Shown here piece by piece: positions 1-64,000 of a stretch of 64,000 nt of DNA. Below the pieces are notes generated by a model, which was not told the origin of the DNA, made no database searches, and saw only the letters and a list, made by a program, of their open reading frames with translations. Source of the DNA: Sphaerisporangium album (GTDB taxonomy: Bacteria > Actinomycetota > Actinomycetes > Streptosporangiales > Streptosporangiaceae); assembly GCF_003323745.1 (NCBI RefSeq), contig NZ_QOIL01000007.1, positions 186,001 through 250,000 of the forward strand, written 5' to 3'. Position 1 is the first letter of the stretch; every line of letters starts with the position of its first letter. The position numbers and the translations under genes were made by a program.

Positions 1-1865
1 AGCGCGCTCTGGTTGTGCAACAGGTGTTCCCACCAGTGGCCCACGACATACTCCGGAATGAACACCGTCACGACGTCGCGGGGCGACCGGCGGCGAAGGC
101 TCTTGACGTACTCCAGCACCGGCCGGGTGATCTCGCGGTACGGCGAGTCGAGGATCTTGAGCGGCACCGGGATGCCGCGCTCCTCCCAGTCATGCTGCAA
201 CTGCTTGGCCTCCTCGGCGTCCACGGCGACCGAGATGGCCTCCAGCGTCGACGGCCGGGTGGCCCTGGCGTACGACAGCGCGCGCAGCGTCGGCTTGTGG
301 ATCTTGGAGAGCAGGACGATCGCGTGGTTCCTGGCCGGGAGCATCGACTCGTCGACCTGCGCCTCCTCCGGCATGACCAGCTCGGCCGCGACGTTGTCGT
401 AGTGGCGCCTGATGCCGCGCATCATGAGGAACAGCACGGCCATGGCCGCGCAGGCGATCCAGGCGCCGTGCGTGAACTTGGTGACCAGCACGACGACCAG
501 CACCAGGCCGGTGACGGTGCCGCCGAACGCGTTGATCACCCGCGACCGCTTCATCTGGCCGCGCTTCTTGGGGTCGGTCTCGGTGGCCAGCAGCCGGTTC
601 CAGTGGCGCACCATACCCGTCTGGCTGATCGTGAACGACACGAACACCCCCACGATGTAGAGCTGCACCAGCCGCGTGGTGTCCGCCTGGAAGGCGTAGA
701 TCAGCAGCCCCGCCATCGCGGCGAGGATCACGATGCCGTTGCTGAACGCCAGCCGGTCGCCCCGGGTGTGCAGCTGGCGCGGCAGGTAGCGGTTCTGGGC
801 GAGCACCGACCCGAGCACCGGGAAGCCGTTGAACGCGGTGTTGGCGGCGAGCACGAGGATCAGCGCGGTCATCGCGCTGATCACGTAGAAGGCCGGGGTG
901 AAGTTGCTGAAGACGGTCTGGGCCACCTGGGCGATCACCGGGTCCGGGTGGGGCACCACGCGGCCCTGCCCGTCCACGACGACGCTGCCCACCGACGGGT
1001 CGGCGAACTTGGCCCCGGTGATGTAGGCGAAGGCCGTGATGCCCGCGAACATCGTGGCGGCCAGCACGCCCAGCGCCAGCAGCGTGTTGGCGGCGTTCTT
1101 GCCCTTGGGCTTCCTGAACGCCGGGACGCCGTTGCTGATGGCCTCCACGCCGGTCAGGGCCGCGCAGCCGGAGGAGAACGCGCGCAACAGCAGGAACACC
1201 AGCGCGAACCCGCCGATGCCGGCGCTCTCGCCGGTGACGGTGAAGTCGGCGGTCGGGGCCTTGAGGTCGGCGCCGAACATGAGCCGCACGCCACCCCAGA
1301 TCATCAGCCCGAACACGCTGATCATGAAGGCGTAGGTGGGGATGGCGAAGGCCAGGCCCGACTCGCGGATGCCGCGCAGGTTCATCACCGTGAGCAGCGC
1401 CACGACGACGATCGCCGCGGCCACCTTGCGGTCGTGCAGGAACGGGAGGGCTGCGCCGAGGTTCTCCACCCCCGACGACACCGACACCGCCACCGTGAGC
1501 ACGTAGTCGACCATCAGCGCGCTCGCGACGATCAGCCCGTAGTTCGACCCGAGGTTGGTGGTGGCCACCTCGAAGTCGCCGCCGCCGCTGGTGTAGGCCC
1601 GGACGTTCTGCCGGTACGACGCGACGACGGTCAGCAGGATCACGACGACGGCGAGGGCGATCCACGGCGTGAAGTGGTAAGCTGCGAGACCCGCGACCCC
1701 GAGCGTGATCAAGATCTCCTGCGGCGCATACGCGACCGATGACAGTGCGTCACTGGCGAATACCGGCAACGCGATGCGTTTGGGCAGCAGCTGCTCGTGT
1801 GCCTGCGCGCTTCGGAGCGCCCGGCCCACGAGTAACCGCTTGACCATATCTCCAACCTTGGCCAC
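1..1865 (-). CDS. KimA-like APC-superfamily permease (C-terminus beyond left edge)
   Basis: Polytopic transporter of the APC superfamily, about 620 residues visible, with the C-terminus outside the window. The N-terminal pattern LPKRIALPVFASDALSSVAY, then SYRQ, an AYTSGGG motif and VDYVLTVAVS, and a late VGHWW-HLLHNQSA segment, match my memory of the KimA (YdaO) potassium importers better than classical amino-acid permeases. The divergent TrkA genes support a role in K+ uptake. The start is uncertain: GTG at 1865 gives VAKVGDMVKRLLVG and fits family N-termini, while ATG at 1847 has a GGAG only 2 nt upstream. The substrate is inferred from similarity and context; an amino-acid substrate is not excluded. 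Confidence 0.85.
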   Translation of the reverse strand, partial: MAKVGDMVKRLLVGRALRSAQAHEQLLPKRIALPVFASDALSSVAYAPQEILITLGVAGLAAYHFTPWIALAVVVILLTVVASYRQNVRAYTSGGGDFEVATTNLGSNYGLIVASALMVDYVLTVAVSVSSGVENLGAALPFLHDRKVAAAIVVVALLTVMNLRGIRESGLAFAIPTYAFMISVFGLMIWGGVRLMFGADLKAPTADFTVTGESAGIGGFALVFLLLRAFSSGCAALTGVEAISNGVPAFRKPKGKNAANTLLALGVLAATMFAGITAFAYITGAKFADPSVGSVVVDGQGRVVPHPDPVIAQVAQTVFSNFTPAFYVISAMTALILVLAANTAFNGFPVLGSVLAQNRYLPRQLHTRGDRLAFSNGIVILAAMAGLLIYAFQADTTRLVQLYIVGVFVSFTISQTGMVRHWNRLLATETDPKKRGQMKRSRVINAFGGTVTGLVLVVVLVTKFTHGAWIACAAMAVLFLMMRGIRRHYDNVAAELVMPEEAQVDESMLPARNHAIVLLSKIHKPTLRALSYARATRPSTLEAISVAVDAEEAKQLQHDWEERGIPVPLKILDSPYREITRPVLEYVKSLRRRSPRDVVTVFIPEYVVGHWWEHLLHNQSA

Positions 1866-1988
1866 GAGTGATGATGCTAGTCGTGGGCCCGACGTGCTCC
1901 TCACACGGCGCTGGCCAGAACCGGTCATACTTGGCCTGATAGCTGGATAGGGTCCAGGGGTTGCCGCTCAAAGCCACAGCGGGGGAGC

Positions 1989-2657
1989 ATGCACATCGTC
2001 ATCATGGGATGCGGCCGGGTCGGCTCGACCCTGGCCCACATCCTCGAGGACAGCGGCCACTCGGTCGCGATCATCGACAGGGATCCCCAGGCGTTCCGGC
2101 GGCTGCGCGCGGGCTTCCGCGGGCGGCGCGTCACCGGCATCGGCTTCGACCGCGACGTCCTGGAAGAGGCCGGCATCGAGTCCGCCGGCGCGTACGTCGC
2201 CGTGAGCAGCGGCGACAACTCCAACATCATCTCGGCCCGGGTCGCCCGCGAGACCTTCGGCGTCGACAACGTGGTGGCCCGCATCTACGATCCGCGCCGC
2301 GCCGAGGTCTACCAGCGGCTCGGCATCCCCACGGTCGCGACCGTGCGGTGGACGGCCGACCAGATCCTGCGGCGGGTGCTGCCCGAGGGCGCCGAGCCGC
2401 TGTGGCGCGACCCCACGGGCACGGTGATGCTCGCCGAGGTCGCCTATCACTCCGCCTGGATCGGCACCCGCACGAGCACCCTGGAGGACGCCGCGGGCAC
2501 CCGTGTCGCCTTCGTCAACCGCATGGGCGAGGCCCTGCTGCCCCGGGACGACACCGTCCTGCAGGAGGGCGACATCCTGCACGTGATGGCCGCCGAGAAC
2601 GACATGGACCGGATCAACAAGGTGCTGGCGTCGGCACCCGAGGAGGAGTCGCACTGA
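1989..2657 (+). CDS. TrkA-type K+ channel/transporter regulatory protein (RCK N and C domains), first copy
   Basis: 222-residue cytoplasmic protein. It starts with a Rossmann nucleotide-binding fold (MHIVIMGCGRVGSTLA, glycine-rich loop, acidic residue in IDRD) and continues into a TrkA-C/RCK-C domain from about residue 140. RCK proteins bind nucleotides such as NAD(H) or c-di-AMP and gate K+ transporters. GGGGGAG lies just upstream of the ATG. The stop overlaps the next TrkA gene as TGATG, so the two are translationally coupled and probably form a heteromeric gating ring. The divergent KimA-like permease is the likely partner. Trk symbols are used loosely for this family, so none is assigned. 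Confidence 0.92.
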   Translation: MHIVIMGCGRVGSTLAHILEDSGHSVAIIDRDPQAFRRLRAGFRGRRVTGIGFDRDVLEEAGIESAGAYVAVSSGDNSNIISARVARETFGVDNVVARIYDPRRAEVYQRLGIPTVATVRWTADQILRRVLPEGAEPLWRDPTGTVMLAEVAYHSAWIGTRTSTLEDAAGTRVAFVNRMGEALLPRDDTVLQEGDILHVMAAENDMDRINKVLASAPEEESH

Positions 2658-3313
2658 TGCGCGTCACGATCGCGGGCGCGGGGGCGGTCGGCCGGTCCAT
2701 CGCCGCCGAGTTGCTCGAGAACGGCCACGAGGTCCTGCTCATCGACATCGACCCAAAGGCCATAAAGATCGACAGCGTGCCGCGGGCGGAGTGGCTGCTC
2801 GCCGACGCCTGCGAGATCTCCTCGCTGGACGAGGCCGGGCTGAACAACTGCCACGTCGTCATCGCCTCGACCGGTGACGACAAGGTCAACCTGGTCGTCT
2901 CGCTGCTGGCCAAGACCGAGTACGGCGTCCCGCGCGTGGTGGCCCGCATCAACCACCCCAACAACGAGTGGCTGTTCAACGAGTCGTGGGGCGTGGACGT
3001 CGCGGTGTCCACGCCGCGCCTGCTCTCGGCGCTGGTGGAGGAGGCGGTCAGCGTCGGCGACCTGGTCCGCCTGATGACGTTCCGGCAGGGACAGGCCAAC
3101 CTGGTCGAGCTGACGCTGCCCGAGGACGCCCCGGTGGTCGGCCAGCGGGCCGGCTCGGTGCCCTGGCCGGCCGACTCGGCGCTGGTGGCGATCCTGCGCG
3201 AGGGCCGGGTGCTGGTGCCCTCCGACGACGACCCGCTGGAGGCCGGCGACGAGCTGCTGTTCGTGGCCAGCCAGGAGGTCGAGCAGGAGCTCGCGCACCT
3301 GCTGGCCCCCTGA
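2657..3313 (+). CDS. TrkA-type K+ channel/transporter regulatory protein, second copy
   Basis: 218-residue paralogue of the preceding protein. It has an N-terminal Rossmann domain (MRVTIAGAGAVGRSIAAELL, IDID) and a C-terminal RCK-C domain ending in EAGDELLFVAS. It starts on the ATG that overlaps the upstream stop, with AGGAGG ten bases before. Tandem TrkA pairs of this kind accompany a K+ permease in actinomycetes, and the permease here is the divergent KimA-like gene. After the stop the sequence carries a short imperfect direct repeat (gctcccgaaggctct-like) but no clear terminator stem. Confidence 0.92.
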   Translation: MRVTIAGAGAVGRSIAAELLENGHEVLLIDIDPKAIKIDSVPRAEWLLADACEISSLDEAGLNNCHVVIASTGDDKVNLVVSLLAKTEYGVPRVVARINHPNNEWLFNESWGVDVAVSTPRLLSALVEEAVSVGDLVRLMTFRQGQANLVELTLPEDAPVVGQRAGSVPWPADSALVAILREGRVLVPSDDDPLEAGDELLFVASQEVEQELAHLLAP

Positions 3314-3403
3314 GGCCCGGGTCCCGAAGGCTCTGGCCCCTGGAGCTCCGGCTCCCGAAGGCTCTAACCCCCGGGTCGTCCCGCCTGCCGTGCCGGGCGT
3401 CGT

Positions 3404-4153
3404 TCAGGCGCCCGGCGCCGAGGGACCCGAGAGCGGCGTCCTGCCCCGGGCGAGCACCCAGACCATGGCGGCGAGCCCCGCCACCTGCAACGGCCAGCCG
3501 AGCGCCACCTTGGCCACCCCCAGCGCGGCCACCTGGCCGGCGTAGTACAGCGGCAGCTGCACCACCACGCGCAGCAGGCAGGGCAGGATCAGCAGCCACG
3601 TGAGCCGCGAGCACAGCCGCACCACGTCCGGGTCCCTGCGCCAGCCCGTCGGGTCGCCGGTCACCGACCCGATGAGGAAGCCCACGATGGGCCAGCGGAC
3701 GGCGACCGAGAAGATCATGGCGACGGCGTAGCCCGCGTTGTACCAGATGCCGGGCAGGAAGACGTCCTTGGCCTGTCCGGTGCGGCTGGCGAAGATCGCG
3801 CCGACGGCGATGCCCACCAGGCTGTTCAGCACGAACTGCACGGTGGAGCGCTGGACCACGCGCACGAGCAGCAGCAGCACGGCCATGCCGATGCTGACGA
3901 TCAGTGACGTCCTGAGCTGCTCGGTGACGATCCAGGTGATCGTGAACGCCACCGTCGGGACGGCGGCCTCGACGATGCCGCGCACGCCGCCGAGGGCCTT
4001 CGCGAGCTGGGCGCGGATGGCCGCCTCGACGGTGTCGTGCGCGGCCCGCTCACCGGCCGCCGTGCCCACCGCGCCGACCCCGCCGGCGTCACTCACGGCC
4101 GGTGGGGGCGCCTCCTCCGACATCCGCGCGCCGTCTCGCCGGTCCATCGTCAT
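3404..4153 (-). CDS. DUF3159 family membrane protein
   Basis: 249 residues. A hydrophilic N-terminus of about 50 residues is followed by five or six hydrophobic segments, starting at AAVPTVAFTITWIVTEQ and including SLIVSIGMAVLLLLVRVVQ, VGIAVGAIFAS and LTWLLILPCLLRVVVQLPLYYAG. These are characteristic of the actinobacterial DUF3159 family, whose function is unknown. AGGAG lies 5 nt before the chosen ATG; a second in-frame ATG at 4123 would remove ten residues. It is the last gene of a minus-strand run with the OB-fold, DUF3710 and dut genes, an order I recall as conserved in streptomycetes. Confidence 0.85.
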   Translation of the reverse strand: MTMDRRDGARMSEEAPPPAVSDAGGVGAVGTAAGERAAHDTVEAAIRAQLAKALGGVRGIVEAAVPTVAFTITWIVTEQLRTSLIVSIGMAVLLLLVRVVQRSTVQFVLNSLVGIAVGAIFASRTGQAKDVFLPGIWYNAGYAVAMIFSVAVRWPIVGFLIGSVTGDPTGWRRDPDVVRLCSRLTWLLILPCLLRVVVQLPLYYAGQVAALGVAKVALGWPLQVAGLAAMVWVLARGRTPLSGPSAPGA

Positions 4154-4181
4154 TGGTCTCCTCGCGTGGTGGAAGCCGTGG

Positions 4182-4571
4182 TCACTGACCGCTCGCCGGC
4201 AACAGCTCGTATCGGGGGTTGAACATGACCTTGCGGCCGTCCTGGATGCTGACGAGGCCCTCGGCCCGCACCACCCGGCCCGGCTCGACTCCGACGATCT
4301 TCCGGCGACCGAGCCAGACCAGGTCGATCACGTCCGACCCGTCGTACAGCTCGGCCTCCAGGGACGGGACGCCGCCGCGCGGGCGCAGGGTCACCGTGCG
4401 CAGCGTACCCGCCACGCAGAACCGGCGGCGCTGCGCGCACGAGGCGATCGGCGTCGCGCCGTGCTGGGCGAGGTCCTCCTTGAGCTCCTCGGCCTCCTGC
4501 TCGGCCCTGGTCGTCGTCAGCCGGCGAAAGAACCCGCGCAGCCCGCGTTTGACGGGCTCAGCCGTACTCAT
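4182..4571 (-). CDS. OB-fold nucleic-acid-binding domain protein
   Basis: 129-residue cytoplasmic protein. A charged helical N-terminus (TTTRAEQEAEELKEDLAQHG) precedes a beta-rich OB-fold-like domain with CVAGTLRTVTLRP, a DGSDVIDLVWLGRR strand pair and a closing FNPRYELL. The family is annotated as OB-fold nucleic acid binding protein in actinobacteria. The ligand is not established and this protein has no catalytic motif. It sits 28 bp upstream of the DUF3159 gene and is probably co-transcribed with it and with DUF3710. Confidence 0.82.
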   Translation of the reverse strand: MSTAEPVKRGLRGFFRRLTTTRAEQEAEELKEDLAQHGATPIASCAQRRRFCVAGTLRTVTLRPRGGVPSLEAELYDGSDVIDLVWLGRRKIVGVEPGRVVRAEGLVSIQDGRKVMFNPRYELLPASGQ

Positions 4572-4631
4572 GTCCTGCTCAACTCCTCGGGAGGCCCGTG
4601 GGACGCCGTGAGACTCTGCCCGCAGCTTACG

Positions 4632-5300
4632 TCAGCGGGTCTCGGTGATCTCAGGCCCGCGCTCGAAGGGATTCAGGCCGGGCCTGCCCTCCTGCGCGGC
4701 CTGCTGCTCGACGGCCTGCCGGGCCTCGGCGGGCAGCCGCAGCTCGATGGGCTCCTTGGGCGCCATGGGCTGGTCGCCGCGGACGACGACGATGTCGCGC
4801 ATGACGTCCTCAAGGGTCTTGGCGGTCTCGGCGTCGGCGACGGCGCGGCCGCTGATGACCCCGCGCAGGAACCAGCGGGGGCCGTCGACGCCGATGAAGC
4901 GGACGGACTGCGTGCCGCCCTCCTGCTTGACGTCGGCGGCCAGCTCGGGACCGAAGGGACCCTCGCGCTCCTCGCAGGACCCGCCCGCGGCGGTGACCTC
5001 GCGGGCGAGCTCGGCGCGCACCTCGTCCCAGATGCCGTTCCTCTTGGGCGCGGCGAACGCGTGCACCTGCAGGGCGCTCTCGTTGACGAGCACGACGGCG
5101 CCGACGAGCTGGTCACCGGCGACGTTGAGCTGGACCTCGAACCCCGGGCCGACCGGCAGCAGCAGGCCGCCGAGATCGACCCGCTCGTTCTCGGGGTGGG
5201 GCTCCTCGGCGTCCCAGGGTCCCGACTCGCGGACGGGGGCCGGCGCCTCCTCGGCGACCGGTGCCGTCTCCTCTTCCTCGTGACGGCGGCGTCGGAACAC
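4632..5300 (-). CDS. DUF3710 domain protein
   Basis: 222 residues, predicted cytoplasmic. It begins with MFRRRRHEEEETAPV, a basic then acidic disordered leader, followed by the DUF3710 domain: DLGGLLLPVGPGFEVQLNVAG, then VGVDGPRWFLRG and an RDIVVVRGDQPMAPKEP block. The function is unknown. The family is nearly always found next to the dUTPase and OB-fold genes in actinobacteria, as here, 23 bp downstream of dut. No membrane segment or catalytic motif is visible. Confidence 0.88.
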   Translation of the reverse strand: MFRRRRHEEEETAPVAEEAPAPVRESGPWDAEEPHPENERVDLGGLLLPVGPGFEVQLNVAGDQLVGAVVLVNESALQVHAFAAPKRNGIWDEVRAELAREVTAAGGSCEEREGPFGPELAADVKQEGGTQSVRFIGVDGPRWFLRGVISGRAVADAETAKTLEDVMRDIVVVRGDQPMAPKEPIELRLPAEARQAVEQQAAQEGRPGLNPFERGPEITETR

Positions 5301-5323
5301 TTTCCTTCACACTCCTTATCGAC

Positions 5324-5758
5324 TCATCGGCCGGTGGAACCGAACCCGTCGGCGCCGCGCGCCGAGCCGGGAAGCCGCTCCACCTCGTAGAAGGCCGCCT
5401 TCTCGACGCGCTGGACGACGAGCTGGGCGATCCGGTCGCCGCGCCTGAGCCGTACGGCGTCCTTGGTGTCGGTGTTGAGCAAGGTCACCCGGATCTCGCC
5501 GCGGTAGCCGGCGTCGATCGTGCCGGGCGCGTTGACCAGCGTGACGCCGAACGTCGCCGCGAGGCCGGAGCGCGGGTGCACGAAGGCGGCGTACCCGTCG
5601 GGCAACGCGATGGCGACGCCGGTGCGGACGACCGCGCGCTCGCCCGGCAGCAGCTCGACGTCCTCGGCGGCGTGGAGGTCGGCTCCCGCGTCGCCCGGGT
5701 GGGCGTACGCGGGAAGCGGCAGATCTGGGTCGAGTCGCTGGATCAGCACCTCGATCAT
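5324..5758 (-). CDS. dut: dUTP diphosphatase
   Basis: 144 residues, the usual length for a trimeric dUTPase, which hydrolyses dUTP to dUMP and PPi, keeping uracil out of DNA and feeding dTMP synthesis. All five motifs are present in order: [39 protein letters not shown] and the C-terminal arm [10 protein letters not shown]. The catalytic Asp lies in [10 protein letters not shown]. It heads a minus-strand group with DUF3710, OB-fold and DUF3159 genes. Confidence 0.97.
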
Positions 5759-5839
5759 GGGTTCACCTCGTCGCCCTCAGCCTCAAGCTACGCCACCGGC
5801 CCCGCGGACGCGGAACCGGTGTGCTCACGATGGGAGACC

Positions 5840-7003
5840 TTACCCGTTGCGCTGGGGCGACACGTCCTCTCCCGCGCCGGGCGCGGGCTCGCCGGGGCCG
5901 CCCGGAGGCGCGGGGGGCTCGTGGTGCGCGGCGGGCGGCAGCGCGGGGGGCGTTCTGCGCAGCTCGGGCAGCGCGCGGTAGATCACCGCGACGACCGGCA
6001 CGGCGATCGCGGCGCCGGCGATGCCGCCGAGGATGCCGCCGATGGCCAGCACGAGGATGATCGCCAGCGGGTGGAACTTCACGGCCCGTCCGACGATCAG
6101 CGGCTGGAGGACGTGGTTCTCCAGCTGTTGCTCGACCACGAGGACGCCGATGAAGACCAGGGCGAAGACCGGGCCCTTGGCGCCGAGCGTCACCAGGGTG
6201 GCCAGTCCCCCGGCGAAGAAGATGCCGACGATCGGGATGAAGCTCGCCATGAAGATGAGCACCGCGAGCGGGGCCCAGAGCGGCACGCCCATGCCGAACA
6301 GGACGACGCCGATGACCACGCCGTGGATGGCGGCGACGATGACCGTGCCGTGGATGTACTGCGACAGGGTGTGCCAGGCGGCCCGCCCGGCGCGGTCGAC
6401 CCGGGGGGCGGCGGAGCCGAAGGCGCGCAGGAACCACGACCAGATCTGCCCGCCGTCCTTGAGCAGGAAGAAGGTGATGAACAGCAGCAGCACGATCGAG
6501 GTGAGCACCTCGACGAAGACGGCGGCCGTGGACAGGATCGTGCTGGTGATCGCGCTGCGCTGGGCGTTGGCCTGCCGGATGATCTCGTTCACCATGTCGG
6601 TGAGCTGGGCCTCCTTGAGGTGGAGGGGGCCCTTCAGCAGCCAGTTCTGGGCGTCGCGCGCGGTCTGCTGCACCTGGTCGAGAAGCCGCGGGAACTCGTC
6701 GTTGGCCCGGAGGCCGATGATGAAGCCGAGCCCGACGATGACGGCGAACGCCAGCAGCATGGTGATCCAGGTCGCCCAGATGGAGCGCAGGCCCGCCCTG
6801 CGCAGCCGCTCGGTGAGCGGGAACAGCAGGGCGGTGAGCAGCAGCGCGATCGCCACCGGCAGCGCCACGAAGCTGAGCCGGACGATGATCTGCACGAAGA
6901 AGTAGAACACCACGCCCGTGACGATCAGGCGCCAGCTCCAGGCCGCCATCGCGGACAGGACGGGTGGCACGCTCCGCTGGTCGCGCTCGCTTTCGACGAT
7001 CAC
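5840..7003 (-). CDS. AI-2E family transporter (PerM/TqsA-like)
   Basis: 387-residue integral membrane protein with about eight transmembrane segments. Two occur near the N-terminus (RLIVTGVVFYFFVQIIVRLS, LPVAIALLLTALLFPL), a large soluble loop spans roughly residues 105-180, and a C-terminal bundle contains the hallmark GIFFAGGLATLVTLG and LENHVLQPLIVGRAV motifs. Members export diverse small solutes or act in ion homeostasis; the AI-2 name is historical and substrates are mostly unproven. The last 40 residues are a Pro/Ala/Gly-rich cytoplasmic tail. It is 81 bp upstream of dut on the same strand. Confidence 0.88.
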   Translation of the reverse strand: MIVESERDQRSVPPVLSAMAAWSWRLIVTGVVFYFFVQIIVRLSFVALPVAIALLLTALLFPLTERLRRAGLRSIWATWITMLLAFAVIVGLGFIIGLRANDEFPRLLDQVQQTARDAQNWLLKGPLHLKEAQLTDMVNEIIRQANAQRSAITSTILSTAAVFVEVLTSIVLLLFITFFLLKDGGQIWSWFLRAFGSAAPRVDRAGRAAWHTLSQYIHGTVIVAAIHGVVIGVVLFGMGVPLWAPLAVLIFMASFIPIVGIFFAGGLATLVTLGAKGPVFALVFIGVLVVEQQLENHVLQPLIVGRAVKFHPLAIILVLAIGGILGGIAGAAIAVPVVAVIYRALPELRRTPPALPPAAHHEPPAPPGGPGEPAPGAGEDVSPQRNG

Positions 7004-7147
7004 GCCTCCAGACTGGCACGCCGGGCCGCCGAACGCGCGCAGGTTACGGCGTGGTTCAAGACCCGGTCTGCTTACGTCCTCGTCCCGGCCGCCGCGTATG
7101 CCCCAAGTACGGCATTGGCGGCATACGCGGCGCGGGCGTTCGGGGCC

Positions 7148-9706
7148 CTATGCGGAGGCGGCCTCGGCCAGCGTGACCTCGACCCGCAGCTCGCCGTCCT
7201 CCGGCCGCAGCACGAACTCGTCGACCGAGCCCGCCGCGCACAGGTCGTCCTGGGCCGGCCCCACGAGGGCCACGGAGGCGCCCGACACGCTCAGCCGCGC
7301 GACCTCGGCCCGCATGGACAGCTTGGCCGTCGACTTGGCCCTGCGGACCTCGCGGAGCACCTGCGACACCGTCGCGAGCACCGCCGGGTCGCCCGGCGCG
7401 GCCGGCTCGGCCCGCGTGGGCCAGGTCGCGCGGTGCACCGAGCCCGGCCGCCACCACGACCAGACCTCCTCGGTCACGAACGGCAGGAACGGGGCGAACA
7501 GCCGCAGCATCACGTCGAGCGCCCGCCGCAGCGCGGCCCGCGCGGACCGTGCCCCGTCGTCGTCGCCGTACGCGCGGGTCTTCACCAGCTCCAGGTAGTC
7601 GTCACAGAACTCCCAGAAGAACCGCTCGGCGACCTCCAGCGCCCGCGTGTGGTCGTAGGACTCGAACGCGGCCGTGGCCTCCTCGACGACCTCGGCCAGC
7701 CGCGCCAGCATGGAGGCGTCCAGGGCCTGGGAGACCTCCCCCGGCTCCCCCTCGACCGGGCCCAGGCCCAGCACGAACTTGGAGGCGTTGAGGATCTTGA
7801 TGGCCAGGCGCCTGCCGACCTTGATCTGGCCGGTGTCGAACGCCGTGTCGGTGCCCGGACGGCCGCCGGCCGCCCAGTAGCGCACCGCGTCCGAGCCGTA
7901 CTCGCGCAGCAGGCCCATGGGCGTCACGACGTTGCCCTTGGACTTGGACATCTTCTTGCGGTCCGGGTCGAGGATCCATCCCGAGATCGCCGCGTTCTTC
8001 CACGGCAGGACGCCGTTCTCCAGGTGTGCCCGCACCACGGAGGAGAACAGCCACGTGCGGATGATCTCGTGCGCCTGCGGCCGCAGGTCCATCGGGAAGA
8101 CCCGCGCGAACAGGTCGGGGTCGCGCTCCCAGCCGGAGACGGTCTGCGGCGACAGCGAGGACGTCGCCCAGGTGTCCATGACGTCGGGGTCGGCGGCGAA
8201 GCCGAACGGCCGGTCGCGCTGCTCGCTGGAGTACCCGGGCGGCGCGTCGGTCGCGGGGTCGACCGGGAGGGCCTCCTCGCAGGCGGCGATCGGGTTCTCC
8301 CAGATCGGCCGGCCCTCGGAGTCCAGCGGGTACCACACCGGGATCGGCACGCCGAAGAACCGCTGGCGGGAGATCAGCCAGTCGCCTGCCAGACCCTGGA
8401 CCCAGTTCTCGTAGCGGACGCGCATGTGCGGCGGGTGCCACCGCAGCTCCCGGCCGCGCCCGACCAGCGCCTCGCGCAGCTCGGCGTCGCGCCCGCCGTT
8501 GCGGATGTACCACTGGCGGGTCGTGACGATCTCCAGCGGCCGGTCGCCCTTCTCGTAGAACTTCACGGGGCGGGAGATCTTCCGCGGCTCGCCGTCCAGC
8601 TCGCCGGACTCGCGCAGCATCGCGACCACGCGTTCACGGGCGCTGTGCGCCGTCTTCCCGGCCAGCTCGGCGTACGGCCCGGCGGGGACGCCGTCGGGGG
8701 GCTCGGGCAGCAGCCGCCCGTTCCAGCCGATGACCGGCCGGGTCGGCAGGTCCAGCTCGCGCCACCAGACGACGTCGGTGACGTCACCGAAGGTGCAGAT
8801 CATGGCGATGCCCGAGCCCTTGTCCGGCTCGGCCAGGCGGTGGGCCATGACGGGCACGGGGACGCCGAAGATCGGCGTGCGGACGGTCTTGCCGAACAGC
8901 GGCCGGTAGCGCTCGTCGTCGGGGTGGGCCACCAGGGCGACGCAGGCGGGGATCAGCTCGGGCCGGGTCGTCTCGATGAAGACCCCGTCCTCGCAGGCGG
9001 TGCCCGGCACCCCGCCGAAGCGGATGCGGTGGAAGGCGCCGGGCCACTCGCGGTCCTCCAGCTCGGCCTGGGCGACGGCCGTGCCGAAGGTGACGTCCCA
9101 CAGGGTGGGCGCCTCGGCCAGGTAGGCCTCGCCGCGCGCGAGGTTGCGCAGGAAGGCCCGCTGGGAGGCGGCGCGGGAGGTCGCGTCGATCGTGGCGTAG
9201 GTCAGCGACCAGTCGACCGACAGGCCGAGGTGACGCCACAGCTCCTCGAACGCCTTCTCGTCCTCCAGCGTCAGCCGCTCGCACAGCTCGATGAAGTTGC
9301 GCCGCGAGACGGGCACCTGGCGCTTGGGGTCGGGCTCGGCCGGGGGCGTGAACGCCGGGTCGTAGGGCAGGGAGGGGTCGCAGCGCACGCCGAAGTGGTT
9401 CTGCACCCGGCGCTCGGTGGGCAGGCCGTTGTCGTCCCATCCCATGGGGTAGAAGACCTCACGACCGCGCATGCGCTGGTAGCGCGCCAGGGTGTCGGTG
9501 TGGGTGTAGGAGAAGACGTGTCCGACGTGCAGGGAGCCCGAGACGGTGGGCGGGGGCGTGTCGATCGAGTAGACCTGCTCGCGGGTCTTCGAACGGTCGA
9601 AGCGGTACGTTCCCCGGGCCTCCCAGCGGGCCGCCCATACCGTCTCCAGGCCATCCAGAGCGGGCCTGTCGGGAACGGTGGCGCGGTGCGGTCGCTGTTC
9701 GGTCAT
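7148..9706 (-). CDS. valS: Valyl-tRNA synthetase
   Basis: 852-residue class I aminoacyl-tRNA synthetase that charges tRNA-Val. The ATP signature HVGH is at residues 60-63 (SGSLHVGHVFSYTHTD) and KMSKS is near residue 585 (RKKMSKSKGNVV). The CP1 editing domain lies between them, and an anticodon-binding helical domain follows (DVMLRLFAPFLPFVTEEVW). The usual bacterial C-terminal coiled-coil arm is short or absent. With the SVDWSLTYATID region, this suggests the shorter ValS lineage found in some bacteria and archaea, although I cannot align it here. It is transcribed alone, divergent from the DUF4235 gene. Confidence 0.96.
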   Translation of the reverse strand: MTEQRPHRATVPDRPALDGLETVWAARWEARGTYRFDRSKTREQVYSIDTPPPTVSGSLHVGHVFSYTHTDTLARYQRMRGREVFYPMGWDDNGLPTERRVQNHFGVRCDPSLPYDPAFTPPAEPDPKRQVPVSRRNFIELCERLTLEDEKAFEELWRHLGLSVDWSLTYATIDATSRAASQRAFLRNLARGEAYLAEAPTLWDVTFGTAVAQAELEDREWPGAFHRIRFGGVPGTACEDGVFIETTRPELIPACVALVAHPDDERYRPLFGKTVRTPIFGVPVPVMAHRLAEPDKGSGIAMICTFGDVTDVVWWRELDLPTRPVIGWNGRLLPEPPDGVPAGPYAELAGKTAHSARERVVAMLRESGELDGEPRKISRPVKFYEKGDRPLEIVTTRQWYIRNGGRDAELREALVGRGRELRWHPPHMRVRYENWVQGLAGDWLISRQRFFGVPIPVWYPLDSEGRPIWENPIAACEEALPVDPATDAPPGYSSEQRDRPFGFAADPDVMDTWATSSLSPQTVSGWERDPDLFARVFPMDLRPQAHEIIRTWLFSSVVRAHLENGVLPWKNAAISGWILDPDRKKMSKSKGNVVTPMGLLREYGSDAVRYWAAGGRPGTDTAFDTGQIKVGRRLAIKILNASKFVLGLGPVEGEPGEVSQALDASMLARLAEVVEEATAAFESYDHTRALEVAERFFWEFCDDYLELVKTRAYGDDDGARSARAALRRALDVMLRLFAPFLPFVTEEVWSWWRPGSVHRATWPTRAEPAAPGDPAVLATVSQVLREVRRAKSTAKLSMRAEVARLSVSGASVALVGPAQDDLCAAGSVDEFVLRPEDGELRVEVTLAEAASA

Positions 9707-9783
9707 GGCGCCCTATGGTATGGCGTCACGGCGGTTCCGGGCACGACAGACTAGGGTTTGGTAGATCGACGAGGGGAGAGATC

Positions 9784-10092
9784 ATGGGCGGCAAGTCCGA
9801 CGAGGTCGAGAAGCAGGACATGGCGTGGCGCCTCATCGGCGCGGTGGTCGGCCTCGGCGTCGGCTTCGTCGCCCGCAAGGCCATCGAGTTCGCCTGGCAG
9901 AAGGCCACCGGCAAGCAGCCTCCCGCGGACCCGAACTCACTGGAGACGAGCCTCGCCGAGGCGATCGGCTTCGCCGTGGTGATGGGCGTCGGCATGGAGG
10001 TCACCCGCATCGTCGCCACGCGCACGGCGCACAAGCGCTACCGGGCGTGGAAGGGCGTCTCGCGCAAGGCCGAGCAGGTCATCGGCTCCTGA
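9784..10092 (+). CDS. DUF4235 small membrane protein
   Basis: 102 residues. It has two hydrophobic segments, MAWRLIGAVVGLGVGFVARKAIEFAW near the N-terminus and ETSLAEAIGFAVVMGVGMEVTRIVA in the middle, with a basic C-terminus (AHKRYRAWKGVSRKAEQ). This is the actinobacterial DUF4235 layout; the function is unknown. The ATG at 9784 is chosen because GGGGAGAG sits 4 nt upstream; the frame stays open to 9715 but lacks a ribosome site there. Confidence 0.85.
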   Translation: MGGKSDEVEKQDMAWRLIGAVVGLGVGFVARKAIEFAWQKATGKQPPADPNSLETSLAEAIGFAVVMGVGMEVTRIVATRTAHKRYRAWKGVSRKAEQVIGS

Positions 10093-10116
10093 CCCGGCGC
10101 CGGGTGGGGCGCCGGG
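10093..10116 (+). terminator. Stem-loop after the DUF4235 gene
   Basis: CCCGGCGCC (10093-10101), a 6-nt loop and GGCGCCGGG (10108-10116) form a perfect 9-bp GC stem directly after the stop. There is no U-run, as is usual in high G+C actinomycetes. Confidence 0.7.
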
Positions 10117-10126
10117 CTCGTCTCAG

Positions 10127-10240
10127 CGTCGTCTGAGCGGGGTCTGGCGTCGTTCTGGCATCGTTCTGGCGTGGTACGGGGTGTCTCGTCCGAGCGGTGC
10201 GTCTCGGCGTGGTGTGGCGTGGTGTGGTGCTTCGTGCGGG
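10127..10240. repeat. Degenerate GT-rich short repeats between convergent genes
   Basis: The gap between the DUF4235 terminator and the otsA stop holds three near-copies of TTCTGGCRTCG at a period of about 12 bp, then two copies of gtctcg...gcg and a run of TGGCGTGGTG units. No coding signal is seen. It looks like slippage-prone intergenic filler. Confidence 0.5.
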
Positions 10241-10247
10241 GCCGGCC

Positions 10248-11627
10248 TCAGCGTTCCAGTGCCGCCAGGAAGTCCCCGGCCCACCGGTCGACGTCGTAGG
10301 TGGCCACGCGGCGGCGCATGGAGCGCATCCGGCGCGACAGCTCGTGCGGGGTCGCGCGCATGGCCGACACCATCTGGCGTTTGAGTCCCTCGACGTCCCA
10401 GGGGTTGACGAGGTAGGCGTGCTTGAGCTCGTCGGCCGCCCCGGCGAACTCCGACAGCACCAGAGCCCCCCGCAGGTCATGGCGGCAGGCGACGTACTCC
10501 TTGGCGACGAGGTTCATGCCGTCGCGCAGCGGCGTCACGACCATGACGTCGGCGGCGCAGTAGAGCGCGGCCAGTTCGTCGCGGTCGTAGGACTGGTGGA
10601 AGTAGTTGATCGGGGGGACGCCCAGCACGCCGTACTGGCCGTTGATGCGCCCGACCCGCAGCTCGATGTCGTCGCGCAGGTTGCGGTACTCCTCGACGCG
10701 CTCGCGGCTCGGGGTCGCGATCTGGACGAACACCGCCTCCCCGGGGGTGACCGTCTTGTCGGCGAGCAGCTCCCCGAACGCCTTGAGCCGCTGGCCGATG
10801 CCCTTGGTGTAGTCGAGCCGGTCGACGCCGAGCAGGACGTGCTCGGGCTCGCCCAGCTCGGCGCGGATCTCCTTGGCGCGGGCGATGATGTGCGGCTCGC
10901 GCACCAGGGTGTCGAGCTCGCTGAAGTCGACCGAGATGGGGAAGGCCTCGGCGCGTACGGTGCGGTCGCTGTAGGAGATCTCCTGTCGCTGGTTCTGCAG
11001 GCCGAGCTGGCGGCGGCACAGCCGGATGAAGTTGGACGCGCCGCCCGGACGCTGGAACCCGACGAGGTCGGCGCCGAGCAGGCCCTCCAGGATCTCGCGC
11101 CGCCAGGGAAGCTGCCAGAACAGCTCGGCGGGCGGGAAGGGGATGTGCAGGAAGAATCCGATCTTCAGGTCGGGGCGCAGCGCCCGGAGCATCGCCGGGA
11201 CGAGCTGGAGCTGGTAGTCCTGCACCCAGACCACCGCGTTCTCGGCGGCGGCGTCGGCCGCGGCCCGGGCGAACCGCTCGTTGACCGCCCGGTAGGCGTC
11301 CCACAGGACGCGGGAGTAGATCGGCGCGGCCACCACGTCGTGGTACAGCGGCCACAGGGTCGCGTTGGAGAACCCTTCGTAGTACAGCTCGACCTCGTTG
11401 GCCGAGAGGGGAACGGGGATGAGGCTCATGCCGTCGTGCTCGAAGGGCTTCAGCTCCTCGTTGGGAGCCCCGTGCCAGCCCAGCCACGCGCCGTCCCGGC
11501 GCTGCATCACCGGGGCGATCGCGGTCACCAGTCCTCCCGGGCTGCGCCGCCAGGAGGCGCTTCCGTCCGGGGTGATCGTCCGGTCCACAGGCAACCGGTT
11601 CGCGACGATCAGAAAAGAGCTGCGCAC
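10248..11627 (-). CDS. otsA: Trehalose-6-phosphate synthase
   Basis: 459-residue GT20 glycosyltransferase that joins UDP- or GDP-glucose and glucose-6-phosphate to give trehalose-6-phosphate, a step in osmoprotectant synthesis. Visible family motifs are the start [20 protein letters not shown] in the glucose-6-phosphate loop, [12 protein letters not shown], the HIPFPP loop, DRLDYTKGI in the nucleotide-sugar site and [14 protein letters not shown]. The length is normal. No otsB phosphatase lies next to it, so the second step must be encoded elsewhere. The 190-bp upstream gap is A+T-richer and probably holds the promoter. Confidence 0.96.
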
Positions 11628-11820
11628 ACGTCCTCCCTCGTGATCGGTTTATGACCACCTTACGAAACCGGTCGCAGCCCTCCGTGCACGGCCTCCGGTG
11701 CAGGAGTGTGCACATACCCTCACAAAAGCCGATAAGCGCATTTAGGGATGACAAAATGCCCCTACGAACGGTAAAGGGGAGGCGTCCGGGGGCGCGCGAG
11801 GCGAGGCGGGAAAGGGGGAA

Positions 11821-12663
11821 TCAGTCGGCGGGCGGCAGGGCCCGTTGGCGGCGCAGGTCGGCGCGTACGGTCTGGGCGAGCCTCTTGGTCGCCAGCCTGT
11901 TCAGGGCGCCACCGGCGACGGCGCCGGTCAGGAAGGGGCCGAGTGTGGTCAGATGACGGCCCAGCGTGCGCATCAGGCGCTTGCGTAACCCCGCCTTGGC
12001 GGCGGTCCCGAGGGCCAGCGTCACCGAGGCCGGCGCCAGCGGGTCGACCCCGCGCTGCCGCGACCAGGCCACCATGAAGGCCATCGCGCGCTGGCTGCCC
12101 GTGCCGGGCACCTGCACGCCGTACACCTCGTGCAGCTCGGCGAGGAGCTTGACCTCGATCGCGGCCACCACGAGGGTTTCGGCCACCAGCTGGGCGGGCG
12201 CCGATAGCAGGAGCGGGGGCGCGGCGAACTCGGCGGCCGCCAGGGCCCCGCCGACCGCGCCGACGGCCGTCGTCGCCTTGGTGGCGGTGCGGACGAGATC
12301 GTCGGCGAGGGCCTCGCCGGTGAGGCCGTAGTGGTGTTCCTGGAGTGTCGCGAGGTCACGGATGGGCAGGCGCGGCACTATGGACGCGAAGACGTCCGCC
12401 AGCCAGCGGCCGCGCCCCGCGCCGGGCACCCGGGCCCTCCGCGCCGCCGCGACCAGCGACATGCTGAGGCGGCCGAGCAGCCGGCGCCGCTCGGCCCCGT
12501 CCATGTCCTCCGCGCTGGAGAGCTTCCCCACCAGCTCGGCGACCTCGGCGTTGGCCTCGTTCTCCTGGTTTCCCAGGTTTTCAGGGTCTTTCTCGTTGTC
12601 CGGCCCGGGCACGGCGGGCAGCCCGGGCTGGTCCTGCGATGATCGATCCGCTCCAGAGGTCAC
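11821..12663 (-). CDS. Unknown protein with hydrophobic central region
   Basis: 280 residues from a GTG start chosen because GGGAGGG lies 3 nt upstream. The longer frame to 12729 would overlap the DUF4193 gene. The first 60 residues are hydrophilic and Gln/Asn/Pro-rich. Then come ERRRLLGRLSMSLVAAARRARVPG and a long Ala/Leu/Val stretch (VGAVGGALAAAEFAAPPLLL onward) that could be two membrane helices. The C-terminus is basic. I do not recognise a characterised family, although the Ala-rich core recalls EcsC-type proteins. It is 16 bp downstream of the DUF4193 gene and probably in one operon. Confidence 0.75.
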   Translation of the reverse strand: MTSGADRSSQDQPGLPAVPGPDNEKDPENLGNQENEANAEVAELVGKLSSAEDMDGAERRRLLGRLSMSLVAAARRARVPGAGRGRWLADVFASIVPRLPIRDLATLQEHHYGLTGEALADDLVRTATKATTAVGAVGGALAAAEFAAPPLLLSAPAQLVAETLVVAAIEVKLLAELHEVYGVQVPGTGSQRAMAFMVAWSRQRGVDPLAPASVTLALGTAAKAGLRKRLMRTLGRHLTTLGPFLTGAVAGGALNRLATKRLAQTVRADLRRQRALPPAD

Positions 12664-12679
12664 GGACCCTCCCTGAGTC

Positions 12680-12979
12680 TCAGGCGGCGCATTCTCTGCA
12701 GATCTGCTGCCCACCCTTGTCGGAGGCAAGCTGACTGCGGTGATGCACGAGGAAGCACCGCGAGCACGTGAACTCGTCCGCCTGACGCGGGATCACCCGG
12801 AGCGAGAGCTCTTCGTTGGACAGGTCGGCGCCGGGAAGCTCCAGCGACTCGGCGAGGTCCGTCTCGTCGATGTCTATGCTGCCCGAGGACTTGTCGGTCC
12901 GCCGCGCCTGCAGCTCCTGAAGGCTGTCCTCACTCAGGTCGTCGTCGGTCTTGCGTGGGCTGTCGTAATCGGTGGCCAT
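12680..12979 (-). CDS. DUF4193 zinc-ribbon protein
   Basis: 99 residues starting MATDYDSPRKTDDDLSEDSL, the almost invariant DUF4193 N-terminus, which is why the internal ATG at 12979 is preferred over upstream in-frame starts (12991, 13000). The C-terminal half has two CxxC pairs (TCSRCF and ICRECA) that should bind one zinc. The middle is acidic (SIDIDETDLAESLELPGADL). It is conserved in actinobacteria, small and cytoplasmic, with no assigned function. In S. coelicolor, from memory, the homologue lies next to cutRS, as here. Confidence 0.9.
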   Translation of the reverse strand: MATDYDSPRKTDDDLSEDSLQELQARRTDKSSGSIDIDETDLAESLELPGADLSNEELSLRVIPRQADEFTCSRCFLVHHRSQLASDKGGQQICRECAA

Positions 12980-13254
12980 TTGCGTATTCATCCCCCTCAT
13001 CTATTGAGTGCGCGTCACGCGCCGCGCGTCTGTAACGTCTGGGCGGTCCATCTTGTGCCCGTCCCTCCAGGGGAATTTTGCAATCGGTACCCCGTAGGCA
13101 CGGCAGACGAACCTCCGCACACGTGAGGGCCTTGCCGCCTTCGCCATCGAGTTAGCCAAATATGGCGAAAACCTAAGCATTGGCCACAGGACCCATCGTG
13201 TTCGACGGCACATCCAACCACATGTCTGGCGCGAACGAGACGACCCCCGCCGTA

Positions 13255-14901
13255 TCAGCCCGCCGGAAGTCGCACCGTCATCACGAGACCCCCGCCTTCC
13301 CGTGGGACCGCCTTGACGATCCCCTGGTGGGCGCGGACCACCGCACGCACGATGGACAGCCCGAGCCCCGTGCCGCGCGCGGATTCCACGCGGTCGGAGT
13401 TGAGCCGCCGGAACGGCTCGAACAGGTCGTCCACCTCGTACGCGGGCACATGCTGCCCGGTGTTGGCCACCTGAACAACCGGGGCACCGTCCACCATTCC
13501 CGTCCGGAGCCAGACCTGTCCCGACGTGGGGACGTTGTACTTGACGGCGTTCTCGACCAGGTTGGCGACCAGGCGCTCGACCAGCACGGGATCCCCCATC
13601 GTAGGGGCCGGGCGCAGGTCGGTGTGCACCGTGACGCCGGCCTCCTCGGCCATGGCCGTGTGCTGCTCGACGACCGTCCGGCCGACGTCGCGAAGATCGA
13701 CCGGCTTTCGGACGGCGAGCTCGCGTTCGCTACGGGCGAGCAGCAGCAGGCCCTCGATGAGGTGCTCGTTCCTGGCGTTGGTGCCGAGCAGCGTGCGGCC
13801 CAGCACCTTCAGGTCCTCGGAGGCGCTCGGGTCGCCGAGCGCGACCTCCAGCACGGTCCTGTTGATCGCCAGCGGCGTGCGCAGCTCGTGGGAGGCGTTG
13901 TCGACGAACCTGCGCTGGGCGTCGAACGCCCGGCCGAGCCGGGTGAGCATGGCGTCGAAGGTGTCGGCGAGCTCCTTGATCTCGTCGTCCGGCCCGTCGA
14001 GGTCGATGCGGTCGTGGGCCAGGGAGGTGTCCGACAGCTTGCGCGCCGTGGAGGTGATCTTCTGGATCGGCCGCAGCGCCCGGTCGGCGACGAAGTACCC
14101 GAAGACCAGCGCCAGGATGCCGACCCCGCACAGCGCCAGCAGGGACCGGATCAGGATCTGGTGACGCGCGGAGGCGATCATCTCGTCGCGCAGGGAGGCC
14201 CAGTTCTCCCGGATGTTGTCGACCCAGGCCGCCGGCGCGTCCGCCGGCAGCTGGACGGGGAACTCGGGCCACGAGGTGTCGATCGACTGGCCGACGAAGG
14301 AGTACATGACGAACAACAGCAGCGCGCCGGCCGCGAAGAACAGGGCGCCATAGGTGAGCGTCAGCCGGACCCGGATGCTCATGCGGCCCCGCAGCAGCCG
14401 TATGCGGCCCAGCCAGTCGTGGGCGACGGGCCTCGGCCCGATCGGCGGGGGGCCGTCCCAGGCGGGCGGGCCGCTCGGCGGCGGCGGGGGGGTCTTCGGG
14501 CGGAACGGCGGGCGGGTGCTCTGGACGGTCGGCTGCTCGCTCCTCCACCCGCCGGGCCACGATCCCGGGGATGCCTCGGGCGCCGTGGACTGGGCGGGCG
14601 GCCGGGACCGGGCGGGCTGTGTGGATGGTGTGGACTGTGCGGAGAGGGCGGACTGGACGGGTGCCGCCGGATCGCCCGGCCGCCCGGCGTCCTCCGCGCG
14701 GCTCGCGGCGGCGGGGCCGAGAGGCGGCGAGACGGGGGCGTGCGCGGCGCTGTACTCCTGCCCCCGCGCCGGGGCGGCGTCATCGGTGGCGGACACGCCG
14801 TTGGCGCCGGGCGCGCCCGGCGGGACGATCATCGGCTGGGGCGACGAGAAGGTCGGCCGCCCGGCGCCCGGGGTTCCGCTCCGCTCGCGTTCCTCGGTCA
14901 C
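13255..14901 (-). CDS. cutS: Sensor histidine kinase, CutS-like, with long disordered N-terminus
   Basis: 548 residues from a GTG that overlaps the regulator stop as GTGA. Residues 1-172 are Pro/Ala/Ser-rich and cytoplasmic. TM1 is about 184-203, an extracytoplasmic loop about 204-252, TM2 about 253-272, then HAMP and HisKA with phospho-acceptor His338 in NASHELRTPL. The HATPase domain has N (NLVENAVKYN) and G (GTGLGLSIV) boxes. An internal start at residue 174 (MSIRVRLTL) would give a kinase of ordinary length. The pair resembles Streptomyces CutRS, reported in envelope stress. The predicted sensor loop here has no cysteine, unlike what I recall of CutS. The symbol rests on regulator similarity and gene order. 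Confidence 0.88.
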   Translation of the reverse strand: MTEERERSGTPGAGRPTFSSPQPMIVPPGAPGANGVSATDDAAPARGQEYSAAHAPVSPPLGPAAASRAEDAGRPGDPAAPVQSALSAQSTPSTQPARSRPPAQSTAPEASPGSWPGGWRSEQPTVQSTRPPFRPKTPPPPPSGPPAWDGPPPIGPRPVAHDWLGRIRLLRGRMSIRVRLTLTYGALFFAAGALLLFVMYSFVGQSIDTSWPEFPVQLPADAPAAWVDNIRENWASLRDEMIASARHQILIRSLLALCGVGILALVFGYFVADRALRPIQKITSTARKLSDTSLAHDRIDLDGPDDEIKELADTFDAMLTRLGRAFDAQRRFVDNASHELRTPLAINRTVLEVALGDPSASEDLKVLGRTLLGTNARNEHLIEGLLLLARSERELAVRKPVDLRDVGRTVVEQHTAMAEEAGVTVHTDLRPAPTMGDPVLVERLVANLVENAVKYNVPTSGQVWLRTGMVDGAPVVQVANTGQHVPAYEVDDLFEPFRRLNSDRVESARGTGLGLSIVRAVVRAHQGIVKAVPREGGGLVMTVRLPAG

Positions 14902-15551
14902 AGTTTGTAACCCACTCCCGGCACCGTCTCGATCACCGCCGGCTCCCCGAGCTTCTTGCGCAGCGTCATCATCGTCACCCGGACGACGTTGGTGAACGGG
15001 TCGATGTTCTCGTCCCACGCCTTGTCCAGCAGGTCCTCCTGGCTGACGACGGCGCCCTCGGCCCGCATCAGCTCCTCCAGGACCGCGAACTCCTTCTTGG
15101 TGAGCGCGATCTCGTTGCCGTCGCGGGTGACCAGCCGCTTGCCCGGGTCGAGGCGGACGCCGCCCCGCTCCAGCACCGGGGGCAGGGCCGGGGCCGACCG
15201 GCGGCCGAGCGCCCGCACGCGCGCGACGAGCTCCATGAACGCGAACGGCTTGGCGAGGTAGTCGTCGGCGCCGAGCTCCAGGCCCTCCACCTTGTCGTCG
15301 ACCTCTCCGGAGGCCGTCAGCATGAGGATGCGGGTCGCCGTGCGCTCGGCGACCAGCCTGCGGCAGACCTCGTCCCCGTGGACCTTCGGCAGGTCACGGT
15401 CCAGCACGACCACGTCGTAGTCGATGTACGACGTGCGTTCCAGCGCCCCCGCGCCGTCGTAGGCCACGTCCACGGCCATCGCCTCGCGGCGCAGCCCGGT
15501 CGCGATCGCGTCCGCGAGCACCCGCTCGTCCTCAACCACAAGCACCCGCAC
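14898..15551 (-). CDS. cutR: OmpR/PhoB-type response regulator, CutR-like
   Basis: 217 residues from GTG 15551. The receiver domain begins VRVLVVEDERVLADAIATGLRREAMAVDVAY-like; acidic pocket residues are in VVEDE, the phospho-acceptor Asp is in VVLDRDLP and Lys in LAKPFAF. The C-terminal winged helix includes LTKKEFAVLEELM and TLRKKLGEP and ends VIETVPGVGYKL. The high similarity of the first 40 residues to CutR, as I remember it, supports the name. AGGAGG lies 11 nt and AGGAG 2 nt before the start. The stop is overlapped by the kinase start, so the pair is co-translated. Confidence 0.92.
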   Translation of the reverse strand: MRVLVVEDERVLADAIATGLRREAMAVDVAYDGAGALERTSYIDYDVVVLDRDLPKVHGDEVCRRLVAERTATRILMLTASGEVDDKVEGLELGADDYLAKPFAFMELVARVRALGRRSAPALPPVLERGGVRLDPGKRLVTRDGNEIALTKKEFAVLEELMRAEGAVVSQEDLLDKAWDENIDPFTNVVRVTMMTLRKKLGEPAVIETVPGVGYKL

Positions 15552-15884
15552 GGCTCCTGGCACCTCCTGTAGTCCCGGCCCGCGTGGCCGGCTCCCGCTT
15601 CCCGGCCCCACCCCGCGTCTCCCGGAGCCTCCCGGGGCCGTCGGGACCGGAGCCCGCAAGGTTCATTGTCGCCACAATGGGCTTAAGCGCATGGTAAGCA
15701 CGCGCCGACCGTGCGGCGGACCGGTGACATAAAGCACACTGCGGACATCCGACATTCCTGGTTTAAGCCCGACAGGGGGGTGGGTAGACCCCCAGACCCA
15801 ACGGCAAGGCCGGGGAAGATCATGAGCTCTCCCCAGGCACCCGGAGGGCCGAATGCTCCTTCGCCCCTCGAGAAAGAAGGTGAG
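15552..15884. promoter_or_regulatory. Divergent intergenic region between cutR-like gene and small protein
   Basis: 333 bp without a convincing gene. It is A+T-richer between 15665 and 15765 and contains ATTG-N6-CAAT (15665-15678) and the inverted repeat GGGGGT-N6-ACCCCC (15776-15793). It must hold promoters for both flanking genes. An in-frame ATG at 15822 could extend the small protein by 21 residues. Confidence 0.5.
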
Positions 15885-16049
15885 ATGGGCGAGTTCACCA
15901 CCACGATCGAACACCGGCTCGACCAGGCCTACAAGGGTCTCCAGGAAGCGCGCACGAGCGGCGACGACTTCCTCGCCGACACTCTCACCGCCGAGATAGA
16001 AGACCTCCGGCGGATCGCCGTCGACAACGGCGTGGCGATCAAGCCCTGA
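15885..16049 (+). CDS. Small conserved actinobacterial protein (54 aa)
   Basis: 54 residues starting MGEFTTTIEHRLDQAYKG and ending DLRRIAVDNGVAIKP, almost wholly helical and amphipathic, suggesting a short helical hairpin. I recall similar small proteins in streptomycetes, with no known function. The ATG at 15885 is preferred because the conserved part begins there and AAGGTGAG precedes it. A longer form from 15822 (MSSPQAPGG) is possible. A strong terminator follows. Confidence 0.75.
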   Translation: MGEFTTTIEHRLDQAYKGLQEARTSGDDFLADTLTAEIEDLRRIAVDNGVAIKP

Positions 16050-16072
16050 GAGTTCATCTGCCCGACGGACAC

Positions 16073-16105
16073 GAAGGGCCCGCCCGTTCTCCGGGCGGGC
16101 CCTTC
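16073..16105. terminator. Bidirectional terminator
   Basis: A perfect 14-bp stem, GAAGGGCCCGCCCG (16073-16086) with CGGGCGGGCCCTTC (16092-16105) and a 5-nt loop, sits between convergent genes (the small protein and the inositol phosphatase). Confidence 0.85.
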
Positions 16106-16121
16106 GGCGTGTCGCGGCCGG

Positions 16122-16937
16122 TCAGCCGTCCCGCTCCGGGTCCAGGGGCTCCAGCAGGTCGTGCAGCTCCTCGAACAGGCCCGGGGCCGCGCACAGGGTG
16201 AGCTCCGGGTTGCACGGGCGGCCGCCCAGCCCGCCGATGCGGGCGCCGGCCTCGGTGGCGACCAGGCCGCCCGCCGCGAAGTCCCAGTACTCGGTGCCGC
16301 GCTCGTAGTAGCCGTCCACGCGCCCGGCCGCGACCGAGCACAGGTCGGCCGCGCACGACCCGCCGCGCCGGATGTCGCGGACCCTCGGGACCACGTGCGC
16401 GAGCACCTCCGCCTGGACGGCCCGCCGTTCGGGGCGGTAACCGAAGCCGGTCGCGATCAGCGCCCCGGCGAGCGGGACGCCGGTGTTGCACCGCAGCCGC
16501 TCGGCGGGCAGGCCCTCGCGCAGCAGCTCGGCCCCGCCGCCCCTGGCCGCCGCGAACAGCTCGCCGCGCGGCACGACGTTCACCACGCCCGCGACGATCT
16601 CGCCGTCCACCTCGACGGCGATGCTCACGCACCAGTCGGGCAGGCCGTACATGAAGTTGACCGTGCCGTCGATCGGGTCGACCACCCAGCGCACGCGCCC
16701 CTCGCCGGAGGTGACGCCACCGGTCTCGCCGCCCTCCTCGCCGAGGATCGCGTCGCCGGGCCTGGCGGCCAGGATCCGCGCCCTGATCAGCTCCTCGCAG
16801 GCGCGGTCCAGGGCCGTGACCACGTCGGTGGCGCTGGACTTGGTGCTGACCGCCTCGGGCCGCGCCGGGCGCTTGGCGATCAGCATCTGTCCGGCCTCGC
16901 GGGCGATGGAGACCGCCAGGTCGAGGAAGTCGGTCAT
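16122..16937 (-). CDS. Inositol monophosphatase family phosphatase
   Basis: 271 residues. The Mg2+-dependent phosphatase fold is shown by GEEGGE, the core motif WVVDPIDGTVNF with metal-binding aspartates, and the C-terminal EYWDFAAGGLVATEAGARIGG. The likely substrate is inositol-1-phosphate or a related sugar phosphate (histidinol phosphate and fructose-1,6-bisphosphate phosphatases share the fold). The start ATG overlaps the stop of the S9 peptidase (ATGA), so the pair is translationally coupled. Confidence 0.93.
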   Translation of the reverse strand: MTDFLDLAVSIAREAGQMLIAKRPARPEAVSTKSSATDVVTALDRACEELIRARILAARPGDAILGEEGGETGGVTSGEGRVRWVVDPIDGTVNFMYGLPDWCVSIAVEVDGEIVAGVVNVVPRGELFAAARGGGAELLREGLPAERLRCNTGVPLAGALIATGFGYRPERRAVQAEVLAHVVPRVRDIRRGGSCAADLCSVAAGRVDGYYERGTEYWDFAAGGLVATEAGARIGGLGGRPCNPELTLCAAPGLFEELHDLLEPLDPERDG

Positions 16938-18913
16938 GCGACCGACTCCGGGCGCTTCCACTCCTCGCCGAGCACGTGCTGCGCCAGGAACGCCAGGATC
17001 GTCTCGTACCAGGCGACGGTGTTGCCGGGCTTGAGGATCCAGTGGTTCTCGTCGGGGAAGTACAGGAACTTGGACTCCACCGACGACCTGCGCAGGTCCC
17101 ACCACAGCCGCAGGGCCTCGCCGATCGGGACGCGGTAGTCCTTGTCGCCGTGGATCACCAGCATCGGCGTGCTGATCTCCTCCAGCGAGTGGTGCGGCGA
17201 CAGCGCGCGGTACCGGTCGGACCCGGGCTCGCCGAACTCGCGCTGCCAGTACATCGAGGAGTCGGTGGTGCCGGCGAACTGGTCGAGGTTCCACAGGGAG
17301 GCGTGGGTGACGACGGCCTTGAACCGGTCGGTGTGCCCGGCGATCCAGTTGGCCATGTACCCGCCGAAGGACCCGCCCATGACGGCCGTGCGCTCCGCGT
17401 CGACGTCGGGGCGGGCGACGCAGGCGTCGGTGATCGCCATGAGGTCGGCGTGCGTGCGCGGGCCCCAGTCCCCCCAGCCCCGCCGGATCATCTCCTGGCC
17501 GTAGCCGGTGGACATGCACGGGTCGGGCATCAGCACCGCGTACCCGTGCTCTGCCATGATCCAGGGGTTCCAGCGCCACATCCAGTCGTTCCAGCTCGCC
17601 AGCGGGCCGCCGTGGACCCACAGCAGCAGGGGCGCGGGGTTGCCCGCCGAGGCGCCCGGGGGCAGCGCGAGCCAGCCCCTGATCTCCATGCCGTCGTCGG
17701 CGACCGCGGTCACCTCGGTGAGCGTCCCGGGGATCTCCAGCGCCGGCGCCGGGGAGGGCAGCTCGGTGACCTCCCCGCCGTCCAGGGCGATGCGCACCGG
17801 GGCCGGAGCGGCGTCCAGGGAGCTGCGCAGCGCGTACACATAGCGGCCGTCGGGCGAGGGGCACAGGTGCAGGTACGAGTCGTCGCCCGGGGTCAGCCGC
17901 TCCGGGTCGCCTCCGACGGGCACCCGGAAGATCGGACGGCGGCCGAAGTGGTCGCTCGCCACGAAGACCGACGCCGAGTCGGCGGCCCAGACGACCGCGG
18001 ACGGGATCAGCCCGCCGGCGCTCGCGGCCACCTCGCCCGTTGCGACCTCGACGATCATCAGGGTGAACTCCGGAGGCAGTTCCTCGGTGCTGTGGCTCTC
18101 CTTCATGAAGGCCGCGTACCGCCCGTCGGGCGAGACGGCGAGGGGGCCGGAGAAGTCGTGATCCTCGGAGGACGCCAGGACGCGGCGCTCCCCCGTCGCC
18201 GTGCCGATCGCCACCAGCTCGGCGCGCGACCGGCCCGCGGGCAGCTCGACCCGCCAGGTGGTGACGACCTCGGCGCCGTCGGGGGTGACCGCGAACGACG
18301 CCTCCAGCAGGGCGCCGCCGGCGTCCGGGGTCAGGTCGCGCGGCTCGGCGAGGCCGGGCAGGCGCGCGGCGAACAGGCGCGTGCGGCCGGGACCGAGGTC
18401 GTGGTCCCAGAACCGGATCGGATACCCCTCGTGGAGTATCGCGCTGACCCCCGCGTCCTTCCTGGCCTTACGCCGGTCCCCCTCGGTCTCGGCGTCCCCG
18501 TCCAGCACGTCGGCGGCGAACACGACCGTCTCGCCGCCGACCTGGAGCCCATGGATGCCGCCGGGCCGCTCGGCGACCCTGCGCGCCTCCCCGCCCCGCG
18601 CGGGCAGCACCCACAGTGCGGGAACCTCGTCCTCGGGCTGGTCCTTGGCCGTCGGGTCGGGGCGCCGCGAGACGAACAGCACGTCGCCGTCCGGGGCGAA
18701 CTCCGCGCCGGTCTCCCCCTTGGCCGAGCGGGTGAGCCGGTACGCCTCGGCGTCGGGCTCGACCGGCACGGCCCAGAGGGAGGTGCCGAAAGACTTGCCG
18801 TCGGGGCCGAGGGCCTGCACGACGGAGATCAGGCGGGTTCCGTCAGGAGAGAGCCGCAGCGATAAGACGCGCGGCACGCCGACATATTCGCGAATGTCCT
18901 TGAAGTGGCTCAC
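16934..18913 (-). CDS. S9-family serine peptidase (acylaminoacyl peptidase/prolyl oligopeptidase type)
   Basis: 659 residues from GTG 18913, chosen because GGAG lies 2 nt upstream and the protein then begins SHFKDIREYVGVPRVLS. Residues 1-400 form a beta-propeller with repeated blades (LRLSPDGTRLI, FAPDGDVLFVSR, AVSPDGRYAAFMK, CPSPDGRYVYAL). The C-terminal alpha/beta hydrolase carries Ser about 515 in GGSFGGYM, Asp about 592 in GDKDYRVP and His about 624 in DENHW. No signal peptide is seen, so it is probably a cytoplasmic oligopeptidase. Confidence 0.93.
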   Translation of the reverse strand: MSHFKDIREYVGVPRVLSLRLSPDGTRLISVVQALGPDGKSFGTSLWAVPVEPDAEAYRLTRSAKGETGAEFAPDGDVLFVSRRPDPTAKDQPEDEVPALWVLPARGGEARRVAERPGGIHGLQVGGETVVFAADVLDGDAETEGDRRKARKDAGVSAILHEGYPIRFWDHDLGPGRTRLFAARLPGLAEPRDLTPDAGGALLEASFAVTPDGAEVVTTWRVELPAGRSRAELVAIGTATGERRVLASSEDHDFSGPLAVSPDGRYAAFMKESHSTEELPPEFTLMIVEVATGEVAASAGGLIPSAVVWAADSASVFVASDHFGRRPIFRVPVGGDPERLTPGDDSYLHLCPSPDGRYVYALRSSLDAAPAPVRIALDGGEVTELPSPAPALEIPGTLTEVTAVADDGMEIRGWLALPPGASAGNPAPLLLWVHGGPLASWNDWMWRWNPWIMAEHGYAVLMPDPCMSTGYGQEMIRRGWGDWGPRTHADLMAITDACVARPDVDAERTAVMGGSFGGYMANWIAGHTDRFKAVVTHASLWNLDQFAGTTDSSMYWQREFGEPGSDRYRALSPHHSLEEISTPMLVIHGDKDYRVPIGEALRLWWDLRRSSVESKFLYFPDENHWILKPGNTVAWYETILAFLAQHVLGEEWKRPESVA

Positions 18914-18986
18914 TTCTCCGAACCTACCCCCACGGGCCCCCCCTCCAATAGCGTCCGCACGCCCCCGGATGCGGTTGGATGGAGGC

Positions 18987-19973
18987 ATGGGACGTTACGA
19001 CGCGCTGCTGGTCGTCTCCTTCGGCGGCCCCGAGAAGCCCGAGGACGTCATGCCGTTCCTCGAGAACGTCGTGCGGGGCCGGGGGGTGCCGCGCGAGCGG
19101 CTCATGGAGGTCGAGGCCCACTACCAGGGCTTCGGCGGGGTCAGCCCGATCAACCAGCAGTGCCGCGACCTCATCGACGCCATGCGGCCGCTGGTCGACG
19201 TGCCGGTCTACTGGGGCAACCGCAACTGGCATCCCTTCCTGGCCGACACGATGCGCAAGATGGCCGCCGACGGCGTCACGCGCGCGGCGGCGTTCGTCAC
19301 CGCCGCCTACAGCTCCTACTCAAGCTGCCGCCAGTACCTGGACGACCTCGCGCGGGCGCGCGCGGAGGTCCCGGGCGCCCCCGAGATCGTGCGGCTGCGC
19401 CACTACTTCGACCACCCCGGCTTCATCGCGGCGATGACCGACCACACCCGCGAGGCCCTCGACCGGCTCCCCGCCGAGCACCGCGACCACGCCCGCCTGG
19501 TGTTCACGGCCCACAGCATCCCGGTCTCGATGGCCGCGTCCGCGGGGCCGTCCGGGGGGGCCTACGAGGCGCAGCTCCGCACCGCCGCGTCCCTGGTGGC
19601 CGGCGGCCGGCCGTGGGATCTGGTGTGGCAGAGCCGCAGCGGGCCGCCCCAGGTGCCGTGGCTGGAGCCGGACGTCTGCGACCACCTGGAGACGCTCGCC
19701 GCGTCCGGCACCGAGGCCGTGGTGCTGGTTCCGATCGGCTTCGTGTCCGACCACATGGAGGTCGTCTACGACCTCGACACCGAGGCCGCCGCCAAGGCGC
19801 GGGAGCTGGGCCTGCCCATGACGCGCGCGGCGACGGCGGGCACCCACCCGCGGTTCGTGTCGATGGTCGCCGAGCTGCTGGAGGAGCCGGAGCCGGTCCC
19901 CTGCGCCGCCACGTGCTGCCCGGCGCCGCGGCGGCCGGCCGGGAGGCCCGCTCAGGAGCCCGATCAGGAGTAG
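18987..19973 (+). CDS. hemH: Ferrochelatase (actinobacterial coproporphyrin-type)
   Basis: 328 residues. It inserts Fe2+ into the porphyrin ring; in actinobacteria the known substrate is coproporphyrin III (CpfC route). Family signatures are LLVVSFGGPEKPEDV, VYWGNRNWHPFL and VFTAHSIPVSM with the catalytic His, plus VPIGFVSDHMEVVYDLD with the conserved Glu. The C-terminal CAATCC cysteines match the extra ligands of the [2Fe-2S] cluster reported in actinobacterial ferrochelatases. The ATG at 18987 follows GGAGG; an in-frame ATG six codons earlier is possible. Its 3' end overlaps the convergent transglycosylase gene by 10 bp. Confidence 0.95.
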   Translation: MGRYDALLVVSFGGPEKPEDVMPFLENVVRGRGVPRERLMEVEAHYQGFGGVSPINQQCRDLIDAMRPLVDVPVYWGNRNWHPFLADTMRKMAADGVTRAAAFVTAAYSSYSSCRQYLDDLARARAEVPGAPEIVRLRHYFDHPGFIAAMTDHTREALDRLPAEHRDHARLVFTAHSIPVSMAASAGPSGGAYEAQLRTAASLVAGGRPWDLVWQSRSGPPQVPWLEPDVCDHLETLAASGTEAVVLVPIGFVSDHMEVVYDLDTEAAAKARELGLPMTRAATAGTHPRFVSMVAELLEEPEPVPCAATCCPAPRRPAGRPAQEPDQE

Positions 19974-21244
19974 GCGTGGGCGTAGGCGTCCGCGATGCGC
20001 AGCACCTTGTCCACGTAGTCCCAGGAGTGGTTGTAGCGGTACACGGCCGAGCGCAGCTTGGCGCCCCCGAGGCCGGCGCCGTTGGCGCACAGGTAGCGCG
20101 CCGCTGACGGCACCGAGTCGTAGGGGCTCCAGATGTCGGACTTGCCGTCCCCGTCGCCGTCCACCCCGTACGCCTTCCAGGTGGCGGGCATGAACTGCAT
20201 CGGCCCGAGGGCTCCGGCCGAGGACGGGCCGTTGTTGCGGCCGTGCCCGCTCTCGACCTGCCCGATCGCGGCGAGGACGGTCCAGGACAGGCCGGGGCAG
20301 ACCTGCGCGGCCGCGACCTTGTACAGGTCCAGGTAGCTCGCGGGCCGGCCGACGTGGTAGGAGCCGGGTTTGGCGGCGGCGACGATCGGCTGGGGCGCGG
20401 TCGGCGTCGCCGCGGGGGCCGGGCGTCCCTTGCGGCCGATCGGCACGACCTGGGCGCCCTGGCCGAGCAGCTTCTTGACCCGCTGCCCTACGGCGGCCTC
20501 CTTGCCCGAGGCCGTGTGCACCAGGACGGCGACGCCCGCGATCAGCCCGAGGGCGCGGCCGGTGTCCTTGGCCACCAGGCCGTCCACGCCGGGCAGGCCG
20601 AACGGCGCCGACGCGGCGACCCGCAGCCGCGCCCCGCCCCCCGCCTCGTACTCGCCGCCGAGCCTCAGCAGGTACTGCGCGGCCGTCCTGGACTCGGCGA
20701 CGAACTCCCCGCGCGCGAGCGCGTCCCACACCTCTGGCTGCTCGGCGACCGCCTTGGGCGCCCAGGTGCGGTATTCCGCCGGGTCGACGGCGAGGAGGTT
20801 CAGGGTGGCGGTGGAGAAGCGGATCGCCCCGGCGTCGGCGAGCGCGACCTTCTTGACGTCCCGCAACGCGGCGATCTTCGCCAGCGCCTGGGGGTCGACG
20901 GCGCCGCGGGCGATGGCGATCAGCCTGGGCGGGGTCAGGGCCGCCGCCCCGCCCACGGGCGAGGCGGAGGGGCTCGTGAACGACGTGGGCTCGGCCCGCG
21001 CGTTGGGCGGGTCGACGGGAGCGGTCAGGTCCCGGACGTCGGCCAGGGGCGAGCGCGGGGCGCGGGGCCGGTCGGGGGAGGCGTCGCGGGTGAACAGGAA
21101 CGCTCCACCGGCCGTCACGCCGGTGACGACCAGCAGGGAGAGCCCCACCACGACGGCACCCGCGGGCGTGAGCCGAGGACGATGCGACACTTGACCCACG
21201 TTAACCTGGCGAATCCTGATTCGTGTACGTTGCCCGATATTCAC
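19964..21244 (-). CDS. Membrane-anchored lytic transglycosylase (SLT-like)
   Basis: 426 residues from GTG 21244, with GAGGCGG upstream. A short basic N-terminus leads into a single hydrophobic segment (AGAVVVGLSLLVVTGVTAGGAF, about 28-50), acting as signal anchor. A Pro/Ala linker and an unassigned middle domain follow. The C-terminal lysozyme-like domain has VLAAIGQVESGHG with catalytic Glu about 331, GPMQFMPATW, and an Asp/Gly loop GVDGDGDGKSD that could bind calcium. It should cleave peptidoglycan outside the membrane. It is divergent from the MFS gene, with only about 80 bp between starts. Confidence 0.9.
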   Translation of the reverse strand: MNIGQRTRIRIRQVNVGQVSHRPRLTPAGAVVVGLSLLVVTGVTAGGAFLFTRDASPDRPRAPRSPLADVRDLTAPVDPPNARAEPTSFTSPSASPVGGAAALTPPRLIAIARGAVDPQALAKIAALRDVKKVALADAGAIRFSTATLNLLAVDPAEYRTWAPKAVAEQPEVWDALARGEFVAESRTAAQYLLRLGGEYEAGGGARLRVAASAPFGLPGVDGLVAKDTGRALGLIAGVAVLVHTASGKEAAVGQRVKKLLGQGAQVVPIGRKGRPAPAATPTAPQPIVAAAKPGSYHVGRPASYLDLYKVAAAQVCPGLSWTVLAAIGQVESGHGRNNGPSSAGALGPMQFMPATWKAYGVDGDGDGKSDIWSPYDSVPSAARYLCANGAGLGGAKLRSAVYRYNHSWDYVDKVLRIADAYAHAYS

Positions 21245-21325
21245 TTGCCGCCTCGCGAGGCCGTGCGGGAGTGTTTACCTCGGATGGATCGACGCGTGCC
21301 GGGGGCGCGCGAAAGGGGCGAGATC

Positions 21326-22540
21326 GTGGTCGGGCCGTATCGAGGGCTGTTCAGCACGCCCGGGGCCAAAGGGTTCGTCATCGCCGGATTCATCGGGCGG
21401 ATGCCGATGTCGATGCTCGGAATCGGCGTCGTGCTGCTCATCTCGGCGCTCACCGGCTCCTACGCGACCGCCGGCGCGATCTCGGCGACCGTCTCCATCT
21501 CCTACGCGGTCGCCGCCCCGCTCTCTGGGCGGCTCGTGGACAGGTACGGCCAGGCCAGAGTACTCGTCCCGCTCGTGCTTCTGCACGGCGCCGCGCTGGT
21601 GACGTTGATGCTCCTGGCCGAGTACGACGCCCCCCTGTGGACGCTGTTCGCCTCCGGCGTCGTCGTCGGCGGCGCGGCCACCTCACTGGGGTCGATGGTC
21701 CGCGCCCGCTGGTCCCACCTGCTCGGCCGCTCGGCGCGGCTCCACACGGCGTTCTCGTTCGAGTCCGTGGCCGACGAGGTCATCTTCGTCGCCGGCCCCG
21801 CGCTGGTGACCGGCCTGACCACCCTGGTCAACCTCTACGCCGGGCTCATCCTCGCGCTCGTCTCCACGGTCGTGGGCACCATCGCGTTCGCGCTCCAGCG
21901 CGGCACCGAGCCTCCGGTGCGGCCGGCCGGGCAGCAGTCCGGCAGCCCGATCACGATCCCGGGGGTCGCGCTGCTGTCCTGCGTGTTCCTCGCCATGGGG
22001 TCGGTCTTCGGCTCCGTCGACCTGACCACGGTGGCGTTCGCCGAGGAGCACGGCGCCAAGGCGGTGTCCGGGCTGCTGCTCGGGGCGTTCGCGAGCGGCA
22101 GCATGGTCTCGGGCCTGTGGTTCGGCTTCCGCGACTGGAAGATCACGCTGCGCCAGCGGTTCGTCCGCGGCCTGGCCGTCTTCGCCGTCGGCCTGACCCC
22201 CATCCTGCTGGTCGGCGACACCCGGATCATGGCCGTCGTCCTCTTCTTCGCCGGGCTCGCGATCTCGCCGACCGTCATCACGGGGTACGCGCTGGTCGAG
22301 CGCCTCGTCCCCGGCCACCTGCTCACCGAGGGCATGTCGTGGATCTCCACGGCCGTCGGGTTCGGCGTGGCGATCGGCGCCTGGGCCGCGGGACGGCTGA
22401 CCGACACCTTCGGCCCGTCCAACGCCTACGCGTTCTCGTTCGGCTGCGCCCTGCTGGCGGTGGCGATCGGCATCGGCGGCAACACCCTGCTGCGCACCCC
22501 GGAGCTCGCCACCACGGAAGCCCGCACCACCGCCTCCTGA
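21326..22540 (+). CDS. MFS transporter
   Basis: 404-residue major facilitator with about twelve predicted membrane segments and the loop 2-3 signature GRLVDRYGQARVLV (GxxxDRxGxR type). It belongs to the small-molecule exporter group; the substrate is unknown. GTG 21326 (VVGPYRGLFSTPGAKGFV) is chosen for AGGGG 8-9 nt upstream. An in-frame ATG about 40 bp earlier is possible. No regulator or enzyme is linked that would suggest a substrate. Confidence 0.88.
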   Translation: MVGPYRGLFSTPGAKGFVIAGFIGRMPMSMLGIGVVLLISALTGSYATAGAISATVSISYAVAAPLSGRLVDRYGQARVLVPLVLLHGAALVTLMLLAEYDAPLWTLFASGVVVGGAATSLGSMVRARWSHLLGRSARLHTAFSFESVADEVIFVAGPALVTGLTTLVNLYAGLILALVSTVVGTIAFALQRGTEPPVRPAGQQSGSPITIPGVALLSCVFLAMGSVFGSVDLTTVAFAEEHGAKAVSGLLLGAFASGSMVSGLWFGFRDWKITLRQRFVRGLAVFAVGLTPILLVGDTRIMAVVLFFAGLAISPTVITGYALVERLVPGHLLTEGMSWISTAVGFGVAIGAWAAGRLTDTFGPSNAYAFSFGCALLAVAIGIGGNTLLRTPELATTEARTTAS

Positions 22541-22626
22541 GTTCGGGGCGCGGCGAACGGCGGATTTCGTGAGCCTGGCTCATGAAACTGGCCATCCCGC
22601 GGGGTTCCCGGTTATCTTGCTCCAGC

Positions 22627-23925
22627 ATGAAAGCCGTCTTCCGGAACTGGGCCGGCAACCAGTCCGCGACGCCCGCCGAGGTCCGCGTCCCCGCCTCCGC
22701 CAAGGAGGTCGCCGCGGCCGTACGGGACGCCGCCGCGCGCGGGAGCCGGGTGCGCATGACCGGCACCGGGCACTCCTTCACCGGGGCCGCCCTCACCGAC
22801 GGCATCCTCCTGCGGCCCCACGCCCTCACCGGGGTGCTCGCGATCGGCGACGGCCGGGTGCGGGTCGCCGCCGGCACGCCGCTGCGCGTGCTCAACGAGG
22901 AACTCGACCGGCGCGGGCTGGCCCTCGCCAACATGGGCGACATCACCGAGCAGACCGTGGCCGGGGCGATCCAGACCGGCACCCACGGGACCGGCCGGGA
23001 GGTCGGCGGCCTCGCCGACCAGGTGACCGAGCTGGAGATGGTCCTCGCCGACGGCTCGACCACCACGGTCTCGCAGGACTCGCGCGGCGCGGAGCGCGAC
23101 CTGTTCGACGCGGCCCGGGTCGGGCTCGGGGCCCTCGGCATCCTCACCGCCGTCACCTTCCGGGTCGAACCGGCCTTCCTGCTGCGCGGCGTCCGCCGGC
23201 CGATGCCCCTCAGCGAGATCTTCGATTCCCTCGACGAGCTCACCGCCGGGAACGAGCACCTGGACTTCTTCTGGCTGCCGCACACCGACACCTGCCTGGT
23301 CAAGCGCAACAACCGGTCGCCGGGCCCGGCCACGCCGCACGGGGCCCTGCGGGGCTGGCTGCACGACGTCTTCCTGGAGAACACCCTCTTCGGCGCCGTG
23401 TGCGCGACCGGGGCCCGCTTCCCCGGCGCGATCCCCCGGCTGAACGCGATCTCGGCGGGGGCCCTCAGCCTGTCCGAGCGCACCGACACGGCGTACAAGG
23501 TGTTCACCAGCGTGCGCACCGTGCGGTTCCTGGAGATGGAGTACGCCCTCCCCCGCGAGCGCCTGGTCCAGGCCCTGCGGGAGCTGCGCGACCTGATCGA
23601 GCTGAGCGACTGGCGGATCACCTTCCCGGTCGAGGTACGGGTCACGCCGGCGAGCGACGCCTGGCTGTCCACCGCCTACGGCCGCGACTCCGCCTACATC
23701 GCCTGCCACACCTACCGGCCGACCCCCAACCCCGCCTACTTCGAGGCGGTGGAGCAGATCATGCTCCGCCTGGCCGGGCGCCCGCACTGGGGCAAGCTGC
23801 ACACGCGGGACGCGGCGTACCTCTCCACCGTCTACCCGCGCTTCGGCGACTTCGTGGCGCTGCGCGACGCGCTGGACCCGGCGCGGCTGTTCTCCAACGA
23901 TTACCTGGACGTCGTGCTGGGCTGA
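22627..23925 (+). CDS. FAD-linked sugar-lactone oxidase (D-arabinono-1,4-lactone oxidase/alditol oxidase type)
   Basis: 432 residues. The N-terminal FAD-binding PCMH domain has VRMTGTGHSFTGAALTDG, where the His commonly carries covalent FAD, and MGDITEQTVAGAIQTGTHGTG. The C-terminal ALO domain ends with the HWGKLH motif and DPARLFSNDYL. It oxidises an aldono-lactone or polyol with O2, giving H2O2; the exact substrate is open. The ATG at 22627 gives MKAVFRNWAGNQSATP, matching family starts. The 3' end overlaps the convergent gene by 25 bp. Confidence 0.92.
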   Translation: MKAVFRNWAGNQSATPAEVRVPASAKEVAAAVRDAAARGSRVRMTGTGHSFTGAALTDGILLRPHALTGVLAIGDGRVRVAAGTPLRVLNEELDRRGLALANMGDITEQTVAGAIQTGTHGTGREVGGLADQVTELEMVLADGSTTTVSQDSRGAERDLFDAARVGLGALGILTAVTFRVEPAFLLRGVRRPMPLSEIFDSLDELTAGNEHLDFFWLPHTDTCLVKRNNRSPGPATPHGALRGWLHDVFLENTLFGAVCATGARFPGAIPRLNAISAGALSLSERTDTAYKVFTSVRTVRFLEMEYALPRERLVQALRELRDLIELSDWRITFPVEVRVTPASDAWLSTAYGRDSAYIACHTYRPTPNPAYFEAVEQIMLRLAGRPHWGKLHTRDAAYLSTVYPRFGDFVALRDALDPARLFSNDYLDVVLG

Positions 23926-24731
23926 CCCGTGCCCGCCCGCCCGTCCTGCCGGCCGACGCCCGAGTCGGCGGACGGCTCCACGCCCGTGCCGTTCTCGGGT
24001 GCCCCGGTCCGGTTCTCTGGCGCCGGGGAGGACGGGTCGGCGGACGGCTGCGCGGGCCCGGCGGACTCGTCGCCGGTCTCCGCCGGGGTCGCCTTGGCGG
24101 AGGGCTCCGTCGCCCGGCCCGTGCCCGCCTCGGGCGAGGTGGAGGGGGCGGGGGCGGGATCGCGCCTCTCGGACACCGTCCCTCCGAGGCTCGTGCCCGA
24201 GCCGTCCCTGCCCTGCACGGTGGCGGTCAGGGGCTTGCCGCTGACCAGCTCGAACGCGAGGATCCCGCCCATGCTCAGCGCGAACGTGGCCGCCGCGGCC
24301 ACGATCAGCGTGACCCACAGCGGCCCTCGCCTCCCCTCCCTCCGCAGCGGAGGGACCTGCGCCGGGCTCAGGGGCGTGGTGGCGTCGCCGTGGGGCAGGT
24401 CGGCGGGCCCGTGGTCGCGGACGGTGGCGTGGACGGCCGTCGCCAGCCCCTCCTCGCCGGGACGGGCGGTGACCTCCCGCCGCTCTCGCTCCCCGGCCGC
24501 CTCGACCTCCCCGGTGATCAGCCCGTGCGCCTCCTTGATGCGGTCCCTGGTGCGGTGGATGTAGTGCGTGTAGACGGCGTTGCCGACCGTGGTGCCCGCG
24601 CTCGCCAGGGCGGCCCCGATGACCGTCCCGGTCACTCCCAGGAACGACGCCGCCACCGCCGCCGTGGCCGCCGCCAGAGCGCTGCCCGCGATCTGGGGGA
24701 CGCTCAGTTCGAGCCCGTTCTTGTCACCCAT
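23901..24731 (-). CDS. Membrane protein with Gly-zipper-like N-terminus and disordered tail
   Basis: 276 residues. The N-terminal part (IAGSALAAATAAVAASFLGVT and GTVIGAALASAGTTVGNAVY) is rich in Ala/Gly with small-xxx-small spacing, like streptomycete proteins of unknown function with this start. A basic cytoplasmic stretch follows (THYIHRTRDRIKEAHG), then one clear transmembrane helix about 141-165 (LWVTLIVAAAATFALSMGG). About 100 residues of Pro/Ser/Thr/Glu-rich presumed extracellular tail complete it. I assign no function. Confidence 0.75.
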   Translation of the reverse strand: MGDKNGLELSVPQIAGSALAAATAAVAASFLGVTGTVIGAALASAGTTVGNAVYTHYIHRTRDRIKEAHGLITGEVEAAGERERREVTARPGEEGLATAVHATVRDHGPADLPHGDATTPLSPAQVPPLRREGRRGPLWVTLIVAAAATFALSMGGILAFELVSGKPLTATVQGRDGSGTSLGGTVSERRDPAPAPSTSPEAGTGRATEPSAKATPAETGDESAGPAQPSADPSSPAPENRTGAPENGTGVEPSADSGVGRQDGRAGTGQPSTTSR

Positions 24732-25263
24732 CCCTCATCCTCGCCGTCCGTCCGTAGATCCTCCGAGCCCCGCCGCGGAGCGCTCCCGGGCGCGCGGCGC
24801 CGCCTGCCGCCCCGGGTGCCGGTGCGGGCATGCCGCCGGATCGCCTCTATCCGAGGCGCGGGGAATTGAACATTTCGCCGGGTTTTGGCATGTAGACGAT
24901 GGATCCGTAAACGGAGCGGCCCGCCCACCGGCCGCCCGTCCTCCTCCGGCGCCGCGCCGCCCGGTCCCCCGTCCGCTTCGACCGCCCCATGCCTTCGCGG
25001 CATTTCTGGTGTCTCTTGGGTGAACTGGAGGGCGGCGGGCCCAACGATTCGCGAGAATCCGGAAGGACGCCTAACCCGTTTGCTGCATATCGAGCAGCCG
25101 CTGGATAGGGTGAAAGCGACATATATGCCAGCCCCTGATCGCTACCCATGCCTCTGACCAAGGCGATGTTCGGACATGCCGGGTACGGTGCTGGCAGGCA
25201 ACGGGCTCACGCGACAGACTCAAGGGTCCGGGGGAAGATGAGCACGACGACGAAGGGACTCGC
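24732..25263. promoter_or_regulatory. Intergenic region upstream of sepH
   Basis: 532 bp without a supported gene; open frames here have no family features. Base composition drops near 24860-24900 and 25060-25150, so the sepH promoter is likely there. A possible 17-codon leader ORF starts at ATG 25238, after GGGGGAAG, and overlaps the sepH start in another frame; this is weak. Confidence 0.4.
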
Positions 25264-28227
25264 ATGCAGGAGCTCCGACTCGTCGCGGTAAGCGAGGACG
25301 GCACCTACCTCGTGCTGGCTACGGCCGGCCGGGGCACACGATTCACGCTTCCCGTCGACGAACGGCTCCGAGCGGCGGTCCGCGGCAACTTCTCCCGTCT
25401 CGGCCAGTACGAGATCGAAGTGGAGAGTCCGTTGCGCCCCAAGGAGATCCAGGCCCGCATCCGTGCGGGGGAGACCGCGGAGGAGATCGCCGCCACCGCG
25501 GGAATCCCGGTGGAGCGTGTCCGCTGGTTCGAGGGACCCGTCCTGCAGGAACGCGAATACACCGCGCAGCAGGCGCAGCGTGTCGCCGTGCGCCTGCCCG
25601 GCGAGTCCACTCCGGGGCCGACCCTCGGCGAGCTCGTCACCGAGCGGCTCAGCCGCCGCGGCGTCCCCGCCGACGAGATCGACTGGGACTCCTGCAAGCG
25701 CGACGACGGCCTGTGGCGCATCAAGCTCGGGTTCGTCTGGAACGGTCACACCCGGCACGCCGAGTGGCTGTTCGACATCCGCCGCCGTCACGTGACCCCG
25801 TACGACGACGAGGCCCTGCGCCTGTCGGCCACCGAGTACGTCGAGCCGTCGGAGGAGGCCACGGTCACGCCGTTCGTGCCCCGGCTGGCCCCCAAGCTCA
25901 CCCCGGTGCCCACCGTGCCCTCCGAGGCGCCCCCCTTCCGCGAGTCCTCCCCGTTCCGCGAGCAGACGAGCGCCTCCGGCGACCAGACGCGCGCCTACGA
26001 CGAGCGGCCCGCGTTCCGTCAGGAGCCGGCGGGCTTCCGTGACGAGCCCTCCAGGTCGCGCGAGGAACCGCCCGGTTTCCGCGAGGAGCCGTCCCGGCCG
26101 CGCGACGAACCGGCCGCTTTCCGGGAGGAGCCGTCCCGGCCGCGCGAGGAGCCCGCCGCGTACCGCGGCGACGCCGCCCCGTCCAGGGAGCAGGCCGCCC
26201 GGTTCCGCGAGTCCTCCCCGTTCCGGGAGCAGACGGGCGGTTCCGGCGACGAGGCGCGCGGTTACCGCGACGAGCGTCCCGGCCTCCGGCAGGATTCCTC
26301 ACGCCTGCGCGACGAGCCGGCCCCGTACCGTGCGGAGCCGCCCGCGTACCGCGAGGCTCCGGCCGGGTACCGCGACGAGCCCGGCCCCTCCCGCGAGGAC
26401 TCCTCCCGCGAGCGGATCGGCGCCTCCGAGGCGGCGTCCTACCGCGAGGAGCGCTTCGAGGACCGGCCCGCGTCCCGGGACGAGGCGCACCGCGGCGAGG
26501 CCACCGGCCCGCGAGCCGCGCGTTCCGACCACCGCGACGCGGAGGCCGGGCCTCGCTCCGAGCCTTCCGCCGCCCGGCGGGAGCCGACGCCCCTTCGCCC
26601 GGTACAGCCCTCGGCGCACGACGAGGACTCGCCCGGGGCCGGCGGCGCCCAGCGTCCGGCGTTCGAACCGGCCGACAGGCGTCCGTCGTTCGAGCGTGCC
26701 CCGCACCCCGATTTCGAGCCCGCCCGGCACTCCCCCGAGACGTCGCGACCCGAGCTCTCCGCCGCGGACTCGCGGGAAGGGCGGGAGGAGGCCCTCCCCG
26801 CGGACTCGTGGGCAAGGCGAGAGGACGTTCTCGCCGCGGAGCGCCGGGAAGGCGAGCACGAGCGGCCCACCGCCGACGCCCGCGACGTCCCCGACTTCCG
26901 GCCGCACGCCACCGGCCCCGCCGAAGCGCGCGAGACGTCCGCCCCGGCCGATCCCCCGCGCACCTCGGTCTCCGGCGCCGCAGGCCCAGGCCCGGCTCAG
27001 GCCGCCGACTCCGCGCCGGCGCGGATCTCCGAATCGGCTTCGGCCCAGGCCGCCGGTTCCGCTTCGGCCGGTTCCGCGGCTTCGCGCGCGAACGAAGCGG
27101 CCGCCGACTCCGGCCCGGCCGAAACGGCGTCGCCCGAGGCGGTCGCCCGCGCCGTCCGGGCGTCCATGGTCCAGTCCGAGACGCCGCAGGCCCCGGCCGA
27201 TGCGACACCGGCCGCGCGCGCCGCCGACGCCACCCCGGAGACCCGTACCGGGCGCACCTCGGCGTCGTCCGGCGCGACCGCACCGGAGCGGGTGGCGGAC
27301 CAGCCCACCACGGACCGGGGCGCCGAGCAGGTCGCCGAGCGGCTCGCGGACGAGTACGCCGCCGGGCCGCAGGCACGTCCGGCGGCCGAGCCCACGCGCC
27401 GACCCGGTGACGAGACGGCCGCCCGTCCGCGCGACAACGCCCGGACCGACGACGCGCCGAGCCGATCCGAGTCGGCTTCCCCGAGCCCGGCGGAAGAGCC
27501 CGCGGCGGCCTCTTCTGACCAGGTGGAACGTTCAGACGCGGCCTCTCCGAGCCCGGTGGAGCGGCCTGCGGCGGCCTCCCCGGCTCACGTGGAGCGGCCC
27601 GCCGCCTCTCGCGACGGCGACGAGCGGCTCGTCGCGGCCGAAACGTCCGGCACGTCCGACACTTCGGACACCGCAGACACCCCCGGCACGTCGGACACGT
27701 CCGGCACGAAGGACGGCGCCCTCGCGGGCGGGTCGTCCTCCGGGGAAGCGGAGACCCAGGTCGCGGCCGTTCCCGTCGCCACGCCGCCCGCCCCCCGGCG
27801 TCCGGTCCCCCGGCCGTACCCCCCGGCCGCGAAGCCCGTGGCACCGGCCGCCGCCGGCGAGTCCTCCGGTGAGCCGCGCGCCCCGAAGGCGACCAGGCCC
27901 ACGCCCGCGGCTCCCGTGGCGCGGCCGGCCCCGTCCGCGAGCCCGGCCAGGAAGGCGGCGGCGAAGAAGTCCGAGGCCGAGGAGGCCGCGGTCGCCGTGC
28001 CCGCCGCCCGCACGAGCGGGGACAAGGCGAACCGTCCGGCCGCGTCCGTCGAACCGGAGAAGGCCGAGCAGCCGGGCGCCGAGACGAAGGACACCAAGCC
28101 GGAGCCTCCCATCCCGCAGCAGGCGCCGAAGCCGAACCCCCGTCCGGCCCGCAAGGGCGGGCGGGGACGCCGCGCCTCGGTCCCGACGTGGGACGAGATC
28201 ATGTTCGGCGCCCGCCGCCAGGACTGA
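25264..28227 (+). CDS. sepH: Septation protein SepH, exceptionally long
   Basis: 987 residues; family members I know are about 300-400. Residues 1-200 are the conserved domain (MQELRLVAVSEDGTYLVL, a predicted HTH at about 64-90 with KEIQARIRAGETAEEIAATA, and WDSCKRDDGLWRIKL). The C-terminus keeps the conserved SVPTWDEIMFG motif. SepH assists FtsZ assembly at sporulation septa in Streptomyces. Between the two is about 750 residues of disordered Pro/Glu/Arg/Ala-rich sequence, including some 15 imperfect units of the FREEPSRPRDEPA type (about residues 215-390) and TSDTSDTADTPGTSDTS. AGGGA lies 6 nt before the ATG. Confidence 0.93.
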   Translation: MQELRLVAVSEDGTYLVLATAGRGTRFTLPVDERLRAAVRGNFSRLGQYEIEVESPLRPKEIQARIRAGETAEEIAATAGIPVERVRWFEGPVLQEREYTAQQAQRVAVRLPGESTPGPTLGELVTERLSRRGVPADEIDWDSCKRDDGLWRIKLGFVWNGHTRHAEWLFDIRRRHVTPYDDEALRLSATEYVEPSEEATVTPFVPRLAPKLTPVPTVPSEAPPFRESSPFREQTSASGDQTRAYDERPAFRQEPAGFRDEPSRSREEPPGFREEPSRPRDEPAAFREEPSRPREEPAAYRGDAAPSREQAARFRESSPFREQTGGSGDEARGYRDERPGLRQDSSRLRDEPAPYRAEPPAYREAPAGYRDEPGPSREDSSRERIGASEAASYREERFEDRPASRDEAHRGEATGPRAARSDHRDAEAGPRSEPSAARREPTPLRPVQPSAHDEDSPGAGGAQRPAFEPADRRPSFERAPHPDFEPARHSPETSRPELSAADSREGREEALPADSWARREDVLAAERREGEHERPTADARDVPDFRPHATGPAEARETSAPADPPRTSVSGAAGPGPAQAADSAPARISESASAQAAGSASAGSAASRANEAAADSGPAETASPEAVARAVRASMVQSETPQAPADATPAARAADATPETRTGRTSASSGATAPERVADQPTTDRGAEQVAERLADEYAAGPQARPAAEPTRRPGDETAARPRDNARTDDAPSRSESASPSPAEEPAAASSDQVERSDAASPSPVERPAAASPAHVERPAASRDGDERLVAAETSGTSDTSDTADTPGTSDTSGTKDGALAGGSSSGEAETQVAAVPVATPPAPRRPVPRPYPPAAKPVAPAAAGESSGEPRAPKATRPTPAAPVARPAPSASPARKAAAKKSEAEEAAVAVPAARTSGDKANRPAASVEPEKAEQPGAETKDTKPEPPIPQQAPKPNPRPARKGGRGRRASVPTWDEIMFGARRQD

Positions 28228-28231
28228 CGAA

Positions 28232-28255
28232 GGCCGGCCACTCCCCCGGCCGGCC
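28232..28255 (+). terminator. Stem-loop after sepH
   Basis: GGCCGGCC (28232-28239) pairs with a second GGCCGGCC (28248-28255) across an 8-nt loop, 4 bp after the sepH stop. The rest of the 258-bp convergent gap shows nothing further. Confidence 0.7.
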
Positions 28256-28485
28256 CGCCCCTCCCACCCACGAACCAACCGAAACCGCCCCAACCGACCA
28301 CGATCGTCCAAACGGGCCCGCGCGTCCATCTGATGTCGAGTCGAGCTCCAGTGCGCGGAACGAGTGCCGACGGCGTACCCGGACCTGCCCGTAGCGGCCC
28401 CCTGTTCCCCGGCTCGACGCGATCTACGGAACCGGTGAGATCCACCGACGGGCCACCCCGAAGGCGCCGCTCATGCCGTCTCGGA

Positions 28486-30018
28486 TCACTCGGGCTTCAG
28501 GAACGGTGTGATCCACTCGGGGGTGACCTCGGCGGCGAAGCGGAGGCCCTGCTCCTCGCCGGTGTCGATGGCCGGGTAGCCGCCGCTGCCCGCCCCGACC
28601 CCCGCGACGACGGTCAGCACCGAGGCGCGCCGCTGGAACCACGTCTGGCGGACCGTCCAGCCCACCACCGCGCGCCGCTCGACCACCGCCTGTGACCGCG
28701 GCAGCGACCCCGACCGCACCGACAGCCGCGCGCCGTCGTAGCCGTGGCCGAGCGACCGGTAGCGGTCGAGCCCGAGCGCGACGCCCAGCGCCGCGGCGGC
28801 CAGCGCGACCAGACCGGCCCACACCCACCCGAACGCGAACGCCACGGCCGCCAGGACCACGCCCGGCGCGACCGCGCGGAACACCCTCCTGCGCCGCGCC
28901 GCCGCCGGATGGGGCCGCAGCCCGGCCTCGAACGGGCCGATCGCGTCGGCCGCGACCTTCGTGGCGAACTTCCGGGGGGTGACCGGCAGCAACTGCCCTC
29001 GGGTCCGCGAGTCGCCGAGGCCGGTGACGATCGCCCAGAGCCGTACGACGTGGGCCCGGCGTTCCAGCAGGCCGTCGGCGATCTCGTACCCGCGGATCCT
29101 GGCGTGTTCCAGCGCCACGCTGCGCCGCGTCACCAGCCCGCGCTCGGCCACGAGGGAGGAGTCGCGGCGCAGGAGCGTGAAGTTCCAGTTGAAGACCGCG
29201 TACATGACGCCGCCGGCCACGGGCATGGCGAGGACCAGCATGACGGCGATCAGGACCAGCACGATCGGCCGCTGCCACAGCCACTCGCCGACCGCGATCG
29301 GCAGGTCGTCGCCGAACCCGAGCTCGTTCCCCCACTGGAACACCAGGCCGACCGCGCCACCGGCCAGGACGAACGGCGCGAAGAGGAACGCCCCGGACAG
29401 CGGGCCGTACAGCAGCCAGTACCAGGGCACGCGGACGTAGACCCGCTCCCGCACCGGGACGGCGGACGGACCCGCGGGCGCCGCCCCCGCCGCGACGGCG
29501 CCGGGTTCGTCGCCCCGGACGGTCCGGCTGCGCCGCAGGAGGATCTCGCGCAGGCGCTCGGCCTCGGGCAGCGGCACGCCGTCCAGCTCGCCCTCCTGCT
29601 TGCCGCTGCCGCTCGCCCCCGTGTCGACGCGCACGACGGCCAGGCCGAACAGGCGGTGCAGGGGCGGCGTCGTGACGTCCACGCCCCGGACGCGGTCGAG
29701 GGGGATCGTCTTCACCGAGCGGCTCACCAGCGAGCGGGTGAGCTCCAGCCGGTCCCCCGCCACCCGGTAGGTGAAGGTGGCCCAGCGCACGGCCGCGTAC
29801 CCGACCGAGCCCACGACCGCCAGAAGGGCCCAGATGAACGAGGAGGGCGAGAAGCCGCCGACGAACAGGACGCCCGCCAGCGGCAGGAACAGCGACGGCA
29901 GCATGCGCACGGGGTCGATCAGCAACACGAGCGGGCTGAGCCGCGCGGGCGGGACCCACAGCGCGCCGTCCCCGGGAGGTGGGTGCGGGACGGGCGGGTG
30001 GCCGGGGCCGTCGGTCAT
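28486..30018 (-). CDS. PH-domain (bPH2, YdbT-like) membrane protein
   Basis: 510 residues starting at the ATG that overlaps the upstream stop (ATGA). Paired hydrophobic hairpins alternate with two or three bacterial PH-like repeats: FTYRVAGDRLELTRSLVSRSVKTIPLDRV-type, ALEHARIRGYEIADGLLER and GARLSVRSGSLPRSQAVVERRAV. This is the YdbT architecture. YdbS/YdbT pairs contribute to resistance to certain bacteriocins in Bacillus; a role here is only inferred. It is the downstream member of a two-gene operon. Confidence 0.88.
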   Translation of the reverse strand: MTDGPGHPPVPHPPPGDGALWVPPARLSPLVLLIDPVRMLPSLFLPLAGVLFVGGFSPSSFIWALLAVVGSVGYAAVRWATFTYRVAGDRLELTRSLVSRSVKTIPLDRVRGVDVTTPPLHRLFGLAVVRVDTGASGSGKQEGELDGVPLPEAERLREILLRRSRTVRGDEPGAVAAGAAPAGPSAVPVRERVYVRVPWYWLLYGPLSGAFLFAPFVLAGGAVGLVFQWGNELGFGDDLPIAVGEWLWQRPIVLVLIAVMLVLAMPVAGGVMYAVFNWNFTLLRRDSSLVAERGLVTRRSVALEHARIRGYEIADGLLERRAHVVRLWAIVTGLGDSRTRGQLLPVTPRKFATKVAADAIGPFEAGLRPHPAAARRRRVFRAVAPGVVLAAVAFAFGWVWAGLVALAAAALGVALGLDRYRSLGHGYDGARLSVRSGSLPRSQAVVERRAVVGWTVRQTWFQRRASVLTVVAGVGAGSGGYPAIDTGEEQGLRFAAEVTPEWITPFLKPE

Positions 30019-30530
30019 GTGGCGTCGTCCCTGAGCTGGTGGGCGCGGTGCGCCAGGTCTTCGGCGAGGCGGGCGGCGACCGCGACGTCCAGGCCCTCGA
30101 TCGAGGAAGAGCCCGCGTGCGAGGCCGTGCGGATCTCGACGGTGGCCAGGCCGAGCATGCGCTCGAACCAGCCCTGCTCCTTGTCGACCGTCTGGATGCG
30201 GCTGACCGGGACGAAGACCCATTTCCTGCTGAACCAGCCCGAACGGGCGTACACCACGTCCTCGGACAGCTCCCAGCGGTGGACCGCGTAGCGCCACAGC
30301 GGCTCGATGACGATGAACGGCACCTCCACGACGGCGAGCGCCACCGGCACCCACCAGACGTGGTCGGTGAGCCAGTCCGGCAGGAAACGGCGGCCCGAAC
30401 CGGCGATCCAGCTCGCCGCCAGGGAGGACAGGCCGACCAGCAGCACGAACCCGATCAGCGCCTCCAGCGCCCACAGGGTGATCGCGCGGCGCGAGACCCG
30501 ATGCGCGGGGTCACGCAGGGGAGCAGTCAC
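30015..30530 (-). CDS. PH-domain (bPH2, YdbS-like) membrane protein
   Basis: 171 residues. Two membrane segments (LWALEALIGFVLLVGLSSLAA and WVPVALAVVEVPFIVIEPLW) precede one bPH2 domain: YAVHRWELSEDVVYARSGWF, VPVSRIQTVDKEQGWFERMLGL, VEIRTASHAG. This is the classical YdbS layout. Its stop overlaps the start of the YdbT-like gene by 4 bp, so they are co-translated and likely form a complex. Confidence 0.9.
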   Translation of the reverse strand: MTAPLRDPAHRVSRRAITLWALEALIGFVLLVGLSSLAASWIAGSGRRFLPDWLTDHVWWVPVALAVVEVPFIVIEPLWRYAVHRWELSEDVVYARSGWFSRKWVFVPVSRIQTVDKEQGWFERMLGLATVEIRTASHAGSSSIEGLDVAVAARLAEDLAHRAHQLRDDAT

Positions 30531-30612
30531 GGCACCAGCCTAGCTAGATCACCGGAGGGCGCGGCACGGCCACCGTCTCCCCGGCCTCCGGACGGCCCCG
30601 CGCCCCTGGTGG

Positions 30613-30634
30613 GATCTGTCAGCGATCTGTCAGC
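30613..30634 (+). promoter_or_regulatory. Tandem 11-bp direct repeat, candidate SARP operator
   Basis: Two perfect head-to-tail copies of GATCTGTCAGC (30613-30623 and 30624-30634). A further TGTCAG lies at 30671-30676, 43 bp after the second TGTCAG, close to four 11-bp turns. SARP regulators bind short direct repeats spaced by 11 bp upstream of promoters, and a SARP gene lies just beyond the transporter these repeats precede. Confidence 0.55.
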
Positions 30635-30757
30635 CGCCGGGACGAGTGCGGGGTGCGCGGCTCAGGAAATTGTCAGTGCCGTGCTGCAGACTTCGAGTCA
30701 GTCACCCGGGCCGCGAGCCGTGCGTGACCGTCACCCCTTGACCAAGGAGTCCATGCG

Positions 30758-31740
<983 letters not shown>

Positions 31741-31744
<4 letters not shown>

Positions 31745-32553
31745 CCTCCCTGACCGGAACCGCCCCCCGCGCGGCCGTCCCCGGCCGCATCGGCCCGGCC
31801 GCCGGGCTGCGCCACACCATGACGCTCGCCTGGCGCAGCCTGGTGCAGATCAAGCACAACCCGATGGAGCTGCTCGACCTGTCGGTCCAGCCCATCATGT
31901 TCCTGTTGCTGTTCACCTATGTCTTCGGCGGCGCGATCTCCGGGTCCACCTCCGAGTATCTCCAGTTCTCGCTGCCCGGCCTGGTCGTGCAGAACATGTT
32001 GTTCGCCACGCTGACCACGGCCATCGGGCTCAGCACCGACATCTCCAAGGGCGTGTTCGACCGTTTGCGCAGCCTGCCGATCGCGCGGTCGGCGCCGCTG
32101 GCCGGCCGCATCGTCGCCGACACCCTGAAGCAGATCTGGGCCTTCGCGTTGTTCCTCGGCCTCGGCACCGTGCTGGGGTTCCGGGTGCAGACCGGCGTGG
32201 TGGGCGTGGCCGGGGCGCTGGCGTTGCTGGTCGGGTTCGCCCTGGCGATGTCCTGGTTGTCGGTCCTGATCGGCCTGGTCGCGGCGGACCCCGAGAAGGT
32301 GCAGATCATGGCGTTCTCGGTGATGATGCCGCTGACGTTCACGTCCAACGCCTTCGTCCCCACCAAGACGCTGCCCGAGTGGCTGCAGAGGTGGGTCGAG
32401 GTCAACCCGGTCACCCACCTGGCGGACGCCGTGCGCGGCCTGCTCAGCGGCGGCCCGGTGGCGACCCACGCGACCATCTCGCTCCTCTGGGCCCTCGGCA
32501 TCGCCCTGGTCTTCATCCCCCTGTCCCTGCGCGCCTTCCGCTCCCGCGCCTGA
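31741..32553 (+). CDS. ABC-2 type transporter permease, DrrB type
   Basis: 270 residues from GTG 31741, overlapping the ATPase stop as GTGA. Six membrane helices of the ABC-2 fold are visible, beginning DLSVQPIMFLLLFTYVFGGAIS. The family block GVFDRLRSLPIARSAPLAGRIVADT is present, with LPEWLQRWVEVNPVTHLADAVR before the last helices. With the ATPase it forms an exporter. Control by the neighbouring SARP is likely from the layout. Confidence 0.94.
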
Positions 32554-32641
32554 AGGCCCGCCCGTGCCCGCCCCCGGCATCGGTCCTCCCCGGGCCTGGT
32601 CCGCCGCACCCCGCCAAGCCATGCGTCCGGGGTGGGCGGGC

Positions 32642-35600
32642 TCAGGGCTGCGCGAGGGCGAGGGCCTCGTCGTCGGTCATCGTCCGGCCGTGCGCGTGGT
32701 GACGGGAGTACTCCCGCCGGCCGAGCGCGGCGATCGCCGCGTCGGTGATGCGCACGTGGTCGTACCCGATCACCGTGTCGATGCCCCGGATCCGCGCGGC
32801 GGCGCCGAGCAGCGTGGCCGCGCGGGTGGCGTCCCCCTCGCGGACGAGCAGGCCCGCCACGGCGATGAGCACCAGCCCGGTGGCGGGGCCGTCATGGCCG
32901 GTCCGCACGAGCCGCAGCGCCTCGGTGTGTGTTTCGCGGGCCGCCCGCAGGTCGCCCTCCTGCTCGGCGAGCATCCCCACGGAGGCGCACAGGACGGCGA
33001 GGTACGGCGCGGGCAGCGGCACCCGCGGGTCCGCGGCGAACCGCCGCGCCTCGTCGTAGAGGCGGCGGGCCAGGGCGAAGTCCCCCTCCTCGCGCGCGAG
33101 GTCGGCGCGGACGCTCTGGACTCCCGACTCCGCCAGGCGGTCGCCCGTGGCCCGGCAGATCTCCATCGCCTCGTCCAGCGCGTCCTCGGCGCCCGCCCGG
33201 TCACCGGACGCGCTCAGGGCCATGGCCAGCCGGGTGCGCATGAACGTCGTGTCCTCGACGGCGCCGATCTCGTCGGCGAGCGCGAGCGCCTCCCTGATGA
33301 CCGCGATGGTCGTCGCGTCGTCGCCGCGCAGCGTGCTCGCCTCCGCCAGGGAGCCCAGCGCCGCGCTGACGCCCCACCGGTCGCCCACGGTGCGGAACCC
33401 GTCGACGGCCGCGCGCACGTCGCCCTCGCCCTGGTCGATGCGGCCCGCGTTGTAGTGGGCGTGCGCGCGCAGCAGATGCCCCGACGCGACGACCCAGGGG
33501 TCGGGGTCGTCGAACAGTTCCGTCACCAGGCCGTCGAGGTCGGGGCCGATGCCCATGAAAAGCGACAGCACGGGCTCGGCCAGCGAGAGCATCGCGGGCC
33601 ACGGGCGCGGCACCCCCGCCCGGGCGAGGGCCACCGCCCTGTTCAGCGCGTCCTTGGCCTCCTGCCAGCAGCTCGTGCCGCCGACCAGCAGAATGCCGTG
33701 GACGGCCAGTGCCATCGCCAGCCTGCGGGAGCTCCCCGGGTCGTCGCGGCCGAGCCGGGTTCCGGGGTCCTCCGGGGCGAGGGCCAGGACTTCGGCGGCG
33801 CGTTGCGCGCCTTCGGAGCGGCGACCGGCGAGGAACCAGTACCAGCCGAGGGCGCCGACCAGGCGCAGTCCGAGGCCGAAGTCCGCGGTGGCCACGGCGA
33901 AGCGCAGCGCGGCCGTCAGGTTGTCGTGCTCGGCGGCCAGCACGGCCATCCACTCCACCTGCCCGGGCCTGCGCAGCTCCGGTTCCGCCAGCTCGGCCAG
34001 CTCGGTGAAGAACCGGGCCTGCGCGAGCGGCATGGCCTGCTGCTCCCCCGACTCGGCGAGCCGTTCCGCGGCGTACGCCCGGATCGTCTCCAGCATCCGG
34101 TACCGCGTGTTCTCGTGGACGACCAGCGACTTGTCGACGAGCCGCGCGAGGACGTCCAGCACGTCCTCCGGCGGCAGGCGTTCGTCCGAGCACACCCGCT
34201 CGACCGCCTCCAGCGTCGCGCCGCCCGCGAAGACGGCGAACCTGGCCGCGAGCAGCCGCTCACGCTCGTCCAGGAGGTCCCAGCTCCACTCGACCACCGC
34301 GCGCAGCGTCTGGTGGCGGGGCAGCGCCGTGCGGCTGCCGCCGGTGAGCAGCCGGAAGCGGTCGTCGAGCCGGTCGGCGATCTGCCGGGCGGACAGAGTG
34401 CGCAGCCGGGCGGCGGCCAGCTCGATGGCGAGGGGCATGCCGTCCAGCTCACGGCAGACGCGCGCGACGGCGTCCGCCTCGTCCTCGACGGCGTACCCGG
34501 GCCTGGCCGTCGCGGCGCGGTCGGCGAACAGGCTCCGCGCGTGCGCCTGGTCGAGGGGCCGCACCGACCACACCAGCTCACCGGGGATGCCGAGCGGCTC
34601 GCGGCTGGTGGCGAGGATCCGGATTCCCGGGCATTCGGACAGCAGCCTCTCGGCCAGCGCCGCTGCGGCCTCGACGAGGTGCTCGCAGTTGTCGAGGATG
34701 ACGAGCTGCCGCCGCCCGGCGAGCCCCGCCACCAGCCGTCCGACCGGGTCCACCGGTTCGGGGGTCACCACTGCGGGCGTCCGCACGGACGAGCGGCCGC
34801 CGTCGCGCATGCCGAGCGCGGCCAGCACGGCCTGCGGCACCCCCTCGGGGTCGCTCACCGGCGCCAGTTCTGCCAGCCACACCCCGTCGGGCATCCGTCC
34901 CGCCAGCGCCTCGCCCGATTCGACGGCCAGCCGCGTCTTCCCCGCGCCGCCCGGCCCCAGCAGCGTGACCAGCCGGTTTCGCGCGAGCAGCTCCCCGGCC
35001 CGCTCGACGTCGTGTTCTCTGCCGACGAAGCTGGTCAGCCGGGCGCGCAGATTGCCCTTCTTGTTCTCGGGCGCCGCGAGCACGGGCGCGGCCTTCGGCG
35101 CCGCGATGTCCGGTTCCGGGACGCGCGGGAAGGCGTGCGGGTTTGTGGAGGCGGGGGGCGGGGCGGTGCCGCGGAGCATGGAGAGGTGAAGCCCGGCCAG
35201 TTCGGGCGAGGGGTCGGTGCCGAGTTCCTCGGCGAAGGCGGCCCGCGCGGCCTCGTAGGCGGCCAGCGCCTCCACCTGACGTCCCGACGCGTACAGCGCG
35301 CGCATGAGCTGCCCGCGCGGCCTTTCTCTCAGCGGATGGCCGGCGATCAGCGGCACGAGCGCGCCGACGGCCTCCTCGTTGCGGCCGAGCAGAAGCCGGG
35401 CGTCGATGTGGTCCTCCATGGCGGACAGGCGCAGCACGTCCAGCCGGGCGATCTCGGCGCCCGCGACCGCACACCCGGCGAGGTCGGCGAGCGCGGGCCC
35501 GCGCCAGAGCGCCAGCGCGTCCCCGAGCAGCCGCGCCGCCTCGTCGGCGTCCCCGCGCGCGAGGGCGGAGCGGCCTGCGGCGGCGAGGCGGGCGAAGCGG

Positions 35601-35917
35601 TGGGCGTCCACCTGGTCCGCCGCTATCGCCAGCCGGTACCCGGAGGTCTCGGCGACGACAGAGTCACGCCCGAGCGATCCCCGCAGCCGTGAGACCAGCG
35701 CCTGCAACGCGTTGCCGACGCCGGTCGGCGGATCGGACGGCCAGACCCCGGCGACCAGCGTGTCGAACGCGACCGTGCGTCCCGGGGTGAGCAGCAGCGA
35801 GGTCAGCAGGGCGCGCAGCCTTCTGCCCCCGATGCGCACCCGGACGCCGTCGTGGCGCACCTCCAGGGGGCCGAGCACGGCATAGCCGGTCCGCGCGCCC
35901 GCCGTCGCCCCGTCCAT
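32642..35917 (-). CDS. AfsR/SARP-type transcriptional regulator with NB-ARC ATPase and TPR domains
   Basis: 1091 residues. Order: OmpR-type winged helix about 15-100 (RIGGRRLRALLTSLLLTPGRT), bacterial transcriptional activation domain about 105-245 (ARALYASGRQVEALAAYEAAR-like helices), STAND-type ATPase from about 290 with FVGREHDVERA and P-loop GPGGAGKTRLA near 320, then helical TPR repeats to the end. SARPs activate secondary-metabolite or export genes. It is convergent with drrAB and 89 bp away. The N-terminus is taken as MDGATAGARTGYAVLGPLEV; the conserved part begins at about residue 12. Confidence 0.92.
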   Translation of the reverse strand: MDGATAGARTGYAVLGPLEVRHDGVRVRIGGRRLRALLTSLLLTPGRTVAFDTLVAGVWPSDPPTGVGNALQALVSRLRGSLGRDSVVAETSGYRLAIAADQVDAHRFARLAAAGRSALARGDADEAARLLGDALALWRGPALADLAGCAVAGAEIARLDVLRLSAMEDHIDARLLLGRNEEAVGALVPLIAGHPLRERPRGQLMRALYASGRQVEALAAYEAARAAFAEELGTDPSPELAGLHLSMLRGTAPPPASTNPHAFPRVPEPDIAAPKAAPVLAAPENKKGNLRARLTSFVGREHDVERAGELLARNRLVTLLGPGGAGKTRLAVESGEALAGRMPDGVWLAELAPVSDPEGVPQAVLAALGMRDGGRSSVRTPAVVTPEPVDPVGRLVAGLAGRRQLVILDNCEHLVEAAAALAERLLSECPGIRILATSREPLGIPGELVWSVRPLDQAHARSLFADRAATARPGYAVEDEADAVARVCRELDGMPLAIELAAARLRTLSARQIADRLDDRFRLLTGGSRTALPRHQTLRAVVEWSWDLLDERERLLAARFAVFAGGATLEAVERVCSDERLPPEDVLDVLARLVDKSLVVHENTRYRMLETIRAYAAERLAESGEQQAMPLAQARFFTELAELAEPELRRPGQVEWMAVLAAEHDNLTAALRFAVATADFGLGLRLVGALGWYWFLAGRRSEGAQRAAEVLALAPEDPGTRLGRDDPGSSRRLAMALAVHGILLVGGTSCWQEAKDALNRAVALARAGVPRPWPAMLSLAEPVLSLFMGIGPDLDGLVTELFDDPDPWVVASGHLLRAHAHYNAGRIDQGEGDVRAAVDGFRTVGDRWGVSAALGSLAEASTLRGDDATTIAVIREALALADEIGAVEDTTFMRTRLAMALSASGDRAGAEDALDEAMEICRATGDRLAESGVQSVRADLAREEGDFALARRLYDEARRFAADPRVPLPAPYLAVLCASVGMLAEQEGDLRAARETHTEALRLVRTGHDGPATGLVLIAVAGLLVREGDATRAATLLGAAARIRGIDTVIGYDHVRITDAAIAALGRREYSRHHAHGRTMTDDEALALAQP

Positions 35918-36010
35918 GCATCGATTCTGGCCGATTCGACCGGTCGCCGTGGGCGCGCATTCGGGCGATGGGGTCAGCGCACTCCTCAGATCCGCGTAGC
36001 ATCAGCGGGC

Positions 36011-36586
36011 ATGGGGCAGCCGAGAAAGTCCGTGCGCGTTGGGCGCAGGGGACGCGACAGGCGTGTGCTCGTGATCGCGGCGATCGTCGCCGCGGCGTCG
36101 GGCTGCGGCATCGTGGGCGGCGGTTCACCGACCGACGGGTCGCTTGACGGGCTCAGCGTCTCCAGCCCGAGGATCCGCGACGGTGCTCCTCTTCCGGCCG
36201 ACTTCTCGTGTGCGGGAAAGGTCGGGAATCCGCCGCTGAGGTGGTCCGGCGTGCTCCAGAAAGAGACCAAGTCGATCGCCCTGGTGGTCGACGCCAACAA
36301 CGCGCAGGGAGCGGCGGAGGTGCACTGGCTGGTGTACAACATCGACCCGCTGACCACCGAGCTCGCGCAGAACAGTGTTCCCCGGGGCGCCGTGGAGGGG
36401 GTGACGTCCAGTGGCAAAAAGGGCTATTCGCCCCCGTGCCGCCGTGACGACATCTACCGTTTCAGCGTCTACGCGCTCGACGCGAAGCTCGATCCCAAGA
36501 AGGCCACCGGCCTGCGGGAGACGCTGGAGCTCATCGCGCAGCACACCATCTCGCGGGGACGCCTGTCGGCGTCTCACATCGAGTGA
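36011..36586 (+). CDS. PEBP (YbhB/YbcL, Raf-kinase-inhibitor-like) lipoprotein
   Basis: 191 residues. A basic N-terminus, the hydrophobic stretch RVLVIAAIVAAASG and a lipobox Cys (ASGC, about residue 36) mark an exported lipoprotein. The mature part is a PEBP fold: LPADFSCAGKVGNPPLRW, ALVVDANN, VHWLVYNIDP, the GYSPPCRRDD ligand loop and YRFSVYALD. The family binds phosphoryl or lipid groups; its bacterial role is poorly known. ATG 36011 is used because the frame upstream has no ribosome site and lacks family similarity. Confidence 0.88.
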   Translation: MGQPRKSVRVGRRGRDRRVLVIAAIVAAASGCGIVGGGSPTDGSLDGLSVSSPRIRDGAPLPADFSCAGKVGNPPLRWSGVLQKETKSIALVVDANNAQGAAEVHWLVYNIDPLTTELAQNSVPRGAVEGVTSSGKKGYSPPCRRDDIYRFSVYALDAKLDPKKATGLRETLELIAQHTISRGRLSASHIE

Positions 36587-36769
36587 CGCGGTGCGTACCC
36601 GTGGTGATTGTCGATACCGGATCTTCTCGTAGGGTGTGACAACGGTCATAGTGGTCGGACAGAATCAGGTGCAATCCTTGAGCGCAGGTGGTCAAAGGGG
36701 GCAGGTCGCGTCGATGGCCGCGCGATCTCACCAGCGCCACTGGAAGGCCATGGCCATGAAGGTGGTGCA

Positions 36770-38899
36770 ATGATTATCGCGGTCATTGTCGGCCTCGTCG
36801 CCGTCGTGCTGCTTGTGCTTATGGTCGTGGCGCTCGGCATGCGGTCGATGAACCGCCGGGAAAGCAATCTGCCTCCAGAGCGGCTGCGCAAGATGGCCGA
36901 GCAGGCGGAGGACCCGAACGCCAAACGTCCCGGACGTCCCGCCGAGGAGACCTTCTTCGAGAGCTTCCCCGAGGGCTTCGACGCCTTCCAGGAGCCCGAG
37001 CGCGCGACGGCCCGGCTGCGTCCGGGCAACGGCAGGCCGGGGGGGCGTCCCGCGGCCCGGCCCGGGGGGCGCTCGGCGCCTCGCGGCAAGCAGGCCGCCT
37101 CCTCGCGCGGCCGGCGCGGCGTGGACGAGTGGGGCGACGCCGACGACTACGACGACGACTACTGGTCGCGCGTCCGCGCGGACGACGGCGCCTTCGGCGG
37201 CACCATCGCCGCGCGCATGGGAGCGAGCCGCCCCGACCTCGCCTCCCCGTCCTCTCCCGCCTCCCCGGCCCCCAAGGCGACGCCCGCGAAGGACGCCGCG
37301 AAGAGCAACGACGAGGTGGACGCGAACGCGGCCACCGTCCAGGCCCCGCTCCCGACCCGGCCGGCCGGCCATGCCGGTCAGGGGGACGCGAGGCGCACCA
37401 CCGCACCCGTATCCCCCGCCCCCACGGCCGCCGCCGCGTCCGAGCGCACCGCGACCTTCCCGGCCCCCGTCCCGCAGGCTCCGGCGGCCGCGGCGTCCGC
37501 CGCCGACGTGCTCGGCGCGCTCGGCACCCCGCAGACGCCCGCCGGCCCGCAGACGCCCGCGCGCACCGGCCGCGGCTCGCGTCCCGACCCGGCCGACCCG
37601 CTGGGCGTCAACGACGCGGTACGTGCCAAGCCCCGGCGCCGCGGCGAGTCCGGCGACTCCGCACGCACCCCCGCGCCCGGGCGGACGCCCGAGTCGCGCA
37701 GGACCGACTCCCGGCGCACCGGGTCCGGCAGAGCCGCCGAACCTGGCCGCTCCGGCTCCGCCCGCCCGGACTCGGGACGCACGGCGCCCGGACGCCCCGA
37801 CACGGGACGCTCCGACACGGTGCGGGCCGACTCCGGCCGCGCCGCCACGGGGCCGTTCGCCTCCGGCCGCCCGGACCCGGCCGGCCCGCCGCGGCCCGTC
37901 GACCCTCTCGGCATCGACCCGCTGGCCATCGATCCGCTGGCCGGCAACCCGCTCACCACCGGCCCCATGTCCAGCGGCCCGTTCACCACGGGTTCCCTCG
38001 CCGGCGACCCGCTGACGAGCGGGCCCCTGCCGGGCGCCGCGGCGTCCGGCGGTTCGGGGTCCCGCCGCCGGTCCTCGGGCGCGTCCGACGGCGCGCGGCG
38101 ACGCTCCGGCACGGGCGGCTCCGACCCGGCCCGCTCCGCGACGGGCTCGTACGACACCCCGCGCGCCGGAGGCGGCGCCGACCCGGGCGGCCCGTTCCCC
38201 GCCTCGCCGTCGTACGGCCGGCCCGCCGATCCTCTGGGCACGGGCACGGGCGCCTCGGCGACCGGCGACTTCCCCGCGGGCGGCTCCTGGCCGTCGCAGC
38301 CCGCCTACCAGGCCACCGGCTCCTACGACATCCTGGACGGCCCGGCGACTCCCGCGGCCGGTATGCCCGCCTCTCCGTCGTCGTCCTCCAACGAGACGTG
38401 GAACTCGGCGGACTACCAGTTGCCCTCCTACGACGGGTACGCCGCCCGCGGCGAGACCTACCCGCCCGACCCCGCCTACCCCGCGGCCGCGCCCTCGGCG
38501 CCGTCGGCGCCGTCGTACGAGGTGCGTCCCGGGTGGGCGACCATCGACGACTCCGACACGGTGACCGGCCCCGCGCCCGTCACGCCCTCGCGCGCCGCCT
38601 CGGCGTACGAGACGCCCGCCGTGCGGGACCTGCCGGGCACGGGCCGGGGCGACGAGCCGCCGTCCGGTGGCGGTCAGGGCTACGGCGGTTACGGCGCGGG
38701 CTCCTCGACCGGGTCGGCCGCGGCTCCGGCGTCGTCGGCGTGGGCACAGCCGCGCCAGAACACCGGCGGAAGCTGGCCGTCGTACGGCGAGCTCTACGGC
38801 AACGGCGGGGAGGAGCAGCCGACGCAGTCGAACGCGTCGCCGTCCCGCGGCGGTCACCACCGTCCGTCCGAAACCGACTATCCAGACTATTACCGCTGA
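36770..38899 (+). CDS. Membrane-anchored, largely disordered protein (unknown)
   Basis: 709 residues. One N-terminal helix (MIIAVIVGLVAVVLLVLMVVALGM) is followed by a short charged conserved-looking segment (RKMAEQAEDPNAKRPG, ETFFESFPEGFDAFQ). More than 600 residues of low-complexity Pro/Gly/Ser/Arg/Ala sequence follow, with three internal repeat styles: SGR-x-xxGRxDxGR units (about 325-365), PLAIDPLAGNPLTTGP-like units (about 375-425), and Tyr/Ser-rich stretches near the end. AAGGTGG precedes the ATG. No family is recognised. The high third-position G+C across the whole frame supports real coding. Confidence 0.75.
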   Translation: MIIAVIVGLVAVVLLVLMVVALGMRSMNRRESNLPPERLRKMAEQAEDPNAKRPGRPAEETFFESFPEGFDAFQEPERATARLRPGNGRPGGRPAARPGGRSAPRGKQAASSRGRRGVDEWGDADDYDDDYWSRVRADDGAFGGTIAARMGASRPDLASPSSPASPAPKATPAKDAAKSNDEVDANAATVQAPLPTRPAGHAGQGDARRTTAPVSPAPTAAAASERTATFPAPVPQAPAAAASAADVLGALGTPQTPAGPQTPARTGRGSRPDPADPLGVNDAVRAKPRRRGESGDSARTPAPGRTPESRRTDSRRTGSGRAAEPGRSGSARPDSGRTAPGRPDTGRSDTVRADSGRAATGPFASGRPDPAGPPRPVDPLGIDPLAIDPLAGNPLTTGPMSSGPFTTGSLAGDPLTSGPLPGAAASGGSGSRRRSSGASDGARRRSGTGGSDPARSATGSYDTPRAGGGADPGGPFPASPSYGRPADPLGTGTGASATGDFPAGGSWPSQPAYQATGSYDILDGPATPAAGMPASPSSSSNETWNSADYQLPSYDGYAARGETYPPDPAYPAAAPSAPSAPSYEVRPGWATIDDSDTVTGPAPVTPSRAASAYETPAVRDLPGTGRGDEPPSGGGQGYGGYGAGSSTGSAAAPASSAWAQPRQNTGGSWPSYGELYGNGGEEQPTQSNASPSRGGHHRPSETDYPDYYR

Positions 38900-38980
38900 T
38901 CAACCAGAATTCCACCGGCACTTGTAAAACGCGCCCGGCAAAGGCTTAATCAATCGGCCGTCGCGTCGTATGGTCGCCTC

Positions 38981-41281
38981 ATGACCGGGGACACGCAAAG
39001 TAGCCGAACGACGACCGAGCGTCTCAACTCCGTGCTCCGGCACGACCTTCCCGCCTCGCTGGTGGTGTTCCTCGTGGCGGTGCCGCTCTCGCTGGGCATC
39101 GCCGTGACCTCCGGGGCTCCGCTCGTCGCGGGCCTGGTCGCCGCCGTGGTGGGCGGCCTGGTGGCAGGCCCCCTCGGCGGCTCCGTCGTCCAGGTGAGCG
39201 GGCCGGCGGCCGGGCTCGCGCTGGTGGTGGCCGAGCTCGTGCGCACGTACGGCTGGCGGGCCACCTGCATGATCACCTTGATGGCGGGCGTGCTTCAGGT
39301 CGTGCTCGGCGCGTTCAAGGTGGCGAGGACGGCGCTGGCCGTCTCCCCCGCGGTGGTCCACGGCATGCTGGCCGGCGTGGGCGTGGTGATCGCCCTGTCG
39401 CAGCTGCACGTGGTGCTCGGCGGGCAGCCGCAGAAGTCCGCGATCGAGAACATCGTCGAGTTGCCGAAGCAGATCGTCGACAACCACAGCCACGCGGTCG
39501 CGGTCGGGGTGCTGACCATCGTCGTGCTGCTGGTCTGGCCGCGGTTGCCGCACCTCAAGACGATCCCCGCCCCCCTGGCCGCGCTGGCGTGCGCGGCGCT
39601 GACCGCCGGGGTGTTCGGGTGGGACGTCGCCCGCGCCGACCTGTCCAAGGGATTCAGCGAGTGGGCGACCCCGGCGCTGCCGTCCGGCGACTGGCACGGC
39701 ATCGCGGGCGCCGTCCTGCTGGTGGCGCTGCTCGCCGGGGTCGAGTCGCTGCTGTGCTCGGTCGCGGCCGACCACCTGCACGACGGCCCGCGCGCGGACC
39801 TGGACCGCGAGCTCACCGGCCAGGGCGTCGCCAACCTGGTGTCGGGGGCCCTCGGCGGCCTGCCGGTCGCGGGCGTCGTCGTGCGCACCACCACGAACGT
39901 CCGGGCGGGGGCGCGCAGCCGCTGGTCCACGATGCTGCACGGCGTGTGGGTGCTGGTGTTCGCGGTCGGCTTCGGCTGGACGGTCACGCTGATCCCGCTG
40001 GAGGCGCTGGCCGCGCTGCTGGTCTTCATCGGCGTGCGCATGGTGAACCTCGGCACGATGCGGGGCCTGCACGGGCACGGCGAGCTGCCGATCTACGTGC
40101 TGACCATGGGCGCCGTCGTCGTGGTCGGCCTGGCCGAGGGGGTGCTGCTGGGCCTCGTCCTGGCGGCGCTGTTCGCGCTGCGCCGCCTGACCAGGGTGTC
40201 GGTCCACGTCTCGCTGGAGCCGGACGACCGCTGGCACGTCATGGTGACCGGCTCGCTGACCTTCGTGGGCGTGCCGCGCCTCACCGACAGCCTGCGAAGC
40301 ATCCCTGCGGGCGCCACGGTCGACCTCGACCTGAACGTCGACTTCATGGACAACGCCGCGTTCGAGGCGCTGCACGGCTGGCGCCTGGAGCACGAGCGCG
40401 CCGGCGGCTCGGTCGCGATCGACGAGATGCACGACGAGTGGTACACCTTCGCCGCGAAGGGCACGCGGGTCTCCTCGGCGAAGACGCCGCCGAAGGCGCC
40501 GGACCGCTGGTGGCTTCCCCGGGCGTACCGGCGGGGCGGCCCGCTGTCGGCCATCCCGGTCAGGCGCTCGGGGGCGTGGGTGCCCTCGCGGGCCGAGCAC
40601 GGGGGCGGGGCCGTGCCCGATCTGCTCGCGGGCGCGAAGGACTTCCAGCGGCGCACGGCCCCGCTGGTGCGGCCGATCCTCACCCGCATGGCGCGCACGC
40701 AGGACCCGTCCCATCTGTTCATCACCTGCGCCGACTCGCGGGTGGTGCCCAGCCTGATCACCGCCAGCGGGCCGGGCGATCTGTTCACGGTGCGCAACGT
40801 CGGCAACCTGGTGCCCCGGTACGGCGCCACTCCCCCGGACGACTCGGTGCTCGGGGCGATCGAGTTCGCCACCACCGCGCTGAACGTCCAGACGATCACG
40901 GTGTGCGGCCATTCACGGTGCGGGGCGATGGCGGCCCTGCTCAGCGCCGGGGAGAAGACCAGCGGGCTGCCGGGGCTGGAGCGCTGGCTGCGTCACGGAG
41001 ACCACACGCTGGCGCGGTACATCCTGTCCGACCCCACCGGCGAGGACGAGGGGCCGCTCGACCGCCTGTGCCGGGTGAACGTCGCCCAGCAGCTCGACAA
41101 CCTGCGCACCCATCCGGAGGTCGCGCGTCTGGAGAGCGAGGGACGGCTGGAACTCGTCGGCCTGTACTTCGACATCGGCGCCACCCGGGTGCACGTGCTG
41201 GAGCGCGGGGGGTTCACGCCGGTGTCCGGCCACGCGGCGGTGAGCCTTCCCGCCCGTGGCGCCGCGCCGCCCGCGAGCTGA
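38981..41281 (+). CDS. SulP anion transporter fused to a beta-carbonic anhydrase
   Basis: 766 residues. Residues about 20-420 form a SulP transporter (about ten or more helices; AVPLSLGIAVTSGAP, VSGPAAGLALVVAEL). About 425-505 is a STAS-like domain (DLDLNVDFMDNAAFEALHGW). About 545-755 is a beta-class carbonic anhydrase with zinc ligands in ITCADSRVVP and VCGHSRCGAM. Such fusions are known in actinobacteria and are thought to couple bicarbonate uptake to CO2 hydration. The start gives MTGDTQSSRTTTERL. It is transcribed alone. Confidence 0.95.
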   Translation: MTGDTQSSRTTTERLNSVLRHDLPASLVVFLVAVPLSLGIAVTSGAPLVAGLVAAVVGGLVAGPLGGSVVQVSGPAAGLALVVAELVRTYGWRATCMITLMAGVLQVVLGAFKVARTALAVSPAVVHGMLAGVGVVIALSQLHVVLGGQPQKSAIENIVELPKQIVDNHSHAVAVGVLTIVVLLVWPRLPHLKTIPAPLAALACAALTAGVFGWDVARADLSKGFSEWATPALPSGDWHGIAGAVLLVALLAGVESLLCSVAADHLHDGPRADLDRELTGQGVANLVSGALGGLPVAGVVVRTTTNVRAGARSRWSTMLHGVWVLVFAVGFGWTVTLIPLEALAALLVFIGVRMVNLGTMRGLHGHGELPIYVLTMGAVVVVGLAEGVLLGLVLAALFALRRLTRVSVHVSLEPDDRWHVMVTGSLTFVGVPRLTDSLRSIPAGATVDLDLNVDFMDNAAFEALHGWRLEHERAGGSVAIDEMHDEWYTFAAKGTRVSSAKTPPKAPDRWWLPRAYRRGGPLSAIPVRRSGAWVPSRAEHGGGAVPDLLAGAKDFQRRTAPLVRPILTRMARTQDPSHLFITCADSRVVPSLITASGPGDLFTVRNVGNLVPRYGATPPDDSVLGAIEFATTALNVQTITVCGHSRCGAMAALLSAGEKTSGLPGLERWLRHGDHTLARYILSDPTGEDEGPLDRLCRVNVAQQLDNLRTHPEVARLESEGRLELVGLYFDIGATRVHVLERGGFTPVSGHAAVSLPARGAAPPAS

Positions 41282-41384
41282 CCACCGGGGCGAGCCCCGG
41301 CCGGCCGGCGGGCGTCCGCTGTCAGCGGATCCGCTGAATGTGAAACCCCTCGGCGGCGCGGGGCCCGGGCACCACAGTTGTCCC

Positions 41385-42398
41385 ATGAGAATTCTGGTGA
41401 TCGGTGGGTCGGTGTTCCTCGGCCGGGCCATCGTGGAAGAGTCCCTGCGCCGGGGCTACGAGGTGACCACGTTCAACCGGGGCAGGTCCGGCGAGGACGC
41501 GCCGGGGGTCACTGCCGTGCGCGGCGACCGCGAGGTGGACGCCGACCTCGCGGCGCTGGCCGAGGGCCGCGAGTGGGACGCGGTCGTCGACGTGTGCGGC
41601 TTCACCCCCCGGGTGGTCGCCGCCTCCGCCCGCGCCCTGTCCGGCCACGCGGCGACGTACGCGTACATCTCCAGCATCTCGGCCATCTCCGCCTGGCCGG
41701 CCGAGCAGGTCGACGAGTCCTCCCCGCTGTGGGAGTGCTCCCCCGATGCCGGTCCCGAGGACGGCGACTACAGCATCCTGAAGGCCGGATGCGAGCGTGC
41801 CGTCGAGCGGTATTTCGAGGGGAACGCTCTGATCCTCCAGCCGGGGCTGATCCTCGGGCCGTGGGAGAACGTCGGCCGGCTCCCGTCGTGGCTGCGCCGT
41901 ATCGCCCGGGGAGGCCGGGTGGTGGCGCCCGGCGATCCCGGCCTGCCGATGCAGCTCATCGACGCCCGCGACATCGCCACGTTCACCCTGGACCAGGCCG
42001 TCAAGGGCACGGGCGACCGCTTCGTGCTCACCGGGCCCGCCGGGAACACCACGTTCGGCCAGTGGCTGGCCGACTGCGTGGACGTCACCGGCTCGGACGC
42101 CGAGCTGGTCTGGGTGGAGGACGGCTTCCTGTCCGCCCACGAGGTCGAGCCGTGGACCGAGCTGCCCCTCTGGATGCCGGTAGGCCCCGAGGAGGCGGGC
42201 ACGTGGGGCGTCGTGACGGCCAAGGCCGAGGCGGCGGGCCTGCGGTGCCGCCCGGTGAGCGAGACCGTCCGGGACACGTGGGACTGGCTGAAGGACCGCG
42301 ACCACGCCGCCCTGGAGGAACGGCTGCCCAGCTGGCGGCGGCACGGCCTCGCGCCGGACAAGGAGGCCCGCATCCTCGGCGACTGGGACGCCCGCTGA
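41385..42398 (+). CDS. NAD-dependent epimerase/dehydratase family protein (extended SDR)
   Basis: 337 residues. The Rossmann start MRILVIGGSVFLGRAIVEESL carries the glycine-rich loop of extended SDRs, with TTFNRG following and YSILKAGCE replacing the usual YxxxK (Tyr and Lys are still present). The C-terminal part (QLIDARDIATFTLDQA, FVLTGPAGNTTFGQWL) resembles reductases annotated as epimerases, such as the CSP41/BtrN-like SDR group. The substrate is unknown. The long frame to 41256 is truncated to this ATG, where similarity starts. Confidence 0.87.
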   Translation: MRILVIGGSVFLGRAIVEESLRRGYEVTTFNRGRSGEDAPGVTAVRGDREVDADLAALAEGREWDAVVDVCGFTPRVVAASARALSGHAATYAYISSISAISAWPAEQVDESSPLWECSPDAGPEDGDYSILKAGCERAVERYFEGNALILQPGLILGPWENVGRLPSWLRRIARGGRVVAPGDPGLPMQLIDARDIATFTLDQAVKGTGDRFVLTGPAGNTTFGQWLADCVDVTGSDAELVWVEDGFLSAHEVEPWTELPLWMPVGPEEAGTWGVVTAKAEAAGLRCRPVSETVRDTWDWLKDRDHAALEERLPSWRRHGLAPDKEARILGDWDAR

Positions 42399-42568
42399 CC
42401 TCCCGGCGCGGCTGTCGCGCCTGCGGTGGTGCACGCGATCGGCGAGATCTGTGGCAAGCGCGTTCCGGACGAACCGCCCTCTGATCCGCCTACGTGATCA
42501 TTGCGACGATCCCGTCGGTTGTCCTCGTACACTCCCAAAGAAGATCGCCGGGTGTTAACGTCGGCGAC

Positions 42569-42877
42569 GTGGCAGACCCCCGGAGCACCAACGGTGCCGA
42601 CGACCATGCGCCCCTCTCGGCCTACCCGGCTGCCCGGCCGGACATGTCGTCGATCAGGACGCTACGCCCCCAGGACTACAACGAGGTGCTGTACGTCGGG
42701 CACTTCTACCGCAAAGGGCAGCCGGTGGTCATGGACCTGACCGGACTGTCGGACGCCGACGCCAAGCCGCTGGTCGACTTCGCCGCCGGGCTGGTCTTCG
42801 GCCGCCAGGGCGACATGGACCGCATCGCCCACAAGGTCTTCCTGCTGGTCCCGCCGGGCGTGGTCATCAACGGCTGA
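42569..42877 (+). CDS. SepF-like cell-division protein (short paralogue)
   Basis: About 102 residues from GTG 42569; ATG 42644 is another possible start. The conserved SepF core is visible (QPVVMDLTGLSDADAKPLVDFAAGLVFG, then GDMDRIAHKVFLLVPPGVV). SepF polymerises and links FtsZ to the membrane. The usual N-terminal amphipathic membrane helix is not obvious, so this resembles the extra SepF-like proteins of streptomycetes rather than the dcw-cluster SepF. It stands alone. Confidence 0.78.
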   Translation: MADPRSTNGADDHAPLSAYPAARPDMSSIRTLRPQDYNEVLYVGHFYRKGQPVVMDLTGLSDADAKPLVDFAAGLVFGRQGDMDRIAHKVFLLVPPGVVING

Positions 42878-42967
42878 GCCCTGTCCGGCTTCCGGAACGG
42901 CGGCGCCGTGCCCCGGGACGTCCCCGTGGCACGGCACGCGCCGCCACCCCGTGCGCTCCGGTGCGGT

Positions 42968-43588
42968 CTAGAGCGGCGGGGTGAGGTCGGCGAACGCGGT
43001 GCAGTTGGCGGGCCAGGTGACGTTCACGCCGAGGGCGCACGTCGTCTGGCGCACGAGGCCGGTCCGGCTGCGCACCGTGATCTGCAGCTGGTTGCCCGTG
43101 GGGTTGGCGGCGAGGGTGACGTCGGTGGCGTTGGCCGGATGGTTCGGCACGGTGGAGAGGTCGTGCCACGGCGGATTGGCCGGGCCGACGGACGTCGGGT
43201 CCCGGACCAGCACGATGCCGTTGGGCTGGGCCAGGCCGATGTACGTCACCGGTGTGAGGGTGCCGAGGCCGGTCGGTGTGGCCATCGCCGAGTCGACTCC
43301 GTCGGTCCGGCCCGATGGGCCGGGAGGTCCCGGAGGGCCGGGCGGGCACTTCTTGCAGTCCTTCTTCGTGCTGACGACCTCGTCCTCGTCGTCCTCTCCG
43401 CCGACGGGCCTGTGCCCGGTGGCGGCGTGGCCGGCGTCGTGCGACACGTGAAGGCCGGGGACGCTCACCGCGCCGGTGCCGGCCTGCGCCGGGCCGGACA
43501 GCGCGACGCCTCCTGCGGTGGACAGCGTCGCGACGGCCACCGCCCACATGAACTTACCCGTGAAAGGACCTTTTTCCCGAGGAATCAC
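42968..43588 (-). CDS. Secreted protein with a short collagen-like segment
   Basis: 206 residues from GTG 43588 with GGAGG 7 nt upstream. The signal peptide (MWAVAVATLSTAGGVALSGPAQA, cleavage about residue 37) is followed by a His/Asp/Glu-rich region (HVSHDAGHAATGHRPVGGEDDEDEVV). Then comes KKDCKKC and four Gly-Pro-Pro/Ser triplets (GPPGPPGPPGPSG), and a beta-rich C-terminal domain of about 105 residues with two Cys. The CxxxxC-collagen arrangement suggests a small disulfide-linked trimer. No known family beyond collagen-like repeats. Confidence 0.75.
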   Translation of the reverse strand: MIPREKGPFTGKFMWAVAVATLSTAGGVALSGPAQAGTGAVSVPGLHVSHDAGHAATGHRPVGGEDDEDEVVSTKKDCKKCPPGPPGPPGPSGRTDGVDSAMATPTGLGTLTPVTYIGLAQPNGIVLVRDPTSVGPANPPWHDLSTVPNHPANATDVTLAANPTGNQLQITVRSRTGLVRQTTCALGVNVTWPANCTAFADLTPPL

Positions 43589-44228
43589 TCGGTTCCTCCA
43601 TATCCCTTGAAATCCGATTAATCAGACCTTCTCCGTGCTACCGAGTAGCACCGCCCCCGAGGAATACCCGTCCATCGGAGAGCCGACGCGGCACGGGAGT
43701 AGCGATAGAGGAAACGGACGGCACGATAAACACAAGCACCGCCCGCGCGAGCGGGGACCGTCATTCCTAATACCGCTTAGACGGGAATCCGTCCACTATC
43801 AAGCGGTTCTCTGGATTTCTCGCCACAAACGCCGACGGACGGACCAGCGCGAACTCCGGCCCTTGAGGGCTCATCACTGAAGTGGCCAGACTTGCTAGGT
43901 TATAAGCTATGAAGACGCGCATCGTACAGATTCTCCCGCCACAGCCTTTGAACTGGTACAGAAGCGGGAGCGTCGCCGCCAGGGGCGGATGCAGCCAGCA
44001 CGGAACTCCCCCCTGCCACGACGAGATCGTGAACACCGTGATCGTGTCCGATGCCGGTAGCCAGGAAAAGAAGCTGGCGGTCTGCAGGCGCGGACTCGAA
44101 GCCCTACAAAACGGCCAATAGCCGCATCTACCGGCATTGCACGACCTGGTCCGCGTCTCCGCGATCGCCTCCGGCCGATGCCCCTGACCGCCGGCCGCGA
44201 CAGGGGATCAACGGTCGCCTGGAAAAAA
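43589..44228. other. Gene-poor gap at the start of the accessory zone
   Basis: 640 bp, less G+C-rich than its surroundings. It contains short open frames on both strands (for example 43909-44121, 70 codons) with no recognisable family, no ribosome site and no codon bias. I find no tRNA or clear terminator. It may be remnant DNA. Confidence 0.4.
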
Positions 44229-44244
44229 GAACGACCGGTCGTTC
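44229..44244 (+). promoter_or_regulatory. TetR-type operator palindrome
   Basis: GAACGACCGGTCGTTC is a perfect 16-bp palindrome 24 bp before the TetR start, in an A-rich context. A candidate -10 (TAGTGT, 44256-44261) follows at a distance that places the transcript start within a few bases of the ATG, and no ribosome site is present. This suggests a leaderless message and direct autorepression. Confidence 0.7.
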
Positions 44245-44268
44245 ATATTTTGTGCTAGTGTTCCCACC

Positions 44269-44892
44269 ATGACGGACGGGCGGAAGCTGCGCGGGCAGCG
44301 CAGCCGTGAAGCGATCCTCGCCCAGGCCGTCTCCCTGGCCTCCGTCGACGGCCTGGGCGGGCTCTCCCTGGGCCGTCTGGCCGAGGCCGCCGGCGTCAGC
44401 AAGTCCGGATTCTTCGCCCACTGGCGCGACAAAGAGCAACTCCAGCTCGACTGCGTCGACTGGGCCCGCCGCCAGTGGCAGGACCGCGTGATCGCTCCGA
44501 CCGCCACCGTCCCCAAGGGCCTCAGACGGCTGTTCGCCCTCCACGAGGCCCGTATCGCCTTCTACACCGACGGCGTCCTGCCCGGCGGCTGTTTCTTCTT
44601 CGTCGCCCAGGTCGAGTTCGACGACCGTCCCGGCCCGGTCAGGGACGCCGTCGCGGCCGCCATGGCCGACTGGCTGGGCTACCTCGAACGCCGCGTCGGG
44701 GACGCCGTCGACCTCGGGGAGCTGTCCGCCGACCCGGCGCAGCTCGCGTACGAGATCGACGCGCTGGGCGAGGCCGCCGTGACCCACGCGCGGCTGCGCG
44801 ACGCCGCCACCGCCTACCGCCACGCCCGCAGAGCCGTCCTCGACCGGTTGCGCGCACTCGCCACCGATCCCTCGATCCTCCCGGAGGACTGA
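44269..44892 (+). CDS. TetR/AcrR family transcriptional regulator
   Basis: 207 residues. The N-terminal TetR helix-turn-helix is clear: REAILAQAVSLASVDGLGGLSLGRLAEAAGVSKSGFFAHWRDKEQL spans helices 1-4. The C-terminal ligand domain has FFFVAQVEFDDRPGPVRDAV, seen in TetR_C_6-like proteins. The perfect palindrome at 44229-44244 is its likely operator, so it should repress itself and the thioesterase gene 2 bp downstream. The ligand may be an acyl thioester or aromatic compound, inferred only from the neighbour. Confidence 0.93.
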   Translation: MTDGRKLRGQRSREAILAQAVSLASVDGLGGLSLGRLAEAAGVSKSGFFAHWRDKEQLQLDCVDWARRQWQDRVIAPTATVPKGLRRLFALHEARIAFYTDGVLPGGCFFFVAQVEFDDRPGPVRDAVAAAMADWLGYLERRVGDAVDLGELSADPAQLAYEIDALGEAAVTHARLRDAATAYRHARRAVLDRLRALATDPSILPED

Positions 44893-44894
44893 CC

Positions 44895-45308
44895 GTGTCC
44901 CACACCCGTCCCGTCCAGGTGCACTTCGACGACCTCGACGCCATGGGCCTGCTGCACAACGCCCGCTACGGCGTGCTCGTCGAACGCGCCATCGGCGCCT
45001 TCTGGGCCGAGCTCGGCTGGCACTTCGACCCGGCCCGTTCCCGCTTCAAGGACGTCTTCCTCGCCGTCCGGGAGTTCCAGATCACCTACCACGTGCCGAT
45101 CCAGGGCGTGGGCGAGCCACTGGTGCACTTCTGGCTGGAGCACATGGGCAACACCAGCGGCGTCTACGGCTTCCGCGTCCTCTCCCCCGACGGCCGAACC
45201 CTCCACGCCGAAGGCCGCCGCGTCAACGTCAACCTGGACCCCGCCACTATGCGCCCCACCCCCTTCACCTCCGAGACCCGCGACGCCGCGAAGGTGCTCG
45301 CGGCCTGA
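44895..45308 (+). CDS. Acyl-CoA thioesterase (4HBT hotdog fold)
   Basis: 137 residues from GTG 44895, with GGAGG 7 nt upstream. The hotdog-fold signature is VHFDDLDAMGLLHNARYGVLVERA, with the catalytic Asp of the 4-hydroxybenzoyl-CoA thioesterase group. REFQITYHVPIQGVGEPLVH and GFRVLSPDGRTLHAEGRRVNV form the beta-sheet. It would hydrolyse a small acyl- or aroyl-CoA. It is co-transcribed with the TetR gene. A degenerate second copy of its C-terminal half lies 1090 bp downstream. Confidence 0.9.
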   Translation: MSHTRPVQVHFDDLDAMGLLHNARYGVLVERAIGAFWAELGWHFDPARSRFKDVFLAVREFQITYHVPIQGVGEPLVHFWLEHMGNTSGVYGFRVLSPDGRTLHAEGRRVNVNLDPATMRPTPFTSETRDAAKVLAA

Positions 45309-45385
45309 CCCGCGTACGGACGACGAGGCCGGAAACGTCCCGCGGGGGCACAGCGGATGGCCGCCGGGCCAGAATCGCCGCCGGG

Positions 45386-45622
45386 TCAGAAGGGAAGCGC
45401 GCCGGTCAACCGGCGAATGACCTCGGCCTCCTCGGCGTCGCCGGCGTCGGCGGACGGTGCCTGCTCGGTGATGGCCGCTCCGACCACGTCGTCCAGGCGG
45501 GAGATCAGGTCGACGAGCCGTTGCGGCGCCACCCCGTCCGGTTCGGGATAGCGGATGGAGCCGAATGCGGCGGGGTCGAGGACGTCGAGATCGACGTGCA
45601 CGTACCGAACGGCCGAATGACG
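45386..45622 (-). pseudogene. Arginase/ureohydrolase family remnant (C-terminal part only)
   Basis: The minus-strand frame reads VRYVHVDLDVLDPAAFGS, the strongly conserved metal-binding VDLDVLDP motif of arginase-fold enzymes, then YPEPDGVAPQRLVDLISRL and DVVGAAITEQAPS, ending at a natural stop. An in-frame stop at 45623-45625 blocks the frame upstream, and the 200 or more N-terminal residues carrying the other Mn2+ ligands are missing. The next gene's promoter sequence replaces them. It cannot be an active enzyme. Confidence 0.8.
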
Positions 45623-45725
45623 TTAACAAGTTTTCCGTTCCATCTCCAGTCTTTGCGTAGTGTGATCGGCTTGCTACCGTGTCGCTGTCGGACTTTTGCG
45701 CCGATCCGCAAGAAGGGAACACTCC

Positions 45726-46040
45726 TTGATACGCAAGCGCATCGCCGCCGCCGTGGGAATCGTCGCGCTCGCCGTGACCGGCCCTCTGCTGGCAGCCGGC
45801 ACGGCCGAGGCATCGACACCAAGCACCCCCTACATGTGCCCGTATCTCACCAGCGACTCCTCGTCCAGCCTCTCCTCATGGGCGACGGGTCAGGGCCAGA
45901 TCGTCTGCTGGTACTACGGCAAGCCCAGCCCCTGCCGCTACAACGCTTGGTTGAACGGCGACGACTGGTACTACTACCAGCCCAGCTACGGCCCCAACCC
46001 GTCCTACTGCCCGGCCCGCGCCATCCCGACGGCCCCCTGA
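45726..46040 (+). CDS. Small secreted four-cysteine, Tyr/Trp-rich protein
   Basis: 104 residues from a TTG start with AAGGGAA upstream. The signal peptide (KRIAAAVGIVALAVTGPLLAAGTAEA) is cleaved after about residue 27. The mature part, about 77 residues, has exactly four cysteines (MCPY, IVCWYYG, SPCRYN, SYCPA), probably two disulfides, and eleven or so Tyr/Trp residues (WYYYQPSYGPNPSYC). No family is recognised. It could be an extracellular binding or inhibitory protein. The 100 bp upstream are A+T-rich and promoter-like. Confidence 0.72.
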   Translation: MIRKRIAAAVGIVALAVTGPLLAAGTAEASTPSTPYMCPYLTSDSSSSLSSWATGQGQIVCWYYGKPSPCRYNAWLNGDDWYYYQPSYGPNPSYCPARAIPTAP

Positions 46041-46156
46041 GCGACCCCACCGGCCACGTCCCCTCCCCGGACCGATGGCATCCTGGCCGTCGGCGGGGTG
46101 CGCCGCGGACGGTGCGCGTATGACCGTCCGCGGCCAGGGAGGACCTCACGTCAGCC

Positions 46157-46398
46157 TCCGGGAGTTCCAGATCACCTACCACGTGCCGATCCAGGGCGTG
46201 GGCGAGCCGCTGGTCCACTTCTGGCTGGAGCACTTGGGCGACAGCAGCGGCGTCTACGGCTTCCGCGTCCTGTCCTCCGACGGCCAGACCGTCCACGCCG
46301 AAGGCCGCCGCGTCAACGTCAACCTCGACCCGGCCACCCTGCGCCCCACCCCCTTCAGCGACGAGACCCGCGACGCCGCGCAGGTCCTCGCCGCCTGA
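46157..46398 (+). pseudogene. Truncated second copy of the thioesterase gene
   Basis: From 46157 to 46398 the sequence aligns with 45067-45308 at a constant offset of 1090 bp with no gap, very high identity, and the same stop (REFQITYHVPIQGVGEPLVH, GVYGFRVLS, AEGRRVNVNLDPAT). The catalytic N-terminal half is missing. An in-frame ATG at 46120 would give a hybrid of about 92 residues. Since the hotdog active site is in the lost part, it is most likely non-functional. Confidence 0.85.
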
Positions 46399-46463
46399 TC
46401 GCGACGCCTGGACCATAATGGGGGACGCGTCCACGTGACCGCGCCGCGTCGCGAAGGGCCGCG

Positions 46464-47969
46464 CTACGGATTCAGACTCGCCGCCAACTCGCGAGGAAAG
46501 TCCTCATCGTATTTTCCGCCGTTCTTCAGCGCGAACAGAATGCCCTTGCGGAATATCCTGCTGAACGTCGTGTAATTAGGGGTCACCGGGCGGTAACGCG
46601 CCGTCTCGACGGCCGACGCGAGAGCGTCCTTGTACGGCCGCGTGGCGTACTGGTAGGCGTACCTCCGCGTCGGGGCGAACCCTCCGAGCTGGAAGAGTAT
46701 CAACTCGCTGGACGGGCTGGTGAGGAACTCGATCAGCGCCTGAGAGGCGCGCGGGCTGTCCGTCGAGCTCGAGATCGCGAGGTTCTGCCCGCCGAGCACA
46801 CTGTCATGGGGAAGCCTGTGGACCTCGAAGGAGCCGCCCATGCTTCTCGTGAGATCGTCATACACCACAGGCCAGCCGCGCATGTACCATGCGGTTCCGT
46901 CCTTGAAACTCCTTGTGGCCGCCGCCTCGGCATCCGTCACGTCGTCGGCCTTTTTGGTCTGGTAGATCTCCGCCAGGTCTTTCAGGGCGCTCAGCGCGTT
47001 CTGGTCGAATTCGACGCCGTCGGAACTCAACACAGGCGCCCCGTCGCGGTTGACCACTTCACCGCCATACGCCCACATCGCCTCGAGTGCGGCGACCGTC
47101 AGGCTCTCGGCGTCGACCAGGTGAAGCGCGTTGACCGATGAGCTGTAGTACTCCTTCCAGTCGCGCACTTCACCGCCCCCTGGCGCGCCCGACGCGTAGT
47201 AGAGCAGTCCCGCATCGGCGTTGAGCGGCAGGCCCCACAGTCCAGGCTTCTTCCCGGACATGTCCCGGCATGTTCTCAGGACGTTGTCGATGAAGTCTCC
47301 GTCCTGGTCCTTGTACTGCCGCCTGGACTCGTCGAGCGGCTGGATGTAATTCATCTTGATGAACTCGGGCATCCACACGAGGTCGAGCAAATAGACGTCG
47401 GCCTCGTGCGCTCCGCCCTCTCTCGCGTCGTCGACCATACGCTTGTGCTGGGCGTCGGGCTCCCCGGCCGCCGATCTGAACTCCACCTGGTTGAACGGGT
47501 GAAGCCGGTTCCACTGATCGACCAGTATCCGTCGCGCACCCGCCTGACTGCTCTCATCCTGAGCACTCATGATGACCATGGTCCCCGGCTCGAGACCGTC
47601 GTCGTCGGGAACGAGCCACCCTATGGAAACGACCACCACGAGCGCGGCCAGGGCCGCCATCACCCTTGCCGGGCTTTTCAGCTTCACCCGGAGCCGCTCC
47701 AGGAGCCCCAGGAGGCGACGCTGCTCCTCGTTTTCCGGCCTGCTCCAGATCACCTTGACCAGTCGCGGGATGAAAGTAAGGGCCAAGGTGGAGAAAACGA
47801 GCAGGGAGGCCCCGAGGGCGACTTTCACCCAATCCAACGGATCGTGTGGCAGGGACGGCTCATTCACCATCACGGAACCGACCGCGGTGGCGATGATCAC
47901 CGGGAGGACCACCAGCATCATCGCCGCGATACGATGAGCCGCCTTCAGCGGCGACCTCTGCTGACTCAT
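46464..47969 (-). CDS. Membrane-tethered extracellular solute-binding-like protein
   Basis: 501 residues from ATG 47969, with AAGGGG upstream. Three N-terminal helices occur (about 14-35, 45-68, 102-121), with a charged cytoplasmic linker between the second and third (RPENEEQRRLLGLLERLRVKL). A family 1 solute-binding domain fills residues 125-501: MVIMSAQDESSQAGARRIL, DVYLLDLVWMPEFIKMNYIQPLD, GLPLNADAGLLYY, GLWGL. Ordinary binding proteins are lipoproteins next to ABC permeases; none is nearby. It may be a receptor or an orphan binding protein fixed to the membrane. Confidence 0.8.
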   Translation of the reverse strand: MSQQRSPLKAAHRIAAMMLVVLPVIIATAVGSVMVNEPSLPHDPLDWVKVALGASLLVFSTLALTFIPRLVKVIWSRPENEEQRRLLGLLERLRVKLKSPARVMAALAALVVVVSIGWLVPDDDGLEPGTMVIMSAQDESSQAGARRILVDQWNRLHPFNQVEFRSAAGEPDAQHKRMVDDAREGGAHEADVYLLDLVWMPEFIKMNYIQPLDESRRQYKDQDGDFIDNVLRTCRDMSGKKPGLWGLPLNADAGLLYYASGAPGGGEVRDWKEYYSSSVNALHLVDAESLTVAALEAMWAYGGEVVNRDGAPVLSSDGVEFDQNALSALKDLAEIYQTKKADDVTDAEAAATRSFKDGTAWYMRGWPVVYDDLTRSMGGSFEVHRLPHDSVLGGQNLAISSSTDSPRASQALIEFLTSPSSELILFQLGGFAPTRRYAYQYATRPYKDALASAVETARYRPVTPNYTTFSRIFRKGILFALKNGGKYDEDFPRELAASLNP

Positions 47970-48101
47970 GGCGATGCCCCTTCGACCATTCGATCGTAAC
48001 GCCTGCCACTCTGGGGCCAATATCCGTTTCGAGGACCACGCATTACGGCAGTGGCTTTATCGACCGAAGCGCCCGCCGAAACCCACGGGGTCACCGGGGC
48101 G

Positions 48102-48429
48102 TCATTTCTCGTGCCAGGACCATCCGATGTCGCCGACCCCGGGCCGGTTCGACAAAGCACTCTCATGTGTCTGCCGGAGGGGGCGGAAACGCCCAAGCCA
48201 GGTCATCGTCGCGTGAACCGACTGCCGCCACTCCAGCGCTTCGGGAACGTCCCGGTATACCAGCAGATGCTGGCCCGCGATCTGCTGGAGCAGATCCCTG
48301 ACCTCCGCGGGCGTGGCACGGAAGAACTCCCTGCGGAGGTCGACCTTGTCGACCCGCCGGTCGTTCAGCGCGACGTGCAGCCGCCCCTCCAGCCCGACCG
48401 CGCCGTCACTGAAGATCAGCGCGTGCGTG
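48102..48429 (-). pseudogene. DUF4041/T5orf172 (GIY-YIG-like) gene, 3' part of a split gene
   Basis: This frame reads THALIFSDGAVGLEGRLH, VDKVDLRREFFRATPAEVRD and EVPEAL-like sequence (DVPEALEWRQS), the second half of the T5orf172 domain found at the C-terminus of DUF4041 proteins. The first half lies at 49850-50080. The two halves share the 16-bp sequence GATCAGCGCGTGCGTG at the break, and dropping the insert plus one copy rejoins the codons in frame. As it stands the gene is broken. Confidence 0.85.
48414..48429 (+). repeat. 16-bp direct repeat, left copy
   Basis: GATCAGCGCGTGCGTG; the identical copy is at 49850-49865. It marks the left border of the 1.4-kb insertion. Confidence 0.9.
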
Positions 48430-49849
48430 CGCTGCCCCTGATCGGCCGGGTCACCGGTCGTGAGATCGACCGGGAGTGGATGGACGGCGCGCACACGCTG
48501 TATGTGATGCCATCCCGAGGCTGACGGGCCGCTTCGAAAGCCGCACCCGTGGATGGGGCCCTACACGGCTCTCGTTTCCCGGCGCGGCCACACACGCAGT
48601 CCGCCCCCCTTCTCATCGCGGCGTCACCGGCCCAGCAGCCACACCGCTGAGCTGTGCCGGCACCGGGGCAGCACTCGGTCAGGTCGACGTGCGCATCTGT
48701 TCCAGTACTCCCATGAGCGTGCCCACGCGACGGCCGCCGCGATCGCCGAGCCGCATCATGCCGATCCGCCAGATGGCATCCTGTGCTGCGGCCTTCGCAT
48801 CCTCCCCGAGTGCCGCTTCCAGTACCTGGACCGCCATGAAGCGTGCGTGCCAGTGTTCGATTGTCAAGGGCGGCGCGTCGGCGGCCGGGGTCTGGGCCCG
48901 CAGGTCCTCGCTGAGGTGACGCACCTCGTCGCGCAGCTCGACGAGCACGGCCGGGCCGGGCGCCTGTGCCAGCGAGGTCACGACGCGTCTGGTCACAGGC
49001 ATATCCAGACCGCTCAGTTCACAGGCGGTCTCCGCCAGCAGGGCGGCGATCTCGCGGGTTCTGCCGGGGTCGGGATTGGCGACGAGGTCGGCCACGCGCG
49101 GGTCCTCGGCGAGGTAGGCCAGGTGGTCGATCCTGTCTTGGTCGACCGCCGACGTATCCACGATGTCCTGCGGCGCGTCCAGGACAGCGCTCATGTGCTC
49201 GCCCGCCAGCCACCCGGGTTCCAGCCGTCGGCGGGTGACGGCCTCCCCCAGCGCCAGCCCGGCCACGCGGGGATCATCCTGCTCGGCAAGCTCCGTCCAG
49301 GCTGACAGAGCGGCGGGGAGCTCTTCGAGCTCTTCGGGATCGAACAGGTCGAACACGGCTAGCAGTCGGCCGTGCTCGGCGTAGGCCAGCTGCCCGTCTC
49401 CGTTGGCGTTCCAGAACACGCTGAGTGCCCGCCCTCTGCGGGACAAGCCGGTCAGGACATCCGGCCGTGACCCCTGGAAGCCGTTCGGCTCTACCAGTAC
49501 GGTCCACTCCCCCAGGGCTCCGGCCAGCGCCGCGCCGGCATGGACGGGGATCGCGTCGTACGCGGCCTGGACCGTCTCCGCGTATGTCCGGCTGCCCATC
49601 CCGTCCTCCCGCCGACCCGCCGCGGCGAGCGCGTCGGCGGCGGGCAGATCCTCGACCCAGGTGATGCACAGCGGCACAGTCAGGGTCTCCTCCACCAGCC
49701 GGCCGTAGTGCGCCAGCACCTCCGAGTTCAAGCGCTTCTCCTTTTCGCCTACCCCGAACGGCCCGGCCTGCCGAGATAACCGGACACCGGGCCGCCTTGC
49801 TCAAGATTTGTGAGCCGTTCGTGCTGGGACGTATTCCGATGGCTCTCCT
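48430..49849. other. 1.4-kb insertion in the DUF4041/T5orf172 gene
   Basis: This block separates the two halves of the broken gene (net insertion 1436 bp with one repeat copy). It carries an intact DUF6461 gene with its own ribosome site and, at its left end, a plus-strand reading frame to 48524 (LIGRVTGREIDREWMDGAH onward) that looks like the C-terminal scrap of another gene. Its ends are not inverted repeats and no transposase is present, so it is not an ordinary IS. Confidence 0.75.
48679..49731 (-). CDS. DUF6461-domain protein
   Basis: 350 residues from TTG 49731, with AAGGAG 6 nt upstream. The N-terminal 120 residues match the DUF6461 pattern: CITWVEDLPAADALAAAG, GEWTVLVEPNGFQGSRPDVL, RALSVFWNANGDGQLAYAEHGRLLAVFDLF. 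The rest is helical and Ala/Glu-rich, with repeats like LAYLAEDPRVADLVANPDP. DUF6461 genes are common in actinomycetes and poorly understood. Here the gene lies wholly inside the insertion, so it came in as cargo. Confidence 0.78.
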   Translation of the reverse strand: MNSEVLAHYGRLVEETLTVPLCITWVEDLPAADALAAAGRREDGMGSRTYAETVQAAYDAIPVHAGAALAGALGEWTVLVEPNGFQGSRPDVLTGLSRRGRALSVFWNANGDGQLAYAEHGRLLAVFDLFDPEELEELPAALSAWTELAEQDDPRVAGLALGEAVTRRRLEPGWLAGEHMSAVLDAPQDIVDTSAVDQDRIDHLAYLAEDPRVADLVANPDPGRTREIAALLAETACELSGLDMPVTRRVVTSLAQAPGPAVLVELRDEVRHLSEDLRAQTPAADAPPLTIEHWHARFMAVQVLEAALGEDAKAAAQDAIWRIGMMRLGDRGGRRVGTLMGVLEQMRTST

Positions 49850-49865
49850 GATCAGCGCGTGCGTG
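49850..49865 (+). repeat. 16-bp direct repeat, right copy
   Basis: GATCAGCGCGTGCGTG, identical to 48414-48429. The minus-strand codons ACG CAC GCG CTG ATC (THALI) occur in both copies. Confidence 0.9.
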
Positions 49866-50080
49866 TCGAACCTGAACGGCACCGAGGCATTGCCTAGGTC
49901 CCGCACCCGGCCCTCCGGATCCAAGCGCCGGGTCATGCCGATCTTGACGACCTCCTCGCCGAACGCGCCGACGTTGGAGATTACGTACACGTAGCCCGCC
50001 CGGACGTTGGCCTCGCGCGCCTCCACGTCACTGACCGCCGCGCCGATCTCCTCCAGCTTTCCGAAAGGCACCGAGCACAC
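49850..50080 (-). pseudogene. DUF4041/T5orf172 gene, 5' part of a split gene
   Basis: The frame reads FGKLEEIGAAVSDVEAREAN, VRAGYVYVISNVGAFGEEVVK, IGMTRRLDPEGRVRDLG and FRFDTHALI. GYVYVISN-xx-VKIGMT is the GIY-YIG-like T5orf172 signature. Homologues continue with several hundred residues of coiled coil upstream; that part is missing beyond about 50070. So this gene lost its N-terminus and was also split by the insertion. Confidence 0.82.
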
Positions 50081-50300
50081 CGAGTTCTACCCGGACACCC
50101 TCGGCTTCTACGAACCCTGAGACGGCTCCTACGACACCTGACCACCTGATCTGCACGTGCGGGCACCGGCGCACACCGCACGCAAGGCTCCGGTTGCCGG
50201 CGAGAACTCATACACCACGACCGTGGACGTAACCTCGTCCAGGGCCGTCCAGACCTGTGGTCGGCATCCGCGTCAGCAAGATCACACAGATGGTGCCGGG
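50081..50300. other. Gap between remnant and RDD gene
   Basis: 220 bp with no supported gene. A plus-strand frame ending at 50120 (HTEFYPDTLGFYEP, then stop) may be a scrap of another gene, but I cannot assign it. Confidence 0.35.
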
Positions 50301-51341
50301 TCAGGTCTGAGGCTGAGCGTCCCGTACCTGGTCGCGTACCACCGAAGCGCCCAGCCAGCGGTCATGAAGAACACGGCCTTCGGGATCGAAGAGCATCCAC
50401 AGCCCGTCCGCGAGGAGACACCACAGCCCGACGTCGGGGACGAAGGCGAGGAGGGGGAAGACCAGCGCGCGGAGCGCGGCCCTGCCCGCACCCGGCCGTC
50501 CGCCCGTGTGCGCGGCGATGACGCGAATGCCCAGCAGCCGCTTGCCGAGCGTCCGCCCCCACAGGGCGTGCTGCACCCAGAAGTAGAGGAACACCCCGGC
50601 CAGGACGGCCAGTTCCGCGGGCCTCGCCCTGCCCCGGAACACGTACGCGTCGGCCCGCTCCAGAAGTCCGGCCCCCATCTGGACCCTGAAGTAGGTGTCG
50701 ATCAAGGGCCAGGCCACCCCCACGACAGCACTGAGGGCCGCGACAACGATCAGATAGTCGACCAGGGCCGCCGCCGCCTGCCGCCACACCGTGTCGGCCT
50801 GTGACTCTTCCGGCTCGTCCGTGGTGACGGACCGCATCGCCCTCGGCGCGGCGAACACCAGCGCCGCGGCCACCAGGAGACACAGCTGGGTGATCCCCCA
50901 GCCACCGGCCACCCCTTTGAACCAGTCGACGCTGAACAGCAGCGTCTCATCGCAGCCTTTCCGATCGCTGTGCAACGAGGCGAGAGGTTCGATGACCGCG
51001 CTCAGGACGAGGAGCCCCGCCACCCGTCGGCCTGTCACCCCCGGATCTCTGGGGCCCAGACACGCGAGGAGGCCGAGAAGGACCACCATGGCCGGAACCG
51101 CCCAGCCCTCCGTGATCTCCATGACCTCTTCGAGATCACGGCGCAGCGGGGCAAGCGGTGACAGCGTCGTTCCACCGTTGTACAGGCACACGAGCCCGTA
51201 GATGTCGCCTTCATAGGCCCGGGCGAACTCCTCAGGCTGGAGTCGCTCACGCCACAGCTCCCAGGTCGGGAAGGCGGCGACAGCCGCAGCCGCCACCCAC
51301 GCCGCCAGCGCTGACCGTGACAAACGGGAGAACTGCAGCAA
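50301..51341 (-). CDS. RDD-family membrane protein
   Basis: 346 residues from TTG 51341, with AAGGA upstream. Eight or so hydrophobic segments are visible. The C-terminal 160 residues form the RDD domain: AAALVDYLIVVAALSAVVGV, HALWGRTLGKRLLGIRVIA with the conserved Gly-Lys-Arg stretch, and DPEGRVLHDRWLGASVV. In RDD proteins the first helix usually carries an Arg and the second an Asp pair; here the Arg position is weak. Some RDD proteins act as cation transporters. It is the last gene before the integrated element. Confidence 0.85.
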   Translation of the reverse strand: MLQFSRLSRSALAAWVAAAAVAAFPTWELWRERLQPEEFARAYEGDIYGLVCLYNGGTTLSPLAPLRRDLEEVMEITEGWAVPAMVVLLGLLACLGPRDPGVTGRRVAGLLVLSAVIEPLASLHSDRKGCDETLLFSVDWFKGVAGGWGITQLCLLVAAALVFAAPRAMRSVTTDEPEESQADTVWRQAAAALVDYLIVVAALSAVVGVAWPLIDTYFRVQMGAGLLERADAYVFRGRARPAELAVLAGVFLYFWVQHALWGRTLGKRLLGIRVIAAHTGGRPGAGRAALRALVFPLLAFVPDVGLWCLLADGLWMLFDPEGRVLHDRWLGASVVRDQVRDAQPQT

Positions 51342-51506
51342 GGTGATCCTTTCCCCTCTGGGAGCGACACCTTACCGACACGCCAACGAATCGGCAGACA
51401 TGCGATGCGGATTCGGCTCGCGCAGGTGCAACCAACCTGCGAGCGCGTAGTGCTCCACACGGCGGGCGCGGGCTCGGTCAGCGGGGTCAGGGGTGGGTAA
51501 GGCGGA

Positions 51507-51528
51507 CGAGTCGGCCTGTAGGCCGGGT
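51507..51528 (-). repeat. attL core and displaced rnpB 3' end
   Basis: 22-bp core identical to 56783-56804. Immediately left of it, 51501-51506 (GGCGGA) completes the original chromosomal 3' end of rnpB: on the minus strand it reads CTCGTCCGCC, which pairs perfectly with the 5' strand of helix P1 at 57176-57161. Confidence 0.88.
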
Positions 51529-52080
51529 AATCACGACCACTCCAAGATGATCAATGAGGCTAGCTGCATCGGATCGTGAAGGACCTGCTCAGAGGAGGTT
51601 TCCTCTGTCCCTCCCCTTCCGGTCCGGTGTCGGCCGTTCCTGGGTCCTCAGGGTGACCGTGCTGACCCTGTGCTGACCCTGCTGACTCTGACCTCGATCT
51701 GTAGCTCCCAACTCTCCACGCCCCTCCCTGAGGCTCCCCCGTCCCTTCGGCTGGCGGAGTCGTGGGTCACCAAGGACATAGGGGGAGTACGGATCTCTGG
51801 GACAACTCCTGACCTTCGACCCCGGGGGGTTTAAACCGGGCGCGCGTTAGGAACTACTATCGCGTCAGAAAATTCTTTTCTATACGGACATACCGAGCAA
51901 GGTATGCCAGTAGCCCTGTATCACCACGGAACACCCTGAAAACGTTGCTCATCTCAAATCTGACGGCCTAATAGGTTGTCCGGGCATCTAGGGGTACCCC
52001 CTAGCCCTTAAGGGCCTTAGACATACGGCTATTGCTGCTTCTATGGGTATCTGTCACGTGGAGCCATCAAGCCGGAGATG
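51529..52080. other. Non-coding left arm of the element
   Basis: 552 bp without a gene. It contains the 11-bp tandem repeats at 51659-51680, the palindrome GGTTTAAACC near 51830, an inverted repeat around 51885-51905, CTAGGGG-TAC-CCCCTAG (51988-52004) and GCCCTTAAGGGC (52004-52015). The last two may terminate the GntR transcript. The rest may hold recombination sites. Confidence 0.6.
51659..51680 (+). repeat. Left arm-type tandem repeats
   Basis: Two perfect copies of the 11-mer GTGCTGACCCT (51659-51669, 51670-51680), followed by a weaker GCTGACTCTGACC. The same motif at the same 11-bp period recurs near the other end (56711-56732). They are candidate integrase arm or excisionase sites. Confidence 0.6.
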
Positions 52081-52344
52081 TTACGAGTCTCCGCTAGGGG
52101 TCTTACCCTCCGCTTCCTTGCGAGCAACGAACGTGCCCATACCTGGCTCGGTACGGGTGAGGCCGTCTGCTCTCAGCCTGTGCAAGACCTTCTGCGCTGT
52201 CGCAGTGGCTATGCCGAACTCTTCCTGAAGTTTCAGCACAGATGGCAGCTTGTCACCAGGTGCGTAGATCCCTGACTCGATTCGTCCCCTGATGATCTCG
52301 TAGACCTGAACCCATCTCGCTACGTCTGGCTTCCACTCCATCAT
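52081..52344 (-). CDS. GntR-family transcriptional regulator (short)
   Basis: About 87 residues from ATG 52344; ATG 52341 or GTG 52353 are also possible and none has a good ribosome site. It is little more than a GntR winged helix: WVQVYEIIRGRIESGIYAPGDKLPS, LQEEFGIATATAQKVLHRLRADGL, TRTEPGMGTFVARK. Such short GntR proteins (KorSA type) control replication and transfer genes in actinomycete integrating plasmids. It is divergent from the two small genes, with repeat sequences between. Confidence 0.88.
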   Translation of the reverse strand: MMEWKPDVARWVQVYEIIRGRIESGIYAPGDKLPSVLKLQEEFGIATATAQKVLHRLRADGLTRTEPGMGTFVARKEAEGKTPSGDS

Positions 52345-52388
52345 GATCAGCACGCTAGGTACTGTCTCGCCTGCTTAGCGATAGAGGG

Positions 52389-52406
52389 ACTCTAGGCACT
52401 CTAGGC
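52389..52406. promoter_or_regulatory. Tandem 9-bp repeat between divergent element genes
   Basis: ACTCTAGGC occurs twice head to tail (52389-52397, 52398-52406), with related CTAGG motifs at 52355-52359 and 52446-52450. This is a candidate operator for the GntR regulator. Confidence 0.5.
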
Positions 52407-52456
52407 ATTGCAGGGGTACTATCGGCATCTGACCAGCCGTAGACCTAGGACGGGCG

Positions 52457-52642
52457 ATGACGACCTCACCGACGTACAACCCTGACGACCTGAGCGAGGA
52501 ACAGCTATGCGGGCAAAGGTGCGTGATCTGTAACTCTGACTGGATCATCGAATCTGCTACCGGTGCGGGTGGACGAATTGCCCATGTGCCAGTCGAGGCC
52601 CTGCCTACCGGAGACATCCTCTTCATGTGCTGGCATCACTAG
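52457..52642 (+). CDS. Small element protein with CxxC-like motif (61 aa)
   Basis: 61 residues starting MTTSPTYNPDDLSEEQLCGQ. It has the cluster CGQRCVICNSDW and a final MCWHH, so four Cys and two His could bind a metal. GGACGGG precedes the ATG. It is tightly followed by the next small gene. No family is recognised. Confidence 0.65.
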   Translation: MTTSPTYNPDDLSEEQLCGQRCVICNSDWIIESATGAGGRIAHVPVEALPTGDILFMCWHH

Positions 52643-52643
52643 G

Positions 52644-52940
52644 GTGTGGCGAATAGTGGAATCAATACGGAAACTCTTGGTCAACCTAGAAGGCCGTCAG
52701 ATCTCGATCCCCGCTACCGAGTGCATCGTGTACTTGGCTCAGGCGTACACCGACACAGCCAACCCATTCCCCACCCATGCTCACGTCACCACCGATTCGG
52801 AAAATGCTCGGAGCTTCCTACGTGAAGTTATCGCAAAAGGTGGATACGGGCATGTGGTGGCATTCGACGTAACGCTTCCCGATCGACCGGTCAAGATTAA
52901 ATGCCTTGGCAGGATCGATGGCCCTTCAGAGGGCACGTAA
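52644..52940 (+). CDS. Small element protein (about 98 aa), unknown
   Basis: About 98 residues from GTG 52644, directly after the upstream stop; GTG 52656 is an alternative. It contains VESIRKLLVNLEGRQISIPA, FLREVIAKGGYGHVVAFDV and KIKCLGRID. The fold appears alpha/beta, and no family is recognised. It is probably co-expressed with the 61-residue protein under the GntR-controlled promoter. The terminator follows 34 bp after the stop. Confidence 0.6.
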   Translation: MWRIVESIRKLLVNLEGRQISIPATECIVYLAQAYTDTANPFPTHAHVTTDSENARSFLREVIAKGGYGHVVAFDVTLPDRPVKIKCLGRIDGPSEGT

Positions 52941-52973
52941 CTCCCCGCAATTCCGGAACGGTTGACCCGTAAG

Positions 52974-53006
52974 GCACTCACCAGGTCCCTTTCTGGTGGG
53001 TGCTTT
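52974..53006 (+). terminator. Rho-independent-type terminator
   Basis: GCACTCACCAG (52974-52984) pairs with CTGGTGGGTGC (52993-53003), 11 bp with one G-T wobble and an 8-nt loop, followed by TTTGCTTTG. Confidence 0.8.
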
Positions 53007-53079
53007 GCTTTGTGACCACAATGAAGCATCTTCGCCTTGACCTGAGTATGTACCACTAGAGGAGTGTCAACAAGGGAAA

Positions 53080-53440
53080 GGCGATGCTAAACGCATCGCC
53101 GCTTGACCAAAGAACGGGAAATGGAGGATTACATAGAGATGAGAAGAGGAACCCCAAAAAGGGGTTCCCATGGGTCTAACCCTTTGGATGTAACAGAAAG
53201 GTAACTACAATGGGGAGCCTGTGCTCCCCTTCTTCCTTATCTGTACTCTCGCCAACTTCCGAGGTTGGCGAGAATAATATCTGTGGTAGAACCTCTAATA
53301 CATACTATATATAGCGGCCATCCAAGGCCGCTTAAGTAATATCTAGAGAAGACTATTAGGGCGACCTTGTGAGTCGCCCTTTTAGTATCTAATCCTCCCT
53401 AAACTTCTTAGGCCAAATCAAGGGCCGCCCTCAGGCGGCC
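53080..53440. repeat. Array of seven hairpins in the element's non-coding core
   Basis: Seven perfect inverted repeats in 361 bp, each of different sequence. They are 53080-53100 (stem 8), 53148-53168 (8, loop AAAAA), 53212-53229 (7), 53247-53273 (10), 53313-53332 (7), 53358-53380 (8, followed by TTTT) and 53423-53440 (7). They lie between convergent gene ends (52940 and 53524). One or two could be terminators; seven is far more than needed. They may be a replication origin, a structured RNA or a packaging/transfer site. No protein frame spans them. Confidence 0.75.
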
Positions 53441-53488
53441 TAGATAGAACAGTGGGTAAAGGGGGGGGCGGAGACCCCCTATTAGGGT

Positions 53489-53516
53489 CCCCACCTACCC
53501 ACCTACCCACCCACCC
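53489..53516 (-). other. G-quadruplex motif beside the ATPase stop
   Basis: On the minus strand five G-runs are spaced 1, 1, 5 and 5 nt apart (runs at 53516-53514, 53512-53510, 53508-53506, 53500-53498 and 53492-53489). This fits a very stable G4 consensus, 8 nt beyond the ATPase stop. A G-run of opposite polarity at 53461-53468 precedes it. Confidence 0.65.
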
Positions 53517-53523
53517 GTGACCT

Positions 53524-54471
53524 CTATGCAGCCCGTTGCTTCTCTGCCTGCTCTGTCAGCTCCCAGACACCCGACCGGACTTGCTTGACGGGGATAGCTC
53601 CCTCTCCGAGATACTTCCGCCAAGTCTGCACGGACTTCTCATACTTCTCGGCGAGCTTTTCTGCTGCCTTATTCTGGGACATCCCCTGACAGTTATCAAC
53701 CACATAGACCGCCTGAGCTAGTCGCTTATCCAAGTTGGCCCTGTTGCTCTCTCGCTTAGGCTTTTCCTTGTGCTCCCATTCCTTTGTTACCGAGAATCGT
53801 AGACCGCTGGTATCTCCTAGAGTCAGTCGGCATACCTTCTCGGCTGTGTGGTTACCCCGAACCGTCAGCTTATGAGTTCCGCCACCTTGTCCATTCTCTT
53901 CTAGATGGAGAATGACCCTCGGCCACGAGGTGATGAATTGGGAACCATTGATAGATTTCCCACTCCCGTAGCCCATGCCTGCCTTGGTAGCATGGTGTAC
54001 CACGATCACAGGAATTCCAGAGCCAACTACCCCATTGACTCTTTCTATAGTAGGACGCACGCCATTCCTCTGTGTGAGGTCGGCTTGAGGTGGCAACAGT
54101 CCATCCAGATTGTCAATGACCAAAACGTCTGCGTGTTCTATGACCATACGTAGGTCATCGTCATCTCGAATGTTCTCCACGAAGAGGACATCGCGGAAAG
54201 TCGGATCAAGCTTCCCGTAATACTCCTTGAACTCTGGCAGACTTCCCGCGTCCGTCAAGGAAACAGCTACTCTCTTAGTCTTGCCCGTCGGCACATCGAG
54301 GAAGGGGTTCCCATTCGCCAATGAGTGGATCAACTGACGCACCATGATCGACTTACCGACCTTGGGTTGTCCGTAGACAAGCGTCACCGCCCCTGAGATC
54401 AATCCTTCCACGAGAAACAGATTCTCCGCCTCCATCTTCCTTACTGCCTCAATCATCGGAATTACTCCCAT
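53524..54471 (-). CDS. RepA/RecA-like AAA ATPase (putative element replication protein)
   Basis: 315 residues. Walker A is YGQPKVGKSIMVRQ (about 34-45), Walker B is ADVLVIDNLDGLLP, and a sensor strand IPVIVVHHATK follows, as in hexameric RepA-type helicases (AAA_25). The C-terminal 100 residues are charged and contain a helix-turn-helix-like end (MSQNKAAEKLAEKYEKSVQTWRKYL). AGGAATGAGG precedes the ATG. It probably unwinds or initiates replication of the excised element at the neighbouring hairpin segment; no primase is present, so host factors would be needed. Confidence 0.88.
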   Translation of the reverse strand: MGVIPMIEAVRKMEAENLFLVEGLISGAVTLVYGQPKVGKSIMVRQLIHSLANGNPFLDVPTGKTKRVAVSLTDAGSLPEFKEYYGKLDPTFRDVLFVENIRDDDDLRMVIEHADVLVIDNLDGLLPPQADLTQRNGVRPTIERVNGVVGSGIPVIVVHHATKAGMGYGSGKSINGSQFITSWPRVILHLEENGQGGGTHKLTVRGNHTAEKVCRLTLGDTSGLRFSVTKEWEHKEKPKRESNRANLDKRLAQAVYVVDNCQGMSQNKAAEKLAEKYEKSVQTWRKYLGEGAIPVKQVRSGVWELTEQAEKQRAA

Positions 54472-54521
54472 TGCCTCATTCCTTTCTTGTCGAGTGTTCC
54501 TGTTTTAATAGTTGCTGACAT

Positions 54522-54722
54522 CTAGCTCTCGTCCATCCATCGGTCAATCTCGCTGAGTCGATACCGGTATTGGTTGCCGACCTTCCGGTGAGGGATCCTC
54601 AGCTTGATCACGTTGTCGTAGATCCAAGAGGCTGGCTTCCCCAGGTGTAGGGCTACCTCCTTGGTTCCGACCCAACGCTCTTGAACCTGCGTCCGAGCAG
54701 GCGAAAGTGTCGTACGTGCCAT
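54522..54722 (-). CDS. Excisionase-like helix-turn-helix protein
   Basis: 66 residues from ATG 54722, with GGGGAACGG immediately upstream. A MerR-type winged helix is clear: VGTKEVALHLGKPASWIYDNV, LRIPHRKVGNQYRYRLSEIDRWM. This is the usual excisionase (Xis) or HTH_17 layout in actinomycete integrating elements. It lies 50 bp upstream of the ATPase gene on the same strand. Confidence 0.85.
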   Translation of the reverse strand: MARTTLSPARTQVQERWVGTKEVALHLGKPASWIYDNVIKLRIPHRKVGNQYRYRLSEIDRWMDES

Positions 54723-54777
54723 CCGTTCCCCTCTGTCGTCGTTCTTTCCTGTCTGTCCAGATTCTAGCACCTGACCC

Positions 54778-54815
54778 CTGACACCCGCCGTGTGTCGAGT
54801 GGTACTCTGAGTGCA
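54778..54815 (+). promoter_or_regulatory. Promoter of the 54815 gene, probably leaderless
   Basis: -35 CTGACA (54778-54783), 19-bp spacer and -10 TACTCT (54803-54808), with the ATG about 7 nt later and no ribosome site. The inverted repeat GACAC-N7-GTGTC (54780-54796) overlaps the -35 and spacer and could be an operator. Confidence 0.55.
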
Positions 54816-55408
54816 TGACGACCTACGACCCCAAAACCTGGGGACTCCGCCTGCCGGAGAACTGGCACATCTCAGAGGTTCACAAGGGACAACCCAACCA
54901 GTTCGTTGGCTACTACGACGTGCTTGGTTGGACGGTTGCTATCTCTTCGAACCTCTTTGCTCCATGGAACGGACCTGTTGGCCTCTCGATCTATGTAACG
55001 GACGAAGAAGGAATTAATAGTGCCTGTGAGTCCGACGGAATAACCGTTGACGTACTCCGATCGGTACCCCTAGGAGAAGCGCGAAGGGTTATCGCTGATA
55101 TCGCAAAACAGGTACGGGAGAAGCAAGGGAGTCCAAACCTTCCTCAACTCCCCCGAAGGTTAGAGACCCCTCATCATTACGCCCTTGTCGCTCAGGCGTA
55201 CATCCAGGCCGTAGAGGCAGGAAGGAAGAACCCCATCCTGTATCTCTCCCAGCTCTGGGATATCAGCAAGAACACCATGGCCGCACGCATCAAGAAGGCT
55301 AGGGAGATGGGTCTCCTCTCGGGGGAGGAAGGGAAAACCGCTAACCGTCTCACCGACAAGGCCAGGGAGATTCTTAACGGGGTCAACCCGGATGAACCCC
55401 CGTACTAA
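54815..55408 (+). CDS. Element protein of unknown function with C-terminal HTH (197 aa)
   Basis: 197 residues. The N-terminal 90 residues form a mixed fold (LPENWHISEVHKGQPNQF, YDVLGWTVAISSNLFAPWNG). The C-terminal 80 contain helices resembling a sigma- or phage-type HTH (ALVAQAYIQAVEAGRKNPIL, ISKNTMAARIKKAREMGLL, LTDKAREIL). This pattern suits a DNA-binding regulator of excision or copy control. It is probably translated from a leaderless message. No named family recalled. Confidence 0.7.
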   Translation: MTTYDPKTWGLRLPENWHISEVHKGQPNQFVGYYDVLGWTVAISSNLFAPWNGPVGLSIYVTDEEGINSACESDGITVDVLRSVPLGEARRVIADIAKQVREKQGSPNLPQLPRRLETPHHYALVAQAYIQAVEAGRKNPILYLSQLWDISKNTMAARIKKAREMGLLSGEEGKTANRLTDKAREILNGVNPDEPPY

Positions 55409-55573
55409 TTTCCCTGGGATACCCCTAGAAGACTCCAGGATGCCCGCAGAAGGAACGAATGACTTCCTGGAGAAATCTACCCATCCGATCAGAGAAAACC
55501 CCTCAGAATCGATTACAGAGCCCTACGCGGGCACATGTAGGGCTAGCTCAATTCATGTTAGGAGATGACGGGC

Positions 55574-56743
55574 ATGGCAACGGTGTTCAAGAAGTGCGAC
55601 TGTCGTAACAAGGGTAGGTGTGAGCACAAGTGGACCGTCAGATATCGCGAACCGGGAGGAAGGGCAGCTAGGCAGCGCGAGAAGTCTTTTCGCCTGAAGG
55701 CTGAGGCCGAAGCTTTCGAGGTCAAGATAGAGAACGAGAAGAACCAAGGAACCTACTCCGACCCGAGTAGGGCAAAGGTCACGTTCAAGACCTACGCCGA
55801 GACCTGGATGGCTGATATGCCCCATCGGCCTTCTACGGTGGACACCTACACTCGGCATCTCAAGAATCACATCTTTCCCACGTTCGGAAACAAGCCTCTC
55901 AACACCATCCGGACGGGTGCCGTTCAAGGATGGGTGAAAGCCCTGACGGTGAAGGGTCTTGCTCCATCGACTGTGGAAACCATCTACAACATCTTCGCCA
56001 GCATTATCAAAGGTGCCGTGAAGGATGACCGGTTGGGCAAGTCTCCCTGTGTAAACATCAAGCTTCCCGACGTTCACAAGACCGGTATCAGTCTCCTATC
56101 GGCAGATCAGGTGAAGGCTCTCGCTGACGCGGTTCCTACTCGATACAGGGCTTTGATCCTGGTAGCGTTCGCAGCGGGTCTCAGACAGGGGGAAGCTCTG
56201 GGACTCTGTCAAAGTCGCGTGCTGTTCCTAGAGCGGAAGCTCAGGGTCGATCAGCAAATCACCCTTACCGGAAGCAAGAGCGACGGCTCCAAGGGCACAA
56301 GGCCGACTCTGAGCGCTCCCAAGACCAAGGCCAGCACTCGGGACGTGCCTCTCCCTCAGTTCGCCTTAGAAGCGCTCTCAGCGCACATCAGGGCGTTTCC
56401 CCCAAAGGATGACCTACTCTTCGGCACGGTCAGAGGTAACCCGATGCGTCGGGACTACTTCAATGACAAGGTCTGGAAGCCTGCCCTCAAGAAGGCGGGT
56501 CTCCCTGAAGACACGACGTTCCATGACCTGAGGCATTCCTTCGCCAGTACGGCTCTCGCTGAGGGAGTCCCCATCTCCGACGTGTCCAAGTGGTTGGGGC
56601 ACGCTTCGATCACTGAGACCGTGGACACCTACGGGCACCTCGTACCTGAGGCTGACAACCGCGTCCGTTCCGCTCTCGATGGGGCCTTCAACCGGTCTTC
56701 CGAGAGTGATGGTGCTGACTTGGTGCTGACCTTGGTTCAGTAG
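55574..56743 (+). CDS. int: Tyrosine site-specific integrase
   Basis: 389 residues from ATG 55574, with GGAG 9 nt upstream (an ATG three codons earlier is possible). An N-terminal Cys/His cluster (CDCRNKGRCEHKW) and arm-binding region precede the SAM-like core-binding domain (PSTVDTYTRHLKNHIFPTFG) and the catalytic domain. Catalytic residues: Arg in AAGLRQGEALGL, Lys in TKASTRDVPLP, His-x-x-Arg in FHDLRHSFAS, His in KWLGHAS and the nucleophile Tyr in TVDTYGHLV. It ends 39 bp from the attR core. It would recombine the rnpB core sequences. Confidence 0.95.
   Translation: MATVFKKCDCRNKGRCEHKWTVRYREPGGRAARQREKSFRLKAEAEAFEVKIENEKNQGTYSDPSRAKVTFKTYAETWMADMPHRPSTVDTYTRHLKNHIFPTFGNKPLNTIRTGAVQGWVKALTVKGLAPSTVETIYNIFASIIKGAVKDDRLGKSPCVNIKLPDVHKTGISLLSADQVKALADAVPTRYRALILVAFAAGLRQGEALGLCQSRVLFLERKLRVDQQITLTGSKSDGSKGTRPTLSAPKTKASTRDVPLPQFALEALSAHIRAFPPKDDLLFGTVRGNPMRRDYFNDKVWKPALKKAGLPEDTTFHDLRHSFASTALAEGVPISDVSKWLGHASITETVDTYGHLVPEADNRVRSALDGAFNRSSESDGADLVLTLVQ
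56711..56732 (+). repeat. Right arm-type tandem repeats (inside int)
   Basis: GGTGCTGACTT (56711-56721) and GGTGCTGACCT (56722-56732), the same motif and period as the left copies at 51659-51680, in the same orientation. They lie within the last codons of the integrase gene. Confidence 0.6.
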
Positions 56744-56776
56744 GGACCAATGAACATGAAGGTCAGAGACCTAAAC

Positions 56777-57176
56777 AGCGGGCGAGTCGGCCTGTAGGCC
56801 GGGTTTTGTCCTTTGCTTGCGCAAAGGGGCGACCATCCATCTAGGGCCGCCGTTGCCGGCGGTCTCAAGCGGTCTACCCGCGCGACTCGGGCGGGTCACC
56901 CTCGAACGCCGCGCGCGGGGTCCTCCGAGGAGGGCCCCTTCTTGACCTTGCTCCGGGTGGGGTTTACCGAGCCGCCCACGTCACCGTGGGCGCTGGTGGT
57001 CTCTTACACCACCGTTTCACCCTTACCTCCCGCGAGGGGAGGCGGTTTGTTTTCTGTGGCACTGTCCCGCGGGTCGCCCCGGGTCGGTGTTACCGACCAC
57101 CCTGCCCTGTGGAGCCCGGACCTTCCTCGGCAGGGCTCGAAAGCCCTGACGCGGTCGCCCGGCCGACTCGTCCGCC
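56777..57176 (-). ncRNA. rnpB: RNase P RNA
   Basis: About 400 nt, type A. On the minus strand, GAGTCGGCCGGGCGACCGC near the 5' end and the universally conserved GAGGAAGGTCCGGGCTCC (CR-I/P4) are followed by ACAGAAAACA, a GGTAAACCCC segment, GTAGA near helix P15, TAGATGGATGG-like CR-V (P4') and ACAAAACCCGGCCTACAGG at the 3' end. P1 forms between 57176-57161 and 56792-56777. The last 27 or so nt after the core are supplied by the integrated element, leaving one A-C mismatch and one G-U pair in P1. A TAAACT -10-like box lies just upstream. Confidence 0.95.
56783..56804 (-). repeat. attR core (within rnpB 3' end)
   Basis: 22-bp core identical to 51507-51528. It forms the conserved 3' terminal stem-loop region of the RNase P RNA. 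Outside the core toward the element, 56777-56782 reads AGCGGG instead of the chromosomal GGCGGA. Confidence 0.88.
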
Positions 57177-57201
57177 GTCGTGCAAGTTTAACCGATCGGC
57201 G

Positions 57202-57369
57202 GTGACGATCATTCCTGACCTGCTCGGTGAGGGCATCCGGCTGTACGACAACCCCGGCGGTGAGCCGATCCGCCTCCACCGGGTCGGCGAAGGCGACCCC
57301 ACGTCGGCCGTCAACGTGCGGTACCGGCCCGCCACGGCGGCCAAGCCCGGCCGGGAGGGTGCCGGGTAG
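57202..57369 (+). pseudogene. C-terminal fragment of a dihydrofolate-reductase/RibD-like gene
   Basis: The frame reads VTIIPDLLGEGIRLYDNPGG, EPIRLHRVGEGD and SAVNVRYRP, the last beta strands of DHFR-like (RibD_C) reductases, in which PxLLGxGxxLF is characteristic. At 57202 it abuts rnpB and the other 130-150 residues are missing, so it is a truncated remnant. The rnpB promoter lies partly inside it on the other strand. Confidence 0.65.
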
Positions 57370-57376
57370 GCCTCTC

Positions 57377-58585
57377 TCAGCGGAGGTGGGCGGTGTCGTT
57401 GAAGGTTCTCACCAGCTGGGGGCCGTCGGGGAAATAGTCGATGACGGACAAAGCCGCGAGGTCGAGGTGCATGCGGTACAGGGCGGCCAGGGGCGCCAGG
57501 AGGGCGGAGGACAGCAGCAGCTTGATGGGGCTGACGTGCGAGACGACCAGGACGGTCTTGCCCTGGTGGTCGAGGAGCAGCCGGTCCCTGGCCTGCTGCA
57601 CGCGGACCGCCGCCTGGTCGAAGCTCTCACCGCCGGGCGGGGTCACGGAGGGATCGGCGAGCCAGGCCGCCAGCTCGTCCGGCCACGCGCGCTGGATCTC
57701 GGTGAAGGTGTGGCCCTCCCAGGCGCCGAAGTCGACCTCGCGCAGGCCGTCCTCCACGGCGACCTTCAGGCCCGTACGGGCGGCGACGGCCTCGGCGGTC
57801 TGGCGGGCGCGCCGCAGCGGGGAGCTGACGATGACGTCGATGGCGTAGGGCGCGCGTGACAGCCGCGCGGCGGCGGCGTCGGCCTGGGCGAGGCCGGTCG
57901 CCGTGAGCTCGGGGTCGCCGGTGCCGGAGAAGCGGCGGTCGATGGAGAACGGCGTCTCGCCGTGGCGGAGCAGGAGGAAGGACGTGGCGGCGGAGGCAGC
58001 CGTCCAGCCACTGGCGGACGCGGCCCGGGGCTTTTCGGCCACGACGCGGGCCTGCCCGGCGGACGTGCCGTCGCCTATGGAGCCGGGTTCACCGGAAGGT
58101 AAGGCGGAGGCGCCGGGCGGCGGGCCGGAGGTGGTCCGGGGCGAGGCCGGCGGGGAGGTTCCGCCCTGCCAGGTGGTGCCGCGGGCGGCGGCGTCCATGG
58201 CCTCGTTGGCGAGGCGGTCGGCGTCGCGGTTGCGTTCGCGAGGGATCCACTTCCAGGTGACGCGCAGGCGCCGGGCGAGGTCACGGGCCTCGGTCGCGAG
58301 CGGGCGCAGGCCCTCGTTCTTGATCTTCCAGCGGCCGGCCATCTGCTCGATGACCAGCTTGGAGTCCATGCGGACCTCGACGGTGGCCCCGTCGCCGGCC
58401 AGTTCCAGCGCCGAGCGCAGGCCGGCGATCAGGCCTTGGTACTCGGCGACGTTGTTGGTGGTGATCCCGAGCGCGTCGGCCGCCTCGGCGAGCACCTGCC
58501 CGTCGGCGTCCTTGACGACCGCGCCGTACCCGGCCGGCCCGGGGTTGCCGCGCGAGCCGCCGTCGGCTTCGACGACGAGGTTCAC
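57377..58585 (-). CDS. Bifunctional ribonuclease HI / CobC-like phosphatase
   Basis: 402 residues from GTG 58585, overlapping the upstream stop (GTGA). The N-terminal RNase HI domain (about 1-140) has catalytic acids in VEADGGSRGNPG, NNVAEYQGL, VRMDSKLV and NRDADRLANEAM. A Pro/Ser linker of about 60 residues follows, then a histidine phosphatase domain (about 205-400) with FLLLRHGETPFSIDRRF, REVDFGAWEG and VVSHVSPIK. The mycobacterial homologue (Rv2228c) has RNase H and alpha-ribazole phosphatase activity. The order with zinc-ribbon and Nif3-like genes is conserved. Confidence 0.94.
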   Translation of the reverse strand: MNLVVEADGGSRGNPGPAGYGAVVKDADGQVLAEAADALGITTNNVAEYQGLIAGLRSALELAGDGATVEVRMDSKLVIEQMAGRWKIKNEGLRPLATEARDLARRLRVTWKWIPRERNRDADRLANEAMDAAARGTTWQGGTSPPASPRTTSGPPPGASALPSGEPGSIGDGTSAGQARVVAEKPRAASASGWTAASAATSFLLLRHGETPFSIDRRFSGTGDPELTATGLAQADAAAARLSRAPYAIDVIVSSPLRRARQTAEAVAARTGLKVAVEDGLREVDFGAWEGHTFTEIQRAWPDELAAWLADPSVTPPGGESFDQAAVRVQQARDRLLLDHQGKTVLVVSHVSPIKLLLSSALLAPLAALYRMHLDLAALSVIDYFPDGPQLVRTFNDTAHLR

Positions 58586-59322
58586 AGACCCGACTCGGGG
58601 GTGCGGACGAGGATCCTGCGGCACTCCTCGCAGCGCAGCACCTCGTCCTTGGCGGCGGCGCGGATGCGGTTGAGGTCGGCGATGGACAGCGACACCTTGC
58701 ACCCCTGGCAGCGCCCGCCCTGCAGCATGGCCGCGCCCACGCCGTACTGCTCGCGCAGCTTCTCGTACAGGGTGAGCAGGTCGGCGGGGATGTCGGAGGT
58801 GATGCCGCCGCGCTTGCCCTTGGCCTCGCCGCTCTCGCGGTCGAGCTCGCCGAGGGCGGCGTCGCGCTTCTCCTCCAGCGTGGCGAGGCCCGCGCTGATC
58901 TCGCCGCGCTCGGCGGTGAGCCGGGTGACGGTCGCGTCGGCGGCCTCGCGGCGCTCCATGATCTCCAGGACGACGTCCTCCAGGTCGCCCTGGCGGCGGT
59001 GGAGCGAGGCGAGCTCGGACTGGAGGTTGGACAGGTCCTTGGACGAGCTCACCTGGCCCGAGTCGAGGCGCTTCTGGTCGCGGTCGGCGCGCACGCGCAC
59101 TGCCTCGACGTCGGACTCGGCCTTGGCCTGCTCGCGGGCGAGGTCACTCGCCTCGGTCTCCGCGGCGATCACCTCGGTGGCGAGGCGGGCGAGCTTGGCC
59201 GAGCGTTCGTCGATCTCGGCGAGCTCGGGCAGCGTGCGGCGGCGGTGGGCCAGCCGGTCGAGGACCGCGTCGAGCGCGGCCAGTTCGAGCAGGCGCTTTT
59301 GTGCTTCCGGGGCTGCTTTCAC
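58582..59322 (-). CDS. C4-type zinc-ribbon, coiled-coil protein
   Basis: 246 residues from GTG 59322. Residues about 30-180 are a long antiparallel coiled coil (EIDERSAKLARLATEVIAAE, LSNLQSELASLHRRQGDLED). The C-terminus carries CQGCKVSLS and LRCEECRRIL, four Cys binding one zinc. The family (CT398/Rv2229c-like) is linked to RNase H and nucleic acid or secretion functions, not firmly known. The start follows the Nif3 stop with no gap, and its stop overlaps the RNase HI start. Confidence 0.9.
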   Translation of the reverse strand: MKAAPEAQKRLLELAALDAVLDRLAHRRRTLPELAEIDERSAKLARLATEVIAAETEASDLAREQAKAESDVEAVRVRADRDQKRLDSGQVSSSKDLSNLQSELASLHRRQGDLEDVVLEIMERREAADATVTRLTAERGEISAGLATLEEKRDAALGELDRESGEAKGKRGGITSDIPADLLTLYEKLREQYGVGAAMLQGGRCQGCKVSLSIADLNRIRAAAKDEVLRCEECRRILVRTPESGL

Positions 59323-60168
59323 TTAATCCTCGCACTGTGCTGTTGTAGTCCAGGGGTCCGTCACCGTCCGCGAGACGCGCGTCTCAACATTAATCCCCTT
59401 CGCGGCCAACCCGGACGCGAGCAGCTCGGCGGCCTGGGGCAGCCAGGGCCATTCGGTCGCCCAGTGGGCCGCGTCGACCAGCGCGGGACCGCCGCCGAAC
59501 GCCCCGGACTGCAGGAACTCGGCGGAGGGGTGGTGCCTGAGGTCGGCGGTGAGGAAGACGTCGGCGGCGCGCACGGCGCCGAGGCCGAGCAGGGAGTCGC
59601 CCGCTCCCCCGCTGACGGCGACGGTGCGGACGACGCGCGTGGGCTCGCCGGCGACGCGCAGGCCCCACGTCGTGCGCGGCAGCCCCCGGACGGCCTGCCG
59701 GGTGAAGTCGCGCAACGTCATCGGGCTCTCCAGCTCGCCGACGCGGCCGAGGCCCCGGCGCGGGTCGTCGGGGGACGGCTGGAGGGGGCGCAGCGGCCCG
59801 GCGAGGCCGACCGCCCTGGCGAGCGCGTCGGAGACGCCGGGGTCGGCCACATCGGCGTTGGTGTGGGCGGTGTAGAGGGCGATGTCGTTCTTGATCAGCG
59901 TGTGCACCAGGGCGCCCTTGGCCGTGCCGGCGGCGACGGTGGTGGTGCCGCGCAGGTAGAGGGGGTGGTGGGTGACGATCAGGTCGGCTCCCCAGGCCAC
60001 GGCCTCGCCGCCGACGGCCGCCACGGGGTCGACGGCGAACAGGATCTTGCGTACGGGTTGCGCCGGGTCTCCGCAAACCAGGCCCACAGCGTCCCAGGGC
60101 TCCGCCCAAGCCGGGTCATACGAAGATTCAAGTTCCGCGATGATCGCGGACAACGCTGTCGGGGACAC
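59323..60168 (-). CDS. Nif3-like dinuclear-metal hexameric protein
   Basis: 281 residues. The NIF3 family (GTP cyclohydrolase I type 2 related) is shown by AEPWDAVGLVCGD, LIVTHHPLYLRG with metal-binding His, YTAHTNADVA and DAAHWATEWPW near the end. It is a cytoplasmic toroidal hexamer of uncertain activity. It heads a three-gene operon with the zinc-ribbon and RNase HI/CobC genes (homologues of Rv2230c-Rv2229c-Rv2228c). Confidence 0.93.
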   Translation of the reverse strand: MSPTALSAIIAELESSYDPAWAEPWDAVGLVCGDPAQPVRKILFAVDPVAAVGGEAVAWGADLIVTHHPLYLRGTTTVAAGTAKGALVHTLIKNDIALYTAHTNADVADPGVSDALARAVGLAGPLRPLQPSPDDPRRGLGRVGELESPMTLRDFTRQAVRGLPRTTWGLRVAGEPTRVVRTVAVSGGAGDSLLGLGAVRAADVFLTADLRHHPSAEFLQSGAFGGGPALVDAAHWATEWPWLPQAAELLASGLAAKGINVETRVSRTVTDPWTTTAQCED

Positions 60169-60227
60169 GTGCGCAGACTACCGCCACGATTTAGCGTGGG
60201 CGGGTCTGACACCCGGAGGGCCGGCGA

Positions 60228-61670
60228 ATGGCACCAAGCGTAGCGATCATCGGGGCGGGCTTCGGCGGGCTGTGCATGGCCATCCAGCTCGAGAAGGCCG
60301 GGATCACCGACTACACGATCTTCGAGAGGGCCGACCGCCTCGGGGGGACGTGGCGGGACAACACCTATCCCGGGGCCGCCTGCGACGTGCCGTCCCACCT
60401 GTACTCCTACTCCTTCGAGCAGGCGTACGACTGGACGCGGCGCTATCCGTGCCAGCCGGAGATCCTGGCCTACCTCGATCGCTGCGCCGGAAAGTACGGC
60501 CTGCACGCCCGGCTGCGGCTCGGCGCGGAGGTGACGGCCGCCGTCTTCGACGAGGCGGTGAACCGCTGGCGGCTGACGGTCGCGGGCGGCGAGGAGCGGC
60601 TGTTCGACGTCGTGGTGTCGGGGGTGGGGCAGCTCAACCGGCCCCGCCTGCCCGACATTCCGGGTCTGTCGACGTTCGCGGGGACGAGCTTCCACTCGGC
60701 CCGTTGGAACCACGCCCACGACCTCGCCGGACGCCGCGTGGCGGTGGTCGGCAACGGCTCCTCGGCCGCGCAGATCATCCCGCGCGTCGCCGCCGTCGTC
60801 GCCCATCTGGACGTCTACCAGCGCACGCCGAGCTGGGTCATCCCCAAGCCGGACGGCGAGTACGGGCCGCGCGAGCGGCTGGCCTTCCGGCGCCTGCCGC
60901 TCCTGCGATCGGCCAACCGCCAGCGGGTCTACCGGTTCATCGAGGGCGTGGTGTACCCGGCGCTGGTGGACGGCTGGAGCCGGCCGTTGATGATCAAACG
61001 GGCCGAGGAGCACCTCAGGCGGCAGGTCCGGGACCCCGGGCTCCGCGCGAAGCTCACCCCGGCGTACCCGATCGGCTGCAAGCGCATCGTGCTGGACAAC
61101 GACTTCTATCCCGCGCTGACCAGGGACAACGTCGAGCTCGTCACCGACCCGATCGTCCGCGTGACGCCGGAGGGCATCGAGACGCGGGGCGGCACGTTGC
61201 GCGCGGCCGACACGATCGTCTTCGCGACCGGCTTCCACTCGACCGACTTCCTGGCCCCGATCGAGATCGTCGGGCGGGGCGGGCGCGACCTGCGCGAGGT
61301 GTGGAAGGACGGCGCGGAGGCGTACCTGGGCGTCGCGGTGCCCGCGTTCCCGAACCTCTTCCTGCTGTACGGCCCGAACACCAACCTCGGCCACAACTCG
61401 ATCATCCTCATGATCGAGTCGCAGGTCAGGTACATCATGGGGTGCCTGCCGCTGCTGGCCGCGCGCGGCCCGATGGAGGTGCGGCGGCCGGCCATGGACG
61501 CCTGGCGCCGAGCCCTGGACCAGGCGCTGGCGCGCACGGTCTGGCGGGAGGACTGCGACAGTTGGTACAAGAACGCCGCCGGTCGGGTGACGAACAACTG
61601 GCCGGGGCCGGCGTCGATGTACCGCAGGATCACCAGGGCCCCGCGCCCCGACTCGTACACCTTCGGGTGA
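60228..61670 (+). CDS. Flavin monooxygenase, Baeyer-Villiger type
   Basis: 480 residues. FAD site VAIIGAGFGGLCMAIQLEKAG, then RLGGTWRDNTYPGAACDVPSH (typical of BVMOs), the BVMO fingerprint FxGxxxHxxxW as FAGTSFHSARW, and the NADPH site VAVVGNGSSAAQIIP. TGFHSTDF and GPNTNLGHNS complete the pattern. It would oxidise a ketone to an ester, or N/S substrates. It lies downstream of a short divergent region and before two peptidase genes; the substrate is unknown. Confidence 0.93.
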   Translation: MAPSVAIIGAGFGGLCMAIQLEKAGITDYTIFERADRLGGTWRDNTYPGAACDVPSHLYSYSFEQAYDWTRRYPCQPEILAYLDRCAGKYGLHARLRLGAEVTAAVFDEAVNRWRLTVAGGEERLFDVVVSGVGQLNRPRLPDIPGLSTFAGTSFHSARWNHAHDLAGRRVAVVGNGSSAAQIIPRVAAVVAHLDVYQRTPSWVIPKPDGEYGPRERLAFRRLPLLRSANRQRVYRFIEGVVYPALVDGWSRPLMIKRAEEHLRRQVRDPGLRAKLTPAYPIGCKRIVLDNDFYPALTRDNVELVTDPIVRVTPEGIETRGGTLRAADTIVFATGFHSTDFLAPIEIVGRGGRDLREVWKDGAEAYLGVAVPAFPNLFLLYGPNTNLGHNSIILMIESQVRYIMGCLPLLAARGPMEVRRPAMDAWRRALDQALARTVWREDCDSWYKNAAGRVTNNWPGPASMYRRITRAPRPDSYTFG

Positions 61671-61847
61671 CAGGGCAGGGCACCTCGCCATGCAGGACAA
61701 AAGGGACGATCCGGAACAGCGGTGCTCCCGGCATCGAATTTCTCTTTGCCCGCCGTACGTATACGGTCGGATGACATCGGACCATCCAGGGTGACCCGGG
61801 CCCCGCCACGGAGAACGGAGACGCCCGCGGGCGAGAGGAGTCCACGC

Positions 61848-62909
61848 GTGTTCACCGATCTCCACCGCGACGCGATCGTGGCCGACACCCACAACGATCT
61901 TCTGATGGCGGTCTCGGCGAGGCCACCGGACCGGTGGGCGGCGTTCTTCCGGGAGCGATGGCTGCCCCAGCTCCGCGAGGGCGGCGTCGACGTGCAGGTA
62001 CTGCCCGTCTTCATCGACGACCAGTACCGCCCCGAGGGCGCGCTGCGCCAGACCCTGCGGATGATCGAGTGCGCCCACGTCATCGCCGAGGGCAACCCGG
62101 ACGAGGTCGGCATCTGCCTCGACGGCGCGCAGATCGACGAGACCGTCGCGCTCGGCAGGATCGCGCTGGTCATCGCCCTGGAGAGCATGCCGGGCGTGGA
62201 CGCCAGTGTCGAGCTGATCCCCACGCTGCACCGCCTGGGCGTCCGCGTCGCGTCCATCGCCCACTGGGGACGCACGCCGCTGGCCGACGGCAGCGGGCAG
62301 GACGCCACCGGAAGCCGCCTGACCAGCCAGGGCGTCGAGGCCCTGGCCGAGATGGAACGGCTCGGCATGGTCTTCGACATCTCGCACCTGGGCGCGTCCG
62401 GGGTGGCGCACGTCCTGGAGCTGGCCACGCGGCCGGTGATCGCGACGCACTCCTCCGCCCGCACGCTGCGCGACCACCACCGCAACCTCACCGACGACCA
62501 GCTCCGCGCGGTCGCGGCCAACGGGGGCGTGGTCTGCGTCAACTTCCTGGCGGCGTTCCTGGCCGAGAAGCCCGAGGGGTACACCATCGAGCGGCTCGGC
62601 GACCACATCGTCCACATCGCCGACGTCGCGGGCATCGACCACGTGGGGCTCGGCCCCGACTTCATCAGGGAAGTGATGATCGACCTGACGCCGCCGTGCT
62701 GTGAGGACCCGAGCGTCAGCGGCCTGGACACCCTCGCGTCCGTCCCCGGGCTGGACGGCCCGCGCGGCATGCCGCTGGTCACGCGGGAGCTGGTGCGGCG
62801 GGGGCTCGGCGAGGACGAGATCCGCAAGATCCTCGGCGGCAACGTGATGCGCCTGTTCCGCGCCGAGATGGGACGCCCGTCCCCCGCCGGGCCGCAGGCC
62901 GCGCCGTGA
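61848..62909 (+). CDS. M19 membrane-dipeptidase family protein
   Basis: 353 residues from GTG 61848, with GAGAGGAG 7 nt upstream. Zinc ligands of the M19 family are in VADTHNDLL (His-x-Asp), LESMPG (bridging Glu), ISHLGASG and IATHSSAR, with Asp in GLGPDF. It hydrolyses dipeptides, possibly including D-amino-acid or beta-lactam-like substrates. No signal peptide is seen, so it is likely cytoplasmic. The stop overlaps the next peptidase gene by TGATG. Confidence 0.93.
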   Translation: MFTDLHRDAIVADTHNDLLMAVSARPPDRWAAFFRERWLPQLREGGVDVQVLPVFIDDQYRPEGALRQTLRMIECAHVIAEGNPDEVGICLDGAQIDETVALGRIALVIALESMPGVDASVELIPTLHRLGVRVASIAHWGRTPLADGSGQDATGSRLTSQGVEALAEMERLGMVFDISHLGASGVAHVLELATRPVIATHSSARTLRDHHRNLTDDQLRAVAANGGVVCVNFLAAFLAEKPEGYTIERLGDHIVHIADVAGIDHVGLGPDFIREVMIDLTPPCCEDPSVSGLDTLASVPGLDGPRGMPLVTRELVRRGLGEDEIRKILGGNVMRLFRAEMGRPSPAGPQAAP

Positions 62910-64000
62910 TGCCCGGCGACCTGCCCGCCATGCTGGACGACCTGGAGACGCTGGTGCTGCGCGAGTCGTTCTCCTCCGACCACGCCGCGGTGGCGGCGAG
63001 CGCGGGGGTGGTGGCCGAGGTCGGCGCCAGGCACCTCGGGACCGGGCCGGAGACGCTCGTCGTGGACGGCGTCACCCACCTGCGGTGGAGCTTCGGCACG
63101 CCCCGCGTGCTGCTGCTCGCCCACCACGACACCGTCTGGCCGATCGGCTCGCTGCGCGAGCACCCGTGGTCGGTGGTCGACGGCGTCGCCCGGGGTCCCG
63201 GGGTGTTCGACATGAAGGCCGGGCTCGTCCAGCTCTTCCACGCCCTGCGCTCGCTGCCGTCCCTGGACGGGGTGTGCGTGCTGGTCACCGGGGACGAGGA
63301 GCTCGGCTCGCGCACCTCCCGCACGCTGATCGAGGAGGCCGCGCGGGCCTGCGAGGCGGCGCTGGTGCTGGAGGCGAGCGCCGACGGCGGGGCGTTGAAG
63401 GTCGCGCGCAAGGGCGTCTCCAACTACCGGCTCGCCGTGCACGGTCTCGCCGCGCACGCGGGCCTGGAGCCCCAGAAAGGGGCCAACGCCGGCGTCGAGC
63501 TGGCCCACCAGATCCTCGCCATCGCGGCGATGTCGGACGCGAACGGCCCCACCACGGTCACGCCCACGCTGATGGGCGCCGGGACCAGCGTGAACACCGT
63601 CCCGGCGGAGGCGTTCGTCGCCGTGGACGCGCGCGCCGCCGACCGGGCGGCGCAGGAGGCGGTGGACGCGCGGATGCGCGCCCTCACGCCGCGCCTGCCC
63701 GGTACCCGGCTGGAGCTGCGGGGAGGACCGAACCGGCCCCCCATGGACCCCGCGTCGTCGGCCGCGCTGTTCAAGCTGGCCGAGCACGTCGCGGACGAGC
63801 TCGGGCTGGGCCCCCTGCGCGGCGTGGCCGTGGGCGGCGGCTCGGACGGCAACTTCTCGGCGGGGGTGGGCTGCCCCACGCTGGACGGCCTCGGCGCGGT
63901 GGGCGGGGGCGCGCACGCGGCGCACGAGCATGTGATCGTCGAAGAGATGCCGCGCCGCTCGGCTCTGCTGGCCGGGCTAGTCGAGGCGATCCTGGCGGGA
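62909..64000 (+). CDS. M20-family metallopeptidase (CPG2-like), 3' end beyond right edge
   Basis: 364 residues visible from ATG 62909 (overlapping TGATG); the frame is open at the window end. Motifs: LLAHHDTVWPIGSL, GVFDMKAGL with the bridging Asp, and TGDEELGSRTS with the catalytic Glu. The dimerisation domain follows (YRLAVHGLAAHAGLEPQKGAN) and VGGGSDGNF continues the catalytic domain. It is a zinc carboxypeptidase or deacylase of the glutamate carboxypeptidase type. It likely works with the dipeptidase encoded upstream. Confidence 0.92.
   Translation, partial: MPGDLPAMLDDLETLVLRESFSSDHAAVAASAGVVAEVGARHLGTGPETLVVDGVTHLRWSFGTPRVLLLAHHDTVWPIGSLREHPWSVVDGVARGPGVFDMKAGLVQLFHALRSLPSLDGVCVLVTGDEELGSRTSRTLIEEAARACEAALVLEASADGGALKVARKGVSNYRLAVHGLAAHAGLEPQKGANAGVELAHQILAIAAMSDANGPTTVTPTLMGAGTSVNTVPAEAFVAVDARAADRAAQEAVDARMRALTPRLPGTRLELRGGPNRPPMDPASSAALFKLAEHVADELGLGPLRGVAVGGGSDGNFSAGVGCPTLDGLGAVGGGAHAAHEHVIVEEMPRRSALLAGLVEAILAG

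Follow-up and report, generated by a model that had tools for sequence, protein, structure and literature searches.

The rnpB 3' end is duplicated around a 5.3-kb element

The role of attachment site is usually reported for tRNA genes, and rnpB is held to be an essential gene. This locus of Sphaerisporangium album raises the question of whether an integrative element can make use of the 3' end of rnpB instead. We consider it very probable that an element of approximately 5.3 kb has been integrated at this end by its own tyrosine integrase, with the end of the gene being rebuilt in the process. The features that define the site in the window, i.e. the whole 64-kb stretch of DNA analysed, are the following:

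51502..51528, plus strand: putative attL, the displaced chromosomal rnpB 3' end; core copy away from rnpB (direct repeat)
51529..56777, no strand: element interior between the two repeats (GC 0.549)
56778..56804, plus strand: putative attR, the element-borne rnpB 3' end, joined to the rnpB body (direct repeat, RF00010 match)
56779..57170, minus strand: complete rnpB gene for class A RNase P RNA (RF00010); its 3' end is the attachment site

The RF00010 match (57170..56779, minus strand) covers the full model, positions 1-367, with 294.9 bits, and the model matched nowhere else in the 9.3-Mb draft genome, confirming that rnpB is single-copy, as the initial annotation had it. The 3' terminal 27 nt of the gene are duplicated as a direct repeat, with 26 of 27 positions identical and a spacing of 5276 bp; the 22-bp core previously noted to recur at this distance is borne out and extends to the full 27 nt. 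Allowing at most one mismatch, the 22-nt core pattern occurs exactly twice in the S. album genome, both times on the same strand, and the pattern read backwards does not occur in it. GC content is 0.549 inside the element versus 0.690 (40000-51500) and 0.729 (57177-64000) outside. Judged from sequence, rnpB is intact with a duplicated end, which, along with the low-GC interior and the conserved integrase residues, upholds the earlier proposal of an integrative element at this end. Its extent is corrected: the element spans approximately 51502-56804 rather than reaching 57176, which lies beyond the rnpB 5' end, and the empty site corresponds to 51501/51528 joined to 56779/56805 and not to 51501 joined to 57176.

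Genes of the element

52081..52353, minus strand: short GntR-type regulator, 90 aa (PF00392, 1.9e-16)
52563..52940, plus strand: ORF, 125 aa, without family match (Pfam, PHROGs and NCBIfam scans)
53524..54471, minus strand: AAA_25 ATPase, 315 aa (PF13481, 5.8e-13; weak PHROGs phage primase/helicase matches)
54522..54770, minus strand: HTH_17 protein, candidate excisionase, 82 aa (PF12728, 7.6e-09; excisionase PHROGs; NCBIfam excise below cut-off)
54815..55408, plus strand: HTH protein, 197 aa (phrog_11473, 2.8e-10)
55565..56743, plus strand: tyrosine integrase, 392 aa (Phage_integrase, 4e-24; PHROGs)

All catalytic residues of the integrase (R207, K253, H320, R323, H346 and Y356) are conserved. 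Its stop codon lies 35 nt from the rnpB end at 56779; the 39 bp given initially is correct when counted from the last sense codon. The element has the attributes of a tyrosine-integrase element, namely a recombinase with its catalytic residues and a direct repeat at both ends, one copy of which lies inside the intact target gene. Like the 125-aa ORF, an ORF of 61 aa has no family match, and a phmmer search of PDB sequences with the AAA_25 protein gave no match. The seven ORFs scanned include no recognised conjugation family, no virion or packaging family such as a prophage would carry, no RepSA or other Rep initiator with an FtsK-like transfer protein, by which AICEs are defined, and no capsid-remodelling genes, by which phage satellites are defined. 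A tRNA or tmRNA gene as the true site was also considered and rejected: ARAGORN finds none in the window and none in the loci of 14 relatives scanned.

Most related integrases lie at the same site across Actinomycetes

Similarity searching of the Actinomycetes collected 33 related integrase loci. Seventeen of these face a full rnpB 3' end within 1.3 kb, a further ten have copies of the rnpB-end core on one or both sides (six of the ten on contigs without rnpB), and six sit elsewhere, where the only Rfam match nearby is a TPP riboswitch, at one locus. A position at rnpB or its end copies is therefore found for 27 of the 33 related loci, whereas of 29 more distant integrase loci that served as a control, one has a core nearby, and that core is imperfect. 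The search for integrases at the rnpB 3' end of other actinomycetes, suggested in the initial annotation, accordingly bore out its expectation for most relatives. It had also named a placement among tRNA-targeting enzymes as evidence to the contrary; the S. album integrase instead falls in a clade of 12 with 100/100 support, every member of which is located either at rnpB or at copies of its end. The tree has long branches, which bear on whether rnpB use arose once. The gene for the 197-aa HTH protein adjoins the integrase gene in all ten genomes that carry it.

Other elements at the rnpB site

The rnpB site is common to AICEs and to islands with phage genes. One possibility, which we regard as doubtful, is that the S. 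album element is a phage satellite, integrating in the same way, replicating after excision and being packaged by a helper phage. Its small size, the weak PHROG matches of its AAA and HTH proteins and a 9.7-kb rnpB island encoding a major head protein in another genome (G309) are consistent with this, but the seven scanned ORFs are without a packaging or virion family. A known phage as the source was rejected, since phage integrases are at most about 33% identical among the best 20 of 2612 matches. In a search of a phage collection with the core, two records covered most of the query, MT835553.1 and MT836823.1 (90%), of which MT835553.1 was dropped because it contains a complete bacterial rnpB (288.1 bits). 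Searches of viral contigs returned one stretch in one case and five stretches on four contigs in another, with one stretch common to both. Four viral contigs have an integrase adjoining the core, and a 38.8-kb viral contig is bounded on each side by the core and encodes a tape measure protein, its integrase being 30% like that of S. album and on a long branch in the tree.

It is equally conceivable, and in our view doubtful, that the element is a small mobilizable AICE derivative that no longer has transfer genes of its own and relies on a conjugative helper to move. Related integrases are carried by AICEs at the rnpB site that have RepSA and FtsK (loci L047, L051 and L054), and GntR-type regulators are present in several of these AICEs. 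Against this derivation, both the window element and that of A. rupiterrae carry the AAA/HTH set and not RepSA or FtsK. In A. rupiterrae, HTH_17, AAA, HTH and integrase follow in the same order as in the window, between rnpB-end copies 5920 bp apart. An apparent HTH_17-AAA fusion in that species was rejected, as HTH_17 is matched by a reading frame of its own, 60 aa long.

Candidate empty sites and probable remnants in the genus

An intact rnpB with a single core was found in six of ten genomes of the genus (G001, G002, G007, G008, G009 and G010), in scans reaching 9-11 kb downstream of rnpB, or 1.3 kb to the contig end in G009. The other four (G003-G006) have a second core copy, and no intact related integrase was found in them. 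Pieces of an integrase remain at the site in G003 and G004, and we therefore read the second cores of G003-G006 as decayed insertions. When the flanks of the window element are joined, they align with G007 without gaps over 135 nt, only 17 nt of which are outside rnpB. Against shuffled sequences the flank match stands out in G007, where 15 of 500 shuffles scored as high, and in G008 (4 of 500), and it is marginal in G006 (42 of 500); the match is absent from the other seven genomes (G001-G005, G009 and G010). Of the initial expectation that element-free relatives have one intact rnpB end, the single core holds for six of ten genomes, and the joined flanks are matched over just 17 nt, in G007 and G008. 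Retention of both cores in element-free relatives had been put forward as counter-evidence to an element; a second core lacking an intact related integrase is seen in the four of the ten that we read as decayed insertions, two of them with integrase pieces, and the remaining six keep one core.

Given how common remnants are at the rnpB site in the genus, the S. album element might be a formerly mobile resident that is now stuck. We regard this as rather unlikely, as its att copies are nearly identical and its integrase is full-length with conserved residues.

Core duplications and pairing of helix P1

A survey with the core pattern identified 20 further genomes with core copies at most 30 kb apart on one contig. 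The copies are direct repeats in 20 of 20, with an integrase or a fragment of one in 11 genomes and none detected by integrase profile in eight. These eight duplications are what could be cited for a chance or recombination-made repeat beside an unrelated integrase gene, an explanation that we consider negligible given the same arrangement in most relatives, the invariably direct orientation and the improbability of the core arising by chance.

Across 23 attL/attR pairs, pairing is retained at 13-15 of the 15 P1 positions in the element-borne strand. The window attR has one mismatch in the P1 extension that is absent from attL. An inverted near-copy of the core past the rnpB 5' end (57176) is the other strand of helix P1. 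The longest core stretch that is identical in attL and attR throughout the 23 pairs is CGGCCT, and we propose from these comparisons that crossover may take place within it:

56788..56793 (equivalent to 51512-51517), plus strand: CGGCCT, core positions 11-16, proposed crossover segment (23 attL/attR pairs)

Proposed mechanism

In the favoured reading of an element integrated at rnpB by its own enzyme, attP would be the element's copy, about 26 bp long, of the rnpB 3' end, and the integrase would recombine it with attB, the corresponding end of the chromosomal gene; the sequence used is the 3' strand of helix P1 plus the nucleotides preceding it. Integration would link the rnpB body to the element's end copy and leave the original end at the distal boundary of the element; as the body is joined to the element's copy, the RNase P RNA would remain complete. 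We infer recombination at the core by the S. album integrase, as well as excision, transfer and the roles of the accessory proteins, with the HTH_17 protein as the probable excisionase and the AAA_25 ATPase and 197-aa HTH protein possibly serving replication or regulation after excision.

With some reservation, we favour the wider view that rnpB serves throughout the class Actinomycetes as an attachment site, undescribed so far, for an old integrase family that occurs across the class, lies for the most part at this site, and is common to AICEs, phage-gene islands and small AAA/HTH elements. Carriers would therefore have repeatedly exchanged one strand of helix P1 for an element-borne strand that needs to pair with that of the host. 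If this is true, tRNA and tmRNA genes would be joined as regular integration sites by another type of structured RNA gene, here single-copy. The prediction follows that element-borne P1 strands keep pairing, and the family offers integrases for a conserved single-copy actinobacterial locus.

Comparison with known systems

No account of rnpB as an attachment site was found in the open-access papers searched; within the same scope this agrees with the initial remark that few cases are described, and priority is not established. Williams, in 2002, is said to have described integrases that target tRNA and tmRNA genes at their 3' end. The S. album case is like these in its tyrosine integrase, in the structured RNA gene whose 3' end the element rebuilds and in the far direct repeat, and differs in that the target is RNase P RNA, with the core in the 3' strand of P1. 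To our knowledge, the known sites of AICEs are tRNA genes. Some elements at rnpB that encode relatives of the S. album integrase resemble pSAM2-type AICEs in carrying RepSA and FtsK, whereas the window element is without these two and has AAA_25 and HTH proteins.

Passages of one study (PMC9569102) describe extra rnpB homologues in two mycobacteria, which are separated by an endonuclease gene and regarded as acquired by horizontal transfer. These are likewise additional RNase P RNA sequences of presumed horizontal origin, but they are treated there as extra RNAs, and no attachment site is proposed in those passages. Islands mapped by TIGER/Islander are similar in having integrases; their sites are binned as tRNA/tmRNA, coding or intergenic, and differ in that no rnpB category is named (PMC12424338). 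Islands at rnpB may be counted among the intergenic ones, and use of this site may explain islands labelled intergenic in catalogues that assign sites to tRNA, tmRNA and protein genes. The dusA-targeting integrases, according to their description (PMC4482086), form a family that occurs in prophages and genomic islands and is linked to one conserved gene; they share with the rnpB integrases the use of a single conserved non-tRNA target, and differ in that this is the 5' end of a protein-coding gene, recognised by other integrases.

The element and its boundaries

The 3' end of the RNase P RNA gene, rnpB, is present twice in the window in direct orientation, and sequence comparison upholds the initial annotation's claim that the core recurs 5276 bp away. 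The features are as follows.

57170..56779, minus strand: rnpB, matched by the whole RF00010 model (294.9 bits)
56778-56804, direct repeat: rnpB 3' end copy at rnpB (attR)
51502-51528, direct repeat: second copy of the rnpB 3' end, 26/27 identical (attL)
55565-56743, plus strand: integrase gene, convergent with rnpB, 35 nt between

The RF00010 match is unique across the 9.3-Mb draft genome, in which the core pattern occurs twice and a reversed-pattern control never. GC content between the copies is 0.549, versus 0.690 in the left flank and 0.729 in the right. The right boundary needs changing from the 57176 first proposed, because that position lies beyond the rnpB 5' end, where an inverted near-copy of the core is the other strand of helix P1 of the RNA. 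The stretch from 43800 to 51500, between a genus-conserved block (ending at ~43.8 kb) and the element, is variable, so the variability downstream of rnpB seems to extend beyond the element.

The integrase carries a Phage_integrase domain and an N-terminal SAM-like domain. We take R207, K253, H320, R323, H346 and Y356 to be its catalytic residues; H320 is kept in 93% of aligned integrase rows and the other five are identical in 29/29. Also encoded are an HTH_17 protein that resembles excisionases (scoring under the cut-off of the NCBIfam excisionase model), an AAA_25 ATPase weakly matching primases/helicases, a 197-aa HTH protein matching phrog_11473, and a short GntR-type regulator. ORFs of 125 and 61 aa had no family match, and no FtsK, RepSA, relaxase, terminase or capsid families were found among the seven ORFs scanned.

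Same-genus genomes and a sibling element

Six of ten other genus genomes show a single core, at an intact rnpB. The other four have a second core 8.2 kb (G003), 5.2 kb (G004) or 2.0 kb (G005 and G006) away. In G004 the integrase 3' end persists beside rnpB (89% over 570 nt including rnpB), and pieces of it lie beside the distant core copies of G003 and G004. We read these second cores as decayed insertions. The joined window flanks align with G007 over 135 nt without gaps, but just 17 nt of these are outside rnpB; an empty site is supported across short flanks only.

In the named genome collection, the sole relative found was in Actinomadura rupiterrae DSM 45251, where 5920 bp separate the rnpB-end copies. 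Its integrase is 62% identical and gene order is the same (HTH protein 46%, AAA protein 29%), including an HTH_17 protein in its own separate frame (63% over 49 aa). The accessory genes differ from those of the window, and include DUF6879 and a DUF5753 regulator.

Related integrases at rnpB

Similarity searches of 345 genomes of the order (E up to 1e-75; 15 loci in 14 genomes) and 394 of the class (E up to 1e-60; 24 loci in 22 genomes, 18 loci new) gave a combined set of 33 related integrase loci, the window's included. rnpB was located in 40 of 41 genomes, and not found in G493, which is 68% complete. The search for actinomycete integrases at the rnpB 3' end that the initial annotation had proposed was productive: 17 of the 33 converge on the 3' end of a full rnpB from a distance of at most 1.3 kb, 15 of them within 110 bp. 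Ten more adjoin, or sit between, core copies. Four of these are on the rnpB contig and six on contigs without rnpB, the latter therefore being tied to the site by the core only.

Table. Placement of the 33 integrase loci
Facing full rnpB (17): own, G026, G053, G068, G085 (internal stop), G154, G161 (cut by contig end), G209 (second locus), G211, G267, G274, G309:C2, G425, G426, G580, G642, G649
In arrays, rnpB on same contig: G209 (first locus), G131
Core 0.9 kb from integrase, rnpB 12.7 kb off: G356
Between cores 20 kb apart, 5.9 kb from rnpB: G050
No rnpB on contig, core immediately upstream of integrase start: G354, G377, G437, G493, G502
No rnpB on contig, core 0.8 kb past integrase end: G457
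Elsewhere (6): G309:C17, G158, G413, G692, G326, G104

As a control, one of 29 more distant genus integrase loci (L003-L031) has a core at up to 3 mismatches (L026). G356 additionally has a partial rnpB match (98 nt, 23.4 bits; L109 1213-1311) at its distal core, 14.6 kb from the full gene.

In a maximum-likelihood tree of 46 integrases, the window integrase pairs with that of A. rupiterrae (100/95). Both belong to a clade of 12 (100/100), in which ten members face full rnpB and the others are G050 and the first G209 locus. Outside this clade rnpB users and off-site members are intermixed. Two long branches of the tree (L139 and L142) meet. Counting "rnpB or core" against "other" requires 5 changes on the tree, so a single origin of rnpB use is not established and gain is indistinguishable from loss.

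Core duplications surveyed independently of the integrase

The 22-nt core, sought with one mismatch allowed (a pattern that misses genomes with other P1 sequences), is present in 209 of the 394 class genomes. By hand count 44 genomes, our own included, have at least two copies, the other 43 being confirmed. The copies are far apart or on different contigs in 23 of the 43; in 20 they share a contig and are at most 30 kb apart, always on the same strand. An integrase gene or fragment accompanies 11 of these 20: seven known from the similarity searches (G649, G580, G642, G356, G050, G209, G309), three newly found broken integrases (G612, G210, G391) and a fragment (G657). G533 has a doubtful trace. 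A profile for tyrosine integrases only found none at the other eight (G436, G429, G663, G442, G692, G647, G693, G392; G392 read over 3 kb, G429 and G436 ending at contig ends), and therefore not all duplications are attributable to this integrase family.

One 16.5-kb segment between rnpB-end copies (L170 959-17409), in which no tyrosine integrase was found, resembles a defence island, encoding a 1779-aa DEAD/MZB helicase as well as a NERD-helicase protein. Two 1.6-Mb genomes, G693 (L172) and G647 (L171), have six and three core copies, respectively, downstream of rnpB at up to 4 mismatches, with no integrase detected by profile at those cores; in L172 an aminotransferase gene adjoins rnpB.

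P1 pairing and a proposed crossover segment

We compared 23 attL/attR pairs, several of them remnants, taking the best match nearby as the P1 5' strand. With wobble pairs counted, the element-borne strand pairs at 13 to 15 of 15 P1 positions. For the window this number would be 15 with the displaced end and 14 with the element-borne one, whose mismatch falls just outside Rfam P1. Differences within the 26-mer occur in 11 of the 23 pairs, and the longest never-differing stretch is core positions 11-16 (CGGCCT or TGGCCT), which we propose as the crossover segment, although later mutation could mimic such invariance. Read in the integrase direction, the rnpB-proximal core resembles a terminator hairpin to which rnpB supplies the T-rich tail, by consensus match only.

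Other users of the site and the HTH-integrase pair

RepSA together with FtsK marks AICEs, a class of actinomycete integrative elements; both occur in L047, L051 and L054, and FtsK in L106. L111 is a 15.8-kb island with a tape measure protein. A 9.7-kb element at rnpB (L059 7996-17682) encodes a major head protein and has a replication-initiator match; it may be either a satellite that makes capsids or a reduced prophage. Both ends of a 38.8-kb viral contig carry cores. MT835553.1, filed as "Bacteriophage sp.", contains a complete bacterial rnpB (L180 4003-4363), so it is probably bacterial DNA in part, and it was dropped as a phage source.

Among 342 order genomes, nine others encode a homologue of the 197-aa HTH protein, each adjoining an integrase gene. 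Leaving A. rupiterrae aside, integrase identity in these genomes is 24-34%, and searches of the eight found neither an AAA homologue nor, across the 9-14 kb read, a core at up to 4 mismatches; in four (L153-L156) the pair, with another integrase, lies beside tRNA-Leu(gag), ~70 bp from the integrase. The HTH-integrase pair therefore recurs with different integrases, and probably at different sites.

Proposed mechanism and comparison with known systems

At the level of sequence, the case consists of a duplicated rnpB end with rnpB intact, conserved integrase residues, and most relatives at the site. The integrase would act at the core, with the HTH_17 protein as putative excisionase; the AAA and HTH proteins may have a replication role, and the element would transfer between cells. 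As a guess, convergent rnpB transcription may repress the integrase while integrated.

Searches of an open-access library turned up no account of rnpB as an attachment site. The TIGER paper bins island sites as tRNA/tmRNA, coding or intergenic (PMC12424338). The nearest passage describes two mycobacteria with additional rnpB homologues, regarded as horizontally acquired (PMC9569102). RNA genes are already known to serve as integration sites at their 3' ends; rnpB as the target, and the integrase family surrounding it, appear to be new.
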